A DNA stretch of 64,000 bases from Limnohabitans curvus (GTDB lineage: Bacteria > Pseudomonadota > Gammaproteobacteria > Burkholderiales > Burkholderiaceae_C). The DNA is taken from NCBI RefSeq assembly GCF_003063475.1, contig NZ_NESP01000002.1, positions 62,001 to 126,000 on the forward strand, given 5' to 3'. Each line of letters begins with the position of its first letter. Within the stretch, counting starts at the first letter, position 1. This document shows, one piece after another, positions 1 to 64,000 of this stretch. A program made the translations under genes and the position numbers. The notes beneath the pieces are model-generated. The model was given only the letters and a program-made list of their open reading frames with translations. It had not been told where the DNA came from and searched no databases.

Positions 1-202
1 GCAAAGAAAACGAAGCGAGAAGCTGTGCGGTTACAAGCGAAGGGTTGCCCGTATCGCGCAGCGATGCGGGCGCAAGACTAGGGATGCCTAGCGGCGGGAG
101 AGTGCGCAAGCACCGTCCCAAGAGCGGACCACGACACGAAGAGCCGCAGGCTCATTTCATTGCCAGCACGATGCGGAGCGAGGCGAGAAAACCGCGACAG
201 GC

Positions 203-227
203 AAAAAAAAGCGACCCGAAGGTCGCT
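203..227 (-). terminator. Rho-independent terminator
   Basis: Read on the minus strand, a 7-bp stem (AGCGACC paired with GGTCGCT, tetraloop-like turn) is followed directly by a run of eight T. It lies about 20 bases past the stop of the 37-residue ORF ending at 246, so it closes the small-membrane-protein operon. Confidence 0.8.
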
Positions 228-245
228 GTTTTGACGGAGCTTGTT

Positions 246-359
246 TCAGCAGTCAGTATCGAGTTGTTTTTTCTCGCGGCGCTCAAGCCAATTGACAACG
301 CCAATCACGGCGAGGAGAAACGTGCCCATCGCGAGAATTTGCAAAGTTGCCGAGTCCAT
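246..359 (-). CDS. Small single-pass membrane protein (37 aa)
   Basis: This 37-codon reading frame has a good Shine-Dalgarno (AAGGAG, 6 bases before ATG) and starts 1 base after the stop of the next upstream ORF, which suggests translational coupling. Residues 5-25 (TLQILAMGTFLLAVIGVVNW) form one hydrophobic helix, followed by a basic cytoplasmic tail (ERREKKQ). No family is recognised; holin-like or membrane-toxin roles are possible but there is no direct support. The ribosome-binding site, the coupling and the terminator just downstream argue that it is real. Confidence 0.55.
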   Translation of the reverse strand: MDSATLQILAMGTFLLAVIGVVNWLERREKKQLDTDC

Positions 360-360
360 G

Positions 361-540
361 TCAATCTCCTTTTAAGCTAGTCAAGACTATAGCGCAAGTG
401 CCCGTCACCAGCAAGGTGACGACACCGAGCCAGTTGCGATTGTCAAAGAGCAATGGCGCCACGAAAGCGTTGCCAATCATCAAGGCACCAGCGGTACGAA
501 ACGCGGTTTTAATCGCTGGGAAGTCGAATTTGTTTTTCAT
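361..540 (-). CDS. Small membrane protein (58 aa)
   Basis: The predicted product has two hydrophobic stretches (around residues 14-27 and 34-54) separated by a short polar turn (DNRN), consistent with a two-helix inner-membrane protein. I chose the internal ATG at 540, which gives a lysine-rich N-terminus (MKNKFDF); an upstream in-frame start at 612 would add 24 residues that look non-coding. It is directly followed by the 37-residue membrane ORF with 1-base spacing. No function is recognised. Confidence 0.45.
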   Translation of the reverse strand: MKNKFDFPAIKTAFRTAGALMIGNAFVAPLLFDNRNWLGVVTLLVTGTCAIVLTSLKGD

Positions 541-830
541 AAGCGCAACAGGTTGCAAGGCGACATTGCCTAGCGCAGAAGCACCACGGCGCAGCGCAGC
601 AGTCAAGGCCACCGTGCAATTAATGGGTCGACGCGCCCACAGGCGCGGCGGGGTACCCGTTCATGCGCGAAAGGGCCTTTACTGCGAGAACGGCGTGGTA
701 GCGTGGGCGCATCAGCAATGACGCCCAACTAGCACCCGAGAGCCGAAGGCAAAGCGCAGGCGGTAACGACGAAGGAGACCCGCCGAGCGGCGCGGCAAGG
801 GCAGGGAGCAACCCTGCCGAGCCGAGACAA
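541..830. other. Intergenic region with a 3' hairpin
   Basis: No supported gene lies here; the open frames are GC-driven. At 800-818 a 7-bp stem (GGCAGGG / CCCTGCC, 5-base loop) lies just 3' of the DUF1281-like gene. It lacks a T-run, so it is a stabiliser or weak terminator rather than a classical terminator. Confidence 0.4.
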
Positions 831-1439
831 TCAATCGTTAGGTAAATTCACCTCGGACGTTTGCTTACCACCGAGCCACGTTGCCTCAAATTTAAAGAAG
901 CCCGCTTCTTCATGAAATGAACATTCAAACGTCAAGTCGGGATATTTCACTGAAATGGCGAGTAAGACAGGCGTGGCGGGAGACCACGCTGTCTCGAAGT
1001 TAATGACTGCCTCACCATCTTCGTGATGCTCCAGCGTAGCTCTGCAAGCATCCCATTTGGTTCCCCAATGGGTAATGCTCCAGTCATACCAGTGCTTTGC
1101 ACCATGCTGTGTCAAGTTGTCTGCGTAGATTTGCCCTTGGGCTTTGGCATCAGGGCGATGCTTTTCAACGTATTCCTGCAAGCTCTTGCGATCGTGAATG
1201 TTGTGGTCTTTCGCCCAAGGGTAAGTTAAGTAGACCTGCCATTCGGTTTCAGAATGAAATGCAGCGAAGCCAATGTCACCATCTGAACCTGCGTTCGTTT
1301 GGAGCGTTGGCGGCATGGGCACAAAGTTTTCAAAGGACAAAACCGAATCGTTGGTTTTGGACTTGGCGAATTCAACGAATTCGGCGACACGGGTGGGGTT
1401 GCCCGTGACGGACAAAGAGGTGTGGCACCAGTTAGGCAT
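831..1439 (-). CDS. Api92/DUF1281-like protein
   Basis: The product is about 202 residues. The N-terminus MPNWCHTSLSVTG is the signature start of the DUF1281/Api92-like family, a ferredoxin-like-fold group found on phages, plasmids and integrative elements; its biochemical role is unknown. I chose the ATG at 1439 because AGGAG lies 7 bases upstream and the family motif begins there; the longer frame to 1499 has no such support. The gene is preceded by a ~390-bp leader shared with the methyltransferase operon at 3987, which suggests common regulation. Family recognition rests on the N-terminal motif and general composition. Confidence 0.65.
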   Translation of the reverse strand: MPNWCHTSLSVTGNPTRVAEFVEFAKSKTNDSVLSFENFVPMPPTLQTNAGSDGDIGFAAFHSETEWQVYLTYPWAKDHNIHDRKSLQEYVEKHRPDAKAQGQIYADNLTQHGAKHWYDWSITHWGTKWDACRATLEHHEDGEAVINFETAWSPATPVLLAISVKYPDLTFECSFHEEAGFFKFEATWLGGKQTSEVNLPND

Positions 1440-1446
1440 AACGAAT

Positions 1447-1845
1447 CTCCTAGAGAGTTCGGCGGCAGGGGAGTTTGTTAGTCTTTGCCTGCCATGCACT
1501 CACACCGAAACAAGAATTGAGCGCACGCCCGGAGCAGCCACCCAGAGGACAAGGGGCACAAGTGAAGCGGGCATTTAATGGAGGGGACCCGCGCCCTTTA
1601 GGGCGTGGTGGAGGAGGCCGTTCATTACCTGATTTGCTTGTGAGGTGCTGTTGACACGTAATGCGGGCGAGGCTGAGTTTTGAGATGATGGCTTGTCATC
1701 AAAACTCGGACTTGATTGCGTTGCGTGACGCGCCTTGGCGCAACAGACGGAACCCGAAGGGGGCCGACGCACCGACCCCTTGGCAAATGGGGGGAAGATT
1801 CGGGCGTGCGCTCAATCCACGCACACCACAGACGGAAAAAATTTG
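1447..1845. repeat. Conserved leader/repeat element, copy 1
   Basis: This non-coding block is the 5' region of the DUF1281-like gene. It resembles 3994-4376 over nearly its whole length, from the Shine-Dalgarno (CTCCTAGAG on the plus strand) outward. Inside are a perfect 16-bp inverted repeat (1516-1531 and 1801-1816, ATTGAGCGCACGCCCG) and a hairpin at 1677-1705 with inner stem ATGG/TCAT, loop CTTG and outer stem GTTTTG/CAAAAC. The stretch 1747-1830 is the best conserved part. It could be a shared promoter/leader, a structured RNA or a MITE-like insertion. Confidence 0.65.
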
Positions 1846-1946
1846 CGCGTGCGTTAAGCCGCGCCCACATTCAGCGACTGGAGTAGCGAAGCGAATCACA
1901 GAAGCCGCGATCGACCGGACCGAAGCACTCGCGCAGCGACTGGTTA

Positions 1947-1977
1947 CACCCTGCCCGGCGAGTGGCCGGACAGGGTG
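1947..1977 (-). terminator. Hairpin 3' of the operon end, no T-run
   Basis: CACCCTGCCCGGC and its near-complement form a ~13-bp stem with a short loop, starting 6 bases after the stop of the gene ending at 1983. There is no T-tract, so intrinsic termination would be weak; it may be an mRNA 3' stabiliser. Confidence 0.4.
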
Positions 1978-1982
1978 AGCCG

Positions 1983-2207
1983 TTAGCCCTTGGACTTGTT
2001 GGCGTTCACACCCGCAAGGTATGCGCGAGCCAGTGAATCGCGCACGGTCCACACGGCAACATCTTTGAAGTCCAGGCGGTCGCCGCCTCGTTCTTCAAAG
2101 GTCACGAAGCCCAGGCGCTGCTTTGCCAGCAGGGCAAGGGCTGCGCGCTCGTCATCGCTCAAGTTTTGCCAAGGGTCCGACTGCATGCTGTCATCAACGT
2201 TATTCAT
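1983..2207 (-). CDS. Hypothetical protein (74 aa)
   Basis: This is the last gene of the methyltransferase operon. Its ATG overlaps the stop of the preceding gene (ATGA at 2207-2204), typical of translational coupling. The sequence is acidic at the N-terminus (DDSMQSDPWQNLSDDERAAL) and looks like a small soluble helical protein. No family is recognised. Confidence 0.6.
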   Translation of the reverse strand: MNNVDDSMQSDPWQNLSDDERAALALLAKQRLGFVTFEERGGDRLDFKDVAVWTVRDSLARAYLAGVNANKSKG

Positions 2208-2593
2208 CCCAACCTCGCTACATAACGGGCATAGTCGCTGCCCTGAGTATCAACAAAAAGAATGGGGCGGCCTGTGGCCACCGCCATCACGCAAGCCCGA
2301 GCGTCTGCGATGGGGAGCGCGTGACATTGGCCCTTGAGCCATTCGGTATCGCGGCAAAGGTTTCGAGCGAAGTCATCGAAACCGAGCGGGTCCATCTCGA
2401 TGCGCTTGAAGACATAGACCGTGGACAGTTCACCACCGGACATATCGCGCAAGTTAACGGCTTTGCGTGAAAACGGCAAAGGCGTTGGCAGCTTTTGCAT
2501 CACCACGTCCTGACCGTTAATCTTAAACGTGACTTGTTCAAATGCCAGGCGCAGCGTGATTGCCTCATTCGTTGCTTGAGCAAAGTAGGTCAT
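2204..2593 (-). CDS. Hypothetical protein (129 aa)
   Basis: This operon gene overlaps both neighbours by 4 bases (ATGA junctions at 2593 and 2207). It encodes a mixed alpha/beta soluble protein with no signal peptide or membrane helix. No family is recognised. The tight packing with the methyltransferase operon supports expression and a role in the same phage- or plasmid-like module. Confidence 0.6.
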   Translation of the reverse strand: MTYFAQATNEAITLRLAFEQVTFKINGQDVVMQKLPTPLPFSRKAVNLRDMSGGELSTVYVFKRIEMDPLGFDDFARNLCRDTEWLKGQCHALPIADARACVMAVATGRPILFVDTQGSDYARYVARLG

Positions 2594-2871
2594 GCCTTGC
2601 CCCCTTCGATTTCTTTTAGGACCTCGCGGCCCACTTCGGACAGGCTCACATCTCCCCGCGCAATGGCCTCTAGTTCATCGTTGCTGAACACTGAGACAAT
2701 GCGCGCAGCGCGAGCGTCAAGCGCTCGCTGTGCCATAACTGCCCACTGACGGTATGCAATGAGCGAGGCAAAGGCCTCCGTGTTGTTGCGCCCGTAGCCG
2801 CGGACGTAGTCGCCCACCTGGACGGCAAGTGTCTTCGGGTCAATGGCCCGACCTGGTGTTTTGTTAGTCAT
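2590..2871 (-). CDS. Hypothetical protein (93 aa)
   Basis: The start is ambiguous: an ATG at 2871 gives 93 residues beginning MTNKTPGRAIDPKTLAVQVG and overlaps the upstream gene by 8 bases; an ATG at 2898 would add 9 residues. The sequence is soluble and helical with a C-terminal acidic/lysine stretch. It ends in an ATGA overlap with the next gene. No family is recognised. Confidence 0.55.
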   Translation of the reverse strand: MTNKTPGRAIDPKTLAVQVGDYVRGYGRNNTEAFASLIAYRQWAVMAQRALDARAARIVSVFSNDELEAIARGDVSLSEVGREVLKEIEGGKA

Positions 2872-3286
2872 GGTCTGTGTCGCTTTCGTCTGTATCAATG
2901 GCGTATTTGCCGAAGGTCAAAACGCCGGCCTCTTTGGTGCAGGTCGTAGGACGCTCAAAGTCCACGATGCGCCCCAAGCGTTCGAGCGTTGAAAAGTCTG
3001 GGTGTTGTTGCGCTAGGGCTATCGGCGTCAAGCCGATAAGGCCAGCGTCTACGGGGTAGCTGTTGCCGTGCTGGTCGTTGTAAGTTCCATCGCCCCAGGC
3101 GGTGCCAAAGGCGAGCACTTGCGTTCCGTTGGCTTGGCCCACGGGTGAACCATCAAAGAAGTCACACGATTCAAGCAAGGGCATCCAGTACTCGTTAGGC
3201 ACTGCATAGCAAGGGTCGCCCAAGAAATAGGGGCCAGCGGGCACCGTGACGGTCCACGCTTTAGCGGTGACGGTCATGGTGTTCAT
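2864..3286 (-). CDS. Phage/plasmid-type conserved hypothetical (140 aa)
   Basis: The N-terminal part carries VPAGPYFLGDPCYAVP and later AFGTAWGDGTYNDQHG and VDAGLIGLTP, a pattern I associate with conserved hypotheticals of phages and mobile elements with unknown function. The start overlaps the methyltransferase stop by 4 bases (ATGA). The product is acidic, soluble and lacks a signal peptide. Its place directly behind a DNA methyltransferase suggests a mobile-element early or leading-region operon. Confidence 0.6.
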   Translation of the reverse strand: MNTMTVTAKAWTVTVPAGPYFLGDPCYAVPNEYWMPLLESCDFFDGSPVGQANGTQVLAFGTAWGDGTYNDQHGNSYPVDAGLIGLTPIALAQQHPDFSTLERLGRIVDFERPTTCTKEAGVLTFGKYAIDTDESDTDHD

Positions 3287-3987
3287 GCTGCGGCCTCCAT
3301 GCTTGAGGCGTTCGCGGCTTCGCGTTCAAAGTCCACGTATTCGCCTAAGCGTTTGGTGTAGCCCTGCATACGCTTGGTGGCCACTTCGTGAAACTGCGGG
3401 TCGAGTTCAATACCGAGATAGCGGCGTCCGATTGAGCGAGCAGCAATAAGCGTAGAGCCCGAGCCTGCGAAGGGGTCAAGCACCAAACCGCCACGGGGGC
3501 AAAACGATTCAATCAACGGAGTAAGTGAGGCCGTTCCCTTTTGGGTAGGGTGCAAGCGATTACCCGAGTAAGACCACTCAATAACATCGGCGATAGGGTG
3601 AACCGGGGGCTTTGGATTTCCCTTGGCCAACAGGTAAGCGCCCTCGTGCGAGTAGCGCATGAGGCGTGTGGTTGAGCTGTAACGTTTGGGGAAAGTGATG
3701 TGACCCACGATGCGAAAACCTGCGGATTTCCAAGCATCAAAAAAGAGGTCGGTTTTGTTCCAACCGTAGAAGCTGACGCAAAGGCTGTCGGCTTTGAGCA
3801 CTCGGAAAACCTGACGGAAGGCGGGTTTTAGCCAGTCGCTTTCAATGTCGTTTTTGATTGAGCGGCCTTCGCGGTCTTTGTAGCCGACAAGGTAAGGCGG
3901 GTCGGTCAACACAAAGTCAACGTGATTGGCGGGGACGGTTTTGAGGACTTCGATACAGTCGCCCAACAGGATGCTGTTAGCAGTCAT
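3283..3987 (-). CDS. DNA adenine/cytosine-N4 methyltransferase
   Basis: The 234-residue product has the catalytic motif DPPY at residues 29-32 and the AdoMet motif DPFAGSGST at about 170-180. Catalytic motif first and AdoMet motif last is the beta-class arrangement of N6-adenine / N4-cytosine methylases. A target-recognition stretch lies between them. There is no restriction endonuclease beside it, so it looks like an orphan methylase of a phage or plasmid, used for anti-restriction or regulation. It heads a five-gene operon with 4-8 base overlaps. The leader (TAGGAGA Shine-Dalgarno) is shared with the gene starting at 1439. Confidence 0.85.
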   Translation of the reverse strand: MTANSILLGDCIEVLKTVPANHVDFVLTDPPYLVGYKDREGRSIKNDIESDWLKPAFRQVFRVLKADSLCVSFYGWNKTDLFFDAWKSAGFRIVGHITFPKRYSSTTRLMRYSHEGAYLLAKGNPKPPVHPIADVIEWSYSGNRLHPTQKGTASLTPLIESFCPRGGLVLDPFAGSGSTLIAARSIGRRYLGIELDPQFHEVATKRMQGYTKRLGEYVDFEREAANASSMEAAA

Positions 3988-3993
3988 GGATTT

Positions 3994-4376
3994 TTCTCCT
4001 AGAGGTGTCGGCGGCGATGCCTTGCGGCTGTATCACCATGCGCCCCTGCCAACATCAACAAGTGAGCGCACGACCGAAGCAGCCCCCCAGAGGGCGAAGG
4101 GGCACAAATTCAATGCGTATAAATAGCAAGTGGGTCCCAACGGGACGACACGCGCGGCTTTATGCCGCATTGGGTTTGTGAGGCGCTGGGGACATGGCAA
4201 GGGGGAGGGCAGGCGTTTGGAAAAAATGGCTTGCCATTCAAACGAATGAACTTCACCGCAGTCATGACGCGACTTGTCGCCCCAGACGGACCCAACGGGG
4301 CCGACGCGCCGACCCTCGACAAATGGGGGGAAGATTCGGGCGTGCGCTCACTCCCCGCACGCCACAGACTTAAATG
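3994..4376. repeat. Conserved leader/repeat element, copy 2
   Basis: This non-coding block is the 5' region of the methyltransferase operon and is homologous to 1447-1845. Its terminal inverted repeats lie at 4062-4076 and 4337-4351 (GTGAGCGCACG core, 14 of 15 pairing). The internal hairpin at 4214-4244 keeps inner stem ATGG/CCAT and loop CTTG but has a different outer stem (CGTTTG/CAAACG). The outer-stem bases have changed on both sides relative to copy 1, so pairing is preserved. Confidence 0.65.
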
Positions 4377-4831
4377 TTTCAAGCGCGAATGAAGCGCGTC
4401 AACATTCCCGCACCAGGTGAAGCAAGGCGCAACACTGGTGCCACGATTCCGAACCAGCTGCGCGACAGCGCAAAGACGATGACAGCGAAGCCACTCAACA
4501 CCCGCTGAATGTCTTATCGCTCTGCGTGAGAAATTACCGAAGACGCCGAGAAAATATCGCAATGAACGAGAAACGACAAAGCCTCATCACCGAACGCGAT
4601 AATTTTTATCACCGTGTGCGATAACGAAAAAGGCCCCGAGGGGAGGGCAAGACGGAGATAACGACAGGCGACAGCACAGCGAATCACAAAGCCTGCGCGG
4701 CAAGCGCCCCTAGCGGCCTTGGCCGCTCTGATCGTCACTCTTGACCCGCCTTCGCGGGCACTGACATTGCCCATGAAGTTATCAAACAAACCTCTGGGCA
4801 AAAATGTGGATAAGTCGTCAATAAAAGCGAA
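4377..4831. promoter_or_regulatory. Intergenic region with TATCGC/GCGATA motifs
   Basis: No gene is supported here. TTATCGC at 4514-4520, TATCGC at 4555-4560, and GCGATAA at 4596-4602 and 4619-4625 form two opposed pairs in an otherwise GC-rich stretch, with an AT-rich gap between. This could be an operator cluster or protein-binding region. No promoter is asserted. Confidence 0.3.
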
Positions 4832-4853
4832 AACCCCTTGCTTCCAAGGGGTT
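4832..4853 (-). terminator. Rho-independent terminator
   Basis: A perfect 9-bp stem (AACCCCTTG / CAAGGGGTT) with a 4-base loop is followed on the minus strand by TTTTCGCTTTTATT. It lies 17 bases past the stop of the HTH gene ending at 4870 and closes that operon. Confidence 0.8.
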
Positions 4854-4869
4854 CGCGCTAGATTGCCTA

Positions 4870-5136
4870 TTAATTAGGCGGCCACTTTGTGCCGCGTTGG
4901 TAAGGCACAAGGTTGCCCGGAAGGGGCTCCACGCCCAGCTCTATGGCAGCACAGGCAAGCGCAGTGCGAAGATCAATAAAAACAGGGTTTGATTTAGCAA
5001 TCAACGAGCTGTATCCAGATCTGGACATGCCCAGGGCAGCGGCTGCATCGTCATAGGTGTACTCCATCCTTTTTTGCCACGCCCTCAATGCCTGAGGATC
5101 ACCCTCGTAGCGGAAATTGTTGTTAGCCTTAGACAC
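4870..5136 (-). CDS. Helix-turn-helix protein (88 aa)
   Basis: Residues about 28-50 (TYDDAAAALGMSRSGYSSLIAK) fit a Cro/XRE-like helix-turn-helix. The start overlaps the preceding gene by 8 bases. It is the last gene before the terminator at 4832-4853. It is probably a small DNA-binding regulator; the partner HTH gene upstream suggests a regulatory pair. No specific family is recognised. Confidence 0.55.
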   Translation of the reverse strand: MSKANNNFRYEGDPQALRAWQKRMEYTYDDAAAALGMSRSGYSSLIAKSNPVFIDLRTALACAAIELGVEPLPGNLVPYQRGTKWPPN

Positions 5137-5620
5137 TGCCGTCTTTCAGTTCATTTTCGACAAGGCGCACGGCCTCCGCAAACAAGTCCTCTGCATCAAT
5201 CTCGCCAGGCAAATGATCAATCATCGTGAAGATGATTTGATTCAAGCCACCCGCACCATTAAGCAAGAAGGCGGGCATGCCTGCCATCTTGAATTGCCAC
5301 TGTTGCGCATGCTCGCTTTCTGGAATTGCCACACCAACAAAGCGCGGCCAGTCGTTGTGATGAACCACGCGACCACCATCAGAAAGCGACCAAGTCGGTA
5401 GATCCAGCAGCTTCGAAGCTCCCCACCGCTGACGATTGAGCGATTCATAGATGCGGAGCACAGCGGCCTTTGGCTCACGAAACCCAGCCTCAAAGTCTGT
5501 CAGTATTTGCTCTGCATGAATACCATCAAGGCCCAGAATGTCGACCATTTGGGGCTTGGTTAGGCCACGAGCCTCACGCTCATCGCGCAGGACTGCTTGA
5601 TTCATTTTTGTTTTCGACAT
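5129..5620 (-). CDS. XRE-like HTH protein (163 aa)
   Basis: The N-terminus (residues 8-60, REARGLTKPQMVDILGL ... ILTDFEAGFREPKAAVLRIYE) has the shape of an XRE-type DNA-binding domain. The C-terminal 100 residues are unassigned (WSLSDGGRVVHHNDWPRFVGVAIPE). It overlaps the 88-residue HTH gene by 8 bases and is itself overlapped by the end of the upstream membrane-protein ORF, so the four genes from 6251 to 4870 appear to be one transcript. Confidence 0.6.
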   Translation of the reverse strand: MSKTKMNQAVLRDEREARGLTKPQMVDILGLDGIHAEQILTDFEAGFREPKAAVLRIYESLNRQRWGASKLLDLPTWSLSDGGRVVHHNDWPRFVGVAIPESEHAQQWQFKMAGMPAFLLNGAGGLNQIIFTMIDHLPGEIDAEDLFAEAVRLVENELKDGSV

Positions 5621-5873
5621 GATTCGACGGGAGGAACCCGCTCCGAGCGATGCCCAACAAGCTAGTCAAAGTAAAACAGACTTGTTGGACGAGAAGACCT
5701 GTCGCGCCAATGCGGAGCGCCCAGGCAATAAAAAGTAGATTGGCAAAAAGGAAACAAAGCCAACCGTATTTGGCAACGCGACTATGAGTGGCCAGCAAAC
5801 CAGCGCCCATGATGCCAATCAAGGCACCCGACCACCCCAACCAAACATTGAGGTTCATCGTATTTTCAAACAT
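5580..5873 (-). CDS. Small multi-pass membrane protein (97 aa)
   Basis: Three hydrophobic segments are visible (about residues 10-28, 37-55 and 60-76). The pattern WLGWSGALIGIMGAGLLA...YGWLCFLFANLLFIAWALR recalls small PnuC/YgjV-like inner-membrane proteins, but I cannot assign a substrate. Its 3' end runs 41 bases into the next gene in another frame. An internal start at 5858 would remove 5 residues. Confidence 0.5.
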   Translation of the reverse strand: MFENTMNLNVWLGWSGALIGIMGAGLLATHSRVAKYGWLCFLFANLLFIAWALRIGATGLLVQQVCFTLTSLLGIARSGFLPSNHVENKNESSSPAR

Positions 5874-5876
5874 AGC

Positions 5877-6251
5877 TCACCCCTTCACCATCAATGCGCC
5901 GAGTGCGAGGTCTTGGTAGAAGCAAGCCATGATTTTTCGCCACAGCTCCACCGTCACAACCCGCTTTCCTTCAACCGACAAACCCTTAGCCACCAAATAA
6001 AGGGACTCTGCGTACTCGCGTGATTCGCGAGCAGCCTCTTCGGCTTCGGCGTAAGCGCGGCAAAAGGAGGCACGAGTCGCTCGCGACTCAGCCATTCTTT
6101 GAGCAACCGGAAGAAGACGAGCAGCCTTGGTTCTCATTTCTTCATTAACGACAAGCGCATGAGTCATCACACTGTTTGGAATGTGAACCGCCTCTACTTC
6201 GTAGACGCTGCCGTCCTCTGCGATTATTTGTTTTCGATCTCCGTGGCCCAT
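5877..6251 (-). CDS. Hypothetical protein (124 aa)
   Basis: This is a soluble, helix-rich protein with an alanine/glutamate-rich middle (AYAEAEEAARESREYAESLY) that may form a coiled coil. It ends 3 bases before the next gene starts. No family is recognised. Confidence 0.5.
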   Translation of the reverse strand: MGHGDRKQIIAEDGSVYEVEAVHIPNSVMTHALVVNEEMRTKAARLLPVAQRMAESRATRASFCRAYAEAEEAARESREYAESLYLVAKGLSVEGKRVVTVELWRKIMACFYQDLALGALMVKG

Positions 6252-6322
6252 GATTTCTCTAGGTAAGCGGCCAACATTTGGGCCATCCAGTAACCGACTG
6301 GCTCGGGCAGCACTAATTTCAT
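6224..6322 (-). CDS. Possible leader ORF (32 aa)
   Basis: A 32-codon frame (MKLVLPEPVGYWMAQMLAAY...) overlaps the start of the gene at 6251 in another frame. No good Shine-Dalgarno is seen. Its position at the head of the operon fits a leader peptide or short coupled gene, but it may be chance. Confidence 0.25.
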   Translation of the reverse strand: MKLVLPEPVGYWMAQMLAAYLEKSWATEIENK

Positions 6323-6410
6323 GATACTGATGCCATTTTAGTCCATTTATCGGACCAATCTACGAGGTGCCCTCACTCTTTTAATGTCGCACGTAAGAAC
6401 TAATCGGCAC

Positions 6411-6434
6411 AAAGTAAATAATTATATTTACTTT
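6411..6434. promoter_or_regulatory. AT-rich palindrome, probable operator
   Basis: The 10-base arms AAAGTAAATA and their exact complement flank a 4-base centre. It lies about 90 bases upstream of the minus-strand operon head and in front of the integrase fragment, where an operator for the operon's own HTH proteins would be expected. Confidence 0.4.
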
Positions 6435-6551
6435 CTGGCCAAATAATCCAGCCTTATCGTATATTTAATACTACTTCAGTACGACTCCAGAGGAAGCCTA
6501 TGAAAGTCCGTCCCGCGTTAGCCATGAGTATGTTCGCATGCTGTTTGATAA

Positions 6552-6785
6552 GCGCACGCGGAAGAGGCGGAGTCTCCGAAAACGGCTGAGAAGTTGCGCC
6601 GGGCAAGTCCCCACTGGATGAGGCACACCCACGCCACGCACGGGTTGGCGCGGGGAGCTGAATTAAACACGGTCAGAGACAACCTCCGCCATGCATCGGT
6701 GTCCACTACCTCGGTGTACCTGCACACCGATCAGGCCAAGCGGGCACGGCAAATGAGAGAGGCCTTCGGAACGCTAAACGGTTGA
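6552..6785 (+). pseudogene. Tyrosine recombinase, C-terminal remnant
   Basis: The open frame from the stop at 6549 to 6785 encodes only the catalytic tail of a phage-integrase-type recombinase: SPHWMRHTHATH (H-x-x-R box), LRHASVSTTSVYLH (second histidine and the nucleophilic tyrosine). The N-terminal domain and the first catalytic arginine are absent. The sequence just upstream encodes an unrelated signal-peptide-like start (6500-6589), so this is a truncated relic. It differs from the intact recombinase at 17010, so it marks a separate past integration. Confidence 0.8.
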
Positions 6786-6930
6786 TGTTCAGAACGAATT
6801 CGCCGTTCGTCACACGCCGCTCTACAGAGGCTTTACAAAGTGTCCGATTTTCGGGGCTTGGGCACATTTAGCCCATAAGGTGTTGTTGTCGGTCGAAACC
6901 TGGATGCAATGCTTCGAATGACCGAATGGT

Positions 6931-7524
6931 TTAGAAGCCATAGCTTGCTTCTGTAGATTTAGCCAAACTTTCAGCTATGTCACCACTAATACGGCATTGA
7001 GTGATGTTGATACATTTCGCATTGATCATTTCAAGCACTGCACTCTCGGGAGCGTTTTTGTAATTGATGCTCGCAACAAGTCTGCTGTCTTCTAGTAGAT
7101 GAATTGAGCCCCTCAACTTGGAAGAGATTTCGTTATCAAAGTCGAGAAACGTCTCCAGCAATGCCAAACAGCAATCTTGATGCATGCTTGTGAGTTCTTG
7201 CATGAACTCAGAAAACGCCGAGCCAATCTTTGTTTCGACGTTTGGAACAAGTGCGTAAGGAGGAAGCAACCCCTGATATAAATTTTGATTCAAGGCCGAA
7301 GATGGCACTACGATAAATCCATCGACCGGATCATCTGACTCAGATGCAAAAGCGAAATAGGACTCATCTGGGTTAATGACAACGCCAATGTGATCGACAA
7401 AGAATTTAATTGATTCAAGAAAATGTTGAAGTCGAGTTTCAATCAATCGGTATTCAACAAGGGATTTGGAAATCACTTCCGAGGGCAACAGAAGATGAAT
7501 CGTGTTTTGTGCGGGAGTGGTCAT
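6931..7524 (-). CDS. Hypothetical protein (197 aa)
   Basis: This is a soluble acidic protein without signal peptide or membrane helix, beginning MTTPAQNTIHLLLPSEV. No clear Shine-Dalgarno precedes the ATG and no family is recognised. It stands alone between an integrase stump and a umuC stump, in lower-GC sequence than the module at 8.2 kb. Confidence 0.5.
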   Translation of the reverse strand: MTTPAQNTIHLLLPSEVISKSLVEYRLIETRLQHFLESIKFFVDHIGVVINPDESYFAFASESDDPVDGFIVVPSSALNQNLYQGLLPPYALVPNVETKIGSAFSEFMQELTSMHQDCCLALLETFLDFDNEISSKLRGSIHLLEDSRLVASINYKNAPESAVLEMINAKCINITQCRISGDIAESLAKSTEASYGF

Positions 7525-7791
7525 TATTGCGCGCTGTTTGTCTAAGGTGAATTGTTTGCAAGCCAGACGATGCTACGGAAGCCTGAAAATTCAAGGTTTT
7601 CAATTTCTAAGAGTATGCGCATAAATGGTCACCTACACTTAAACGTACTAATTATCTTTATGCCACGCTTAACATTACCTTTTCCAAGCTTCAAAATCAG
7701 CGAGTGCAGTTCTGCAAATTCGTTGGGTGCTGTGTTTCCAAGTGAGTCTGATGGGAAGCCTGCACTTGCAGCGGCCTTAACATTTTCGCGG

Positions 7792-7990
7792 TCAAAATTC
7801 ACCTGTGCTGAGTTTGATAGTGCCGCGACCAAAGCGGCTGTTTAGTCCGTCAATGGCACGCATCAGCTTTGTGTCACTGGTCGTCACAGGCTCAAGTAAA
7901 TCAGCTTGCACAACACCAACGGGTGAAATGTCGCCCAGCTTGATGCCACCATGCAGGGTCTGTTTTGCAGCGCTTGCGGTCCATCGACTC
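7792..7990 (-). pseudogene. umuC: umuC-like Y-family polymerase, C-terminal remnant
   Basis: Minus-strand translation ends with SDTKLMRAIDGLNSRFGRGTIKL, preceded by GDISPVGVVQADLLEP. This is the extreme C-terminal signature of UmuC/ImpB-type error-prone polymerases (DUF4113 region). No catalytic domain is present; upstream the frame degenerates. Plasmids and integrative elements of this host group often carry umuDC, so this is a decayed copy at the left border of the GC-rich module. Confidence 0.7.
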
Positions 7991-8194
7991 GACCAACTCA
8001 GAGACCAGAAGCCGACGCTCAGCGTTGAAGGTGATCTGCGAGCGGCGACATTGCGCGAGGACTTGGCGATCCAGCGCCAGTTGTCCAGAGGCTTTTCGCC
8101 GGAAGCGGCTTCCAGACGCTCAGGCGTAATCTGTTGTTAGCAACAATTTGCTACTATCTTCCCAAAAAGGGCGGACACCGCCATACGGAGGTAT

Positions 8195-9952
8195 ATGGCT
8201 GTGCCTGTATTCATCAGTGACGTCGAGCATGTTCTTGCTTTGCGGGGTCTGGAGACTCCCGATTTGGCGATGCTCCAGGCAACGCATCAGAGCTACCGTG
8301 CGCTGCTTCTTCAGCCGTCGGGGCCCATCTTCGCAGACACCAAGCGGATTGGCCACCTAGACCTGGCTGCCGCCGCCATCCGGGCGGACAGCTTCCTTGC
8401 AATGGCTGCGGAGCGCGGCGACCAGCTTGTGGTCACACCTGAGTACTTCCTTCCGGTTAGTTCGCTGGCGAAGGCGGCGCAGGGTGGGCCCTTCCCCGCT
8501 GAGGGCGCTATCTGGGTGCTTGGGTGCGAAAGCATGACGCCCGTTCAGCTCGCCAGCTTCAAGGAGGAGTGCGCCGGGCATTGCGTCGTCATCTACGAAG
8601 AGGACCCGACTCCGGCAGTTCAGGGCAACTACTTCGACCCTGTCGCCTACTGCTTCGTAACCCGGGCCGCCGACAAGAACTTCAAGCGGGTCGTCTTGTT
8701 CCAGTTCAAGACCGCGCCGTCACGCGACGATCATGGCTTTGAGAACAAGCAATTGCGCTGCGGCCGCGCCATTTACCGGTTCCAGGGCAAAGACGGCTAC
8801 ATCAAGCTTTCGACAATCATCTGCTCGGACGCGCTGGACCTTGGTGAGGACGCTGATGCGAACAAGAAGTTATCGGACAGAACCGTTCTCATCCATATCC
8901 AGCTGAACCCGAAGCCCAAGCACACAGACTACCGGCGGTACCGCAATGAGGTTTTCCGGCGCACTCCGGGCGCGACCGACTGCGACATCATCTGCTTAAA
9001 CTGGGCTCACAACGTCGTCCAACACGACTCGCCTGCCCTCGCAAACGCCTGGAAAAACGAGAGCGGTTCTGCGTGGTATGTGCCCGAGCGTCGCTGCTCA
9101 GTGAAGGATGACGAGGTTGCCAACAATGAGGCCAAGGGCCTGTACTACACCTGGCATGAGAAGCGGCGCCACGTCTTGCACTTCCACTACGATGAGGCCG
9201 TTTTCGCGCTGATTGTTCCCAAAGTCATGCAGGATGGCCCGGCGGTCCATGACGTGCTCATCGGGCCACAGCTAGATGCGCGCTTCGCCTGGGACGTCGA
9301 CGCTGATGCATGGTTGGCAAGCACGAGCTGTCCGGAAACCGGGTGGAGCGACGTCATCAACGCCAACCCTGAAGTCACCGCAGCGTTCCAAAACCTGCAG
9401 AACATCGCGAAGCGGCTGCACATCGAGCGGGCCATCTCGCTTTCATGTGGTCCTCACAGCATGAAGGACCAATGGCACCGCGTGGACAACCTAGACGTGT
9501 GCCGAATCCCAGAGTCTGAAGTCGTAGCCCGTGCCACCCTTCATCTTGACCGCGACGTCGCAGCCTCCGAGGAACGTCATAAACGCATAACCCGCGTTGC
9601 GATCTTGGGACACATCCTTCAGACGGAGACATTGCCCCCGCAAATCAAGGACCTTGCCGGTGGCGATGCCTCGATAACGTGGTCTCCCGACTCTCCCAAC
9701 ACCAATGTCATCAAGTTTGGTGCGCGTCCCGCACTGGTAGCCTACCTCGGCGATAACCCGCCGATGGATTTAGTCAAGCGTATTGGCGAGAACGCGTTCG
9801 AGCTCCTGCGAAAAGAAAACAAGGGCCACAAAGACCGCGTGGCCATCTGCTATCGCACGGTCGCTGGCGTCACGAAGTTCGCCGACATCAAGCAGCAGAC
9901 TGACATTACATACGATGGAAGCAGCATGGCGTCCATCACAGGGGGCCAGTGA
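8195..9952 (+). CDS. Nitrilase-fold protein, first gene of ATPase module
   Basis: The 585-residue product has a carbon-nitrogen-hydrolase-like N-terminal half with a plausible Glu-Lys-Cys triad: E83 in VVTPEYF, K172 in LFQFKTAPS and C210 in TIICSDAL, with the usual spacing and local motifs. The C-terminal ~280 residues are unassigned and could bind a partner or target. The annotated ATG has GGAGG only 3 bases upstream, so the GTG at 8201 (9 bases from it) may be the true start. The next gene begins 1 base after its stop, so the two are coupled. Base composition is clearly more GC-rich than the flanks, indicating transfer. Nitrilase domains occur as effectors in some anti-phage proteins, such as the RT-nitrilase of DRT type 1. 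The substrate is unknown. Confidence 0.75.
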   Translation: MAVPVFISDVEHVLALRGLETPDLAMLQATHQSYRALLLQPSGPIFADTKRIGHLDLAAAAIRADSFLAMAAERGDQLVVTPEYFLPVSSLAKAAQGGPFPAEGAIWVLGCESMTPVQLASFKEECAGHCVVIYEEDPTPAVQGNYFDPVAYCFVTRAADKNFKRVVLFQFKTAPSRDDHGFENKQLRCGRAIYRFQGKDGYIKLSTIICSDALDLGEDADANKKLSDRTVLIHIQLNPKPKHTDYRRYRNEVFRRTPGATDCDIICLNWAHNVVQHDSPALANAWKNESGSAWYVPERRCSVKDDEVANNEAKGLYYTWHEKRRHVLHFHYDEAVFALIVPKVMQDGPAVHDVLIGPQLDARFAWDVDADAWLASTSCPETGWSDVINANPEVTAAFQNLQNIAKRLHIERAISLSCGPHSMKDQWHRVDNLDVCRIPESEVVARATLHLDRDVAASEERHKRITRVAILGHILQTETLPPQIKDLAGGDASITWSPDSPNTNVIKFGARPALVAYLGDNPPMDLVKRIGENAFELLRKENKGHKDRVAICYRTVAGVTKFADIKQQTDITYDGSSMASITGGQ

Positions 9953-9953
9953 C

Positions 9954-12900
9954 ATGCCTGAAATGCAAGCTTCGCGTAAAGCGCTGTCTCACCTTCTGGT
10001 TGGGCTTCATGACGTCGACGATTCGGTCGTGCGTGGTGAGAAGAAGCTGGGTGAGCAGACCTACGCTGTTGCCTACGTGGACTTCGCTGATGAAGTGGTG
10101 GAGCGCTCACTCCACCTGCGCGACTTCCAGGAACGCATCCTCGCTGACGACTTCTTTGACGCACCAGGCGACTTGCGCTGGAACAAGTACCTCTACATCG
10201 TCGCTGGCCCCAACTCAAAGTCGAACCCTCAATTTGCTGCTGCAAAGGCTGCAATCGAGGCTGACAAGGACTACGCGCGTAAGCGTGTCATCTCGCAGGA
10301 CGACCTCGAATCCCTGCTGGGAGGGCCAAAGCTATTCGAGGCAGCGGAGCACGGCAGCACATATGACGTGCTAACGGACTGGCGGCAACGACTGTCAGCG
10401 GCTGGGCTCGAGCTATTGCTCGACGCACCTACCCCTCGCACTACCGTGGTGGAGAAGATTTCCCAGCGTGCAGCAGGCGCGGCTTCTAACGGGAAGCAGC
10501 AGGTGAAGGAGCTGAACGCCTCCGACATGCCGCTGGCAATGGCAAAGCTGCGCAGCCTGAACATTGCTGCGTTCCGGCCGATACACAACGGAAAGAGCTA
10601 TGACTTCGGTGACGTCACGCTGCTCATAGGCGCGAACGGAAGCGGGAAAACATCTCTGCTCGAGGCTGTCGAGTATTTCTACTGCGGAAACAACCGCAGA
10701 AGCACTGCTGTTGGGCCAGTTCGTCTCAAAGGAAAGCTGCAGCCAAGCGCGGGCGGAAGCCTCGTCGAACTCTCATCCACAGCAGATGGTCCTCGCATCA
10801 AGGCTCGAAATCTTGCTTGGTACAACCGCAAGGAGTACAACGTTGCTGACATCGTTGACAGCTTCTCGCTCTACAACTTCCTCGACACCGATGCCGCATA
10901 TCGCCTGTCCGGCAACCTGAAGCCGGATGACATCACGAATGAGTTGAGCCGCTTGTTGGTGGGCTCGTCAGTTGCTACGACGTTCGACTACTTGCAAAAG
11001 ATTCGCGCCGACATCGACAAGGCCTGGGACAAGGCTCAGCGCCGCGCCGATGGGCTGCAGGCGGAGCTGACCGTTTTCGAGCGGCGGCTGAAGGAGCTTC
11101 AAGCCAAGCCCTCCACGGCGAAAACACTGACGGACGCGTATCGCGCCGCGCTTGCAGGCCTCGGTTGGCAGAGGCTAGTTGAGGCTGGCGTGCCCACGCC
11201 GAAGGAAGGTCGGGGGCTTCTCGCCGCGCTGGCACACGTGCAAGCGTTGATCTCCCTTGGGGGCGCAGCGCGAACCATCAAGGATGTCGAGCATCGCTCG
11301 GCGCAACTGGAAGCTGCAGTCAGCAATGCAAAGCCAGTAAACAGGCAGCTCGTTGAGACCATCGAGCATGAGAAGCGACTCGTCTCGAAGATGGAGGCCC
11401 TTGAATCCAACGTCAAAAACTTGGACCGGTGGATTGCGTATGAGTCCGCGGGTTTTCATGACGTGCGCCGGCGATACAAGTCGGCCCGCGAAGTCTCGGA
11501 ACAGCTGGCCACACGCCTTGGAGGTCTGGTCGCCGGCGATCTGCCCGAGGTGCCGCCGCAGTACGCCACTCTTCAACTGCAAGCCGCCGAGCAGGCTGCT
11601 TGCGAAGCAGCCACTGCTGCCCACGCGAGGTTCACCCGCGCTCAGCAAGCCCTAGACCTTCACGGCAAGGTCGCGTCGGCCCGCGCTGCTGCGGCCGCGA
11701 AGCTGAAAGACGCGGCGAAGGAAGCGCTCAAGTCGTCGGAGAGCGCGGACGTGTGCCCGGTCTGCCGCACGGTGCATGCCAGCGGCGCGTTGATGCACCT
11801 CATCGAGGAGCTCACCTCAGGGCCGCAGACCACCGAGGAGGTCAAGGGACTTGCGGAGTCTCTACGCCTGGCGGGGGATGAGGCGAGCGAGGCACGGCGA
11901 TGGGCCGATGCTGTTGAACTCAGTCAGAAGTTTGCAGCGCAGTTGCAGCTGAAGGGGACCACGGCCCAGGAGATCCTTGAAGAACTGGTTGGACTGCGCG
12001 AGCGGGCCAATCAAGCGCAGCTGGAGCTGCAGCGCGTCAAAAGGGAAGGGCAGGACCTTGGCAACGCGGGCTTCTCCAGCAACGAAGCCGATTTGGTGTG
12101 GGACCGAATCGCTGGGCTATTCGAGCTCGAATCACGCAATCTCACCGCCGACATTGCGTCGGGCGAGCGGCGGTGTCAGTCGGACGCAGTGGAAGAGACG
12201 CGAAAGGCTTTGGGTGAGTGCCGCAGCAACATGGGAGGTTTTGTTGAATCCATCCGGGGCTTCGCGCGGTCTGTCGTCGTTGACGGCTGGGTGACGCGCG
12301 TCGAGCCAAGCGGCACCTTCGCGTCGCTTGTTGCGCTGCAAGACGAGTTCCTTGCTGCTACAACCAATGCTGCTGGGCTTCGTTCCTACCTTGCTGTCGA
12401 CGACGATAATCCGCTCGTCGAGGTTCAGGCACGCATCGCAGCCGTGGCCTCCGCGTTCAAGCACGCTGACGAAGCGTCGCGTAGCGATTCGGAGAGATCG
12501 GCAGAGCAGCGGGACCTGCCGAAGAAGATTCAGGACTGGAATCTCAGCCTAGGGAAGCATCGCAGCGAGGAGAGGGCGCTCCTAGAAGCCGGCAAGGTAT
12601 TGGATGACCTCATTGAAAACGCTTCTCTGGAGAACGCAACGAGGGAGGCGCTTGATGCCATCGGTGACCAAATCAATGAAGTGTTCTCGCGCATCCACTC
12701 GCCGCGAGAGTACGAGTACGTCGGTAACCCGAGTGTTCTTCTTCGGACCGCGGATGGTCATGACCCCCGCACGCTGGACCAGGTCAGCACCGGGCAGCGC
12801 GCAGCATTTGCTTTGTCCATTTTCCTTGCCAGGAATCGAACGGCCGAGTCGGCGCCTCCGGTCCTGCTCATCGACGACCCTATCGCGCACATCGACGACC

Positions 12901-13091
12901 TCAACGCGCTGTCTTTCCTTGACTACCTGCGCGACTTGGCTGTGAACTCGGGTCGGCAAATCTTCTTTGCCACCGCAGACACACGAGTGGCATCTCTGTT
13001 TTCAAAGAAGTTCAGCTTCCTGGGAGAGTCCTTTAAGACCATCAGTCTGGTGCGCAGCCCGCAGGTTGAGCAAGCCGCTGCGGCAGGCTGA
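9954..13091 (+). CDS. SMC/Rad50-like ATPase with zinc-hook motif
   Basis: The 1045-residue product has an N-terminal domain of about 190 residues (WNKYLYIVAGP ... EADKDYARKRVIS), reminiscent of the middle-component domains of ABC three-component conflict systems. An ABC ATPase follows: Walker A GANGSGKT at 226-233, long coiled coils broken by CPVC at 601-604 (zinc-hook-like), signature STGQRAAFALS near 945-955, Walker B LLIDDP at 971-976 and a D-loop-like AHIDDLNALSFLD. Longer frames start upstream inside gene 1; I chose the ATG 1 base after the gene 1 stop. It is probably a DNA- or damage-sensing ATPase controlling the nitrilase-like partner. It could also be a repair ATPase. Confidence 0.8.
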   Translation: MPEMQASRKALSHLLVGLHDVDDSVVRGEKKLGEQTYAVAYVDFADEVVERSLHLRDFQERILADDFFDAPGDLRWNKYLYIVAGPNSKSNPQFAAAKAAIEADKDYARKRVISQDDLESLLGGPKLFEAAEHGSTYDVLTDWRQRLSAAGLELLLDAPTPRTTVVEKISQRAAGAASNGKQQVKELNASDMPLAMAKLRSLNIAAFRPIHNGKSYDFGDVTLLIGANGSGKTSLLEAVEYFYCGNNRRSTAVGPVRLKGKLQPSAGGSLVELSSTADGPRIKARNLAWYNRKEYNVADIVDSFSLYNFLDTDAAYRLSGNLKPDDITNELSRLLVGSSVATTFDYLQKIRADIDKAWDKAQRRADGLQAELTVFERRLKELQAKPSTAKTLTDAYRAALAGLGWQRLVEAGVPTPKEGRGLLAALAHVQALISLGGAARTIKDVEHRSAQLEAAVSNAKPVNRQLVETIEHEKRLVSKMEALESNVKNLDRWIAYESAGFHDVRRRYKSAREVSEQLATRLGGLVAGDLPEVPPQYATLQLQAAEQAACEAATAAHARFTRAQQALDLHGKVASARAAAAAKLKDAAKEALKSSESADVCPVCRTVHASGALMHLIEELTSGPQTTEEVKGLAESLRLAGDEASEARRWADAVELSQKFAAQLQLKGTTAQEILEELVGLRERANQAQLELQRVKREGQDLGNAGFSSNEADLVWDRIAGLFELESRNLTADIASGERRCQSDAVEETRKALGECRSNMGGFVESIRGFARSVVVDGWVTRVEPSGTFASLVALQDEFLAATTNAAGLRSYLAVDDDNPLVEVQARIAAVASAFKHADEASRSDSERSAEQRDLPKKIQDWNLSLGKHRSEERALLEAGKVLDDLIENASLENATREALDAIGDQINEVFSRIHSPREYEYVGNPSVLLRTADGHDPRTLDQVSTGQRAAFALSIFLARNRTAESAPPVLLIDDPIAHIDDLNALSFLDYLRDLAVNSGRQIFFATADTRVASLFSKKFSFLGESFKTISLVRSPQVEQAAAAG

Positions 13092-13107
13092 CGCCCTTTG
13101 CGGGGCG
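13092..13107 (+). terminator. Short hairpin after the module
   Basis: A 5-bp GC stem (CGCCC/GGGCG, 6-base loop) starts right after the stop of the ATPase gene. No T-run follows, so it is a weak terminator candidate only. Confidence 0.3.
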
Positions 13108-13440
13108 CGTTGCTAGACGCAGCGCAGTGCAAGGCCGCGGCTGGGCGTCAAGATAGTTCGGCGGTGCTATCGGAGGTGCCGGGTCCGCGCGTGAAGGTTG
13201 TTGATTTCTTTCACCGTCCAGCTGTGTGCGCAAGGGCAAAGGCGTCAATAAGCCGGAGTCCTCGCTCGCGTTCGTCAGGGCTCAGTTGTCGAGCAATGAG
13301 GTGCCAGCAAGCAGTCTCTGGTGAACTTCCGCTACCAGCCTGTAAGTCAGTCGTGATTATTGAAATGTGTATGCAGAACTCAGACCCATTGCTACCTTAA
13401 GTCTTGCTGCATGCGTTAGGACTCATGGGCGGCACCTAAC

Positions 13441-13458
13441 GGGGTGCAAAAGCACCCC
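13441..13458. terminator. 7-bp stem, AAAA loop
   Basis: GGGGTGC and GCACCCC pair around AAAA, followed by TTAAACGTTCCTTTGTTTT on the plus strand. It may end plus-strand transcripts from the nitrilase/ATPase module; the T-tract is imperfect. Confidence 0.4.
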
Positions 13459-13544
13459 TTAAACGTTCCTTTGTTTTGACCTTTCAACCATTAGTGGTTT
13501 CAACAAACGGTTGAAAAACTTCACGTATGTGATATTATTCGGCT

Positions 13545-13620
13545 GTTGCCCTTAGAGGCCATTGTGTATTTTCCCCTTGAGGGACCCGCGAAGCCCAGCT
13601 ATGCTGGGCTTTCGCCTTTC
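13545..13620 (+). ncRNA. Candidate small RNA (~75 nt)
   Basis: A sigma70-like promoter (TTGAAA at 13511, 16-base spacer, TATTAT at 13533) points at a short ORF-less stretch that ends in a strong hairpin (AGCCCAGC 13592-13599 paired with GCTGGGCT 13603-13610) followed by TTCGCCTTTCT. It converges on the MazF-like toxin gene, ending at its 3' end. The promoter and terminator are seen; the transcript is inferred. The hairpin alone could simply serve the toxin mRNA. Confidence 0.35.
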
Positions 13621-13624
13621 TAGC

Positions 13625-14083
13625 TTAGGTGTTTATAGCAGGCAGCAAACTAGCTGCGCTGATGGCCTTGATAACGGCCCGCTGAATCTTGTCAACACTC
13701 TCAAACGGAATTTTTGTCTCGTCGCGACCGTGGTTCGTTCTAGGACGGTTAAGTCGCAGCCTGCTGACTTGTTGCACCATGTCGGCTTTCGCCCATCGGA
13801 CGCTTTGCACAAAGTATTTCAACTCTGGTATTTCGCCCTCCGGTATTTCGACGTGCCAGCCTTTGTGTGTCTTTTGTAGATCGTGTGTTGTTGATAACGG
13901 AACCACCAAGCACGAAGTACCAGACACTTTTCCATTCAGCACGACCACCAGGCGGTTTTTAATCATTTCTGGCGGTATGTGGTGATCGGGCGCATTGGTC
14001 GGCTGGCCATTGGCGTCGAGTGTGTATTCACCGAAATTGCACTCAAGGACTTGCCCGACTTTAGGGCTGAAATTAATTGGCAT
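13625..14083 (-). CDS. PemK/MazF-family toxin-like protein
   Basis: The 152-residue product has the hallmarks of the PemK/MazF fold: RLVVVLNGKVSGTSCLVVPLST in the core strands and a later YFVQSVRWAKADMVQQVSRLRL segment. The family cleaves mRNA. It is longer than classical MazF (about 110 residues), with an N-terminal GQVLECNF...DHHIPPEMIKNR entry typical of this subfamily. The HTH gene ending 8 bases upstream would be its regulator or antitoxin, although it is not a classical MazE. Confidence 0.7.
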   Translation of the reverse strand: MPINFSPKVGQVLECNFGEYTLDANGQPTNAPDHHIPPEMIKNRLVVVLNGKVSGTSCLVVPLSTTHDLQKTHKGWHVEIPEGEIPELKYFVQSVRWAKADMVQQVSRLRLNRPRTNHGRDETKIPFESVDKIQRAVIKAISAASLLPAINT

Positions 14084-14091
14084 GTGTCACT

Positions 14092-14481
14092 TTAGAGTGT
14101 TGAGTTTTTTTCGAGCCAGGCTACGACAGTTTCAAATGTCCAGCGAGGACTTCGACCAATACGAACATCCGGCAGAGGAAATTCAATTTTCCCCTCTGCC
14201 ATGTTCAACGCCCCATCACTTAGTGCAGCACCCAAAGCGCCAATGCCCCCTGACGCGTCAGATAGGCCTATTCCAACTGTGCGCTGAAATCCTGTAGTTG
14301 TTGGTAATGGAAGACCTTGACGAGCTATAGCGCCTAGACCCCCCTCTGTCCGTGTTGAGGAATTTCTCACCCAGCGGTCAAATGTTGTGCGCGAAACACC
14401 CAGACGGCCACAGATATCCTCGGCTGTGAGTAGTTGAATCTCGCCAGCCACTATTTTTGAGTAAAGTTCATTAGCCACCAT
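14092..14481 (-). CDS. HTH regulator paired with MazF-like toxin
   Basis: The N-terminal residues 15-40 (LLTAEDICGRLGVSRTTFDRWVRN) form a helix-turn-helix. The C-terminus (LPDVRIGRSPRWTFETVVAWLEKN) resembles AlpA/excisionase-type DNA-binding proteins. GGAGG lies 4 bases upstream of the ATG. The gene ends 8 bases before the toxin gene. It is probably an autoregulator, and perhaps the antitoxin; the palindrome at 14496-14511 overlapping the leader would be its operator. Confidence 0.6.
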   Translation of the reverse strand: MVANELYSKIVAGEIQLLTAEDICGRLGVSRTTFDRWVRNSSTRTEGGLGAIARQGLPLPTTTGFQRTVGIGLSDASGGIGALGAALSDGALNMAEGKIEFPLPDVRIGRSPRWTFETVVAWLEKNSTL

Positions 14482-14495
14482 TAGCCTCCAAAATG

Positions 14496-14511
14496 ACCAC
14501 TTTAATGTGGT
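14496..14511. promoter_or_regulatory. Palindrome ACCAC-N6-GTGGT
   Basis: It sits 15-30 bases upstream of the HTH gene start. Related half-sites (TTTAAATGAG, TTTAATGG) follow up to 14545. It is a likely autoregulatory operator in an AT-rich promoter region. Confidence 0.45.
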
Positions 14512-14573
14512 TTAAATGAGTATAAATGGAGTTTAATGGTTTTTTTGGTGAAATTCAACTAGATCAAGAATTT

Positions 14574-14985
14574 TTATTTCAGCTTCGCCTCGATCTGTTT
14601 GAAAACGTCACGCCCTTCATCGTCTTTCGCGACGGCCATCAAGAATAGGCAGCGACCCCGGCTGGCTTTCTCCCATTGGTGGCCGATTTGATCTTTCTCG
14701 CGTGAATCGTCGTTGGTCTTGAGGTTTGCGCCTTTGTATTCAACGACAAGAAAGCGACCATCGTTCAGCTCGGCAACGAAGTCGGAATAAAAGTAGTCCG
14801 TCGAAGTTGGCAACCAGAACGAGAACTTCGGCTGACGTTCAATGTTGCGAACCCAATGCTTGACGGCTGTATGTGCGTCAATCGCTTGGGCGCATAGAAA
14901 CTCTTCTGCGGGGCGTCCATCTTTCGTCTTCTCATTCAACTCATGGATGACCGGGCACCCGTGTAACTGGCTACACATTCGCCAC
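14574..14985 (-). pseudogene. Type III restriction Res subunit, C-terminal remnant
   Basis: The frame encodes the end of a Res/helicase-nuclease subunit: FWLPTSTDYFYSDFVAELNDGRFLVVEYKG, a PD-(D/E)XK nuclease motif (D...E-x-K), then EKDQIGHQWEKASRGRCLFLMAV. The helicase domains are missing; upstream of about 14985 the DNA switches to an unrelated NHL fragment on the other strand. It is therefore a broken relic of a phage-defence gene. The exact junction cannot be fixed by eye. Confidence 0.7.
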
Positions 14986-15268
14986 CCCAACTTTCGTCGG
15001 CGGACTGACAAGCGCCGCGAATGGTGACATTTACTTCACTGACTCTCTGCGCGCCAAAACATATAAGTTCTTGGAAAACTCTATCCAGATGAGCACCGCA
15101 TCACCCTTCATCACAGCGCAAATTGCAGGAACGTCTTCGTCCGGCTCATCAGATGGCCCCGCAAGCACCGCCAAGTTTGCATTCCCACTCACTGGTATCG
15201 CCATAGGAACAAACGGAACCGTTTTTACTTCTGACAGCAGCAACCGAAAGATCCGAACCATTCGCTAA
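14985..15268 (+). pseudogene. NHL-repeat protein, C-terminal fragment
   Basis: The plus-strand frame reads GLTSAANGDIYFTDS ... GIAIGTNGTVFTSDSSNRKIRTI, two blades of an NHL beta-propeller. No start codon or signal peptide precedes it, and it begins where the restriction-gene remnant ends. It is similar in style to the propeller of the lipoprotein at 53455 but not the same sequence. Confidence 0.6.
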
Positions 15269-15286
15269 TCAAACAAGAGGCGTCAA

Positions 15287-15622
15287 ATGAAAAATCGAAT
15301 CATGAACTTCCTAGGCAATCTCCACGGCGTCGAACACATCCCACAACAAATGGTTTCCGGTCACCCCTCCTGCATGCTGATTTCATCAGGGCAAATTTTC
15401 TCCCTACCTCCGGGTCATGAATCTTGGGGGGCAGAAGATTTTGATTCGTTTGCAGTCGGATTGGGAACGCCCAACGCATTTACTTTGCGAGCAAGCAAGG
15501 TCATACGGTTACTGCTTACAGAACATGCCCGCCTAGTTTCAGCAGACTTAGGGACCAGCATCGCCCAAGAATTTAAAGATATAAAAAAACATCTAGAAGT
15601 TAAGACTGGGTATGCCCTATGA
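15287..15622 (+). CDS. Hypothetical protein (111 aa)
   Basis: It begins 18 bases after the NHL fragment with a modest GAGGCG ribosome-binding site. It is a soluble protein without recognised motifs (MKNRIMNFLGNLHGVEHIPQQM...). It may once have been co-transcribed with the NHL gene. Confidence 0.45.
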   Translation: MKNRIMNFLGNLHGVEHIPQQMVSGHPSCMLISSGQIFSLPPGHESWGAEDFDSFAVGLGTPNAFTLRASKVIRLLLTEHARLVSADLGTSIAQEFKDIKKHLEVKTGYAL

Positions 15623-15642
15623 CCGCTCCATCGACCAAAGGC

Positions 15643-15885
15643 CTACTTACCACTCTTCGTCCGGTTATCCAGCCGACAAAGCATTTGGCAGTTTTCGATG
15701 GTTGTCTTTCCACCCTTACTCCAAGGGATGATGTGATCTGCCTCCATTTCGCCAATCGCATAATTCTTTTCACATGCAGGGCAAACGCCCTTTTGGCGCT
15801 CATAGTTAACCATCTGAACGATTTGCTTTGCGGCCTTGTTTGGGTTTTTGGGTTTTTGGGTTTTATTGGCAAAATTTTCAACATC
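15643..15885 (-). pseudogene. HNH endonuclease domain, remnant
   Basis: An 80-codon frame with no start codon lies between two stops. It contains CPACEKNYAIGEMEADHIIP, then WSKGGKTTIENCQMLC and NRTKSGK. This is the C-terminal HNH nuclease of DUF262/GmrSD-like proteins: the D-H dyad, N and the CxxC zinc ligand are all present. The DUF262 part is missing, so it is a fragment of a second restriction-type gene near the type III relic. Confidence 0.65.
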
Positions 15886-15975
15886 CTACAAGGTTTAGCT
15901 CTTGGAACAGCCTCGCAGACTAAGCGCAATCGCCAAATTGAACGGCCACGCTTACACGCGTCTCACCCCATCCAC

Positions 15976-16551
15976 TCACGCGTCCTTTCTCTTGAATGTC
16001 CAGGTCATCATGCAAGGAGCAGAGGGATGTCGTTTGTCAAAGCTCAGCCCAACAGACTGCCCTCCAAACCGAGCAATCGGGTGGTCAGGTGTAGGAGGCA
16101 CATCGATCCTTACGCTATCGGAGTAGGCAGTTGTCTGTAGGGGCCTGCCGCGCTGGCCGTTCTGAATAGGGGCCAGGGTCTGAAAGTACGTCTGAAGCAC
16201 GCTTTCACACTTTCCCATCGCAAAGCCAGTCATTTCAACCATTTCCCCGCGCTCATTTTCCTTGTAGCTGAAGGAGTCAAACCACTCACCAAGCCGCAGC
16301 CGCTTATCCACCACCCATAACCCAGGACCAACTTTTGTGACAACCGATTCACCATAGGTACGCTTAAGTGTTTCGACGGTGATGGGTGTTTCTGCGTAGA
16401 CCAAAAGCGGGCCATCTGCTGGTGAAGGCTGCGCCAACACAGAGCGGCAAAGCGCGGCGGAGAGCAAGGCACACAAAAATAAGCTGCGATTAATGACTGA
16501 TGGCAAAACAGGCTCCAGACGGGCAAAAATTTGGTTTCCGTAGGGTTCCAC
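15976..16551 (-). CDS. Secreted hypothetical protein (191 aa)
   Basis: A hydrophobic segment around residues 22-40 (RSLFLCALLSAALCRSVLA) followed by QPSPADG looks like a signal peptide with an AxA-type cleavage site. An internal start is possible. The mature part contains WVVDKRLRLGEWFDSFSY and two cysteines. No family is recognised; it is probably periplasmic. Confidence 0.5.
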   Translation of the reverse strand: MEPYGNQIFARLEPVLPSVINRSLFLCALLSAALCRSVLAQPSPADGPLLVYAETPITVETLKRTYGESVVTKVGPGLWVVDKRLRLGEWFDSFSYKENERGEMVEMTGFAMGKCESVLQTYFQTLAPIQNGQRGRPLQTTAYSDSVRIDVPPTPDHPIARFGGQSVGLSFDKRHPSAPCMMTWTFKRKDA

Positions 16552-16950
16552 AAATAGTGTCAGTGGCTACCCAATGAAATCAAGGGCTTAGACAACAACT
16601 GCAGACGCCTTTGGAGGAGGCGATTCGAGAATTAACGTCAAGATCCTACAAGTGTCAACACTTAGCGACAGATGATACGGAAAACCGTATGGTACGGAAA
16701 AACATAGCATCGATTTCCGAAATCTCAAGCAAAATCAAGCACTTATGCGTTTGTCACTTGCATGGAAGGCTCAGAACGAGCCCCTCTGGGCTGTCTTCAT
16801 ATATGAATCTATCAATAACTCCAGAAAGGCACGGACAAGAAATCACCTGTTTTGTCACTATTTATTGAACCCTAAAAGTTGGAAAGTAGCATCAACTTTA
16901 GTTGTGTGAGCGAAAACCACCGCCCTAACCTTTCGTCGGATCCATCTGTC
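16552..16950. other. Intergenic region upstream of the recombinase
   Basis: No gene is supported. Two small hairpins are visible: AAGTG/CACTT at 16650-16663 and ATACGG-AAAA-CCGTAT at 16675-16690. They may be protein-binding sites accessory to the recombination site at 16951. Confidence 0.3.
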
Positions 16951-16978
16951 TTGTACGATAATGTCTATTATCGTACAA
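16951..16978. other. dif-like recombination site
   Basis: Two 11-bp arms, TTGTACGATAA and TTATCGTACAA, are perfect inverted repeats around the 6-base spacer TGTCTA, giving 28 bp. This is exactly the 11-6-11 geometry of Xer dif sites, including the ATAA...TTAT inner ends. It lies 31 bases before the tyrosine recombinase start. It is most likely the plasmid's own resolution site; it could instead be the recombinase's operator. Confidence 0.65.
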
Positions 16979-17009
16979 TGATTTATACTGTCAAATAGCC
17001 CAATCTGGC

Positions 17010-18800
17010 GTGTCGATCGTTCATAAAACCGCATGGAGACTGGCTTTGGCACAAAACAGCGACGTCATATTCAAAGCCCAGACATACACAAGGGCCGACT
17101 TCACCGCCTTGCGCGCATGGGTTCAGCGCATTCCAATTGAACGCATCGAGAGGATTTACTACACCGATGACGCACCGCAAATACGTTTCGGACTCGAGAA
17201 ATTCCTGACACGCATGAGGCATGACCTCATAGAACGCGCCATCGTCTGTAATCCATTTCTCGCGGAAGGACTTGCGCGCGCGCGAACCGGCGGCGCTATC
17301 ACCGTAGGAATCCTAGACACGCTAGTCAAAGCGGCAGACGCAAGACCCAGCCGCCCAGTGCCAAGCGATCGAGTCGCTCAATGGTTCCGCCCCGGCACCG
17401 CAAAGGTCCTGCTCGGGGAGAGCCTTCGAACACTCGCAGACTTGAAGCTATTCATAGAGCAACGAGGCCCAACCTGGTGGCGCCCCGTTCCTAGAATTGG
17501 CGAGCAGCGCGCACGAGTCATCGAACGATGGCTAAACAAGAACGAAGACACAGCCATCGCCCCTCACACGCAGCTGACAATCGCTGAAGATGACATCCAC
17601 CAAAGTCACAAAAGTGAGCTCACAACAAGCCCCCTCCCCCTTGAGCGAATCGCCACCCTGCCCTCCAATCTGGACGGACATGATGGACGCAATCGGGCGA
17701 ACGCGTTTTGCTTCATTCGTGCCAGAAATGACCTAGAGGCTGTCCACGCATATCTCGGGAAATTCCGCCACCAAGCCCACACATTCAGAGCCTACCAACG
17801 AGAACTCGAACGGCTCGTTCTTTGGTGTGTATTAGTCAGGAAAACCGCCCTCTCCTCAATGCTCGTCGACGACTGCGAAGCCTACAAGGACTTCATCGCC
17901 AACCCAGACCCAGCACTTGTCGGGCCGCGCCAGGGGCGCTTCACCGCTCGCTGGAAGCCCTTTGCAGGCCAACTTTCCCCCAATTCCCAAAAGCAAGCCA
18001 TACAGATTATTCGAACAGCTTTCGTCTGGCTTGTGAACGTCCGCTACTTGGGCGGCAATCCTTGGATAGCCGTTCGTGACCCATCCACAGAACAAGCACT
18101 ACTCCCGATGCAAATCGACAGGGCCCTCCCCTCCTCCCTATGGGAAAAGACAATTGCTCATCTGAACGATTTATGCGCGGATCAATTTGCCAGCCAGCTG
18201 CGAACCGCCAGGGCGGCGATTCTTTTAATGGGTGAATCCGGCCTTCGTCGAAGTGAAGCAGCGAGAGCCTTGTCCAGCAAACTTCGACCGACCGATAACC
18301 CTGAGCTTTGGAGACTGGATGTGCTCGGAAAACGAAGCAAATGGCGAATGGTCCCAGTTAGCTTGCGGACATATGAAGCAATACAAGCGCACTGGGATGA
18401 TCTAGACAACCATGGACTCCCCTCCCCCGCGAGTACGCCCGAATCAAGCTCACCCATTCTTCGTCCGCTTCGAATCCCAAGAACACCAATAGCCCAAGAG
18501 AGACATAAAGACGGATCTATTGGGTACAGCATTGGCGGCCTTGCCACACTTGTGGTTTCGACCCTTGGAAAAATCGCAGACTCGGGTCACTTCTCGCCCC
18601 AAGAAATCATCAAGCTGAAACAAACAAGCGCCCATGCTTTTAGACACACTTTTGGGACGACGACCATCGCCCAGGGGCTTCCTCACGACGTACTTCAAAA
18701 AATTCTTGGGCACGTCAGTTTGGCCACCACATCCATTTATGTACAAGCGGAACAGAAGAGAATTTTGGACGAGTCCTCCAAAGTATTTGAAGCTCGCTAA
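17010..18800 (+). CDS. Tyrosine recombinase, large plasmid type
   Basis: The 596-residue protein has an N-terminal region (about 1-200) resembling DUF3701 seen in large betaproteobacterial phage-type integrases, then a SAM-like core-binding domain and a catalytic domain: MGESGLRRSEAARAL (first Arg), HAFRHTFGTT (H-x-x-R) and LGHVSLATTSIYV (His and nucleophile Tyr). All catalytic residues appear intact. The start is GTG at 17010; a TTG at 17043 is an alternative. With the dif-like palindrome just upstream it probably resolves plasmid multimers. Confidence 0.85.
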   Translation: MSIVHKTAWRLALAQNSDVIFKAQTYTRADFTALRAWVQRIPIERIERIYYTDDAPQIRFGLEKFLTRMRHDLIERAIVCNPFLAEGLARARTGGAITVGILDTLVKAADARPSRPVPSDRVAQWFRPGTAKVLLGESLRTLADLKLFIEQRGPTWWRPVPRIGEQRARVIERWLNKNEDTAIAPHTQLTIAEDDIHQSHKSELTTSPLPLERIATLPSNLDGHDGRNRANAFCFIRARNDLEAVHAYLGKFRHQAHTFRAYQRELERLVLWCVLVRKTALSSMLVDDCEAYKDFIANPDPALVGPRQGRFTARWKPFAGQLSPNSQKQAIQIIRTAFVWLVNVRYLGGNPWIAVRDPSTEQALLPMQIDRALPSSLWEKTIAHLNDLCADQFASQLRTARAAILLMGESGLRRSEAARALSSKLRPTDNPELWRLDVLGKRSKWRMVPVSLRTYEAIQAHWDDLDNHGLPSPASTPESSSPILRPLRIPRTPIAQERHKDGSIGYSIGGLATLVVSTLGKIADSGHFSPQEIIKLKQTSAHAFRHTFGTTTIAQGLPHDVLQKILGHVSLATTSIYVQAEQKRILDESSKVFEAR

Positions 18801-19011
18801 TGCCCATGGAATGGCGGATAAAGAGCTGAACACCCCTCCCTTCCCCCTCTTGGACATACCAGCGCGCAAGAACTGCCGCACCTGAGATATAAGCAATTGG
18901 CGACCTAGCACGGTGATTCTCCCGCCCGCCTAGCATCCGACGAAATCGCTTACCCCTCCCAACAGACGCACACTAAGCGCCCCTTGCGCATCAGATCATT
19001 GCGCCGGAGAT

Positions 19012-20214
19012 GGGGTGGTGTACGGGTACACCACCCCCGAATTATTCGTCCGCCAGACATAGATCTGAGCTCATTTTTAACCTAAAGCCGACATGATTGT
19101 GACTTGTCTTATGCTGTGCTGCACGGAACAGCAATCCTTTTGACGCCGCTTAACCGCGCTTGAATGCGTTGGCCACAAGCAAAAATTCAGAAGCTCATAT
19201 CTCCTAGTTCAGGGTAAAAATCGAGATGGTGTACCGTACACTACCCCCTGAATCGTTCGTGTATCAGACATTGATCTGCGGTCGTGTTTTCACCTAAAGC
19301 CAAGAACACTGCGACCTGTCATATGTTGCTCTGTCACGTTGGAAGTCGAATATGGCAATCCATTTGAAGACGCTTAAACGGTCTTCTGTACATTGAAGAA
19401 CACAGCACTTTTGGGCCAACATCAGGGCAAGAAGCGCTGGCCGGAAGCAAAAAGCGCAAGCTCATACTTTCTAGCTTCAGCCGAAAAAAGGGGTGGTGTA
19501 CCGTACACCACCCCAGCATCATTCGTGCGCCAGACACGGGTCTGGGGTCGTGTTTTCAACAAAAGCACTGAACGCTGCGAGTTGTCTTATGTTGCACTGT
19601 CACGCTAAAAATCGAATATGGCAAACAATTGAAGTCACTTAAATAGGTTTCAGAGCATTGGAGTGGACAGCACCTTCAAGCCAACAACAGAGTAAGAATC
19701 GTTGACTCGAAGCAAAATTCGCAAGCTCACATTTTCCAGTCTCAGGCAAAAAAGGGGGTGGTGTACGGTACACCACCCTAGAAACATTCGTGTGCCAGAC
19801 ACACATCTGCAGCCCTGTTCTCAACTGAAGCCGAGAAAAGTGCACCTTGTCATATGTTGTACTGCCACAGGGCAAGACGAATACAGCACTCGATTTGAAG
19901 ACTCTTTAAGGCGATTCAATGCATTGGAGAACACGGCACTTCCAGGCCAATATCAGTGGCCGAAGTGTTGTTTCGAGTCAAAGTTAGGAAGCTGGTAATT
20001 ACTGGCCTCAGGCAAAAAAGAGGTGGTGTACCGTACACCACCCTAGCATCATTCCTGTGCTGGGCATAGAGCAACGGTCTTTTTTCACCTGAAGCCAAGA
20101 GAACGACACTTTCAGGCCAACATATGAAGACAAAAAATTGGACCGAATCAAAATTTGGAGACTGATCTTTTCTAGTCTCAAACGAAAAAGGGGTGGTGTA
20201 CGGTACAGCACCCC
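19012..20214. repeat. parS: Centromere-like array of six palindromes
   Basis: Six copies of a palindrome with 12-bp arms GGGGTGGTGTAC mirrored around one base occur at 19012-19037, 19224-19247, 19490-19514, 19755-19779, 20020-20043 and 20190-20214. Centres are about 210, 267, 265, 265 and 170 bases apart. The DNA between them is also repeated (motifs such as CATTCGTGTGCCAGACA and CTTGTCATATGTTG recur), so the array is a set of diverged tandem ~265-bp units. It sits directly 3' of parB, a usual place for a partition centromere. The core GTAC(C/G)GTAC differs from the chromosomal parS consensus. No ORF is credible in it. Confidence 0.8.
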
Positions 20215-20233
20215 TTCGCATTACGTTAAAAAC

Positions 20234-21211
20234 TCAATCATTCATTAATTCTTGGATGAATTTGGTAAGGACTTTTATCTTGCTGTCGGAAAGTTGCATT
20301 TGAAAATGAACCTCCGTTGAACCCGTTTTACCCTGGGTAATTGTGGCAACGGCCCTTTTGCCTGCGGTAATTTTTGTAGCCTTAGCTGCAGTTTTGGGTT
20401 TCGCAACATCTATAGATATTAGGGTTGCAAATACCGCTGCAGGCGTCGGTTTAGGACTCATCGAAGCTAATTTCTTTGCTGATGCAATACTCGCCTCCGG
20501 GTTGGCCAAATACGCTTCGCGCAAAGGTTTAGCCCAGCGATACTGCAAGTCCAAAGGTGATGCGAAAGCATCGACCAATTCATTGGGTAGCTCAGCAAGG
20601 GTCAGGGATTTGCTGACATTGCCATGGTCGACGCCCAGAGCTTCAGCCAATTTTCTGATCGATGGGAACAAACCCTCCTGAATCGCGCGCTGATACATCA
20701 CACCCTGCTCCCAAGGTGAAAGATCTTTACGACTTCGGTTTTCGCGGTCCATCTCAACAAAGAGCGCTTGATCATCAAGATCTTCAACGATCGCCAAAAC
20801 ATCAAGCTTGTTTTGTTTGCACGCTTCAAGGCGACGGTGACCGAAAATCACTTCGAATCTGCCGCCCTCTATCGGACGTACTTTAATTGGCTGGACATTC
20901 CCGCCAGCACTTTTGATTTCTTCACGCAGACTTGCAAACTCCACGCTCTCAAAATTTGTTTCGTGACGATTTGCGTACTTACTACGAAGAATCAAGTTTG
21001 TTGGGATTTTGCGTGTTGGGACCGCGCCATTCCAGAGTTCCACTTGCGCTTTTAAGGACTCATTTTCTTTGAGCATCTGACTACGTGTGTCAGCAACGCG
21101 TTGAAACTCAGCGCCAGGAGCGGTAGATGGATTGTGCTTGGTTACGGGAGTACTTACTTCTGTGCTAGCGGCAGGAGCAGTCCAGTCAATTCCTTTGAAT
21201 TTGCTTTTCAT
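20234..21211 (-). CDS. parB: ParB/RepB-type partition protein
   Basis: The 325-residue product has an arginine-patch-type N-domain (VEFASLREEIKSAGGNVQPIKVRP...VIFGHRRLEAC), the ENRSRKDLSPWEQG stretch, a helix-turn-helix (SIRKLAEALGVDHGNVSKSLTLAELP) and a lysine/alanine linker before a short C-terminal dimer region. It binds the centromere and partners with ParA. Its ATG overlaps the parA stop (ATGA at 21211-21208). The palindrome array starts 20 bases after its stop. Confidence 0.9.
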   Translation of the reverse strand: MKSKFKGIDWTAPAASTEVSTPVTKHNPSTAPGAEFQRVADTRSQMLKENESLKAQVELWNGAVPTRKIPTNLILRSKYANRHETNFESVEFASLREEIKSAGGNVQPIKVRPIEGGRFEVIFGHRRLEACKQNKLDVLAIVEDLDDQALFVEMDRENRSRKDLSPWEQGVMYQRAIQEGLFPSIRKLAEALGVDHGNVSKSLTLAELPNELVDAFASPLDLQYRWAKPLREAYLANPEASIASAKKLASMSPKPTPAAVFATLISIDVAKPKTAAKATKITAGKRAVATITQGKTGSTEVHFQMQLSDSKIKVLTKFIQELMND

Positions 21212-22392
21212 TTCTTCTCTCCCATTGCACGTAATTGGTCATGCCAGCAATGTTGGATTTTGTTTTCCATCAGTTCTGTGAGCTGGTCATAGGCCAACTT
21301 AGCTCTGTCATAAGTGCGCGATGACATACTTGTCTTGGCAGCATCGTAGATTGTTCCAAGTTCAGCAGATGAGTTCTTAGAGGCTGCCGTTTCAAGTATT
21401 TCGACAGGCAACAAAATATCGCCATTAGCCGCCTTAAACCATTCTCGAACCAGGGACGTAGAGCTGACTTTGTTGTCAACACGTGTAAGCACGATATCGA
21501 AAAAGTAAAACTCTTTCTCTTTTGTTGCATTTTCATAAAGCGTCCCAGCGAAATCTGACAACAACTTCCAAAATTCGCATGAAGAGTTGTAGTCCAGTGC
21601 AGATGGGGGGCAGGGCATCAACACACCATCAGCAGCAATCAAGCCATTAATTGTGGTGTAACTTAGAGAGGGTGGGGTATCAATGATGATGACATCGAAT
21701 TGTTGACGAATCGGGTCAAGCGCGTAATCAAGCGCTCTCCAGAATTCAAAGCCTGGATCAGCTTTTTGGCGCGCAGGCAAATAAAACTCTGCGCCAGATA
21801 ACTGCGCGTTAGCCGCAACAAGAGAAAGTCCAGACCAGTATGTCTCAACAATCGAGGATTCAATACTGTCATTGGAGCCGTCAAAAATAGGGGCGACCGT
21901 CATGTCATATGACACCTCAACAGGCAGCAATCCTGCCAAAGTACTTGCGCTCCCTTGGGGGTCGAGGTCGATCAATAAAACCTTGTGCCCACGCATGCTC
22001 AAGCCCTGAGCGAGAGAAACAGCGGTGGTTGTTTTAGAAACGCCGCCTTTGAAGTTTGCGACGGTCAACACAATCGCATCGGCACCTTCTGGTCGGAAAG
22101 CATCAGGACGGGTGGCGCGTGCCCAAGTTTGAAGGTCCGAAAGACTCCACTCACGACGAGCACCCACCAATTCACCACCAGGTAGTTCACCCGACGCGAT
22201 CAGGCTGCGAAGTGTCCCTGTCGTAAGTCCGCAAATCGACATGACATCAGCAGTTCCAAACCTGGGAGATGGCTTTTTGTTCTTAGGAGCTAATACGACC
22301 TCGCGAACTCTGGCCTGCACTTGTTCATTGCGCGTTGCGCGTGCGGTAATGTCACTTAAAGTGACTTTCTTAAAAATGGCTTGCTCTGACAT
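21208..22392 (-). CDS. parA: ParA partition ATPase with N-terminal HTH
   Basis: The product is 394 residues from the ATG at 22392; a start at 22425 would add 11. A MerR-like helix-turn-helix (TADVMSICGLTTGTLRSLIASGELP) precedes the deviant Walker A FKGGVSKTTTAVSLA and DLDPQGSAS. This is the type Ia ParA layout, in which ParA autorepresses the operon. It drives plasmid segregation with ParB and the array at 19-20.2 kb. Confidence 0.9.
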   Translation of the reverse strand: MSEQAIFKKVTLSDITARATRNEQVQARVREVVLAPKNKKPSPRFGTADVMSICGLTTGTLRSLIASGELPGGELVGARREWSLSDLQTWARATRPDAFRPEGADAIVLTVANFKGGVSKTTTAVSLAQGLSMRGHKVLLIDLDPQGSASTLAGLLPVEVSYDMTVAPIFDGSNDSIESSIVETYWSGLSLVAANAQLSGAEFYLPARQKADPGFEFWRALDYALDPIRQQFDVIIIDTPPSLSYTTINGLIAADGVLMPCPPSALDYNSSCEFWKLLSDFAGTLYENATKEKEFYFFDIVLTRVDNKVSSTSLVREWFKAANGDILLPVEILETAASKNSSAELGTIYDAAKTSMSSRTYDRAKLAYDQLTELMENKIQHCWHDQLRAMGEKK

Positions 22393-22499
22393 AGCATTTC
22401 CAATCAACGTTAAACTAGTTCTCATTGTAGAACACAGTTTTAAGAAACGACACGTTTTTAACGACAGGTCTCATTTATTGCGTTTTGTAGTCATTACCT

Positions 22500-22993
22500 G
22501 AAAGATCTCATCAAGAATTCAGAGCAACGCATCTAAAAGAAGGGCTGTTGGTGCAGAGATTATTTAGATTAATTTACTTCATAGTTTAAATATTTAGGAA
22601 AGTCGCAACGCTCAATAAGCTGTTTAAATTCAATAGGTTACGATGATCGTTAGCTTAGAAATGTCCACCTTTATAGAGTCGTTGTCCATTATTCTAGACA
22701 CGCGTGTCCAGGCTTAGAGAGTCAAATGTCCAGCTTTCTAGACTCTACAAAGCTGGACATCTTTTTAAACCAAAAAACGAATTGTTGTCGGTTCATAGAA
22801 ACATAGCAGCATAAAAACTGGTTGTGGAAGCTCAATCAGATGCGTTTAGCTGTGAAGACATCCGATGAGGTTCACGCAAAAATGTCCAGTAAATTAGAGT
22901 CATTAACTACGGGATCGCAAATCTCGATATGTCCGAAGTGCTTTGGACAAAACAATCGTTGTGGTACAGTCCCGTCCGAATGGAGTTCGGACA
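22500..22993. promoter_or_regulatory. Origin of replication 1 with 20-bp iterons
   Basis: This intergenic region is between divergent parA and rep1. Six 20-base iterons fit ATGTCCAGCTTTNTAGAGTC: 22661-22680, 22682-22701, 22704-22723, 22726-22745, an inverted copy at 22741-22760 (overlapping the previous one to make a palindrome) and 22882-22901. An AT-rich stretch at 22555-22640 could be the unwinding region. Iterons next to a Rep_3 gene define an iteron-type origin. Confidence 0.75.
22974..22992 (+). promoter_or_regulatory. Hairpin over the rep1 ribosome-binding site
   Basis: GTCCGAA and TTCGGAC pair perfectly around TGGAG, which is the probable Shine-Dalgarno 8 bases before the rep1 ATG at 22994. 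The Shine-Dalgarno would sit in the loop, a plausible translational or Rep-binding control point. Confidence 0.45.
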
Positions 22994-24499
22994 ATGAAGC
23001 CAAAACCAATGACTTTAGACCATATTGAACAAGACGCTGTTCCGTTTGGAAATTACTCGAACTTAGGCCAAGTCGGCTTTAAAAAGCATCACCAGCTTAT
23101 CGTGATGAGGCCAGCACCTGGATACACAATCTCGCTTGTCGCAAGAAAGCTCTATAACGCCATGCTTGCGCATACACAACAGCGTATTGAGCGTTTTGGA
23201 ATTCATAAAGCTTCAGAGGCAATGGAGTGCCATCTTTCAGAACTTATGCAGAAGGTAGGCATCAAGAGTGGCTCCTATGAAATTGTGAAGAAGTACATAG
23301 CAGAGCTGGAGCACTGGAAAGTTAAGTTTGAAAGTCCCAATAACTCGGCAAACACCGAGCCATTGCAAATCGACGGCTCGATCAAAAAAACGAAGAAGCA
23401 GAAATTTTTAGAACAAAGTGCAGACTTTGGCTTCATGCACATGCTTGCAAGTTGTCGTTTGATGACTGACGACAAAGATAGGTATTTTGTTCGCTGGTCT
23501 TTTGCCAGTGAGGTCTACGAATATTTTGAAATGCTCAACTCAAAAGATACGGGAGTTGACCGGCAATATGTCTACATAAACTTAGAGGCCATCAGTGCAC
23601 TAGGAACGTACACATCATTGGCTCTTTATGAAATTTGTTCGAAATTTAAAGGTATCAATAGAACAGGGGAGAAGCCCAATGATTGGTGGCAGGCCTCATT
23701 AACAGGCAAGCCGCTCGGTGAAACACGGCGCGAGTGGCGTAAATTTAAAAGCGAAACAATTGGGCCTGCCATCATAGAAATCAATTCATTGACAGACATA
23801 CATCTAACGCTTGAGGAAAACAAAGCAGCACAGAGCTGTTACTTCACGATTGCAAAAAAACAAAAAGACAAATCAGGTGAAAAAGTTCAAGAATTCGATG
23901 CTGAACTGATCGAAGAAGGTAAAGATCTCGGAATCAATGAAACCAAAATCTTAAAGTTGCTCAAAGAGTTTGGTGAGCCTAGTTTTAAGGTCCAGTTACT
24001 CACACTACGCACTCGCATAGGAAACACGTCACTTGCGCCATTGCGTAGCAATTACGCGTTCCTAAAAACCTGCTTAGAAAATGGAAATCAAAAACCATTG
24101 CCCCTAGACTATTTAGCGTCTAGTCAAACCGAAGAGGCGATTTCAAGTGTGGGCTTCGTCCAGATTACAAAACAATCAGTTGATTTAGAAACGGAACAAA
24201 TCAAGCAAGAAGCTGAAGTTCGTAAAGAAATTCTTAACCAGCTTAAGAAAGAACCAAAGCAAGTAATCAAATCCTTTTTGACGAGAGCAAAACAAGAATT
24301 GACCAAAAAAGGGCAGAACGTGACTCCAAAAGAGTTAGAGCGCATAGAGGAGGGCAGTTGGACGCCCGGAATGCTTGGGACAGAAGCTTTGGCGTTATAT
24401 GCCTATGAAAATTTTGGCCCCAACTGGAAACATAAAAATATTACAACAGCGGCTATCTCTACAAGCAACACAGCTGGCGAAATTGTTGCCGATATTTGA
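22994..24499 (+). CDS. Rep_3-type replication initiator 1
   Basis: This 501-residue protein has Rep_3/RepB-like winged-helix organisation: an N-domain LSLVARKLYNAMLAHTQQ-like helix (ISLVARKLYN...), AISALGTYTSLALYEICSKFKG and a second winged helix with WWQASLTGKPLGETRREWRKFKSETIGPAIIEIN. The C-terminal ~200 residues form a long lysine/glutamate-rich tail. I chose ATG 22994 (TGGAG upstream); the longer frame to 22943 lacks a ribosome-binding site. It should bind the 20-bp iterons upstream. dnaB follows 45 bases downstream, so the pair may be an operon. Confidence 0.85.
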   Translation: MKPKPMTLDHIEQDAVPFGNYSNLGQVGFKKHHQLIVMRPAPGYTISLVARKLYNAMLAHTQQRIERFGIHKASEAMECHLSELMQKVGIKSGSYEIVKKYIAELEHWKVKFESPNNSANTEPLQIDGSIKKTKKQKFLEQSADFGFMHMLASCRLMTDDKDRYFVRWSFASEVYEYFEMLNSKDTGVDRQYVYINLEAISALGTYTSLALYEICSKFKGINRTGEKPNDWWQASLTGKPLGETRREWRKFKSETIGPAIIEINSLTDIHLTLEENKAAQSCYFTIAKKQKDKSGEKVQEFDAELIEEGKDLGINETKILKLLKEFGEPSFKVQLLTLRTRIGNTSLAPLRSNYAFLKTCLENGNQKPLPLDYLASSQTEEAISSVGFVQITKQSVDLETEQIKQEAEVRKEILNQLKKEPKQVIKSFLTRAKQELTKKGQNVTPKELERIEEGSWTPGMLGTEALALYAYENFGPNWKHKNITTAAISTSNTAGEIVADI

Positions 24500-24543
24500 A
24501 ATCTCAACCCAGTGAAATCCACCAACAAAACAAAGATAAAAAC

Positions 24544-25920
24544 ATGTCTGAGCCAAGTTCGCAAATCGATTACTCAAATCTCAGAGTACCGCCACACTCA
24601 GTAGAGGCTGAGTCCAGCGTCTTAGGTGGGTTGCTTTTAGATAACAGTGCGTGGGACCATGTTGCTGATGTACTTGTGTACAGTGATTTCTACAGACATG
24701 AGCACAAATTGGTTTACTTAGCCATAGGTGAATTGGTTAGTCACAGCCGTCCTGCGGATGTAATAACAGTTTATGAGCACTTGCAGGCACTTGACAAGGG
24801 TGAAGAAGTTGGAGGTCTAGGCTATCTAAATGCCTTGGCGCAATACGTCCCAAGTGCCGGCAATATTCGTCGATATGCAGAAATCGTGCGCGAACGTGCG
24901 ATCCTTAGAAAGCTAACGGCCGCAGGTGACGAGATCGTTAGCAATGCGATGAACACCCAAGGTCGCGCAGTGGATCTGATCTTAGACGAAGCCGAACAAA
25001 AAATCTTCAAAATTGGAGAAGAAGGTTCACGGATGAAACAGGGGCCTCGCCCCATGTCCGTGCTCATTCCTGAGTTGATTGATCACGTGCAAAAAATGGC
25101 GGATCGAGGCGATGAGATCACAGGTTTATCGACAGGCCTACATGGTCTTGACTCCATTACCTCCGGCTTGCAAGGCGGTGACTTAATCATCTTGGCGGCA
25201 CGTCCAAGCATGGGCAAAACTGCATTAGCCATCAACATCGCTGAGCATGTTGCATTGAATGAACATAAACCAGTCGTCGTGTTCTCGATGGAAATGGGAG
25301 AACAACAATTAACGATCCGTTCCACAGGATCTGTTAGTCGCATTGATCAATCGCGATTGCGCACTGGTAAGCTGACAGACGATGAGTGGTCAAGATTTGC
25401 TGAGGCGAGTGAGCGCTTAGCGCGTGCACCATTTCACATAGATGGAACGCCAGCGCTTAGCTCTAATCAGCTCAGAGCGAGTTCTAGACGTCTTGCACGT
25501 CAAACCGGCGGGCTCGCTTTGATAGTGGTTGACTATCTTCAACTTATGGTTGGAGGTGGGGAAGGGCGTGGCGCTGAAAACAGGGCTTATGAATTGGCAG
25601 AAATCACTCGGGGGTTGAAAGCTCTAGCGAAAGAGTTGGACTGTCCAATCATTGCGTTATCTCAACTAAGTCGCAAAGTTGAGGAGCGGACCGATAAGCG
25701 TCCTCTGATGAGTGATTTACGCGAGTCGGGTGCGATTGAACAAGATGCAGATGTGATCATGTTCATTTACCGAGATGACTACTACAACAAGGAATCCAAA
25801 GAACCTGGTATTGCAGAGTTAATCATTGCAAAACAAAGAAGTGGTCCTGTTGGGAAAATTAAGTTGGCATTTCTAAGTGCGATCACAAAATTTGAATCGC
25901 TAGGGTCCGTTGATGTTTAA
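24544..25920 (+). CDS. dnaB: Replicative DNA helicase DnaB
   Basis: The product is about 458 residues, full length for DnaB. An N-terminal helicase-interaction domain (RVPPHSVEAESSVLGGLLLDNSAWD...) precedes the RecA-like domain with Walker A ARPSMGKTALAI near residue 220, VVFSMEMGEQQL and VVDYLQLM. The protein looks intact. A plasmid-borne DnaB next to a Rep gene would free the replicon from host helicase loading. An in-frame TTG at 24496 overlapping the rep1 stop is an alternative start. Confidence 0.9.
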   Translation: MSEPSSQIDYSNLRVPPHSVEAESSVLGGLLLDNSAWDHVADVLVYSDFYRHEHKLVYLAIGELVSHSRPADVITVYEHLQALDKGEEVGGLGYLNALAQYVPSAGNIRRYAEIVRERAILRKLTAAGDEIVSNAMNTQGRAVDLILDEAEQKIFKIGEEGSRMKQGPRPMSVLIPELIDHVQKMADRGDEITGLSTGLHGLDSITSGLQGGDLIILAARPSMGKTALAINIAEHVALNEHKPVVVFSMEMGEQQLTIRSTGSVSRIDQSRLRTGKLTDDEWSRFAEASERLARAPFHIDGTPALSSNQLRASSRRLARQTGGLALIVVDYLQLMVGGGEGRGAENRAYELAEITRGLKALAKELDCPIIALSQLSRKVEERTDKRPLMSDLRESGAIEQDADVIMFIYRDDYYNKESKEPGIAELIIAKQRSGPVGKIKLAFLSAITKFESLGSVDV

Positions 25921-26294
25921 CGCTAATCCAAATGAACACCAACGCGCGTTGCTTTGCTTAATGGCAACTTTGTCTTCATGCTTTATTGCATCACGTGATA
26001 AATCCGCTTGTGGTTGATGCCCGTTGCGTATTCCAGTGATGTTAACCAGTAAGTCCAGCTACGTGACCAACTAGTCCAATCGTTGTGACCATTGAACTGT
26101 GAATTAATTGGGGGCTCCCATTGACAGCTATCGACCCATTCCAGCCGTCGGGTTGCTTGGACTGGACGCCTTTAACCTGCCGATCAGAGATTAGCTCGAG
26201 CGGATCTTAAGGTTCAATGGCCCGCTGCGCGCCAGGTGCTTTATCTCCGAAAATATGACGCCAAGCATTACTGATTCCGCAGGTAACCAAAAGC
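25921..26294. other. Intergenic region, no gene seen
   Basis: This stretch separates the convergent dnaB and DUF4041 genes. No ORF, RNA or strong hairpin is supported. The shift to high GC around 26.2-26.3 kb marks the right edge of the inserted DUF4041 gene. Confidence 0.3.
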
Positions 26295-27686
26295 TCAACC
26301 GCGGGCGTCTGAGGCCACGGCCAGTTCCGCCGCTTGGATGGACTCCGCTGGCATGACCATCCGAAGGCTCTCGCGGTACTGCTCCGCTGCCGCCGCGTGC
26401 ACCACTTCAACCATTGCGTCGTAGTTTGCACGAATCACCGCTTCGATCTCTTTAAGGTCGGCGCGGAAGAATTCTTTACGCCCGTTGACCTTGTTCATGC
26501 GCCCTTCTGCAAAGTGCGCGTGCAGTTTTACCTCGAGCGCCGGTGCGTTGTCGGAGAACACCAGCGCGTGCACGTCGAACCGGAATGGTACCGAGGCGTC
26601 CCCTAGTTCGTCGACTCGATCCATCGGCTCGAGACGTCGTGTCATTCCGATTTTGTAGACGCCTTCGCCGAACGCGCCGATGTTCGAGATCACGTATACG
26701 TAGCCGGCTCGAGCGTTCTGCTCGCGGTAATCCAAGAGGCGCTCTTCTTCGTCAAGCGCCCCGTTTTGTTGCATCAGTTCGATAAGGCGTGCCTGCAGTT
26801 CCCCACGCTCATGGTCGTCCTGGACGCTTGCCAACCGAAGTTGTAACTTCTGAATCACACTGGCAAAGTGCCGACGCTCCTTGTCGATCTTGGCGCGTGC
26901 TTCGCGGATTTCACGCTTCAGCTTCTCCTGCTCACGCTGGTCCTCGCGAGTCTGACGCGCCATCTCCTTCTCCTCAGCACGCTTCACTTGAAATTCGTGA
27001 GCTAGGTGCAGCTCTGCCAACTTGCGCTGAAGGACCACTTCCATCCACCAGCACTCCGTCCGCTTTAGCAGTTTGTTGCAGGCGTCGAAGGATCGGCGAA
27101 TGCGCTCCTCCATGCGGTCTAAATTGTTGAACTTAACGTTGTCGATGCAGTTCTCGCACTCGCTGTTAAAGGCGCGCAGCGAGAGCTTGAGGACGTCCTT
27201 GCGCAACTGCTTCCACTCAGTCTTCGTCAGCGTGACCCCGGAATGGTCCCAGCTTTCGACTTCCTTGCTCAATCGACGGGCGGACTCTTTCTGCTCCTCA
27301 CGTATTACATCCAGCTGGCCCTTGTAGTCGGCGCTGTTGGTGAATTGATACTTGGGCACATACAACGCGAACGATTCCAGCTCTACCGTGTCCTCTGCAA
27401 CTAGGATTGCCTTACGGATGTCATTCAAATTTCGAAGGGCTGCGTCCACTTCAGCCTGAGCCGCAGTCACATGCTCCTCGGTCTGAGCCAGACGGTCTTC
27501 CTCCATTTTGACTAGGTCTTTGATTTCGGCCAAGCTCAGTAGGCCACTTTGCTGCTGTTGGGCTTCCAGCACCTCACAGCGCTTTCGAAGTTCGTCGGCA
27601 GACGACTGCGAAGCCTTCAGATCTTGCTCTAGTCTTTCGGCCCGGGTCCGGTGCTTTGTTCCATTCCAGAAGTCGCTGAGTGCCAT
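26295..27686 (-). CDS. DUF4041 coiled-coil protein with GIY-YIG-like nuclease domain
   Basis: The 463-residue product has an N-terminal coiled coil (residues ~15-95), a DUF4041-like middle (FNSECENCIDNVKFNN...ERIRRSFDACNKLLKR), a second long charged coiled coil (240-330) and a C-terminal T5orf172/GIY-YIG-type domain (GYVYVISNIG, GVYKIGMTRR, VELGD-like DELGDASVPF, HAHF, RKEFFRADL). This family is common on phages and mobile elements, and a defence or anti-phage role is plausible but unproven. It is a single gene, GC-rich relative to its neighbours. Confidence 0.8.
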   Translation of the reverse strand: MALSDFWNGTKHRTRAERLEQDLKASQSSADELRKRCEVLEAQQQQSGLLSLAEIKDLVKMEEDRLAQTEEHVTAAQAEVDAALRNLNDIRKAILVAEDTVELESFALYVPKYQFTNSADYKGQLDVIREEQKESARRLSKEVESWDHSGVTLTKTEWKQLRKDVLKLSLRAFNSECENCIDNVKFNNLDRMEERIRRSFDACNKLLKRTECWWMEVVLQRKLAELHLAHEFQVKRAEEKEMARQTREDQREQEKLKREIREARAKIDKERRHFASVIQKLQLRLASVQDDHERGELQARLIELMQQNGALDEEERLLDYREQNARAGYVYVISNIGAFGEGVYKIGMTRRLEPMDRVDELGDASVPFRFDVHALVFSDNAPALEVKLHAHFAEGRMNKVNGRKEFFRADLKEIEAVIRANYDAMVEVVHAAAAEQYRESLRMVMPAESIQAAELAVASDARG

Positions 27687-28309
27687 CGTTCCTCCACTTT
27701 CTTCCTATTGAGATGACTATATCTGGGCTGAAAGTTTCAGTCGATGCCACTGAATTGGCATCGACACTCGCACCTGTCGAAGCTGTTAGTTTTTTGAACG
27801 TAATTTGGCTCGTCCGAACCGGTCTTTCGCCAGTGACTGCATGTGGCCCAAAGTAGTCATCAGCACTGTTGACGTTAATCGGCAGCAACCGCTACAAAGA
27901 AGTCCGTTTTTAGACTAGGTCAACATTCAAGCGATTGGTAAAGTGCTTTTGCGTAGAGGGCGACAGCTACCGAATAGCGAGGGGCGATTAATTCTCCCCT
28001 TTTTCATGAGAATGCTAAGTTGGTCGCCCACGTGAAAAAATCACGACCTTCATTCGCCACTCTGGCGATGGATAGCGCCAGTGTTTGCAATTCAAATCAA
28101 TTGCATGAAACAGATCTTCTGCTATTGGTGCAATTTCCGGCACCTCTCTTAGCCATTGCTGGCAATGGTGGTAGAGAAGGCGTAGTTGGCTTCTTTAGCA
28201 AGTTGTGACTGGAACGCCATCAACAGAACTTTGGCATGCAAAGGGCAACCATAAGTGGCTCGCTCATGCACAACTTGCGCAATGGCTTGCTAATTTAGGC
28301 GCCCTCTGA
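27687..28309. other. Intergenic region, no gene seen
   Basis: Short ORFs here lack ribosome-binding sites and family features. The stretch runs from the DUF4041 promoter side to the IS3 remnant and includes the left border of the GC-rich insertion near 27.7 kb. Confidence 0.3.
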
Positions 28310-28632
28310 TTAAGGAGGTGTCCTTCTTTGGTCTGTCCAATCGTGGGATGTTTTTGGATCATCTTTCCGATCTCCTCGCGTTTGAAATGTGGGGCTAGTG
28401 CTTTACTCTGAAAACGCTCCTGAGCGCATGAATGTGTAAATAGGCTGCTCGGGGTTCTCGGATTGCAGATCTCGCAGTCTAGAGGCGTCTGAGGCCTTCA
28501 GGCAGCCATATTTGGACCATTACTTGCAAAAAGTGAGCTGACTTAATCTGCCGCTTTGGCAACGATGGTCTTTGAATCCACAATTTTTAAGAATTTGCAG
28601 ACTTACTGCTATTACCTTGACAGGGCAGTGAC
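28310..28632. mobile_element. Decayed IS3-family fragment
   Basis: The stretch aligns by eye with 32030-32400 of the intact element (ATCTTTCCGATCTCCTCGCG vs the corresponding CCTCGCGTTTGACC region; GTGGGGCTAGTGCTTTAC; TTGCAGACTTACTGC). It covers the orfA/orfB junction and the orfA-side terminal region but is riddled with substitutions and stops. It is an old copy in the same orientation as the complete element. Confidence 0.65.
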
Positions 28633-28755
28633 GCAGCAGATCATTTTGACTATTTCAATCCTGAGCTTAAGAAACTTAACAATTAATCTAACAAAGTCTT
28701 TACAAGATTAAGGGCCATAAAAACCGTTATGTATCAATAGGTTAAGGTAATCTAG

Positions 28756-29032
28756 GTGTGTGGATATGTGGGGTTTAGTGTGAAGATTTGTGCAACAAAG
28801 TGAGTGTTTATGTGCAATATGGTGAGAAGATTTGTGCAACAAGGTGAGTGGATATGTGCACTGAAAATTTACGTTCAAAAATCACAATTTAACAATTATC
28901 ATAATTAACGAATTAATTAAATAACGTATTTTGCATTTTAAAAGTACTAATTTTGCAGCGCATCCCACTGTTACGTAATAGTGATGTAGAGCGAGTCAGA
29001 TGCAGCAGAAGTGTGTGAATTTGTGCACCAAG
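28756..29032. promoter_or_regulatory. Origin of replication 2 with 22-bp iterons
   Basis: Five directly abutting 22-base iterons lie at 28756, 28778, 28800, 28822 and 28844 (core GTGAGNNNATNTGTGCA), and a sixth at 29011-29032. Between them, 28866-28985 is extremely AT-rich and a good unwinding element. The rep2 gene follows. Spacing of exactly 22 bases (two helical turns) puts all iterons on one face. Confidence 0.85.
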
Positions 29033-29072
29033 AGGTACTGTTAATTCGGACTAACTTACTCTAAAATAATTC

Positions 29073-30476
29073 ATGTACCAATGTATTAATCTCGACCTGG
29101 AAATGAGTTATTTGGAAGTAGTAAAGGAGGAGGGGGAACAACAACAAAGCATTCTGGCTACTTCTAGAAATGTTTTGAAGAAACCTGTTGATACGTTGGC
29201 TATGACGCCAGCTGAAGGAGGGCGAATAAATGTCATTGAACGCAAGCTTTATTTCACTTTGATGTGGTTTGCACAGCGCCAAGGTTGGCAAATTGGGCAA
29301 GAAAGTTTCCAAGCTCCACTTGCCGAGGTGCTCAAAAAAATGAACTACAACAGTCGTAATATGAAGCTAATTCGTGAAGCCTTGACTTCGATGACGACCA
29401 CGGCGATTGCCTGGCAGTCGCCAACAGCGGGGGAGGGCTCAAATTGGGGTGTAAGCGGGATGATTGCTCATGCGGAAATCATGAGCAATCGTTCAGGTAG
29501 CAAACTGGAATGGTCATATTCTCCAAAAGTTAGAACTGAAATTCTTAATCCATTTCCCTTTGCACGTGGCTCCCTTGAAGTTCAAGACTTGCTTAAAACG
29601 CATGCAGGATTGGCCCTTTATGACATCGTGACTCGTTATTTAAGTAGTGCAACCGGATTGACCCCCCGTCGTAACTGGGAATGGTGGCGTCCTGTCCTTA
29701 CGGGAAATTGGAACAGTGTTAACAGCGTATTGGAGTTCAAGGTTTTCAACCGAGATTACGTGAAGAAAGCAATAAACGAAATTAACAGTAAGACAACAGT
29801 GGATGTGGAGCTAATCACTTACAAGGCAGGCGCGAAAGTTGTTGACCTTCAATTCAGGGCCTCCCGAAAGAAGAACTACAAGCCCCCATTGCAAAATGTC
29901 AATACTGAAAGTGGGCTCAAAGAAATTGGCCGTGCCATCGCACTTGGCATTACACAAAAACAGGCGGAGTTGTTTTTTGATGAACATGGAGAAAACACCC
30001 TTTCGAAGGGCCTTGATGTTCTGGCCGAGCGTATAGCTAAGCCTGGCTTACGCTCTGTTGAGAAGCCAAAACAATATTTAGAAAAAGTGCTGGAAAACCA
30101 TCCGACTGACGCACAAACTGGAGCGCTTATAGATAAACAGAAAGAACAAGCGCGCGAAAAACAAAAGCGTATTGAACTTCTAGAACAGTACCGCGCTAAT
30201 CGACTACAAGCCGCTTGGGAGTTGTATCAAGAGAGCAACGATAGCGACAAGACATTCTTGGTCGAGCAGTTTGTGATGCAAGTCCTTGACAAAGGCCCTG
30301 AATCAACAAAACGACTCTACGAGCAGAAGGGATTCCAAGCAACGTCAGTGAGAAGCCTAATGAAAACAAGCCTAGCAGAACACTATTTTGGAGAAGGGTG
30401 GAAGACACCGAATGATGACGTCTTGTTCCGGTTCGCTTTGAACTTCATCAAGACAGAAGACAGTGGCAAACAATAG
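29073..30476 (+). CDS. Rep_3-type replication initiator 2
   Basis: The 467-residue protein carries Rep_3 features: VIERKLYFTLMWFAQRQGW (first winged helix), HAGLALYDIVTRYLSSATGLTPRRNWEWWRPVLTGN and NRDYVKKAINEINSKTTVDVELI. A charged C-terminal tail follows. It differs clearly from initiator 1, so the two replicons are not a recent duplication. Starts at 29073 and 29103 are both possible; neither has a strong Shine-Dalgarno. The iterons upstream should be its binding sites. Confidence 0.85.
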   Translation: MYQCINLDLEMSYLEVVKEEGEQQQSILATSRNVLKKPVDTLAMTPAEGGRINVIERKLYFTLMWFAQRQGWQIGQESFQAPLAEVLKKMNYNSRNMKLIREALTSMTTTAIAWQSPTAGEGSNWGVSGMIAHAEIMSNRSGSKLEWSYSPKVRTEILNPFPFARGSLEVQDLLKTHAGLALYDIVTRYLSSATGLTPRRNWEWWRPVLTGNWNSVNSVLEFKVFNRDYVKKAINEINSKTTVDVELITYKAGAKVVDLQFRASRKKNYKPPLQNVNTESGLKEIGRAIALGITQKQAELFFDEHGENTLSKGLDVLAERIAKPGLRSVEKPKQYLEKVLENHPTDAQTGALIDKQKEQAREKQKRIELLEQYRANRLQAAWELYQESNDSDKTFLVEQFVMQVLDKGPESTKRLYEQKGFQATSVRSLMKTSLAEHYFGEGWKTPNDDVLFRFALNFIKTEDSGKQ

Positions 30477-30499
30477 AACTGCTATTGTAGATATGTAGC

Positions 30500-30570
30500 T
30501 TTTGCGTGGCTCATTTGAAGTTCAGGATTTGCTTAAAACGCACGATGCAGGATTGGCGCTTTATGAAATT
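30500..30570 (+). pseudogene. Fragment of a further rep_3 paralogue
   Basis: About 70 bases match 29559-29627 of rep2 (CGTGGCTC...TTGAAGTTCA...TTGCTTAAAACGCA...GCAGGATTGG) with several substitutions and a 3-base insertion. It therefore comes from a related gene rather than a recent tandem copy. It lies between rep2 and the RidA gene. Confidence 0.6.
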
Positions 30571-30584
30571 TTTAAGAAAAGTAA

Positions 30585-30938
30585 ATGAATAAACAAATAA
30601 CCAGGTTAGAGCCTACCCTGAGAATGTCGGAAGCTGTGTGTTATCAGGGTGTAGCGTATCTTGCTGGGCAAGTGCCAACGGATACTACAAAGGACATTGT
30701 GGGACAAACCCAAGATGTGCTGAGTGAAATTGACAATGTACTAGGCAGGCTTGGTACAAATAAAACAAGACTTCTTCAAGTTCAGGTTTTCTTAAAAGAT
30801 ATCAATGAATTTGAGGGAATGAACCAGGCATGGGACGAGTGGGTTTCGCCATTGAGTCCCCCCGCAAGGGCAACAATTCAAGCAAACTTAGCTGACAAGA
30901 ATTGGAAGGTCGAGATTCTTGTCACGGCGGCGCTCTAA
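30585..30938 (+). CDS. RidA-family protein (117 aa)
   Basis: This is a RidA/YjgF fold: YLAGQVPTDTTKDIVGQTQDVLSEIDNVL, LLQVQVFLKDINEFEGMNQAWDEW and PPARATIQANL with the conserved arginine of the active-site cleft (PAR). RidA proteins hydrolyse reactive enamine/imine intermediates. This stand-alone copy differs from the one in the aromatic operon at 34168. The ribosome-binding site is weak. Confidence 0.85.
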   Translation: MNKQITRLEPTLRMSEAVCYQGVAYLAGQVPTDTTKDIVGQTQDVLSEIDNVLGRLGTNKTRLLQVQVFLKDINEFEGMNQAWDEWVSPLSPPARATIQANLADKNWKVEILVTAAL

Positions 30939-31122
30939 AGAAATATTTCTACAGGCGAAAGTTGGTTGAATCGCCCCCTAACTTGATTAATAACAGAGCG
31001 CAGTAGGCGCATTCTCCGTCTAAGTCGTTACGAATAATTAGCGGCCATCTGTTTACCGATGCTTGCGAATATTGCAAGCCGTGACTTGCAAATACATGCT
31101 TTCGTGGGTAATATGTAAGCCA

Positions 31123-31158
31123 TGACTGAAAATATTAGATTCCCTGGTGAATTGGGTC
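31123..31158 (+). pseudogene. Gene start cut by the IS3 element
   Basis: An ATG opens a frame MTENIRFPGELG that runs straight into the IS end at 31159. Two related motifs precede it (AATATTGCAAGCCGTGACT near 31066 and AATATGTAAGCCATGACT near 31110), like tandem operators of a regulator or antitoxin gene. The rest of the gene is not seen beyond the IS. Confidence 0.35.
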
Positions 31159-31214
31159 TGACCTGCCCCCACTAGCCGTACCACTGAATTAGAAGTTAGT
31201 CCGAGGGGTCAAGG

Positions 31215-32110
31215 TTATTCCAAAACTTGATGGTTTGTATTTGCAGCAGCATTCGAATTACTCCGATGCTGCTGCGCGAATTGAGCCGGTGGTATTCGAC
31301 CCAAGCTGCTGTGTGGCCTGACTTCGTTGTAGTCCCTGCGCCACTCAGCGATGCACGTTCTAGCTTGGGGCAAGGTCTGAAACCATTGCTCGTTCAAGCA
31401 CTCATCACGAAACTTCCCATTGAAGCTCTCGATGTAACCGTTTTGCATGGGCCTCCCTGGTTGAATCAAGATATGCCTCACACCATGCGACGTTGCCCAA
31501 GCCATAAACGCTCGACTCGTGAACTCAGGTCCGTTGTCTGTTCGTACTGCTTGCGGGTAGCCCCTGAATATTGCAGCTTGGTCCAGCAAACGAGTCACGT
31601 ACTGGCCTGAAATGCCATAGTCCACTGCGATGTCAACGCACTCGTGACTGAAGTCATCGGCCACTGTTGGGCATTTGATCCTGCGACCGTTGGACAAACT
31701 ATCTGAGACAAAGTCCATGCTCCACACCTCGTTGACGGTTTGCGCCAATTGCAGTGGCACGCGTTCATTCAATGGCCGCTTGGCCTTCTTGCGACGGCGT
31801 ACAGCCAAGTTGGCGTCTCGGTAAAGCCGGTAAACCCGCTTGTGGTTCACATGCGGGAACTCAGGGCGCAGCAAATCATGGATGCGCCGATAACCAAACC
31901 TGCGGCGTACATGGGCGATGTCCACGATGCGTTCGCACAGATCACGGGTGAGTTGATCTGGTTGTGGTGGGTTGCGATAGCTGTCGCGGCTTAGCCCCAC
32001 AAGACGGCAGGCGTGGCGCTCGGACAGTTGATGGTCTTGGACCATCTTGCCAATCGCCTCGCGTTTGACCTGTGGGGCTAGCGCTTTACGCCGAACACGC
32101 TCTTGAGCGC
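31215..32110 (-). CDS. IS3-family transposase OrfB
   Basis: This is the integrase-catalytic subunit with HTH_21-like start (HACRLVGLSRDSYRN), then the DDE residues in VWSMDFVSD, RTDNGPEF and NGYIESFNGKFRDECLNE. All catalytic residues are intact. The frame overlaps orfA; production of an OrfAB fusion by -1 frameshifting is usual in this family. The exact OrfB start is not determined; the frame is open to 32264. Confidence 0.85.
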
Positions 32111-32344
32111 GTGAATATCCAGATGGGCCTCGGCCAGTAGCCTCTTGAGTTTGGTGTTCTCGGACTCCAAGTCTCTCAACCTGGATGCATCGGAAGCCTC
32201 CATGCCGCCGAACTTGGCTCGCCACTTGTAAAAGGTGGGCTGGCTGAAGCCGCCGCTGCGGCAAAGCTCCTTGATAGACATGCCAGCTTCAGCTTGCTTG
32301 AGGAAAGCGATGATTTGCTCATCGGTAAATCGTGTGGTCTTCAT
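32078..32344 (-). CDS. IS3-family transposase OrfA
   Basis: The 88-residue helix-turn-helix protein (FTDEQIIAFLKQAEAGMSIKELCRSGGFSQPTFYKWRAKFGG) with a leucine-zipper-like tail (LRDLESENTKLKRLLAEAHLD) is typical of OrfA from the IS407-like branch of IS3. It is intact and starts just inside the right inverted repeat. Confidence 0.85.
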   Translation of the reverse strand: MKTTRFTDEQIIAFLKQAEAGMSIKELCRSGGFSQPTFYKWRAKFGGMEASDASRLRDLESENTKLKRLLAEAHLDIHALKSVFGVKR

Positions 32345-32518
32345 ATCCGCAATTCTCCAGAATTTGCGGACTAACTGCCATTACTTTGGTACGGCTGGCA
32401 GGGGGCAGGTCATAGCTCTATCTCCTCAAAGGTCGGCGCCTGCTCAAGACACGGGGCGATTCAATGCAGCGTGTACGGAGCGGTATGGTCGATAAATGGC
32501 AAGCCCGAAACGAAAAGT

Positions 32519-33109
32519 TCACAACAAGCCGTTGAGTCGAGCGTAGTGCAATGTTTGAGTACGGCTTTTTACATCTAATCGGCGGAATAAGCGCCAGAGG
32601 TGGACTTTAACTGTGTGTTCGCTGATGTCCAACTCAGCTGCGATGTCGCGATTGCTTAGGCCACGATCAAGCATACCTATGAGTTGCTTTTGACGTTTAG
32701 AGAGCTTTACTTCTTCAGAAGAACGGCTAGTTCCCTCATCATGTTTGCTCATAAACAAATTAGAAATGGCAGCCGAGATCTCATTAACAGATGTGGATTT
32801 TTCGATATAGAGATCAGCACCGGCCGATATGCACGACTCTTGGGCATCACCTGCGGCCATTGAGGACATCACTGCCAGTGGCACATCGGGAAACATCGTC
32901 TTGATTTCTCTTACTGCGTTTGTATCTTTGACTCCTGGTAGTAACAAATCTAATACAAAAAGTTTCGGTTCGCCATGTTTGATCACGGCGGCGGCTAGCT
33001 CGCTGAGTTTTCCGAGCTCAACAACTGTTGTTGCCGAAAATACGCGACGCAACAACATAGCAATGGCTTGACGCATCATGGGATGGTCGTCGATAACATA
33101 AAAACTCAT
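32519..33109 (-). CDS. NarL/LuxR-type response regulator
   Basis: The 196-residue product has a receiver domain with acidic pocket D7/D8 and phospho-acceptor D54 (FVLDLLLPG), then a LuxR helix-turn-helix (LSKRQKQLIGMLDRGLSNRDIAAELDISEHTVKVHL). No histidine kinase gene lies nearby, so it is an orphan in this window. It flanks the aromatic operon and might control it, but no direct evidence is visible. Confidence 0.85.
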   Translation of the reverse strand: MSFYVIDDHPMMRQAIAMLLRRVFSATTVVELGKLSELAAAVIKHGEPKLFVLDLLLPGVKDTNAVREIKTMFPDVPLAVMSSMAAGDAQESCISAGADLYIEKSTSVNEISAAISNLFMSKHDEGTSRSSEEVKLSKRQKQLIGMLDRGLSNRDIAAELDISEHTVKVHLWRLFRRLDVKSRTQTLHYARLNGLL

Positions 33110-33198
33110 TTCTACTCCAATCTCAAAATTGTATCTATTGTGTCATCTATGACAGACGGACGCAGGAGAGAAGTAATAGAAAGTATTGCTCGGAATTG

Positions 33199-34095
33199 CT
33201 AGATGGTTGGGAGACGCGGAGTTTCAAAAAGAGTCTTAATGGAGAAGTTGGTGACTAGAGCGGTGCCGATGAGGATCACAGCACCACCCATAACGGTATG
33301 CAGGCCGATATTTTCCCCGAGAAACAACCAACCCCACAGAATACCGAATACAGGAATTAGAAATGTGACGGTGAGAGCAGATGTTGCTCCGACATCGGAT
33401 ATCAGACGGAAATAAAGAAGGTAGGCAATGCCACTACAGACAATGCCCAGAATTGCGACAGAAAGGACAATGCGTAGAGGGGGGAGATCCATCACAGGTG
33501 CAGACAGCCACGTGAGGGGGGCTAGAAGTAGTGTGGCGCCCCACATGCTGCCATGTGCGTTTGCAAATGGGGCAACTGATTTCGCTGTTTTTGCGTAAGT
33601 TGTGGCAATCCCGTATGACATTGCTGCAGCCAATCCTGCGGCGATTGCAATAGTCCCGTTTTCTTGCAAGGTGAGCGCTTCAACACCCGCTAGTACGCCA
33701 ACACCAATGAGCCCTAAGGTCATTCCTAAGGTGGCTTTAATGGTAAGCGGCGATCTGAACCAGAGCGCACTGATGACTGCGGCCCAAATGGGGGCTGTTG
33801 CATTAAGGATGGATAGAAGCGACGCGCTAACTGTTTTAGCAGCGTAGGCGAAAAGAAGAAAGGGGATGGCTGAATTGAACAAGCCAAGGATCAAATAGTG
33901 TTTCCAGTGCAAAGAAACAAATAAGTTTTGTTTGCTGTAAGTACTGATTGCGAATAGAAAAAGAGCGGCAAGGCCGACACGACAAAATATCAACAGAGTG
34001 GGGCCCAGAACAGGGGCGCCGATGCGCATGAATAAAAAAGATGCTCCCCAAATAGCGGACAAAAGCAACAAACGAAAAAGACTTGAAGAGTTCAT
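33199..34095 (-). CDS. EamA/DMT-family transporter
   Basis: The 298-residue protein has about ten hydrophobic segments in two EamA repeats (LLLSAIWGASFLFMRIGAPVLGP; GIATTYAKTAKSVAP), ending in LFLGENIGLHTVMGGAVILIG. It is probably an inner-membrane exporter or importer. It is the distal gene of the aromatic operon, 72 bases after the RidA gene, so it may move a pathway intermediate or substrate. Confidence 0.8.
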   Translation of the reverse strand: MNSSSLFRLLLLSAIWGASFLFMRIGAPVLGPTLLIFCRVGLAALFLFAISTYSKQNLFVSLHWKHYLILGLFNSAIPFLLFAYAAKTVSASLLSILNATAPIWAAVISALWFRSPLTIKATLGMTLGLIGVGVLAGVEALTLQENGTIAIAAGLAAAMSYGIATTYAKTAKSVAPFANAHGSMWGATLLLAPLTWLSAPVMDLPPLRIVLSVAILGIVCSGIAYLLYFRLISDVGATSALTVTFLIPVFGILWGWLFLGENIGLHTVMGGAVILIGTALVTNFSIKTLFETPRLPTI

Positions 34096-34167
34096 TGACG
34101 AAGGTGCTCATGTAAGGTGCTAAAGGGGAGCATCAAGCTCCTATGGCGGGGAGTAGTGGAGACAACT

Positions 34168-34563
34168 TTACTCAGGCACGACGGCTGTGGCTTCAATTTC
34201 AATCTTGGCCCGATCTTCAAGTAGGTCGGCGACTTGAACGAGAGTCATCACAGGGAAATGACGTCCAATGACGTCCTGATAAGCTTTTCCGAGCGCACGT
34301 GAGTGCTGGAGATATTCGGCTTTATCTTTGACATACCAAGTCATTCGTACTAAGTGCTCTGGTCCTGCATTGGCGCAAGCTAGGGTCTGGACGATGTTTC
34401 GCAGGGCTTGGCGACATTGCTCTACGAAATCGTCGGTTTCGAATTGGCAGTCACCATTCCATCCAATCATGCCCGCGACAAATATTTGTTGTCCTCGAGT
34501 CTGGATGCCGTTGACGTAACCTTTAGGAGGTAGCCATCCATCGGGTTGAAGTACGTTCCACAT
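34168..34563 (-). CDS. RidA-family protein in aromatic operon
   Basis: The 131-residue product shows the RidA pattern (GIQTRGQQIFVAGMIGWNGD, VRMTWYVKDKAEYLQHSRALGKAYQDVIGRHFPVMTLVQVADL). It starts 10 bases after the CoA ligase gene. In a 2-aminobenzoyl-CoA pathway the ring-reduced intermediate is an enamine, so a deaminating RidA fits; this role is inferred from context. Confidence 0.85.
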   Translation of the reverse strand: MWNVLQPDGWLPPKGYVNGIQTRGQQIFVAGMIGWNGDCQFETDDFVEQCRQALRNIVQTLACANAGPEHLVRMTWYVKDKAEYLQHSRALGKAYQDVIGRHFPVMTLVQVADLLEDRAKIEIEATAVVPE

Positions 34564-34573
34564 GTGTTATTCC

Positions 34574-36244
34574 TTAAGCAAGTTGTTGTAATTTGAAGCG
34601 CTGAACCTTACCTGTTTCGGTACGGGGAAGCTGGTTAACGAAAATGATTTTCCGAGGGTATTTATATGGTGCAAAGTTATCTTTAACGAATTGCTGCAAA
34701 GCCATTTCCATTTGTGTAGAGCCAACGTATCCCTCTTTTAGTACAACAAAGGCAGTGACAATTTGGCCGCGATCTTCGTCGGGCGTTCCAATTACGCCAC
34801 ACTCAGAGATGGCAGGGTGCTCTAGGAGTGCATTCTCGACTTCAGGACTTGCAATGTTGTAGCCGGCGGAGACGATCATGTCGTCGTTGCGCGCTAGATA
34901 GCGAAAGTAGCCTTGTTCATCCATGATGAAGGTGTCACCTGGTAGATTCCAGCCATTTTTTACGTAGTCCTGTTGCCTGGTGTCATCGAGGTACCGACAC
35001 CCCGTAGGTCCACGAACGGCTAACCGACCAGGGACACCAGGGGGTAGAGGATTCATTTGGTCATCAACAATTTGCGTTCGATAACCTGGGACTGTGTAGC
35101 CGAGACAACCGGGCCTGACGTGTTTCCCTGCGGATGCGATGTAGATGTGAATCATTTCTGTGCCGCCAATACCGTCAGTGATTTCTTGGCCTGTACTTTT
35201 TTTCCACAGCTCTCTTGTTGCATCTGGTAGCGCCTCTCCGGCAGAGATTGGGTGGCGTAAGCAGCTCAAGTCAAACTGCGGAGCAATTTGTGCCATCTGG
35301 CGGTAGAAAGTAGGAGCTGTGTAGCACTGAGTTGCGCGGTATTGCGAGATCGTTTCTAGAAGTGACAGAGGTGTGTATTTTTCGATCAAAATAGAAGAGG
35401 CGCCATAGCGTAGGGGAAATGTTAAGAGTCCACCTAGACCGAACGTGAAAGCTAATGGAGGTGTGCCGCACACTATGTCTCGGGACGTCATTTCTAAGAA
35501 GTGACGTGGAAACAAATCGCACATTGCCAAGATGTCGCGATGGAAGTGCATCGTGCCTTTGGGAACTCCCGTGGTTCCGCTTGTAAAAGCGATCAAGCAA
35601 ACATCATCTCGGCTGGTTGTGCATGCTTGGAAATCCGCATTGTGGCGAAACATTCTTTCTTCTAAACATGTATTTGAGGACGTACCACCAAAATGCAGAA
35701 TTTTTTGCAATGACGGAGTGTTGTGCGGGTGGAGAGGATCTAAGCAATGATCTAGCTCATCTGCCAATGAGGCGGCACAAAGTGCAGCAGTGATTTGTGC
35801 TTTGTCTATGATTTTCTGCAGTTCTGCAGAACGTAACAAAGGCATCGTGGGAACCAAAACTAATCCAGCCTTAATGCCGGCGAGCCAACAAGCGGCAGTC
35901 ATGGGAGAGTTTGCGCCACGCAGCAACAAGCGGTTGCCGCTTACTAAACCCATGTCGGAGACTAAGACATGGGCGATGCGATCTACTTGTTGTTGCAGTT
36001 GTTCGTAAGTCCACGTGAATGGCCCGAGGGGACTTTGTCCGTGAAGTGCAGGCAATTTTCCGTTCCCGGCAATAACATGACGATCAACTAGTTCGCTGGC
36101 GACATTGAGCTGTTCGGCGTATTGAATTTCTGGACGATCAAAGATAAAGAGAGGCCATTGTTCCTTGGGCGGGAGTCGATCGCGGGCAAATGTGTCGACA
36201 TGCGAGGAGGGGAGAAGGTTGTTGATACACATGGTGTGGTTCAA
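34574..36244 (-). CDS. Aromatic acyl-CoA ligase, likely 2-aminobenzoate
   Basis: The 556-residue AMP-forming enzyme has the P-loop [31 protein letters not shown] and the C-terminal hinge ([23 protein letters not shown]) with the late lysine in [13 protein letters not shown]. It resembles benzoate/2-aminobenzoate-CoA ligases. It activates the aromatic acid for the CoA-bound pathway. The ATG overlaps the acyl-CoA dehydrogenase stop (ATGA). The substrate is inferred from the companion monooxygenase/reductase and RidA. Confidence 0.8.
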
Positions 36245-37437
36245 TCGCTTTCTTTGAGCAATTCGCGCGCGATGATTAGTTGTTGCACTTCGCTTGCACC
36301 TTCGTAGATGCGCAGGGCACGAATTTCCCGATAGAGGGATTCAACGATGCAGCCTTTTTTCACCCCCATGCCCCCATGTAATTGGACGGCCATGTCAATG
36401 ACGTGTTGAGCGTTTTCGGTGGCCGTGAATTTGGCCATGGCAGCTTCTTTAGTGATGCGCTGACCTTGATCGCGCATCCACGCTGCGCGATATGTCATGA
36501 GGCGAGCCGCGTCAATTTGCATGGCCATATCAGCAAGCTTGGCTTGGCTTAGTTGAAACGAGGCCAAGTTAGTTCCGAACATTTGTCGGGTTTTCGCCCA
36601 TTGCAGTGACTCATCAAGAGCCCGTTGAGCAAAGCCAAGCGCGGCGGCAGCAACGGAAGTGCGAAAGACATCCAAAGTCGCCATGGCAACCTTGAAGCCT
36701 TGGCCAGATTCACCTAAGCGTTGCGAGATTGGGATGCAGACATTGTCTAACTTCAAATGAGCTAAAGGATGTGGGGCTATGACATCTATGCGTTCGGCGA
36801 TAGAAAAGCCTGGCGTATGAGCATCAATAATGAATGCACTAATACCGCGAGAGCCCGGGGCCTCATTAGTGCGCGCAAACAGCACATAGAAATTGGCTAT
36901 GCCGCCATTAGATATCCAAGTTTTTTCGCCATTGAGAACGTAGTGATCGGCTTGGATGTGTGCCTGACATTGCATGGCGGCTACGTCGGAACCTGCTAGA
37001 GGTTCGCTTAGGGCAAATGCAGCGATGGCGTTGCCATTCGTGACGCGAGGTAAGTAACGTTCTTTTTGTTCATCTGTGCCGAATAAGCTAATTGCGCCAG
37101 AGCCTAGACCTTGCATGGCAAAAGCGAAGTCTGCCAATCCGTGGTGCCACGCAAGAACTTCGCGTGTCAAACAAACGCTGCGTGTATCTATTGAATTGGC
37201 AATGCCGCCATATTGCGTACCTGCGACAGCATGACGTAGCCAACCATCTTGTCCAAGTACTTGGACCAGCTGCTTACAAGCGTTGTCAACTGTAGTATCT
37301 TCATGCGACACATTAAGCAAATGTTTATGTCCCCAGGCATGCAACTGCGAGTGCAATGTTCTATGTGTCTGATCAAAGAATGGCCACTGCAACGCTTGTT
37401 GCCATGAAGCGGAGGTTGTATGTGTTACAGCACTCAC
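36241..37437 (-). CDS. Acyl-CoA dehydrogenase
   Basis: The 398-residue product is typical: [16 protein letters not shown] (FAD/substrate loop), [56 protein letters not shown] with the catalytic glutamate region IYEGASE. It would oxidise an alicyclic acyl-CoA after ring reduction or opening. It lies 2 bases after the enoyl-CoA hydratase gene in the operon. Confidence 0.85.
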
Positions 37438-37439
37438 AA

Positions 37440-38294
37440 TCAGTCTCCCTTGAAGAAGGGTGTGCTTTTGGCGACGAAGGCGTTGTACGCGCGGTGAAAA
37501 TCATTGGTCATCATGCAGATGGCCTGAGCCTGAGCTTCGGCCTCGATTGCCTCATCGATGCCCATATTCCACTCTTGCTTAAGCATTTTCTTTGTCATGC
37601 CGTTTGCAAAAGTGGGGCCACTGGCGAGCTCGACTGCGAATTGCTGTGCCTGTTCAAGCAAGACATCTGGTTCGCACAATCGATTAAAGAATCCCCATTG
37701 CTGTGCTTCATCGCCTTTTAAGGCGCGACCAGTGAATAGGAGTTCACTGGCTCGCCCTTGCCCGATGGTTCGAGGCAGAAGGGTGCATGCCCCCATATCG
37801 CAGCCTGCGAGGCCGACGCGATTGAAGAGAAAGAATGTTTTGCTGCGTGCTGTGCCGAAGCGCAGATCAGAACCTAACGCAAGCATGGCGCCTGCGCCTG
37901 CACTGACGCCATCAACTGCTGCGATGATAGGTTGTGGACATGCGCGCATGGCTTTGATCACATCACCGGTCATGCGAGTGAACGCAAGTAGACCCGGCAT
38001 ATCGAACTTGGTGAGTGGGCCGATGATTTCATGTACATCACCGCCTGAACTGAAGTTCTCTCCAGCTCCGCTCAAGACGATCGCATCAACATCATCTGCG
38101 AGGCACATGGAGTTAAATAAGTCGCGAAGTTCTGCGTACGAGTCAAACGAGATGGGGTTCTTACGCTCTGGGCGATTCAGAGTGATGGTGGCGACACGCG
38201 CTAGCCAAGAAAAATCAAAGTGTTGTGCTTTGTAGTCAAAGAGGGAAAGTCGATGACGTGGCAAAGAGTGAGGTTGTCCAAGTAGGTGCTTCAT
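37440..38294 (-). CDS. Enoyl-CoA hydratase/isomerase
   Basis: The 284-residue crotonase-fold protein has the oxyanion-hole motifs [17 protein letters not shown] and [23 protein letters not shown]. The second catalytic acid in [14 protein letters not shown] fits the hydratase type. It may hydrate or hydrolytically open the ring of the CoA-bound intermediate. It sits between the SDR and acyl-CoA dehydrogenase genes. Confidence 0.85.
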
Positions 38295-38321
38295 GAAGTG
38301 TCTTTGGTGAACGATGCGTGT

Positions 38322-39119
38322 TTAACCAGCAGACTCGCCGCCATCAACGGCAATGGCTTGTCCGTTAATGCTTCGAGATTCGGTTTGGCAAAGCCAGAGA
38401 ACACATGAAGCCACTTCTTCAGGGCGAATCATGCGTTGTTGGGGATTGCGACGCGTGAGTAAGCTAAATGCTTGTTGAGCCGTCTTGTCCGTATTTCGAA
38501 CGATGTCCTCAATGGCCTGTGCGGCGATCGCTGTTTCTGTATAGCCTGGACAAACAGCATTTACGGTGATGTGATTTTTTGCCAGTTCAAGTGCGAGAGA
38601 TCGTGTCAATCCAACGACGCCATGTTTTGCGGCTGTGTAGGCGCTGACGTGTGTGTAGCCTTGCAATCCAGAAGTGCTGGCGATATTGATGATCCGGGAG
38701 GGATTGAGAGCGGACCCGGTTGTTCGAAGAGATGGAATTGCAGCGTGTATGCAATTGAAAGTTCCCGTGAGATTCACGGCTAGCATTTGGTTCCATAAAT
38801 CAGGACTGGTTTGGTCAATGGAGCTGCTTTTTGCTTGACCTGCGTTGTTAACAAGAACATGAATGGGGCCAATGGCTTGGATTGCTTCTGAAAATCCTCT
38901 TTTCACTTGTTGCAAATCGGCGATATCTACCGACTGAACAAACTTGCGACCATGTCCTGGTAGGTCGCTTGCCATTGCATGGAGTGCTTCTTTGTTTCTG
39001 CCCACTAAGGTCAAATTTGCATCAGCTGTTGCAAGTAGTTGCGCAATAGCGGCACCGATGCCGCGGGCAGCACCGGTGATGACGATGTGCTGATGGGATA
39101 AGTCAATAGATATCGTCAT
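38322..39119 (-). CDS. SDR-family 3-hydroxyacyl-CoA-type dehydrogenase
   Basis: The 265-residue protein has the Rossmann motif TGAARGIGAAIAQLLA, NNAGQAKSS and the catalytic S-Y-K set (NIASTSGLQGYTHVSAYTAAKHG). It is probably NAD(P)-dependent, oxidising a hydroxyacyl-CoA in ring degradation. The start overlaps the monooxygenase/reductase stop by 4 bases. Confidence 0.85.
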   Translation of the reverse strand: MTISIDLSHQHIVITGAARGIGAAIAQLLATADANLTLVGRNKEALHAMASDLPGHGRKFVQSVDIADLQQVKRGFSEAIQAIGPIHVLVNNAGQAKSSSIDQTSPDLWNQMLAVNLTGTFNCIHAAIPSLRTTGSALNPSRIINIASTSGLQGYTHVSAYTAAKHGVVGLTRSLALELAKNHITVNAVCPGYTETAIAAQAIEDIVRNTDKTAQQAFSLLTRRNPQQRMIRPEEVASCVLWLCQTESRSINGQAIAVDGGESAG

Positions 39120-41443
39120 TTCTTTTGAGCGTTAGATTGAGTTGCTGCACGTTCAAAGTTAGCTTCGAGTTGACGCTTCGCGGAGAGGTAGGGCTTATGC
39201 CAAGCTATGTTGGAGTAACCAACACGAGCGGCTTCAGATAGCGTCCATGCAGGATTGGCCAAATGCGGGCGCGCAATGGCGCAGAGATCGGCACGCCCTG
39301 CGGCGATGATGCTGTTGACATGATCAGCTTCGCTGATGGCACCTACAGCGATGGTGGCGATGCCCGCTTCTTGGCGGATCTGATCTGCAAAGGGAGTTTG
39401 GAACATGCGACCATAGATAGGCTTTTCTTGTACGCTCACTTGTCCAGATGAGCAGTCAATCATGTCTGCGCCTGCCGCTTTAAAAGCCTTAGCGATTTCG
39501 ACGGCATCAGTAGGTGTGATACCTCCATCAACCCAATCGTGAGCGGAAATGCGAATGCTCATAGGAAGGTGCTTAGGCCAAACCGCGCGCATGGCCTTGA
39601 AAATCTCAAGAGGCCAACGCAAACGATTTTCTAGGCTACCTCCGTACTCATCGGTGCGTTTATTTGTGAGTGGGGAAATGAATGCAGAAAGAAGGTATCC
39701 GTGCGCACAATGCAACTCAAGCCAGTCAAAACCTGCGTTAGCTGCTCGACATGTTGCTTGTACAAACTCATTTCTGATTTCTTCTAGACCTGCATGCGTG
39801 AGTGCGGCGGGTGCAGTGCCGTTGGGCATATAGGGCTCAGTAGAAGCAGAGCACAAAGGCCAGTTGTGGTCTTCGAGAGGATGGTTAGCGCCTTTGCCTT
39901 CCCAAGGGCGGTTGGTGCTGCCCTTGGGTCCTGCGTGCCCGAGTTGAATACCAATCTTGGCATCACTGTTTTGATGTATCCAAGATACGATGCGGGTAAA
40001 GGCCTGTTGTTGGACGCCATTCCAAAGGCCGGGGCAATAGGGTGTGATGCGACCTTCTGGACATGGGGCCGTCATCTCAACCATTACCAGACCCGCACCG
40101 CCTAGTGCACGCGAGCCGAGGTGGACGAGGTGATAGTCACCAGCTATGCCATCAACCGCGGAATACTGCGCCATTGGAGAAACAACAACGCGATTCTTCA
40201 ATGCTACGGAACGCACCTGGTATGGCGTGAACATTGGAGGGATTGGAACATCGGTTTGTACATTCGCTTTTTCTGCAAACCATTTCTCATAGTTCTCAAG
40301 CCATGTCTTGTCCCGTAGACGTAGATTTTCATGACTAATGCGTTGGCTTCGCGTGAGCATTGAGTACATGAATTGTTCGGGTTCGAATTGTTCGCAGTAA
40401 CGAGCATCACAAACTTCGAACCATTCCATGGCGTTCCATGCGGCATTTTGTAGGCGCAGAGTTTCAATTCGACGTGCCTCTTGATATGAGTTAAGCACGT
40501 TGGTAATTTGCGAGGCGTCGTGGCCGTACTGATCAAATTGGCGGGTTAGCTCTATGGCATCTTCGAAGGCAAGTTTGGTTCCCGAACCAATGGCAAAGTG
40601 GGCTGTATGAACGGCATCACCCATTAAGACAACGTGGCTACCGTTTTGGTTTTTCAACCACCACTGTTCGCAGACAACACGCTGGAAACTTAACCAAGCT
40701 GAGCCGCGAAGATGGCGAGCATTGGTCATCAAAGGGGCGCCTTGCAATGATTCTGCGAAGAGCTTTTCGCAGAATGCGATGGACTCCGTTGAGTCTGCCT
40801 TGTCTAAACCGTGAGCGAGCCATACATGCTCGGGACACTCCACAATGAATGTGGTGGTGTCGCTGTCGAACTTGTAAATGTGCGCTTGAAACCAGCCGTG
40901 TTCAGTTTTCTGAAAATCGAAAGTGAATGCGTCAAAGAGGCGATTAGTGCCGAGCCAAATATATCGATTGGGGCGCGTGACGATGTCGGGCTTGAAGACA
41001 TCGACGTGTAGATCACGGATTCTCGAATTGATGCCATCACTTGCAATGATTAGATCTGCGTCGGGGTAATCGTTATCCGAGTTGGCTTCGGTCTCGAAAA
41101 CCAATTTAACGCCCAGTTGTTCGCAACGTTTCTGCAAGATGTTGAGCAACTTCTTGCGACCAATGCCGACGAAGCCATGTCCGCTGGAGCGCAGGGTTTG
41201 GCCTTTGAATCGTAGTTCGATGTCATCCCAATGATTGAACGCGTGCTGAATTTCAGTCGCAGTTGTTGTGTCCCAGACACGCATGTTTTCCATCGTCGCA
41301 TCTGAGAAAACGACGCCCCAGCCAAAGGTGTCGTACGGGTGATTTCGTTCGACAACGGTAATGTCGTGCTGCGGATGACGAAGCTTCATCAACAAACCGA
41401 AGTACAAACCAGCAGGCCCGCCACCAAGACAGACAATATTCAT
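39116..41443 (-). CDS. 2-Aminobenzoyl-CoA (or salicylyl-CoA) monooxygenase/reductase
   Basis: This 775-residue two-domain flavoenzyme heads the operon. Residues 1-~380 form a class A FAD monooxygenase (CLGGGPAGLYFGLLMK; GDAVHTAHFAIGSGTKLAFEDA). Residues ~395-765 form an Old-Yellow-Enzyme domain (FTPYQVRSVALKNRVVVSPMAQYS; HCAHGYLLSAFISPLTNKRTDEYGG; ARPHLANP). This fusion is characteristic of 2-aminobenzoyl-CoA monooxygenase/reductase and salicylyl-CoA 5-hydroxylase. A CoA ligase, beta-oxidation genes and RidA in the same operon favour the aminobenzoate assignment. Length is full. Confidence 0.85.
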   Translation of the reverse strand: MNIVCLGGGPAGLYFGLLMKLRHPQHDITVVERNHPYDTFGWGVVFSDATMENMRVWDTTTATEIQHAFNHWDDIELRFKGQTLRSSGHGFVGIGRKKLLNILQKRCEQLGVKLVFETEANSDNDYPDADLIIASDGINSRIRDLHVDVFKPDIVTRPNRYIWLGTNRLFDAFTFDFQKTEHGWFQAHIYKFDSDTTTFIVECPEHVWLAHGLDKADSTESIAFCEKLFAESLQGAPLMTNARHLRGSAWLSFQRVVCEQWWLKNQNGSHVVLMGDAVHTAHFAIGSGTKLAFEDAIELTRQFDQYGHDASQITNVLNSYQEARRIETLRLQNAAWNAMEWFEVCDARYCEQFEPEQFMYSMLTRSQRISHENLRLRDKTWLENYEKWFAEKANVQTDVPIPPMFTPYQVRSVALKNRVVVSPMAQYSAVDGIAGDYHLVHLGSRALGGAGLVMVEMTAPCPEGRITPYCPGLWNGVQQQAFTRIVSWIHQNSDAKIGIQLGHAGPKGSTNRPWEGKGANHPLEDHNWPLCSASTEPYMPNGTAPAALTHAGLEEIRNEFVQATCRAANAGFDWLELHCAHGYLLSAFISPLTNKRTDEYGGSLENRLRWPLEIFKAMRAVWPKHLPMSIRISAHDWVDGGITPTDAVEIAKAFKAAGADMIDCSSGQVSVQEKPIYGRMFQTPFADQIRQEAGIATIAVGAISEADHVNSIIAAGRADLCAIARPHLANPAWTLSEAARVGYSNIAWHKPYLSAKRQLEANFERAATQSNAQKK

Positions 41444-41725
41444 AACATTTACCTCATAAGACTTTAGAAGTAAATTATTAAATACTACAAGCTATGGAGG
41501 GTTCATGGGAAACCCCCGAAATTTGATTGCCAAAAGATTACATATCGGCGCACGGTTGTTTCGTCACTCGTAAATACCTAGAAAGTCGTATCGATAACGA
41601 ATTGCGTATTTAAAAGCATTCGTTATGCTCTCTTTGGCTGTCTTTTTTGAACTCGTATTTCTTAATGAACATGCTGAGTCGTAAGAGAAAGCATTTTTAA
41701 TTCACTTTTTGAGGAGAAGCATGAC

Positions 41726-42886
41726 ATGAAGAGATTTTGTTCAGCCTTAGTGGCAACAGGGTTGGTGTTTCCGTTGGTTGCATATGCAAATGAAGCGGGG
41801 GCAGTGCAGAGTGAGAACAACATTAAGTTCTATGGGTTTGTTCGCTTTGATGGAACTCACGATTTAGGATCCAACAACACAGCGAATGGTGATTGGGCAA
41901 GTTTTTTGCAAAGTCAACCAATTGAAGGATCAATCGACTCGAAGAAACGTGGTGGTACCTACTTAACGGCGCGGACTTCAAGATTCGGGTTTGATGGCAA
42001 ATTGGCAGGGGGTACTGTAGGCTTCAAATTAGAAGGTGATTTCAACGGTACGACAGCAGAGGGTGGCCAAACAGGGCGAGCGGCTAACAACGGGACAGGT
42101 TTGCGAATTCGTCACGCATACGTGGAGATTCATAATTGGTTGGTCGGACAAACATGGTCAAACTATGAAGACTTTGCTGGTTTGCCTGAGACGGTTCAGT
42201 TCAATCCCTCTTTAACTGCCGCGGCACCGAGGCAAGCACAGGTCAGATACACGTTCAATCTTCCAGCCTCGCAGTTGAGTTTTGCAGTCGAAAACGGGGG
42301 AAGTTATACGAGCGGAGCTTCGGGTGCAGACTTTGATAAGGGGGTCGATGTCACTGCGCGCTGGAACAAGTCTGGTGATTGGGGGCATGTCTCTGCACGT
42401 ATGGCCTCTGTCGGTTACAACACCACTGATAACAGTGGCGTGACACATAGTGCGCGTGGTTACCAGGCTGGGTTGAGCGGCTCCACGGTTGTTCCTACTG
42501 GCAAGTTTGTGTATGGGGCATTTACAGGTAATGGTGGGGGGCGTTACGCGTGGGGTTCTTTGTTCCAAGGGGCTGTGTTGACCAATAGCGGAATCAGTCT
42601 TTTCAAATCGCACGGATCCCACGTTGGGTACACGCATAACTGGTCAGGAACGCAACGCTCTAATTTGGCTTATTCGGTTGTGAACTTCGCCAATAACCCT
42701 AACGCTATTGGAAATGAGAGTAACAAGAAACTTTCACAAATGCATGTCAACTTAATTTCTAATGTGGCTAAAAATACAGAGCTTGGTGTTGAGTATGCTT
42801 ACGGGAAACGCACGTTGATGAATCCAACTGGTGACAACTACGGAGTAGAGAAGAGATTGAATGTTGCACTAACAACAATGTTCTGA
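41726..42886 (+). CDS. Outer-membrane porin
   Basis: The 386-residue protein has a signal peptide (MKRFCSALVATGLVFPLVAYA), alternating beta-strand sequence and a C-terminal phenylalanine (LNVALTTMF), all typical of a trimeric-barrel-type porin. It resembles the DcaP-type barrel in its opening NIKFYGFVRFDGTHDL. It is divergent from the aromatic operon across 280 bases, so it may serve uptake of the aromatic acid. GAGGAG lies 12-17 bases upstream, so the true start may be the ATG one codon earlier in the cluster. Confidence 0.8.
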   Translation: MKRFCSALVATGLVFPLVAYANEAGAVQSENNIKFYGFVRFDGTHDLGSNNTANGDWASFLQSQPIEGSIDSKKRGGTYLTARTSRFGFDGKLAGGTVGFKLEGDFNGTTAEGGQTGRAANNGTGLRIRHAYVEIHNWLVGQTWSNYEDFAGLPETVQFNPSLTAAAPRQAQVRYTFNLPASQLSFAVENGGSYTSGASGADFDKGVDVTARWNKSGDWGHVSARMASVGYNTTDNSGVTHSARGYQAGLSGSTVVPTGKFVYGAFTGNGGGRYAWGSLFQGAVLTNSGISLFKSHGSHVGYTHNWSGTQRSNLAYSVVNFANNPNAIGNESNKKLSQMHVNLISNVAKNTELGVEYAYGKRTLMNPTGDNYGVEKRLNVALTTMF

Positions 42887-42890
42887 AAGA

Positions 42891-42924
42891 ACAGGCCTTC
42901 GGTTCGAAGGAGTCGTGGGCCTGT
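42891..42924 (+). terminator. Branched hairpin after porin gene
   Basis: An outer stem ACAGGCC/GGCCTGT encloses an inner stem CCTTCG/CGAAGG. It starts 5 bases after the stop. There is no T-run, so termination efficiency is uncertain. Confidence 0.45.
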
Positions 42925-43221
42925 CGGTTCTATCATTACCAATAGTGGCACTCACCCAAATCTTTAGACATATCCCTGATGTCCACCCAAATTTCCACAC
43001 CTGAAGTGATCGGGGGCAGGGTCTCAACGCCGACACCTGTGGGCAGGACGCATGTTCTGGCTTTCCCCGTAGGAAGGCCAAGGGGAGAATGTCTTGAAAC
43101 CCAACTAACGCGCCACCGTCATCACGCTGCTGTAGCGCGACACCCCATAGCGTGAGATTGCCCGCATCACCGGAATCACCGCAAAACCACTCGCAGCTAT
43201 CGCACCGCTGGCTGCTTGATC
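42925..43221. other. Degenerate mobile-element-like sequence
   Basis: A GC-rich stretch without a supported gene; a minus-strand frame (AFLRGKPEHASCPQVSALRPCPRSLQVWKF) looks like translated IS-end DNA rather than protein. The TGTCCACCCAAATTTCCACACC-type start near 42978 suggests an IS terminus, but I cannot name it. Confidence 0.25.
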
Positions 43222-43350
43222 TGACCTGCCCCCACTAGCCGTACCACTGAATTAGAAGTTAGCCCAAGGTGCTAAGATTATTGCAAGACATGATGGTTTA
43301 TATTTGCGGTAACAGGTGAATTACTCGAGTGCTGTTGCGCGAACTGAGCA
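43222..43350 (-). mobile_element. Solo left end of the IS3 element
   Basis: The sequence from TGACCTGCCCCCACTAGCCG onward matches 31159-31287 with increasing substitutions (GATGGTTTATATTTGCGG vs GATGGTTTGTATTTGCAG). Only the orfB-side terminus and the last orfB codons are present, a deletion relic that abuts the pilus operon. Confidence 0.8.
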
Positions 43351-43396
43351 GGCTCGGAATCGGCAATGCGTAAGTTACGCCGAGCATCTTCTATTT

Positions 43397-43948
43397 CTAA
43401 TACTGAAGTAAGAACTGGGCACGACCATTAAAATACCCATTAGATCTTGCACCACTACCTTGGAGATGAACTTGTACTGGTTCGAATTCAATTCGAACGT
43501 AGTTAATTACCCCTGAGACAGCTCTCCCAGAATAAGAGCCACCAACCATATCTCTGAAATTCCTATCGACAACTCCACCATTGACGGTTTTAATTTTTGG
43601 ATGAACTAGTATTTTATCTGTGCCAAACCCAGATAATATCAATGCGTTAGTAATAGGGTCGGAATCTTGCAGGGCGATAACTAATTGGTAATTCGTGTCA
43701 GTATCGCATTTAAAAGAAATGTTTGTAGACATCGGTGTGTTCTTCAACTCAAATTTATCATTTCTTCCCTTAATTAGGGATGCATTAGCTCGGACTTGAC
43801 TTACAGGAGCGTCTATCACACACAGTGCTGAAGCTGTGCTTGGAAGTATTATTGTATCTATAATTAGGAGAAAGAGACAATTTCTGGCATGTTTCAATTG
43901 TGCCAAAATGGCACTCTTAATGTAGACAATTTGAGCCAAGTTATTCAT
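43397..43948 (-). CDS. Pilus subunit/tip protein, spore-coat-U-like
   Basis: The 183-residue product has a hydrophobic N-terminus (CLFLLIIDTIILPSTASA) and a mature part starting LCVIDAPVS...NDKFELKNTPMSTNISFKCDTD. The C-terminal NGYFNGRAQFLLQY is a donor-strand-like ending of SCPU-domain pilins. It is last in the operon, where a tip or minor subunit would be. Its start overlaps the chaperone stop by 4 bases. Confidence 0.65.
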   Translation of the reverse strand: MNNLAQIVYIKSAILAQLKHARNCLFLLIIDTIILPSTASALCVIDAPVSQVRANASLIKGRNDKFELKNTPMSTNISFKCDTDTNYQLVIALQDSDPITNALILSGFGTDKILVHPKIKTVNGGVVDRNFRDMVGGSYSGRAVSGVINYVRIEFEPVQVHLQGSGARSNGYFNGRAQFLLQY

Positions 43949-44700
43949 TCCCTTATGACGATGATGTTCTCTATTTTGTCATGATGGACTACTTGGAGAA
44001 CAAGGCTGGAGATGGCCTCTGTCGTATCGATGTTGAATAACCGCTCGTGGCGAGCTAGGACAGTCCCTAATCCATTTATTTTAGTACCATTCAAGATATA
44101 CTGACGGATATTAATACGGGAGTCACCCATATTCTTCACAAACAAGCTCAACTTTCTCCCATTTTGTTTATATGATGCAACGACTTTCACAAGTTCCTTT
44201 TCTTTCTTCGAGAAGTCCGAAACATAGACTGGGACTGTAATCGCCATACCAACTCCAACATTCGGGGTCACAGTTTTAATATCAGCGAGTTTTTCATTTT
44301 CTTTTTCAGGAGTTGGAATCAAAATCTCATTAAACATAACTCGATATAAACCTTCTCCTTCTATCGAGTCGCCAACATATCTGACTTTGAAGACAGCACT
44401 ATCACCCGGATTCACCCTATGCACTGGTGGAAATATTTCTAGATCATTACTAGGGACGGTTGACAAATTTCCTAGTTTGTCCATGTCCCAAGCAAGCCCT
44501 TTGCTTGTGATGAAGATAGTATCGTCGCGGTCGTTAAATAGAGTGAATGTGATTACTTTATTAAACCCTTTGGTAACATTGAGCTCGCCAACTAATTTAT
44601 CCACACCTAAGGCCGAACATGCAGAATATGAAATGTACAATGCTAGACCAAAAATTCGAGATTTCCAAGACATTTTGAATCTCCAAGAAGAAATATTCAT
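43945..44700 (-). CDS. Periplasmic pilus chaperone
   Basis: The 251-residue product has a signal peptide (ILGLALYISYSACSA) and the immunoglobulin-like chaperone pattern (ITFTLFNDRDDTIFITSKGLAWD; VHRVNPGDSAVFKVRYVGD; LYRVMFNEILIP). It donates a beta strand to pilin subunits in the periplasm. It lies between usher and tip gene, with 13 bases to the usher stop. Confidence 0.8.
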   Translation of the reverse strand: MNISSWRFKMSWKSRIFGLALYISYSACSALGVDKLVGELNVTKGFNKVITFTLFNDRDDTIFITSKGLAWDMDKLGNLSTVPSNDLEIFPPVHRVNPGDSAVFKVRYVGDSIEGEGLYRVMFNEILIPTPEKENEKLADIKTVTPNVGVGMAITVPVYVSDFSKKEKELVKVVASYKQNGRKLSLFVKNMGDSRINIRQYILNGTKINGLGTVLARHERLFNIDTTEAISSLVLQVVHHDKIENIIVIRE

Positions 44701-44713
44701 TTGAACTCCGTAA

Positions 44714-47041
44714 TTAATTGCACTGTAATGTCGACATCGTTGCGTTGTATTGAGGCCTCAATTCTAGGTCCGCTGGTAGTTGGACGATACATCTTTCCCT
44801 ACTTCTAGGTATCGTTACAAGAATGGACGTAATATCGTTAGGTAAATCCTCTAGGAAGACTTCGCCATTTTCTAGAACGTACACATGTTCACCAAGATTG
44901 AGGACAGAACCAGTTGGGACAACATTACCCGCCTTAAAAATCAATCTTATCCACCCTTGTCTCACATTCTTGACTTCTGGCTCCCAGTATGTCGCAGTCC
45001 ATGGGTCTGGATTTCTTCCTACCAATACATTGGGTAATTTAATGTTGTTCGGAATTTCTTCTGCCGCGACTCTTAATGAAGGGGTGATATTTGTTCCATA
45101 CATTGGGATAACTGCATAACCATCCTGATTAGTTACAGATTTTACGATTCCGTTATTATCTTCTACAGTTCTATTGCTTAGCCCTTTCAAACGAAGAACG
45201 GCCAAGCCATTCTCGACGGTGCGAGTCGTAATAATATTTTCATCAAAAAAGATCAGACCACCAGACTCATTGAGGCCTAGGGAGTAACTTCCATCATTTT
45301 TGATTCGTACATTGGCCTGATACGCCCCATGCCATGGATAATAATTAACGGAGCTATTGATATTAGTCGTAGATTGGCCATACGGTTGCTTCGTTATATC
45401 CGCACCCATTGAGTACTGCGTTTCGTTGTTAGCCGTATTCGTATATGAGGTTGAATAAGATCTCATTGCATTGTGATTGTCAGAGTTATTTAGACTAATA
45501 CTATTCATTAGATGAGCCTTATCTAGCGCAATCGTTGCTATTAAACCTAAAACAAATGATCGGTTGTTGTCTGTGCGTTGCTCAGTTCCATATAAAGAGA
45601 TTCCCCATCCTTTTGCGACTGGGACACTCCAATTAAATCCGAAGCTCGAAGATATAGGGCGAGAGTCGATTGATGATGATCTCAAGAACGAGAGTCGACC
45701 GGCTCTTCCCGCTGGGACTTGCAGACTATGTCGGATGTTTCTGCATATGCTTTCTTCTCCTATTGGAAAATTTGACGCAGGACAACTCTGCTGTGTAAGG
45801 CCGGAATACCAACTCGCATGCTCGGAATGTAAGTTGATTCCCCAATATCCATTTTTCTTAGGATTAACAAAATCTTTCTCAATAGAACGATTCTGACCAG
45901 CGCCAATTGATAGCCAAGCCGTTGGAATAAGATCGAAGGAAAGACCCCTCGCATGTGAATACTTCCCAAGTGTTGTTGATAGTTCGCCTGTTAGATATTT
46001 GTTGATTCCATATCGATAAAGGAATCCGGTTCCAATATTATTTATCTCTGTTAAACGGATATTGTTGGATCTTGTGCTGTTTTTAATTTGCCCGAAAAAC
46101 AACTTCCAGTTCGCCTCGCCAGTTGGTAGCAATTGGGGTGTTACTGGTATAAATTCATTCCATGTCCGAACCTCACGTCCTGAGTCGTCGACTAATGTTA
46201 GGGCGTATTGGCCATTATCAGAAGCGTTGGAAGTAAGATGGGAGAGAGGCAAGCTGTAATAACCTGCTGAAATTGGGATTTCCTTTATTAAAACGCCCCT
46301 TACTCGAATCTGAATTCTGCCAGGAACATCAGCAAACCCTTGTATCGATCTTACTTCATCTCTAGGGCGACGATGCTCTTCTGATTCTAATACCAGTCCA
46401 TACAAAGTAGTCGCGGCACCCGTATTATTCACTACGTTCAATCCGAACTTGGCCGTGAACCTTTTCTCAGGGAAACTGCGTTTCCAACTTGCATCACGTA
46501 GAAATCCGAAAGATCGTCCATTTGCATTGGATGCGTATCCGTCTAGTGTGAATAGGCCAAAGGGGGAATATTTTTTCCCACTTATTCCTAATGTTATATT
46601 TGTCATTTTAGTCTGCTCGAACCAAAAGCCAGTTTCATGCTGTAGGGCATACACGTTTATGGGCGATCCAAGAGGAGTCTGGCGCAACTCGCTAGATATG
46701 GATGTTTCCCTAGGAGCCTGTGGCTCATAATCGGAAGGGCTCACGTGAGCCCTTCCTATGTTTTTACCGTCCAATCTCTCTATTTTCACCTTTGCTTTCC
46801 AAAATGGGCGTCCTTCGCAAATTAGTCCATCTGGAAGTTTCTGGAGTTTCACGCGCTCGAAGAACAATCCTTCTAAGTAAAGGGAGTCATCTCCATGACG
46901 AACACATGTTGCATATGCACCCATAAGAGATTCATTGAGATAAATTAGCCTGTCACTAACTTGTATATCTGTTTCTGAGACCGCACTTTGAGCGATCATT
47001 AAGAAAGCAAGCGCTAATCCCTCACTTCGTGAGCTTCTCAA
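44714..47041 (-). CDS. Outer-membrane usher
   Basis: The 775-residue FimD/PapC-type usher has an N-terminal chaperone-binding domain (YLNESLMGAYATCVRHGDDSLYLEG), a 24-strand barrel region (FGFLRDASWKRSF; LSIGAGQNRSIEKD), a plug-like segment and two C-terminal domains (GQDGYAVIPMYG-type NQDGYAVIPMYGTN; GEVFLEDLPNDI). It is slightly shorter than FimD and fits archaic/alternate-type ushers. It follows the major pilin gene by 16 bases. Confidence 0.8.
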   Translation of the reverse strand: MRSSRSEGLALAFLMIAQSAVSETDIQVSDRLIYLNESLMGAYATCVRHGDDSLYLEGLFFERVKLQKLPDGLICEGRPFWKAKVKIERLDGKNIGRAHVSPSDYEPQAPRETSISSELRQTPLGSPINVYALQHETGFWFEQTKMTNITLGISGKKYSPFGLFTLDGYASNANGRSFGFLRDASWKRSFPEKRFTAKFGLNVVNNTGAATTLYGLVLESEEHRRPRDEVRSIQGFADVPGRIQIRVRGVLIKEIPISAGYYSLPLSHLTSNASDNGQYALTLVDDSGREVRTWNEFIPVTPQLLPTGEANWKLFFGQIKNSTRSNNIRLTEINNIGTGFLYRYGINKYLTGELSTTLGKYSHARGLSFDLIPTAWLSIGAGQNRSIEKDFVNPKKNGYWGINLHSEHASWYSGLTQQSCPASNFPIGEESICRNIRHSLQVPAGRAGRLSFLRSSSIDSRPISSSFGFNWSVPVAKGWGISLYGTEQRTDNNRSFVLGLIATIALDKAHLMNSISLNNSDNHNAMRSYSTSYTNTANNETQYSMGADITKQPYGQSTTNINSSVNYYPWHGAYQANVRIKNDGSYSLGLNESGGLIFFDENIITTRTVENGLAVLRLKGLSNRTVEDNNGIVKSVTNQDGYAVIPMYGTNITPSLRVAAEEIPNNIKLPNVLVGRNPDPWTATYWEPEVKNVRQGWIRLIFKAGNVVPTGSVLNLGEHVYVLENGEVFLEDLPNDITSILVTIPRSRERCIVQLPADLELRPQYNATMSTLQCN

Positions 47042-47057
47042 ATCTTTACATCACCTT

Positions 47058-47726
47058 TTAGTAGTCCACAGTAACCCTTGCTGCTCCCGTAAATACATCT
47101 CCAGTTGGCTTTCCCACTTTTGCTGCGGAATTTGAATTGTAAAAAGTGGGTCGCCATGTCACCTCTGAGATAAATTCACTTGCACTTGCCGTTTTGGCCA
47201 AGAAAGCTGTTGAATAAGGTCTCGTCAATCCTGAATAATTGGTATAACTCCACCCAGCGGGGACCTTGTCAATTGATACCTGCTCATATTCGAGCATCGC
47301 AGCACCACCGAAAAATGCGACGGGTGGAGTGGATGAATCCACTAAGAATTGTGTCGCCACCCACCCTGCTGCCCAAGGAACCGAGCCAGGTGCTGGGGCG
47401 ACTAGAAATCCGGTTATTACGGTGGGCTCACTACAAGTAATTGTTGTTGTGATCTCTAGAGCTGGGCTCGTAACTCTATTGGACATGCCAACTCCAGGAG
47501 TGGTAATGCCATGTGCTGTCAAATAATTCCCTAGTGACAATGTTGAATTTGTTGCAGTGGGCAATTGGAGGGCACCTTTCGAATTAGTCACTTTGCAGGA
47601 TGGTGAACTAACGGCTAACGAGATACCAATGTCAGCAGTTGCGGTGGCAGCCACTGCGCTGTTCGCAAGACATACGCCTACCAACCAAATCGCAGTCGCG
47701 GGTACTTTCATTCTCAAGAAATGCAT
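47058..47726 (-). CDS. Major pilin, spore-coat-U/CsuA-like
   Basis: The 222-residue product has a signal peptide (WLVGVCLANSAVAATA), two cysteines flanking the first strands (SPSCKVTNSKG...TITCSEP), and a C-terminal strand GDVFTGAARVTVDY typical of SCPU-domain pilins of Csu-type fibres. It is first in a four-gene operon. A short AT-rich promoter region precedes it. Confidence 0.7.
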   Translation of the reverse strand: MHFLRMKVPATAIWLVGVCLANSAVAATATADIGISLAVSSPSCKVTNSKGALQLPTATNSTLSLGNYLTAHGITTPGVGMSNRVTSPALEITTTITCSEPTVITGFLVAPAPGSVPWAAGWVATQFLVDSSTPPVAFFGGAAMLEYEQVSIDKVPAGWSYTNYSGLTRPYSTAFLAKTASASEFISEVTWRPTFYNSNSAAKVGKPTGDVFTGAARVTVDY

Positions 47727-47906
47727 GATGATTACTCCTGTTAAGACATATCTATTTTATTACAAACTGAAAGAAAAACAATACTAAAGAATCTTTAATT
47801 TTGCGCATCGAAGGTTGCAACTAACCGGGCGCGGTGTGCCGTTCCAAAGTAGTTCCTTTAGCGCCATGGGGTTGAGAGGCAGAGTCAAGCTGTGCTGTGA
47901 AATTGT

Positions 47907-49316
47907 TTACATGTGTTGGGAAATGTCCGTTTTTTTCGCATACCAGACAAAATACACAACGCTAACGAAAATCAAAGCAGGGATGCCAAAGACCAATGTC
48001 ATTTGGAATTCCTTTGTGAATGCGGTGGTGATCATGATGGCCAGCATGAGAGCTCCACCCAAAAATGTCAGGTATGGAAAACCAGGCATGCGAAAGGGCA
48101 AAGCTTGTGAGTTTTCATTGCCCCACTTCTTTCGGAAGAAGAAATGAGTGACAAAGATCATGAACCATGTGAACAGGGCACCAAACATTGAAACGGCCAT
48201 CATGAGGGTGAAAGATTGCTTTGGAGCAACGATACTTAGAATGGTTGCCAGTGCAACGCCGCCAGTGGAGAGCAGCAATCCCAGCATTGGAATACCACGT
48301 TTGTTAAGACGGCCCAACTGCTTAGGTGCATAACCTGCGCAAGACAAACTAAACATCATTCGTGTTGTGATGTAGAGCTGGCTATTCATCGCGGAGAGTG
48401 CTGCGATAAGGACAACGAAATTCACCACGCCTGAGGCGCCAGAAATGTTGACCGCAGTCATAACTTTGACAAATGGACTTTCTTCATGGCCGGCTTGGGT
48501 CCATGGGACGATGGCAAGCATGAGACCCATTGTGAGTAGGTAAAAGAGCGCTAAGCGGATGAGTGTTGTACGAACTGCGCTCTTGATGGCTTTTTCAGGC
48601 TCGTGTGCTTCGCCAGCAGCTACTGCAATCATCTCGATTCCAAGGTAACCGAATATCGCGACGATGACTGCAATCCACATTCCCCATAACCCTTGCGGTA
48701 AAAAGCCCCCATGTTCAGTGTAATGATGGAGCCCAGGAACTACGTCACCAACTCTTGTGGCAGGACCAAAGACCACATATGAACCAATCATAATGAATGC
48801 AATGATTGCAACGATCTTTATTACCGAGAACCAATATTCAACCAGACCAAAAATATTGACGCTGAACGCATTGATCAGCACTAGGGCAAGTGAGAACGAT
48901 GAAATCCAGAACCAACTCGGTATATCTGGGTACCAGAACTTCATGTAAATGCCGATGGCCGTTACTTCAGTTCCAATGGCTAAGACATTGCATGCCCAAT
49001 ATGCATAGCGAACCATGAACCCTGCCCACGGACCCATGTAGTGTTCTGCGTACGCACCAAAAGAGCCTGAGGTAGGGTGAACAATGGTCATCTCTGCGAG
49101 GCACCCCATCAGGATCAGGGCGATGAGCGCGCCAATAGCGTAACTGATGATCACGCTTGGACCGGCAAAACCAATCGCCAATCCACTTCCTAAGAACAAA
49201 CCGGTGCCGATTGCACCTCCAATTGCAATCATGCCCATTTGTCCTGCGCTCAGGACTTTTTTGAGCCCTTGCTCTTGCTCGACGATTTGCTGGAAGCTAT
49301 CCATAGATTTGCTCAT
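47907..49316 (-). CDS. APC-family amino acid permease, CycA/GABA-like
   Basis: The 469-residue protein has 12 transmembrane segments with the family start MIAIGGAIGTGLFLGSG and a GSFGAYAEHYMGPWAGFMVRYAYW segment. It resembles D-serine/D-alanine/glycine and GABA-type permeases. It is divergent from a D-amino-acid dehydrogenase and an alanine racemase, so alanine/D-alanine uptake is the best guess. Confidence 0.8.
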   Translation of the reverse strand: MSKSMDSFQQIVEQEQGLKKVLSAGQMGMIAIGGAIGTGLFLGSGLAIGFAGPSVIISYAIGALIALILMGCLAEMTIVHPTSGSFGAYAEHYMGPWAGFMVRYAYWACNVLAIGTEVTAIGIYMKFWYPDIPSWFWISSFSLALVLINAFSVNIFGLVEYWFSVIKIVAIIAFIMIGSYVVFGPATRVGDVVPGLHHYTEHGGFLPQGLWGMWIAVIVAIFGYLGIEMIAVAAGEAHEPEKAIKSAVRTTLIRLALFYLLTMGLMLAIVPWTQAGHEESPFVKVMTAVNISGASGVVNFVVLIAALSAMNSQLYITTRMMFSLSCAGYAPKQLGRLNKRGIPMLGLLLSTGGVALATILSIVAPKQSFTLMMAVSMFGALFTWFMIFVTHFFFRKKWGNENSQALPFRMPGFPYLTFLGGALMLAIMITTAFTKEFQMTLVFGIPALIFVSVVYFVWYAKKTDISQHM

Positions 49317-49549
49317 GCAGTCTCACTCCTTGAGGTTTTATTGCTAAACGATGGCGACAGCTCGGTCCTGTGGACCGGTGCGCGTCGCAGTAGGCACTTT
49401 TTGTGCAGAAGAACTCCGAACGGGTATGACCGAAGGCTAACTCGATAAATAACCCATTAGACTCATTATTGTTTCATTTAGTAAATAATACAAACTAATA
49501 AGCGGGGGTGTTTACCCTAGTCTTTGAACAAACTTTGAATGGGGAAGTA

Positions 49550-50824
49550 ATGCAAGTTGTTGTTTTGGGTGGAGGGGTCATAGGTGTATGTACTGCGTAT
49601 TACCTTGCGAGAGAAGGTGTTGATGTCATCGTACTGGAGGCGGGTCCAGACGTCGCTACGGGGACGAGTTACGCCAATGCAGGGCAGATCTCACCTGGAT
49701 ATTCCACGCCATGGGCAGCACCAGGCATGTCTTTGAAGGCGCTGAAGTGGATGTTTCAAAAGCATGCGCCGCTGAGTGCTAGGTGGGATGGCAGTTTGTT
49801 TCAATTGCGTTGGATGTTGCAATGGTTTTCAAATTGCAACGAGTCGAGTTACGCGCGTAACAAAGAACGAATGATGCGCATTTCGGAATACAGCAGGGAT
49901 TGTTTGCAACAACTCAGAGCAGAAACGGGGATTTCATATGAACACAGATGTGCGGGGACATTACAACTTTTCCGTGAGCAGGCTCAGGTTGATGCTGCAC
50001 AAAAAGATATCCGTGTTTTGCATGAGTGTGGAGTTCCATTCGAGCTTTTGGATCGAGATGGAGTGATTCGGGCTGAACCAGGGCTTGAAGGAGCGAGCGC
50101 ACTGATTGCTGGTGGGTTGAGATTGCCCAAAGACGAAACGGGAGATTGCCGTTTGTTTACGCAAGAACTTTCTCGGATGGCGCGAGCGTTGGGAGTCCGC
50201 TTTCAGTTTGGTATGAGGGTCGAGAAGTTGTTGAATGTGGGAGACAAGATTACAGGGGTTCAGTATGAAAAAGGCGGAAAGCGAGGTGTGCTGTCTGCAG
50301 ATGGTTATGTAATGGCAATGGGGGTTGACTCTCGACAAGCGCTTTTGGATGTTGGAGTAGATGTGCCGGTTTACCCCGTGAAGGGATATTCACTGACGAT
50401 GCCGGTGTTTGATCCTTCTCGTTCTCCGATATCTACAGTTTTAGACGAGACGTACAAGATTGCGATTACACGTTTTGATCGGCGGATTCGTGTGGGGGGG
50501 ATGGCCGAGTTGAAAGGTGTAGACCGTACGTTGCTGAGTCAACGCCGCGAAACGTTAGAGATGGTGGTCAAACAGTTATTTCCTGGTGGGGATTTGTCGA
50601 AGGCAGAATTTTGGACGGGGTTGCGCCCGATGACTCCGGATGGTCCCCCGATTGTGGGGGAAACGTTCTTTCAGAACCTCTATTTGAATATCGGGCATGG
50701 AACGCTGGGCTGGACGATGGCCTGTGGTTCAGGTCGGTATGTGAAGGATTTGCTTCTGGGAAGGGAGACGCAAATCAGACAAGAGGGATTATCGATGCGA
50801 CGTTATAGCCGCAATGTGATCTGA
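49550..50824 (+). CDS. dadA: D-amino acid dehydrogenase, DadA-like
   Basis: The 424-residue FAD protein starts with [28 protein letters not shown] (dinucleotide-binding GxGxxG) and contains [22 protein letters not shown] and, near the end, [19 protein letters not shown] and [14 protein letters not shown], all hallmarks of DadA. I chose the ATG at 49550 because GGGGA lies 5 bases upstream. It oxidises D-alanine to pyruvate and ammonia, feeding the respiratory chain. Confidence 0.9.
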
Positions 50825-50844
50825 ATCTAAAGGGAGACAAAGAA

Positions 50845-51906
50845 ATGACGCGACCAAGCCAAGCATTGATAGACCTAAATGCGCTCTTGAGCAATTACAA
50901 GAAATTGCGAACGTTTCATGGCGGAAAGGCATTTGCTGTTTTGAAAGCGAATGCATATGGTCATGGGGCTGTGCGATGCGCGAGAAAGTTAGAAATGGAT
51001 GCAGATGCATTTGCTGTTGCATTTCTGGAAGAAGGGCTCGAGTTGAGAGAGGCAGGTATCCAAAAGCCCATACTCTTGTTGGAGGGCGTTTTTGACGTTA
51101 AGGAGTTGCGCAAAGCGGCCAATCATGGTTTTTGGGTTGTTGTAAGTCGACATGAACAATTGGAGATGATTGAGCAATGCTCTAGTGCAATGCGTGGACT
51201 TAATGTGTGGCTCAAGCTTGAGACGGGGATGAATCGCTTGGGGCTGGATGGTTCTTTGGCGTGTGAATATATAGCGCGACTGTGCGCGACCAAGGCGGTA
51301 GCAAAAGTGAGTTTCATGACACATCTTGCTTGTGCAGATGTTGAAGGGGATGACTTTTCAACCAAGCAAATTGAAAAACTAATGAATGCGACGAGGGGGC
51401 TCGATTGTGAGTTGAGCTTTTGCAATTCTGCGGGAGTTTTAAGCGCAAAAGGCCCACCTTCAGATTGGGCCAGATTAGGAATTGCAATGTATGGCGTTAA
51501 TCCTGTGCCAGGTAGTTCGTTTTCTCTAGAGCCAGTAATGGAGTTGAAAAGCCAAATCTTTGATGTGAAGAATGTCAAAGCAGGGGAAGGTGTCGGATAT
51601 GGTTGCACCGTGCGAGTTAGTAGAGACTCTAGAGTAGGTATTGTGGCTTTGGGTTATGCAGATGGCTATCCAAGGAATGCGATGGGGTGTTCGGTGTTGG
51701 TTGATGGGCGGCTCACGAAAACATTGGGCGTGATATCAATGGATATGCTCGCTGTTGACATTACCGATCTCGAGAACTCAGGTCAGGGTAGCCAAGTTGA
51801 GTTGTGGGGGAAACACATTCGTGTTGCAGAAGTGGCGCAATACGCCCGAACAATTCCGTACGAGCTGCTTTGCAACGTTAAGAGGGTGAGCTTCTTGTCG
51901 ATATAA
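50845..51906 (+). CDS. dadX: Alanine racemase, catabolic type
   Basis: The 353-residue PLP enzyme has the lysine motif AVLKANAYGHGAV (K34), the second active-site tyrosine in EGVGYGCTVRV, and CNSAGVL and GYADGYPRNA. It lies 20 bases after dadA (GGGAG ribosome-binding site), so it forms an L-Ala to D-Ala to pyruvate unit with dadA. Confidence 0.9.
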   Translation: MTRPSQALIDLNALLSNYKKLRTFHGGKAFAVLKANAYGHGAVRCARKLEMDADAFAVAFLEEGLELREAGIQKPILLLEGVFDVKELRKAANHGFWVVVSRHEQLEMIEQCSSAMRGLNVWLKLETGMNRLGLDGSLACEYIARLCATKAVAKVSFMTHLACADVEGDDFSTKQIEKLMNATRGLDCELSFCNSAGVLSAKGPPSDWARLGIAMYGVNPVPGSSFSLEPVMELKSQIFDVKNVKAGEGVGYGCTVRVSRDSRVGIVALGYADGYPRNAMGCSVLVDGRLTKTLGVISMDMLAVDITDLENSGQGSQVELWGKHIRVAEVAQYARTIPYELLCNVKRVSFLSI

Positions 51907-52776
51907 ACATGGTATCGGGCATGCCAACTTCCGCAAAATGCAAAAGACTACTCTTTTCTAAGTTAGAGCCCAGCGTCCAGCACATCGCCCTAGCTTTGAA
52001 TTGGATGCAATCCAAGTAACCTATGGGGTTCAGCACGTGGAGACCGCCAACACCTAGATAAGTTGGTGTTCACATTGATTGAGAATTGCCCCACCTGTGA
52101 TTTGGAAATCGGCAACATTGCGCGTCACGACCGCAATTTCATTCACGATTACAGTCGTTTCAATGAACCTATCGCGCTCGCCTGGAAAAAATAGACAAGG
52201 CGTGCTGCATGAGCCATGTGCGCAACACGGCGCTTGATGCGGGGTTTCGAATTCGAGCGAGAAAACGCTCAACTCTATGCCGTAAAGTTTGTGTTCGCCT
52301 TGCTAGCATTCATCATGCGTAGTTCAGGCACCACTTTCGTATAGAGAACGTACATCATGAGATGCTAGCCGCTTGGGTGCTGACGTTGTGCGGTGTGTCT
52401 CAAACTCAATTCCTGCGGCACTAAGCATTGCCAGCAGATTGGCGATATTCTGATGCTGCTTGCTCACTGCAAGCATGCTTCGAAACTCAACAATACATGC
52501 GCCGTTTTGCCCAGATAGGTCATGAATTCAGGGCCGGCTCTGCTCGCCCTTTTTTGCGCGGCACATCTTGATTCAGCTCGCGACTAGAGAGTTGTAATCA
52601 TGAAATCACTCCCAAACTTAACTGGGCTGGGTCCGTGGAGACAAAGTCGCGCATGTATTGCGCGTGTCTATCTCGATTTGTCGCCACAACAGTGAGGCGG
52701 GGCAACGGGGCATCTCATTCAACATGGACTCGTTAGGAAAGCGCTGTTCTGCAGTTTCTGACTGAGAAACTTGGAC
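51907..52776. other. Degenerate intergenic region
   Basis: This ~870-base stretch contains a VapC remnant (52063-52170) and an unrecognised minus-strand frame at about 52359-52510 (FRSMLAVSKQHQNIANLLAMLS) without a start. It looks like decayed mobile cargo. No complete gene is supported. Confidence 0.4.
52063..52170 (-). pseudogene. VapC-type PIN toxin, C-terminal remnant
   Basis: The frame reads ETTVIVNEIAVVTRNVADFQ followed by ITGGAILNQ, the last strands and helix of VapC-family PIN ribonucleases (typical TRN-x-x-DF). The N-terminal half and antitoxin are missing. Confidence 0.6.
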
Positions 52777-53286
52777 TTAGAAACGAACTCCAAGAGCAAG
52801 ACTTAAGCCTCGCGTTGACTCAGAGTTTGGGCCTCTTCCGTACATCATGTAATCAATTTGCCCGTAGTAATCTTTTGTGAGTTGCATCTGCATTCCAAAA
52901 CCGTACGCCACGTTTGAGACAGCCCCGCCCGCCGAGCCTCCCAGCAGAGTGCGATTGAACCCTATGCGACCGAAGAGTTCAACATCTTCTGCTACGGGGG
53001 TATGAGGCTTCAAGAATACGCCGCCCATGGTGGCTGTTACTTCTTCGTCCTTGTTGACTGTTGTGGCCGCCATGCCTTCCAGCGCCCAGTTTTCATTGAT
53101 ATCCATACCAATGGTGATGCGAGCCAGCTTTGGCCTGATCTTTGATGTGTCAGGGAATTTGACGATTAAAGGCAAGTGTGCAATCTCTCCATAGAAGACG
53201 GGAGAAGTTTCTTGCTGTTCGTCTTGGGCGAGAACGCTGTGGGCCCAAAGCGTAGAAAGAATCAAAAAATAGAACTTCAATTTCAT
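52777..53286 (-). CDS. Outer-membrane beta-barrel protein
   Basis: The 169-residue product has a signal peptide (MKLKFYFLILSTLWAHSVLA) and OmpX/Ail-like alternating strands ending in LSLALGVRF with terminal phenylalanine. GGGAGCG lies 4 bases before the ATG at 53286; the longer frame to 53352 adds non-coding sequence. It is a single gene, probably a small eight-stranded surface barrel. Confidence 0.65.
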   Translation of the reverse strand: MKLKFYFLILSTLWAHSVLAQDEQQETSPVFYGEIAHLPLIVKFPDTSKIRPKLARITIGMDINENWALEGMAATTVNKDEEVTATMGGVFLKPHTPVAEDVELFGRIGFNRTLLGGSAGGAVSNVAYGFGMQMQLTKDYYGQIDYMMYGRGPNSESTRGLSLALGVRF

Positions 53287-53454
53287 GAGCGCTCCCTGCC
53301 TTGTGTCGTAAGTCCGATAGATCTCTTCTAGATTGTCAAAATTGTACAACAAATATATACAAATTGTTTTATAAGTAGTAATAGAATACTCTATATTTGT
53401 TGAACACCTTATTTGTGAGAACTATTAGGTGCGTTTTTATGAAGGAGGTTCCTT

Positions 53455-55521
53455 ATGTTTTCTTGTGGTTCTTGTTTCCATCCTCGTAAAGATCGAGGGT
53501 TTCTTAGTTTGCTTCTTTCATTTTTGATGTTAGCAATGCTTAGCGCATGCGGAGGCGGAGGAGGGGCTAGTGGTGGGTTTGAGAATAGAACTTATCCTGT
53601 TGGTGGGAGCATCTCTGGTTTAGCCAGCGGTCAGACGGTGGTGTTGGAAAACAACGGGACGGATCCTTTGTCTGTTCAGGGGAATGGTGATTTTGTTTTT
53701 GATACACCTATTGCGTTCAACGGCAGTTACAACGTTACAGTTACTGGTCAGCCTACTGGGCAGATGTGTTCAGTCGCAAACAATTCAGGTTTTGGCGCTG
53801 GTGTGACGGCTAATGTGCGTGGCGTCAATATCGTCTGCTCTACTAACCACTACACCGTAGGTGGCAGTGTGTCTGGCTTGGCTAGCGGCCAGTCGGTGAT
53901 TTTGAGGAATAACGGTGCAGATCTTCTGATTGTTCCAGGGAATGTCGATTTTGTCTTTGATACACCGATTGCGTTCAACGGTAGTTATAACGTCGCTGTT
54001 GATGCCCAACCCACGGGACAAGTTTGTTCAGTCGCAAACAACTCTGGTAGCGGCGCGGGTGTAACAGCCAATGTGACCAGTGTGAGTATCGTTTGTGCAA
54101 CAGCTACAGCCAATAGCTACACGATTGGAGGCAGCGTATCCGGGTTGTCCAACGGGCAGCAGGTGACGTTGCAAAACAATGGAGCAGATGCGCTCACTGT
54201 GACCTCTAACAGCAGTTTTGTGTTCTCGCAACCTGTAGCGCTAAATGGAAGCTATAGCGTGACAGTTGGCACGCAACCCACGGGACAAGTTTGTTCAGTC
54301 GCAAACAACTCTGGTAGCGGCGCGGGTGTAACAGCCAATGTGACCAGTGTGAGTATCGTTTGTGCAAATGCTCCGGCAAGTACCTACACGATTGGAGGCA
54401 GCGTATCCGGGTTGTCCAACGGGCAGCAGGTGACGTTGCAAAACAATGGGGCAGATGCGCTCACTGTGACCTCTAACAGCAGTTTTGTGTTCTCGCAACC
54501 TGTAGCGCTAAATGGAAGCTATAGCGTGACAGTTAGCACGCAACCTACAGGGCAAGTTTGCTCAGTCACAGCGAACGCGAGCAGTAGTTCAGTGACGAGT
54601 GATGTGTCCAACGTGACTGTTTCATGCTCAGCATCTGCGGCAAGGGCAATTACAACTCCGCTGGTCAGCACAGCAACTGATAATCCAGCCCCCACCGGCG
54701 TTGCTGTGGATGCGCAAGGAAATGTTTTTGTAGCTCAATGGCGGGATGATTCTGGAAGTGACCCAGGTATTGTTCCTATCGTTTCCAGTGCCTGGCGTAC
54801 TGTCTCCAAGATAACCACAAGCAACCAGCAATCAGCCTTTGTCTCAGGATTGATATCACCAGTCGGCTTGACTTTTGATGCAAGTGGGAACTTGTACATT
54901 GTTCAAACAGACTCAACCATAATCAAGAAGGTCACAAGTGCGGGTGTTGTGTCTACGTTTATTGATATAAACGCAATTGATTCGAACATCACTACGCCTG
55001 CAGCGATTTACTTTGACAGTCAAACCGACAAGTTCTATGTGTCGGACCAGTATAGTGGCTACATCTCAGTTGTTACGTCTGCTGGTACGCGGAGCAGATC
55101 AATCCCGCTACCCAACTTCCCATCTGTATTAGGAGTTGTAGTTGATGCGAGTGGCAACATTTATGCCAGTGATTACACGAACAGTCGGATCCTGAAGATA
55201 GACACCTCAAACACCGTGACGACATTCGCGGGCTCGTCGCAGGGCTTTGCAGAAGGCACGACAACAAATGCAAAATTCAACAGTCCATACGGCATCACCA
55301 AAGACACGAGTGGAAACCTGTATGTGGCGGATCAAGGAAATAACAAGATCCGCAAGATCACTGCGGCAGGTGTTGTCACTACGCTGGCTCCTACACTGAG
55401 TTCTGGTGTTGCAGCAACTTTCAACGCCCCCACAGGGGTCACAACAGATGCGAATGGGGTTTTGTATGTGACGGAATATTACGGGCGTAAAGTTAGCAAT
55501 ATTGTTTTTGTTCAGCCTTAG
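53455..55521 (+). CDS. Lipoprotein with tandem repeats and NHL propeller
   Basis: The 688-residue product has a lipobox (MLAMLSAC, Cys near residue 32) and a glycine linker. Four ~89-residue repeats follow (Y-T-I-G-G-S-V-S-G-L, then VTLQNNGADALTV, ...CSVANNSGSGAGVTANV), each with two cysteines. Residues ~400-688 form an NHL beta-propeller (GVAVDAQGNVFV, GLTFDASGNLYIV, GITKDTSGNLYVADQGNNKIRKI). Repeats 3 and 4 are nearly identical in DNA over 267 bases, so copy number may vary. GAAGGAGG upstream is a strong ribosome-binding site. It is probably a surface-exposed binding protein. Confidence 0.8.
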   Translation: MFSCGSCFHPRKDRGFLSLLLSFLMLAMLSACGGGGGASGGFENRTYPVGGSISGLASGQTVVLENNGTDPLSVQGNGDFVFDTPIAFNGSYNVTVTGQPTGQMCSVANNSGFGAGVTANVRGVNIVCSTNHYTVGGSVSGLASGQSVILRNNGADLLIVPGNVDFVFDTPIAFNGSYNVAVDAQPTGQVCSVANNSGSGAGVTANVTSVSIVCATATANSYTIGGSVSGLSNGQQVTLQNNGADALTVTSNSSFVFSQPVALNGSYSVTVGTQPTGQVCSVANNSGSGAGVTANVTSVSIVCANAPASTYTIGGSVSGLSNGQQVTLQNNGADALTVTSNSSFVFSQPVALNGSYSVTVSTQPTGQVCSVTANASSSSVTSDVSNVTVSCSASAARAITTPLVSTATDNPAPTGVAVDAQGNVFVAQWRDDSGSDPGIVPIVSSAWRTVSKITTSNQQSAFVSGLISPVGLTFDASGNLYIVQTDSTIIKKVTSAGVVSTFIDINAIDSNITTPAAIYFDSQTDKFYVSDQYSGYISVVTSAGTRSRSIPLPNFPSVLGVVVDASGNIYASDYTNSRILKIDTSNTVTTFAGSSQGFAEGTTTNAKFNSPYGITKDTSGNLYVADQGNNKIRKITAAGVVTTLAPTLSSGVAATFNAPTGVTTDANGVLYVTEYYGRKVSNIVFVQP

Positions 55522-55780
55522 GAATTGATATGAGTGCTAAGGGCGAGGGCTGAGAAGCCTGAACCCTTAGTGGCCTGATTGTCCGGGCGCACAGAGCGTA
55601 AGAATATTGTTCGATTAGGGAGAGTGGCACGGCTCGGTTGCGGCTGGGCTCTGGGCTTTTTTGTTGCTCAAGGAGCCAAAATGTTTATTTTTAAGTTATT
55701 TAAATTATTTTGAATACTTAATAAGTTAACTATACTTGCCGTCTATTGGGTGGCTTCTTATGAAAATCGCGAGGCAAAGC

Positions 55781-57247
55781 ATGTCACAAACCACAAATCG
55801 TGAAGGTGTTCTACGGTTCTGGAAGCGAGGGCAAATCATCGAGTTAGACAATATTCCGCCAGACAGGATGCTGCTAGATCTCTTGAGGGAGGATTTACGC
55901 GTATGCGATGCTAAAGAGGGCTGTGCGGCGGGTGATTGTGGCGCCTGTACGGTGGTTATTGCGGACACGGTGGATGGTGAGCATTTAGATTTCCGAGCGA
56001 TCAACAGCTGTATTCGTCCTGCACATGCTATTCATGGAATGGCCTTATGGACGGCAGCCGATCTGGCTCAAGAGGGGGTGCTTCATCCAGCACAGGCTGC
56101 GATTGTTCAGCGACATGGGACACAGTGTGGATTTTGTACGCCTGGCGTAGTGATGAGTTTATTTTCGCTGTATCAACGTACATGTGCACAGAGTGAGGAG
56201 CTTCAAAAATCTCATGTGATCGATGCCTTGTCCGGGAATTTGTGCCGTTGTACGGGCTATCGATCTATCGTTGATGCTGCATTTTCTATGCGTGACTATC
56301 CAAAAGTACTTGAAAATGAGAAAGAAATTGCTCATCAGTTAATGACGATTCGGTCTTGTGCGCATAGTGTTATGAATTATGAGATGCCGACGGAGTTGTC
56401 GACATTATTAGAGCTGAGAGCCCAGCATCAGAAGGCTCAGTTGATTGCCGGCGCTACGGATGTTGGCATATGGGTAAAGCAGGGTATGAAACATCTGCCC
56501 CACATCATTGATGTGCATCGTGTCAAAGAGTTGCGTGCGATAGAAGTTACTGCCAATCATTTGTGTATAGGTGCGGCCGTGTCGTTGCAAGAGGCCTTTG
56601 ATGTACTCGCGAAAGAGCGCCCTGTCGTTAAAGCGTTCGCAGCACGTTTTGCTGGGTGGCCTGTACGGCAATCGGGCACGCTAGGCGGCAATATTGCAAA
56701 TGGCTCACCGATTGGCGACAGCATGCCTCTGCTGTTGTCTTTAGATGCAACAGTGGTGTTGAAAGCGTGGCGCAACTCTAAGGTAATGTCTAGAGAGTTG
56801 CCTTTGTCCGAGTTCTATATGGGCTACAAGAAGACGGTGATGTGGCCTGATGAGGTGTTAGTTTGTATCAAGGTTCCTCGGCCATCTGAAGGCGAGTGGT
56901 TGGGCTTGTACAAGGTATCGAAGCGACACGAAGACGATATTTCCGCAGTGTGTATGGCCATTCGCATAGAGGGGCATAAGCAAGGACTGGATGTTGTGAG
57001 AATCGGTCTTGGCGGCGTGGCAGCAACCCCTGTTCGTGCAATGAGAACGGAGTGCATTTTGCAGGGCCGAGAAGATGAGTATGCGGTTTGGAAAGAGGCG
57101 CAAGTTGAAATCGCGAACGAATTCGAGCCAATTTCAGATTTACGAGCGAGTGGTGAGTATCGACAAATAGTCTTGGGTAATTTGCTCGAGCGGGCATACC
57201 TAGAGCGCACGAAACAAGGCGCGGTACGTTTGGAGGACTTGTCATGA
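55781..57247 (+). CDS. xdhA: Xanthine dehydrogenase small subunit
   Basis: The 488-residue product carries two [2Fe-2S] sites: C48, C53, C56 in KEGCAAGDCGACTVV, with CGFCTPG and CRCTGY later. A FAD-binding domain (LIAGATDVGIWVKQGM; GTLGGNIANGSPIGDSMP) follows. It passes electrons from hypoxanthine/xanthine oxidation to NAD+. Starts at 55736 and 55760 are also in frame; 55781 has GAGG upstream and fits the family start. The gene overlaps xdhB by 4 bases. Confidence 0.9.
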   Translation: MSQTTNREGVLRFWKRGQIIELDNIPPDRMLLDLLREDLRVCDAKEGCAAGDCGACTVVIADTVDGEHLDFRAINSCIRPAHAIHGMALWTAADLAQEGVLHPAQAAIVQRHGTQCGFCTPGVVMSLFSLYQRTCAQSEELQKSHVIDALSGNLCRCTGYRSIVDAAFSMRDYPKVLENEKEIAHQLMTIRSCAHSVMNYEMPTELSTLLELRAQHQKAQLIAGATDVGIWVKQGMKHLPHIIDVHRVKELRAIEVTANHLCIGAAVSLQEAFDVLAKERPVVKAFAARFAGWPVRQSGTLGGNIANGSPIGDSMPLLLSLDATVVLKAWRNSKVMSRELPLSEFYMGYKKTVMWPDEVLVCIKVPRPSEGEWLGLYKVSKRHEDDISAVCMAIRIEGHKQGLDVVRIGLGGVAATPVRAMRTECILQGREDEYAVWKEAQVEIANEFEPISDLRASGEYRQIVLGNLLERAYLERTKQGAVRLEDLS

Positions 57248-59544
57248 ACAGCATAAATACTTTGTTAAAGAGTAGTGACTCTCACGAGAGTGCTATAGGA
57301 CATGTCCAAGGGACCGCCCCATATGTTGATGACATGCCATTAATAGAGGGCACATTGCATGGAGTTGTCGTATTGAGTTCGCTCGCCGCAGGAACTCTTT
57401 CTCATGTGGATTGGGTATGGGCACAGTCGCAAGAAGGGGTCTCGGGAGTTGTGACTGGGAGCGACATACCAGGGAGCAGCAAATTAGCCACTTATGTGGC
57501 GGATGAGAATATCTTTGCAGAGAGCGAAATTGCATACTACGGTCAAGTGGTAGGACTGGTGGTGGCAAAAAGGCGAGAGGTTGCGGCGCGAGTGGCTAAT
57601 TCAGTACCGATGCGAATCGATGCCGAGGCCCCCACCTTGGACGCAAGACAAGCATGTGCACAGTCAAGCTTTGTACTGCCAAGTGTTCATTTAGAAAGAG
57701 GGGCAATTGATGCTGGGTGGCAAGAGAGTGTTTATCAGCTATCTGGCAAATTAGAGGTGGGAGGACAAGAGCATTTCTATCTTGAGGGTCAGGTGGCATA
57801 CGCCATATCTCAAGCAGACGGACGGTGGGAGATTCATTCCAGCACCCAGCACCCAGGGGAGGTGCAACATTGGGTCGCACATGCGCTGAATATTCCGATG
57901 CATCAGGTGCGTGTGATTTGTCGTCGCATGGGTGGGGGTTTTGGGGGAAAAGAGACCCAAGCTGGCCACTTGGCGGTGTGGGCAGCATTGGCCGCAAACA
58001 AGTTCAAAGTGCCCGTGAAAGTACGTTTAGACCGCAAAGATGATATGTTGGTGACAGGAAAACGTCATCCATTCAGTCACGAATGGCAAGTGGGTTTTGA
58101 TGCCGATGGTCGAGTTAAGGCATTCGAATCATTGCAGATGGCGCATTGCGGGCATAGCGCAGATTTGAGTGGCCCAGTTGCAGATCGAGCAATCTTTCAT
58201 ACAGATAACGCATATTGGTTACCTGCAGTTAAGGTGACATCACATCGTTGCAAGATGAATACACAGAGCCATACGGCATTTAGAGGCTTTGGGGGGCCGC
58301 AGGGGGTGATTCTGATTGAGACGGTGATGGGAGATATCGCACGGTGTCTGAAGAAGGATGCCTTAGATGTTCGCTTGCAAAATCTCTATGGAATTCAAGA
58401 GCGCAATATTACGCCCTATGGAATGGAGATTGAAGACAACGTCTTAGAAGCACTAATCACGCAACTTGCGACTGATTGCCAGTACCGGGTAAGGCGTGAG
58501 GAGATCAAACAATGGAATGCTCAATCGGAAAATCTTAAGAAAGGATTGGCGTTAACGCCAGTCAAGTTTGGAATCAGTTTCACTGCGACGCAATTTAATC
58601 AAGCGGGTGCCTTGGTGAGTGTGTTTACAGATGGCAGCGTTTTGGTGAATCACGGTGGAACCGAAATGGGACAAGGTCTTCATACGAAGGTCTGTCTGGT
58701 GGTGGCCCGAACGTTAGGGATCTCCGAGCAGCGTGTTCGTATCAGTGCAAGTGACACTGACAAAGTAGCCAATGCAAGTGCAACGGCGGCTTCTAGTGGA
58801 ACAGACATGAATGGGAGAGCCGCAGAGTATGCCGCGCTTCGGATCAAGAAGAACATTGCAGATTGCCTTGCCAAAAACGATGGATGTTCTGCGGATGAGA
58901 TCACCTTTATTGATGACTCGGTCGTAACGCCACGGCACAAGCGCAGTTTCGAAGAGGCTGTGCAATTTGCCTACAAGCAACGGGTGCAATTGTGGAGTGA
59001 TGGGTTCTATGCGACGCCGAAGATCAACTACGATCCAAAAACATTGACGGGGCGGCCTTTCTACTATTTCTCCTACGGCGCAGCATGCAGTGAGGTTGCA
59101 ATTGATCTTCTAACGGGCGAGTACAAGCTACTTAGAACAGACATATTGCATGATGTTGGGAGATCATTACATCCAGAGATTGACATCGGGCAAATCGAGG
59201 GAGGGTTCTTGCAAGGTGTTGGATGGTTAACGACCGAGGAGCTGGTGTGGGATCAGAGCGGTAAGCTCTTAACGCAAGGTGCGAGTACCTACAAGATTCC
59301 GACAGCAGCAGATATGCCAGAGGAATTGAATGTTAGTTTGTGGATGGAAGAGAACCGTGAGGCAAACGTCGGTGGGAGTAAGGCAGTTGGGGAGCCGCCC
59401 TTTATGCTTGGGATAAGTGTTTTTGAAGCGTTAAGAGATGCTGTGGGGTCGGTTAGGGATTCGACAACGCCCGTTGAGTTAGATGCTCCCGCAACGCCAG
59501 AGCGAGTTCTCAAAGCGGTTACACGTGTTAGAGAAGTGGACTAA
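57244..59544 (+). CDS. xdhB: Xanthine dehydrogenase molybdenum subunit
   Basis: The 766-residue protein has the molybdopterin motifs RMGGGFGGKETQ, AFRGFGGPQG, GGTEMGQGLHTK and the catalytic glutamate region GGSKAVGEPPFMLG. It oxidises purines with XdhA. XdhC, the sulfuration/insertion factor, is not found in the window. The start forms an ATGA with the xdhA stop. Confidence 0.9.
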   Translation: MNSINTLLKSSDSHESAIGHVQGTAPYVDDMPLIEGTLHGVVVLSSLAAGTLSHVDWVWAQSQEGVSGVVTGSDIPGSSKLATYVADENIFAESEIAYYGQVVGLVVAKRREVAARVANSVPMRIDAEAPTLDARQACAQSSFVLPSVHLERGAIDAGWQESVYQLSGKLEVGGQEHFYLEGQVAYAISQADGRWEIHSSTQHPGEVQHWVAHALNIPMHQVRVICRRMGGGFGGKETQAGHLAVWAALAANKFKVPVKVRLDRKDDMLVTGKRHPFSHEWQVGFDADGRVKAFESLQMAHCGHSADLSGPVADRAIFHTDNAYWLPAVKVTSHRCKMNTQSHTAFRGFGGPQGVILIETVMGDIARCLKKDALDVRLQNLYGIQERNITPYGMEIEDNVLEALITQLATDCQYRVRREEIKQWNAQSENLKKGLALTPVKFGISFTATQFNQAGALVSVFTDGSVLVNHGGTEMGQGLHTKVCLVVARTLGISEQRVRISASDTDKVANASATAASSGTDMNGRAAEYAALRIKKNIADCLAKNDGCSADEITFIDDSVVTPRHKRSFEEAVQFAYKQRVQLWSDGFYATPKINYDPKTLTGRPFYYFSYGAACSEVAIDLLTGEYKLLRTDILHDVGRSLHPEIDIGQIEGGFLQGVGWLTTEELVWDQSGKLLTQGASTYKIPTAADMPEELNVSLWMEENREANVGGSKAVGEPPFMLGISVFEALRDAVGSVRDSTTPVELDAPATPERVLKAVTRVREVD

Positions 59545-59547
59545 CTG

Positions 59548-60897
59548 ATGAATATTGAGCGCAAAAAGAAAAGAGGGTGGCGCGCAAATTTGTTGTGGTT
59601 TGCAGATGCAGCTAAGAAAGAGCTTTCGTACTTACAAGACGGGCTATTGATAACAGCTGAAGGTGCCGATGGGGTTGTCCGTATTGAAGCGTTGGGCGCT
59701 TATCAAGAGGTTCGACAAAAGTATTGCGATGTGAGTGTGACGCATTGGCCAGATCGTTGCATAGCCCCTGGCTTTATTGATTTGCATGTTCATTATTCTC
59801 AAACGGACGTGATTGCATCGCCTGCACAAGGGCTTCTTCCCTGGTTGGAGCAGTACACATTTCCGCATGAGAAGAGGTTCTCTGAGATTGATTACGCGAG
59901 TTCGGTTGCTCGATATTTCTTAGATGAATTGCAAAGAAACGGAGTAACAACGGCGCTTTGTTTTGCGACTTCACATGTTGAGTCGGTTGACGCATTGATG
60001 CAAGAAGCTCAAGCGAGAAGACTTCGAATGATTACGGGGAAGGTTTTGCAAGACCGATTCAGTCCGGATGGGTTACGAGATGTAGATACTGCTCAGAGCT
60101 TGCAACAAACACAAAGTTTGATTGAGAAGTGGCATAAGAAAGACCGGCTTGGATATGCCATCACCCCTCGATTTGCGCCGACTAGTTCAGAACGACAACT
60201 ACGCGGGTGCGGGGAGTTGGCGCAACAATATCCGGATGTGTGGGTACAGTCCCACGCGGCTGAAAACAAAGACGAGATCCGATGGGTAAAGGAGCTCTAT
60301 CCAAAAGCGCGCAGTTACATAGATGTCTACGATCAAGTTGGTTTGTTGAGACAACGAGCTATTTATGCGCACTGTGTGCACATAGATGGGGAAGATCGTG
60401 ACCGATTGGCTGACGTTGGGGCGTCAATTGCCTGTAGTCCTACCAGTAACTTATTTCTTGGTAGTGGTTTTTTCGATTTCGCGGGTGCAGACGAGGCGGG
60501 TGTGAAGTATGGTCTAGCGAGCGATGTCGGTGGGGGAACAAGCTTCTCGCCATTTGTCACCATGCATGCGGCTTATACCGTAGCTCTCCAAGATGCTGGG
60601 CGAAGAAGTCATAGTTTGTCCCCTCATGACTTGTGGTGGATGCACACAGCAGGAGCAGCCCAATGCTTAGGATTGGAGGGCATTGTTGGGAATTTATTGC
60701 CAGGGTGTGAAGCGGATTTCGTTGTTATAAATCCATCGGCAACGGAGTTGCTGAAACGGCGGACCACTCAAGCCGAGTCTTTAGAGGAATGGTTGTTCGC
60801 GATGATTGTTTTAGGTGATGATCGACTGATCTCTCGCACGGTTATCCAAGGCGATGATTACGCAAAGGTGGGGCAGGCCTATTGGCCAGAGATATAG
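59548..60897 (+). CDS. guaD: Guanine deaminase
   Basis: The 449-residue amidohydrolase starts with metal motif DLHVHYSQTDVIASPAQG, then SHAAENKDE, YAHCVHIDGED and LASDVGGGTSFS, the metal ligands and substrate loop of GuaD. It turns guanine into xanthine, the substrate of the XDH encoded just upstream (3-base gap). The operon therefore covers guanine to urate. Confidence 0.9.
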   Translation: MNIERKKKRGWRANLLWFADAAKKELSYLQDGLLITAEGADGVVRIEALGAYQEVRQKYCDVSVTHWPDRCIAPGFIDLHVHYSQTDVIASPAQGLLPWLEQYTFPHEKRFSEIDYASSVARYFLDELQRNGVTTALCFATSHVESVDALMQEAQARRLRMITGKVLQDRFSPDGLRDVDTAQSLQQTQSLIEKWHKKDRLGYAITPRFAPTSSERQLRGCGELAQQYPDVWVQSHAAENKDEIRWVKELYPKARSYIDVYDQVGLLRQRAIYAHCVHIDGEDRDRLADVGASIACSPTSNLFLGSGFFDFAGADEAGVKYGLASDVGGGTSFSPFVTMHAAYTVALQDAGRRSHSLSPHDLWWMHTAGAAQCLGLEGIVGNLLPGCEADFVVINPSATELLKRRTTQAESLEEWLFAMIVLGDDRLISRTVIQGDDYAKVGQAYWPEI

Positions 60898-61017
60898 AGA
60901 TGATCTCTGAAGAATATGTCATGAATTTTGTGTAGAAGGGAGCTGCATTTTGAGAGGCCATTGTTCCTGCTAGAGCCCAACTACTTTATTACGACATGCA
61001 ACAGAGTCAATCTCCGT

Positions 61018-61430
61018 GTCCTCACACCTAGTAGATGCAACTTCCCATTGAAGCTCTCGATGTAGCCGTTTTGCATGGGGCGTCCTGGTTGAGTCAAGAT
61101 ATGCCTCACACCATGCGCCGTTGCCCAAGCCATAAAAGCTTGGCTCGCGAACTCAGGGCCGTTGTCTGTTCGTACTGCTAACGGGTAGCCTCTGAAGATC
61201 GCCGCTTGGTCCAGCAAACGAGTCACGTACTGGTCTGAATGCCATAGTCCACCGCAATGTCTACGCACTCATGACTGAAGTCATCGGCCACTGTTAGGCA
61301 TTTGATCCTGCGACCGTTGGACAAGCTATCTGAGACAAAGTCCATGTTCCAAACCTCGTTGACGGTTTGCGCCAATTGCATTGGCACACGTTCATTCAAT
61401 GGGCGCATGTCCTTACATCTAGTAGAGTAA
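61018..61430 (-). mobile_element. IS3 orfB internal fragment between direct repeats
   Basis: Minus-strand translations (NGYIESFNGK, RTDNGPEFASQAFMAWATAHG, VWNMDFVSDSLSNGRR) match OrfB of the element at 31215, with a 1-base deletion near 61240 breaking the frame. Both IS termini are missing. The fragment is bordered by imperfect direct repeats: GTCCTCACACCTAGTAGA at 61018 and GTCCTTACATCTAGTAGA at 61409. Confidence 0.7.
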
Positions 61431-61523
61431 GCGTCTAGCAAACACATCTTGCATGTGAACGGTTTTGATGTAGACAGCATTTAAACTGTAAACTTATTGT
61501 CTGTGTCGAGAGTTTTAACTGCC

Positions 61524-61832
61524 ATGAGTACCAAGCAAACCGTTCTTGATCGGGAGTTGTTTGCACAAGCTCTGCGCCATATGGGTGAACAAGATCTGCT
61601 CTATCTCAACCGTATGGTTGTCGAACGGTTAAATCTGTTGGCTCAAGCCAAGAGTACTGTCCAACTGGCTCAATTCACCGAGGGTGACCGAGTCCACTTC
61701 ACCACCGGCGATGGCATCACCAAATACGCTTTGGTTGTACGCCTCAACAAAAAGACAGCCAGCTTGCTCACAGATGACGGACAGAACTGGAAGGTCTCAC
61801 CGCAGTTGTTGCGCAAGGCCAGTCCCGCTTGA
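61524..61832 (+). CDS. Small SH3-like-barrel hypothetical (102 aa)
   Basis: The N-terminal half is helical (LFAQALRHMGEQDLLYLNRMVVERLN). The C-terminal half has strand patterns EGDRVHFTTGDGITKYALVVRLNKKTASLLTDDGQNW, a KOW/SH3-like barrel. It converges with the IS66 tnpC gene, ending 20 bases from its stop. It may be a passenger of that element or a host gene. The start at 61524 fits better than 61497. Confidence 0.55.
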   Translation: MSTKQTVLDRELFAQALRHMGEQDLLYLNRMVVERLNLLAQAKSTVQLAQFTEGDRVHFTTGDGITKYALVVRLNKKTASLLTDDGQNWKVSPQLLRKASPA

Positions 61833-61851
61833 GTTCTATTGCTCCAGTCGC

Positions 61852-63465
61852 TTAGCCGCACTCCCAGCTAGCAGGCTTCCAAATATGAGGCATCAACAAA
61901 TCAATGTCGCTTGCCTTGTGTGTCGGTAGACGCGTCAGTACATCGCTCAGATACATGTACGGGTCTAACCCATTGAGCTTGGCCGATTGAATCAAGCTCG
62001 TGATCGCCGCAGCCCTTTGCCCCGCCATCAACGACCCCGCAAATAACCAATTCTTGCGCCCAGTCGCCCATGGCCGAATTTGCTGTTCATCATGGTTGTT
62101 GTCTATCGGCAAGTTCCCATCTTCAATGAACCGCGTCAACGCCACCCAGCGCTTGAGGCAGTAATCCATCGCCTTGGCCGACGCCGTTCCATCAGGCACC
62201 CTCTGACGCTGCGCCTTCAGCCACCGATGCAATTGATCCGCAATGGCGGCTGACTCGCTCTGCCTCACCTGCAGCCGCTTGTCCGCCGACTCATCCTTGA
62301 CGCGTCGCTCAATTCCGTACAACTGACCCATCAAATCAAGCGCCGTTTGTGCCAAGCTGTTCTGGTTGGCCAGCAACAAGTCCATGAACTTACGCCGCGC
62401 ATGCGCCATGCACCCCACTTCAGTTACGCCGCCTGCAAAACACGCTTTGTAGCCCCCGTAGTCATCACACACCAAGCTGCCTCGCCAGTTGCCTAAGAAG
62501 TTGCGCGCATGTTCACCAGACCTACCAGGCTGGAAGTCATACACCACCGCCTTCGTCTGCTCAAATACCCCAGCCGCATAAGCCCACAAATACGCCCTGT
62601 GCGTTTTACCCTTGCCAGGCGCGAGCATCGCCACAGGCGTCTCATCTGCATGCACCACTTGGCAATTCAGCACATGGCGTTTGAGCGCATCTGCCAAGGG
62701 TTGCAATCGCACCCCGCAAACCCCAACCCACGCCGCCAGCGTCGAACGAGGAATCGCTAACCCCGCACGACCAAATATCGCCTCTTGTCGGTACAGCGGC
62801 AAATGATCCGCATGCTTGGCCACCAACACATGGGCCAGCAACCCCGATGTGGGGATGCCTTTGTCAATCACCTCAGCCGCCACTGGCGCTTGAATCAATG
62901 TCTTGCAATGCAAGCACGCCCATTTGCCACGAACATGACGCTCCACCGTGAACTGCCCAGGCTCGTAATCCAGTTTCTCACTCACGTCCTCACCAATACG
63001 CTTGAGTTCACAACTACACCCGCACATCGTGTTCTCTGGCTCATGGTGTCGCTCCACGCGAGGCAGATTCGCAGGCAACGCCGCACGCTTTGGCTTGGAC
63101 TTCTCACTCGAGGCTTGTGTTGTTGGCACAGCTGACGCCTTGAGCTCGTCGAGTTCTGCCTCAATCGCCGCTAAATCAGCGCTCACAGCCTCTTCGAACA
63201 AATGCTGTTGATCCACATTGAGCCGCTCGCTCTTGACACCAAATTGCACGCGCTTGAGCTGCGCCATCTCAAACGTCAGTTTCTCAATCTTGGCATCGCG
63301 CCAATTGATCTCAGCATCTCGCTTAACAATTTCAGCTTCACGCTTGGCGATTTCAATTGCTTGCTGATGAATTTGATGCGCATTACGCTCAATGCGTTGC
63401 AGCAACTGCTCAACAATGCTGCGTGTCGCATCGTCGAGTTTGGCCAGTTCTATTGCTGCAATCAT
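61852..63465 (-). CDS. tnpC: IS66 transposase TnpC
   Basis: The product is about 537 residues from the ATG at 63465 (ending ...MIAAIELAKLDDATR). A long N-terminal coiled coil (IEIAKREAEIVKRDAEI), zinc-finger-like CGCSC...C-x2-C region (ACLHCKTLI), and the DDE core (VHADETPVAML, LVCDDYGGYKACF, NHDEQQIRPWATGRKNWLFAGS) are all present. It looks intact. The longer frame to 63534 adds no family residues. Confidence 0.85.
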   Translation of the reverse strand: MIAAIELAKLDDATRSIVEQLLQRIERNAHQIHQQAIEIAKREAEIVKRDAEINWRDAKIEKLTFEMAQLKRVQFGVKSERLNVDQQHLFEEAVSADLAAIEAELDELKASAVPTTQASSEKSKPKRAALPANLPRVERHHEPENTMCGCSCELKRIGEDVSEKLDYEPGQFTVERHVRGKWACLHCKTLIQAPVAAEVIDKGIPTSGLLAHVLVAKHADHLPLYRQEAIFGRAGLAIPRSTLAAWVGVCGVRLQPLADALKRHVLNCQVVHADETPVAMLAPGKGKTHRAYLWAYAAGVFEQTKAVVYDFQPGRSGEHARNFLGNWRGSLVCDDYGGYKACFAGGVTEVGCMAHARRKFMDLLLANQNSLAQTALDLMGQLYGIERRVKDESADKRLQVRQSESAAIADQLHRWLKAQRQRVPDGTASAKAMDYCLKRWVALTRFIEDGNLPIDNNHDEQQIRPWATGRKNWLFAGSLMAGQRAAAITSLIQSAKLNGLDPYMYLSDVLTRLPTHKASDIDLLMPHIWKPASWECG

Positions 63466-63551
63466 GAGAGTCAAGTCTGCCAGCCAAGCACCTCCTTGAC
63501 CATCGGCATATCCACCAATTGCCGTGCATCTCACAAACCAACATCATGCCC

Positions 63552-63882
63552 TCACAGCAAATCTATCGCACCTTCAATGCGCTGCCATGGCAACCCCACA
63601 ACCAGTGCATCAAGCTGCACCCGACTCAGCCCTCGCGTCTGACTACCCTCATCTTGTGCCCACACAAATTTACCCTTGTGCAGCCGACGCGCCGCCAACC
63701 AAATCCCAACCCCGTCATGCACCAACACCTTGAGCCGATTGGCGCGACGGTTGCTAAACACATACGCCGTGTGCGGCTTGGCCGAACCAAATACACCCAC
63801 CACACGCGCCAATCGCGCTATCCATTCCCGCACGCATGTCCAGTGGCTGCACCGCCAGCCACATTGCATCTATTCGGATCAT
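63552..63882 (-). pseudogene. tnpB: IS66 accessory TnpB, frameshifted
   Basis: TnpB starts MIRIDAMWLAVQPLDMRAGMDSA from 63882 in one frame, and the rest (LARVVGVFGSAKPHTAYVFSNRRANRL...VGLPWQRIEG) continues in another. The shift occurs near 63816 (GCG-A-TTG). The start overlaps the tnpA stop. The element is probably non-autonomous unless the shift is suppressed. Confidence 0.7.
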
Positions 63883-64000
63883 GTCAGCAACTGCCCCAGC
63901 ATCGTGGCACATGCGTTTGCCGCGTCCACTGGCCATTTCATAGAAATGCGCGATTTGCCTCGCGTCACCTCAATTTCTATAAAACCACTTGGTAACACAT
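63879..64000 (-). CDS. tnpA: IS66 TnpA, C-terminal part
   Basis: The frame reads LPSGFIEIEVTRGKSRISMK then WPVDAANACATMLGQLLT to the stop at 63879, the usual C-terminal end of IS66 TnpA. Its 5' part is beyond the window. The stop overlaps the tnpB ATG. Confidence 0.7.
   Translation of the reverse strand, partial: VLPSGFIEIEVTRGKSRISMKWPVDAANACATMLGQLLT

Follow-up and report, generated by a model that had tools for sequence, protein, structure and literature searches.

A conserved gene pair of Limnohabitans curvus, encoding a nitrilase-fold protein and an LmuB-like ATPase, as a likely two-gene member of the Lamassu/ABC-three-component superfamily

The window, meaning here the whole stretch of 64,000 nucleotides that was analysed, belongs to a contig of 159,509 bp from Limnohabitans curvus, the genome of which amounts to 3.03 Mb in two contigs. 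Two intact genes lie on its + strand, the stop codon of gene 1 (9950-9952) being separated from the ATG of gene 2 by one base; the tight coupling described in the initial annotation agrees with the ORF coordinates. ParA- and ParB-like genes are recognized by profile matches at 20-22 kb of the window and a weak Rep3-like gene occurs on the same contig, which together suggest that the contig carrying the pair is a plasmid. The features of the pair and of its immediate flanks are the following.

6573-6767: integrase scrap, upstream of the pair (tblastn E 9e-7)
8187..8191, + strand: GGAGG, Shine-Dalgarno-like, 5' of gene 1 (read directly)
8195..9952, + strand: gene 1, ORF of 585 aa, putative effector in the LmuA position
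8441..8443, + strand: codon of E83, proposed catalytic Glu, just past model strand 78-80
8708..8710, + strand: codon of K172, proposed catalytic Lys, immediately after model strand 163-171
8741..8743, + strand: codon of E183, possibly a second Glu completing a catalytic tetrad
8822..8824, + strand: codon of C210, proposed nucleophile, in an invariant CSD (21/21)
9954..13091, + strand: gene 2, ORF with ATG at 9954, 1045 aa, LmuB-like Rad50/SMC ATPase with a middle-component-like N-terminus
9954..10541, + strand: residues 1-196 of gene 2, N-terminal domain resembling ABC-3C Middle Component 1 (PF20289; hhalign)
10626..10661, + strand: Walker A region IGANGSGKTSLL, residues 225-236 (gene 2 alignment)
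11754..11765, + strand: CPVC zinc-hook-like motif, residues 601-604 (CPxC in 20/20 aligned)
12780..12806, + strand: ABC signature QVSTGQRAA, residues 943-951 (gene 2 alignment)
12855..12905, + strand: Walker B / D-loop PPVLLIDDPIAHIDDLN, residues 968-984, in which Asp takes the place of the usual catalytic Glu
13625-14083: PemK/MazF-like gene, downstream of the pair (Pfam E 1e-7)
14574-15011: C-terminal fragment of a type III restriction gene, downstream (PADLOC E 4e-58, covering 765-892 of an 898-residue profile)

The GC content of the pair is 0.57-0.64, compared to 0.45-0.51 at 6001-8000 and 0.48-0.53 at 13001-16000. The pair had been described as GC-rich relative to its flanks, which is so for the adjacent kilobases; the contrast is local, window 1-5000 being at 0.54-0.59, nearly as high as the pair. 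The toxin and restriction remnants reported downstream are present, as the PemK/MazF-like gene and the type III restriction fragment, while of the integrase and umuC remnants reported upstream only the former was recovered, E. coli UmuC and UmuD queries having no match in window 1-30000 at E ≤ 1. The integrase scrap is related to an open gene for a tyrosine recombinase that has a DUF3701 domain (17010-18800, Pfam), the two lying on opposite sides of the pair, and a DNA methylase (N6_N4_Mtase) gene is found further upstream at 3283-3987 (Pfam E 8e-30). Another scrap, decayed and tyrosine-recombinase-like by its motif, lies in the conserved 3' flank of the pair in the window (13092-13342) and in two relatives (L007 14892-15157, where it is clearest, and L010 5224-5490); it suggests that an integrase once adjoined the pair.

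Structure prediction, to which the initial annotation had looked for a nitrilase fold in gene 1, returned that four-layer fold (Foldseek). Nitrilases stand first in the fold list, and Mre11/SbcD phosphatases, which have a different four-layer fold and partner Rad50 in nature, appear from rank 34 at E 0.02 and worse. The nitrilase (C-N hydrolase) domain covers residues ~28-351, and the conserved C-terminal tail (~352-585) is therefore ~235 residues long rather than the 280 first given. The proposed triad of E83, K172 and C210 is invariant in all 21 aligned sequences, window included, and so is E183, whose part in a tetrad is presumed from the spacing of these residues in nitrilase-superfamily amidases; in the model, C210 follows strand 204-209 and precedes helix 212-216, like a nucleophile elbow. 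Pfam gives no family for gene 1 at E ≤ 1, CTD docking families and reverse transcriptase included, and the tail had no match to two SIR2 effectors by hhalign (0.1%). In PADLOC, the library of which contains LmuA models, no LmuA model matched at E ≤ 0.1, the sole match being RTasNitrilase at E 0.013, which falls at the Lys/Cys region.

The best PADLOC model for gene 2 is LmuB (E 9.4e-33, 112 bits), as it is for the Polaromonas protein (2.5e-30) and that of one haloarchaeon (5e-28); in this search of defence models, which had been advised at the outset, gene 1 has only its RTasNitrilase match. The Walker A, Walker B, ABC signature and CPVC mid-coil read earlier from the sequence are all present; the first three, together with CPxC, are kept in 20/20 aligned gene 2 proteins (the window plus 19, with L015 and L020 excluded as incomplete). 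The Walker B Asp is followed by Asp in 17 of the 20 and by Glu in three, the haloarchaeal ones, with Gln in none. A tree of the ATPase heads (18 sequences, 233 columns) has key supports of 44-79% and does not place them firmly within LmuB.

The N-terminus of gene 2 had been described as an unusual domain of ~190 residues; its size stands, at about 196 residues, but it does have relatives, as it matches ABC-3C Middle Component 1. In an alignment of the window and 16 bacterial relatives, MComp1 (PF20289) matches 17/17 members at E ≤ 0.1 with a best E of 7.6e-6, one other family matching a single member at E 0.095. The window itself scores 17.8 bits, below the Pfam cut-off of 27.3. Comparison of the domain with two standalone MC1 proteins by hhalign gave 66.8% (E 5e-5), the common stretch reading W-N-x-Y ... 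I-E-x-D ... R-K. Pfam lists no MComp1 in the three haloarchaeal gene 2 versions, in which W76 and N77 are kept in the alignment. As judged by these profile comparisons, the N-terminal domain of gene 2 is a middle-component-like domain fused to the ATPase. A PF20289 search of 398 genomes of the phylum had hits in nine, in open frames of 185-348 aa; as it missed the window's own fused domain at E ≤ 0.001, it gives no measure of the rarity of the MC1-ATPase fusion.

Relatives were drawn from plasmid records (tblastn), one genome-contig scan with patterns built on three sequences, and whole-genome searches, so that all counts are lower bounds. The contig scan recovered 17 loci with gene 1, of Beta- and Gammaproteobacteria going by the record titles, and gene 2 is directly next in 16 of them, the remaining locus (L015) stopping at a contig edge. 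Gene 2 matched 20 plasmid records, nine of which were examined: five have a match to the C-terminal head only, and four carry both genes, namely Polaromonas pPNAP01, Natrarchaeobaculum, Natronorubrum and the halophilic archaeon DL31, the latter two reached through gene 2. The initial annotation had called for a check of co-occurrence, and wherever the next gene is readable it is a Rad50/SMC-like ATPase (20/20 loci, haloarchaea included). It is shortened in L020 of Pseudomonas sp. TH41 (11740-14358), where gene 2 is cut after ~870 residues and gene 1 remains open; this is probably a decaying copy. Gene 1 occurs in its own genome only among 369 genomes of the class, and among 399 of the order in its own, in one clear match (probably the same genome as L004) and in one doubtful match (E 9e-4). 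No phage record encoding gene 1 was found at E ≤ 0.01, and no close relatives on the viral contigs scanned. For both genes, dN/dS against the nine closest relatives is 0.09-0.23, and by this codon-level measure both are under purifying selection. DNA similarity to the same nine spans the pair and fades within ~230 bp upstream and ~250 bp downstream, and since it covers the pair and stops close outside, the pair seems to travel as a single cassette. The pair is a real, intact and conserved unit.

A Rad50-like ATPase with a hook could also recall DNA repair, in which case the pair would resemble SbcC with a nitrilase-fold protein in place of Mre11 and serve repair or plasmid maintenance instead of immunity. 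The heads and the CPxC hook of gene 2 are indeed like those of SbcCD / Mre11-Rad50, of its seven matches to sequences of solved structures at E ≤ 0.01 five are Rad50 and two SMC, Mre11/SbcD rows stand beneath the nitrilases in the fold list, and the contig has ParA/ParB-like genes. However, LmuB at 112 bits far exceeds the 28 bits of the NCBIfam Rad50 model and the 58 bits of RecF, both far under their curated cut-offs, and gene 2 has the additional MC1-like N-terminal domain. The gene adjoining the ATPase is a nitrilase and not an Mre11-type nuclease in the window and in 20 other loci with both genes, and no nitrilase is known to cut DNA. Together with the restriction of gene 1 to a single genome among the 369 of the class, this makes a repair role improbable.

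Several relatives of the pair lie near recognizable defence genes: Hachiman and an AbiJ-like gene (L002), type I restriction-modification (L018), HerA with SIR2 (L019), a mad8-like gene (L010), and in Paraburkholderia (L017) a second Lamassu with MC3 and CTD7, plus an E1-E2/JAB protein. In this last locus two Lamassu types are adjacent, as a three-gene Lamassu (CTD7 effector, MC3, LmuB; 15194-18959) begins ~300 bp downstream of the nitrilase pair. Upstream of one haloarchaeal pair (L003 1-7698) are two DEAD/DEAH helicases, an RNase H-like protein and an annotated tyrosyl-DNA phosphodiesterase, possibly another defence cluster. Within 7 kb of the pairs there are 129 neighbour ORFs of 200-1300 aa, 117 of which went into a joint scan (omitting 10 of L002/L003 and two others); a PADLOC tally on the set gave 25 of 135 families among the matches listed, families and not ORFs being counted, and 20 of the 117 scanned singly comprised six with strong matches and 14 without a strong defence match. 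These neighbourhoods are suggestive of defence islands.

The same neighbourhoods bear on whether the pair is instead a nitrilase cassette for metabolism or detoxification, its ATPase being accessory, carried on plasmids and islands of pollutant-degrading Betaproteobacteria. This is a very unlikely reading, to which the intact nitrilase residues and the names of some hosts, which point to degraders (Polaromonas naphthalenivorans), would lend themselves. There is no recurring pathway among the 117 neighbour ORFs, since the families with matches in two or more ORFs at E ≤ 1e-8 are limited to integrase domains, BPD_transp_1 and GntR; some neighbours are defence systems, and the Rad50/SMC-like partner is constant in the readable loci, haloarchaea included. 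Least probable of all is a stability module of the toxin-antitoxin kind, with gene 2 constitutively restraining a toxic gene 1 and sensing no invader, as the tight coupling of the genes and their presence on four plasmid records and the window's plasmid-like contig might imply, but a large ATPase keeping all ABC motifs in 20/20 would be costly as a simple antitoxin, and relatives also occur on contigs of up to 2.96 Mb.

The pair is thus best read as a sensor ATPase with a nitrilase effector, as was first proposed, given its conservation as a pair, the fold, the residues and the several relatives beside defence genes; the part of that proposal which does not hold is its standing as a new system. 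Weighing the analysis as a whole, the pair is probably defensive. Starting from the observed anatomy (predicted fold, invariant catalytic residues, ATPase motifs, pairing, purifying selection and MC1-like domain), the following course of events may be envisaged. Gene 2, an LmuB with its own LmuC/MC1 at the N-terminus, would be the sensor, probably dimerising through the CPxC hook; gene 1, a nitrilase-fold amidohydrolase, would be the effector, its ~235-residue tail probably docking onto the sensor. At rest, the nitrilase would be kept inactive on the sensor by the tail and the MC1-like domain. ATP-bound heads may then close on phage or plasmid DNA, at its ends or at replication intermediates, whereupon the nitrilases would be freed or clustered into an active oligomer, and hydrolysis of an essential amide- or amine-bearing metabolite would lead to abortive infection, the cell being halted before the invader spreads. 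Held jointly, a defence role, DNA-end sensing, docking, activation by oligomerisation and metabolite depletion are given about even chances of being right. A narrower proposal, put forward tentatively and at slightly less than even chances, is that the pair is an undescribed Lamassu subtype in which a single-chain sensor (middle component and SMC) governs a nitrilase, the target of which would be a core amide metabolite that it depletes, for instance glutamine or a compound of the NAD pathway. If true, this would be a second, independent use of a nitrilase in immunity beside DRT1, the other known nitrilase-based defence, and a subtype common to Proteobacteria and haloarchaea that current catalogues have overlooked. 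That PADLOC detects LmuB here and the effector only as a weak DRT nitrilase match suggests that variants can escape such catalogues. With its sensor in a single chain, a two-gene Lamassu would also be a simpler object in which to follow switching from SMC-like sensor to effector and to find the nitrilase substrate.

In comparing the pair with known proteins and systems, gene 1 shares the predicted fold and the Glu-Lys-Glu-Cys residues with the nitrilase superfamily (Nit2, the glutaminase domain of NAD+ synthetase, amidases), but differs in its lack of a Pfam family, its extra tail and its ATPase partner. DRT1 (RT-nitrilase, UG class 3) has a nitrilase domain as abortive effector, as is proposed for the pair, and is the system to which the weak PADLOC match points; however, it is a single protein with a reverse transcriptase, whereas the partner of the pair's nitrilase is an SMC-like ATPase, with no reverse transcriptase among the 15 Pfam rows of gene 2. 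In excerpts of its description the DRT1 nitrilase requires oligomerisation and its substrate is left open (PMC13275509).

Closer in layout are the MC1-type ABC-3C operons of Shewanella pS19501, an E. faecium plasmid and a Rhizobium SIR2 form, which have a PF20289 middle component and a C-terminal ATPase head resembling that of the pair at 23-28% identity. In these, MC1 has a gene to itself (176-200 aa) and the effectors are a CTD4 protease with MBL nuclease, or SIR2, where the pair has a fused domain and a nitrilase. The Shewanella order is MBL, protease-CTD4, MC1 and ATPase; the E. faecium operon follows it by annotation, with the ATPase in two pieces, and the Rhizobium operon reads SIR2, MC1-like gene and ATPase, its MC1 match (26.2 bits) being just under the cut-off. 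In locus L023 an IS21 element interrupts the gene that lies between those of SIR2 and the ATPase. As the SIR2- and MBL/protease-armed MC1 relatives share this layout, the pair follows the same plan with a fused middle component and a nitrilase.

A 2023 review unites Lamassu, ABC-3C and DdmABC in one superfamily and, in the excerpts available, describes LmuB as SMC-like, ~650 aa long, with a CPxC zinc hook in many but not all members and the Walker B catalytic Glu generally replaced by Gln, LmuC being absent in some systems (PMC10586767). Excerpts of a 2025 paper add that Lamassu effectors are activated by oligomerisation upon infection sensing (PMC12799240). The pair shares with these systems (LmuA-LmuC-LmuB) the SMC/Rad50-like LmuB with a hook, the effector gene upstream, with its enzyme domain at the N-terminus and a tail at the C-terminus, the middle-component-like domain, the patchy spread and, in several relatives, the adjoining defence genes. 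It differs in that they usually, though not by definition, have three genes with a separate middle component, in the 984-1045 aa of its ATPase against ~650 for LmuB and the Asp (Glu in haloarchaea) after the Walker B Asp in place of the general Gln (both as excerpted from PMC10586767), and in an effector without a PADLOC LmuA match and with a tail lacking a Pfam CTD match. No paper joining ABC-3C with a nitrilase was found in the literature search; among the matches listed, the excerpts of PMC10586767 are the only text with both Lamassu and C-N hydrolase, the latter being among the variable N-terminal enzymes of LmuA effectors. A C-N hydrolase effector is thus already on record for the superfamily (as excerpted, PMC10586767) and, because protein 2 is Lamassu/ABC-3C-like as well, the pair is better regarded as a two-gene variant than as the candidate new system first suggested. 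It is likely a member of the Lamassu/ABC-three-component superfamily with an MC1-like domain fused to the SMC and a nitrilase effector, and what is distinctive in it is this two-gene form, in which the fused middle component and the nitrilase come together.
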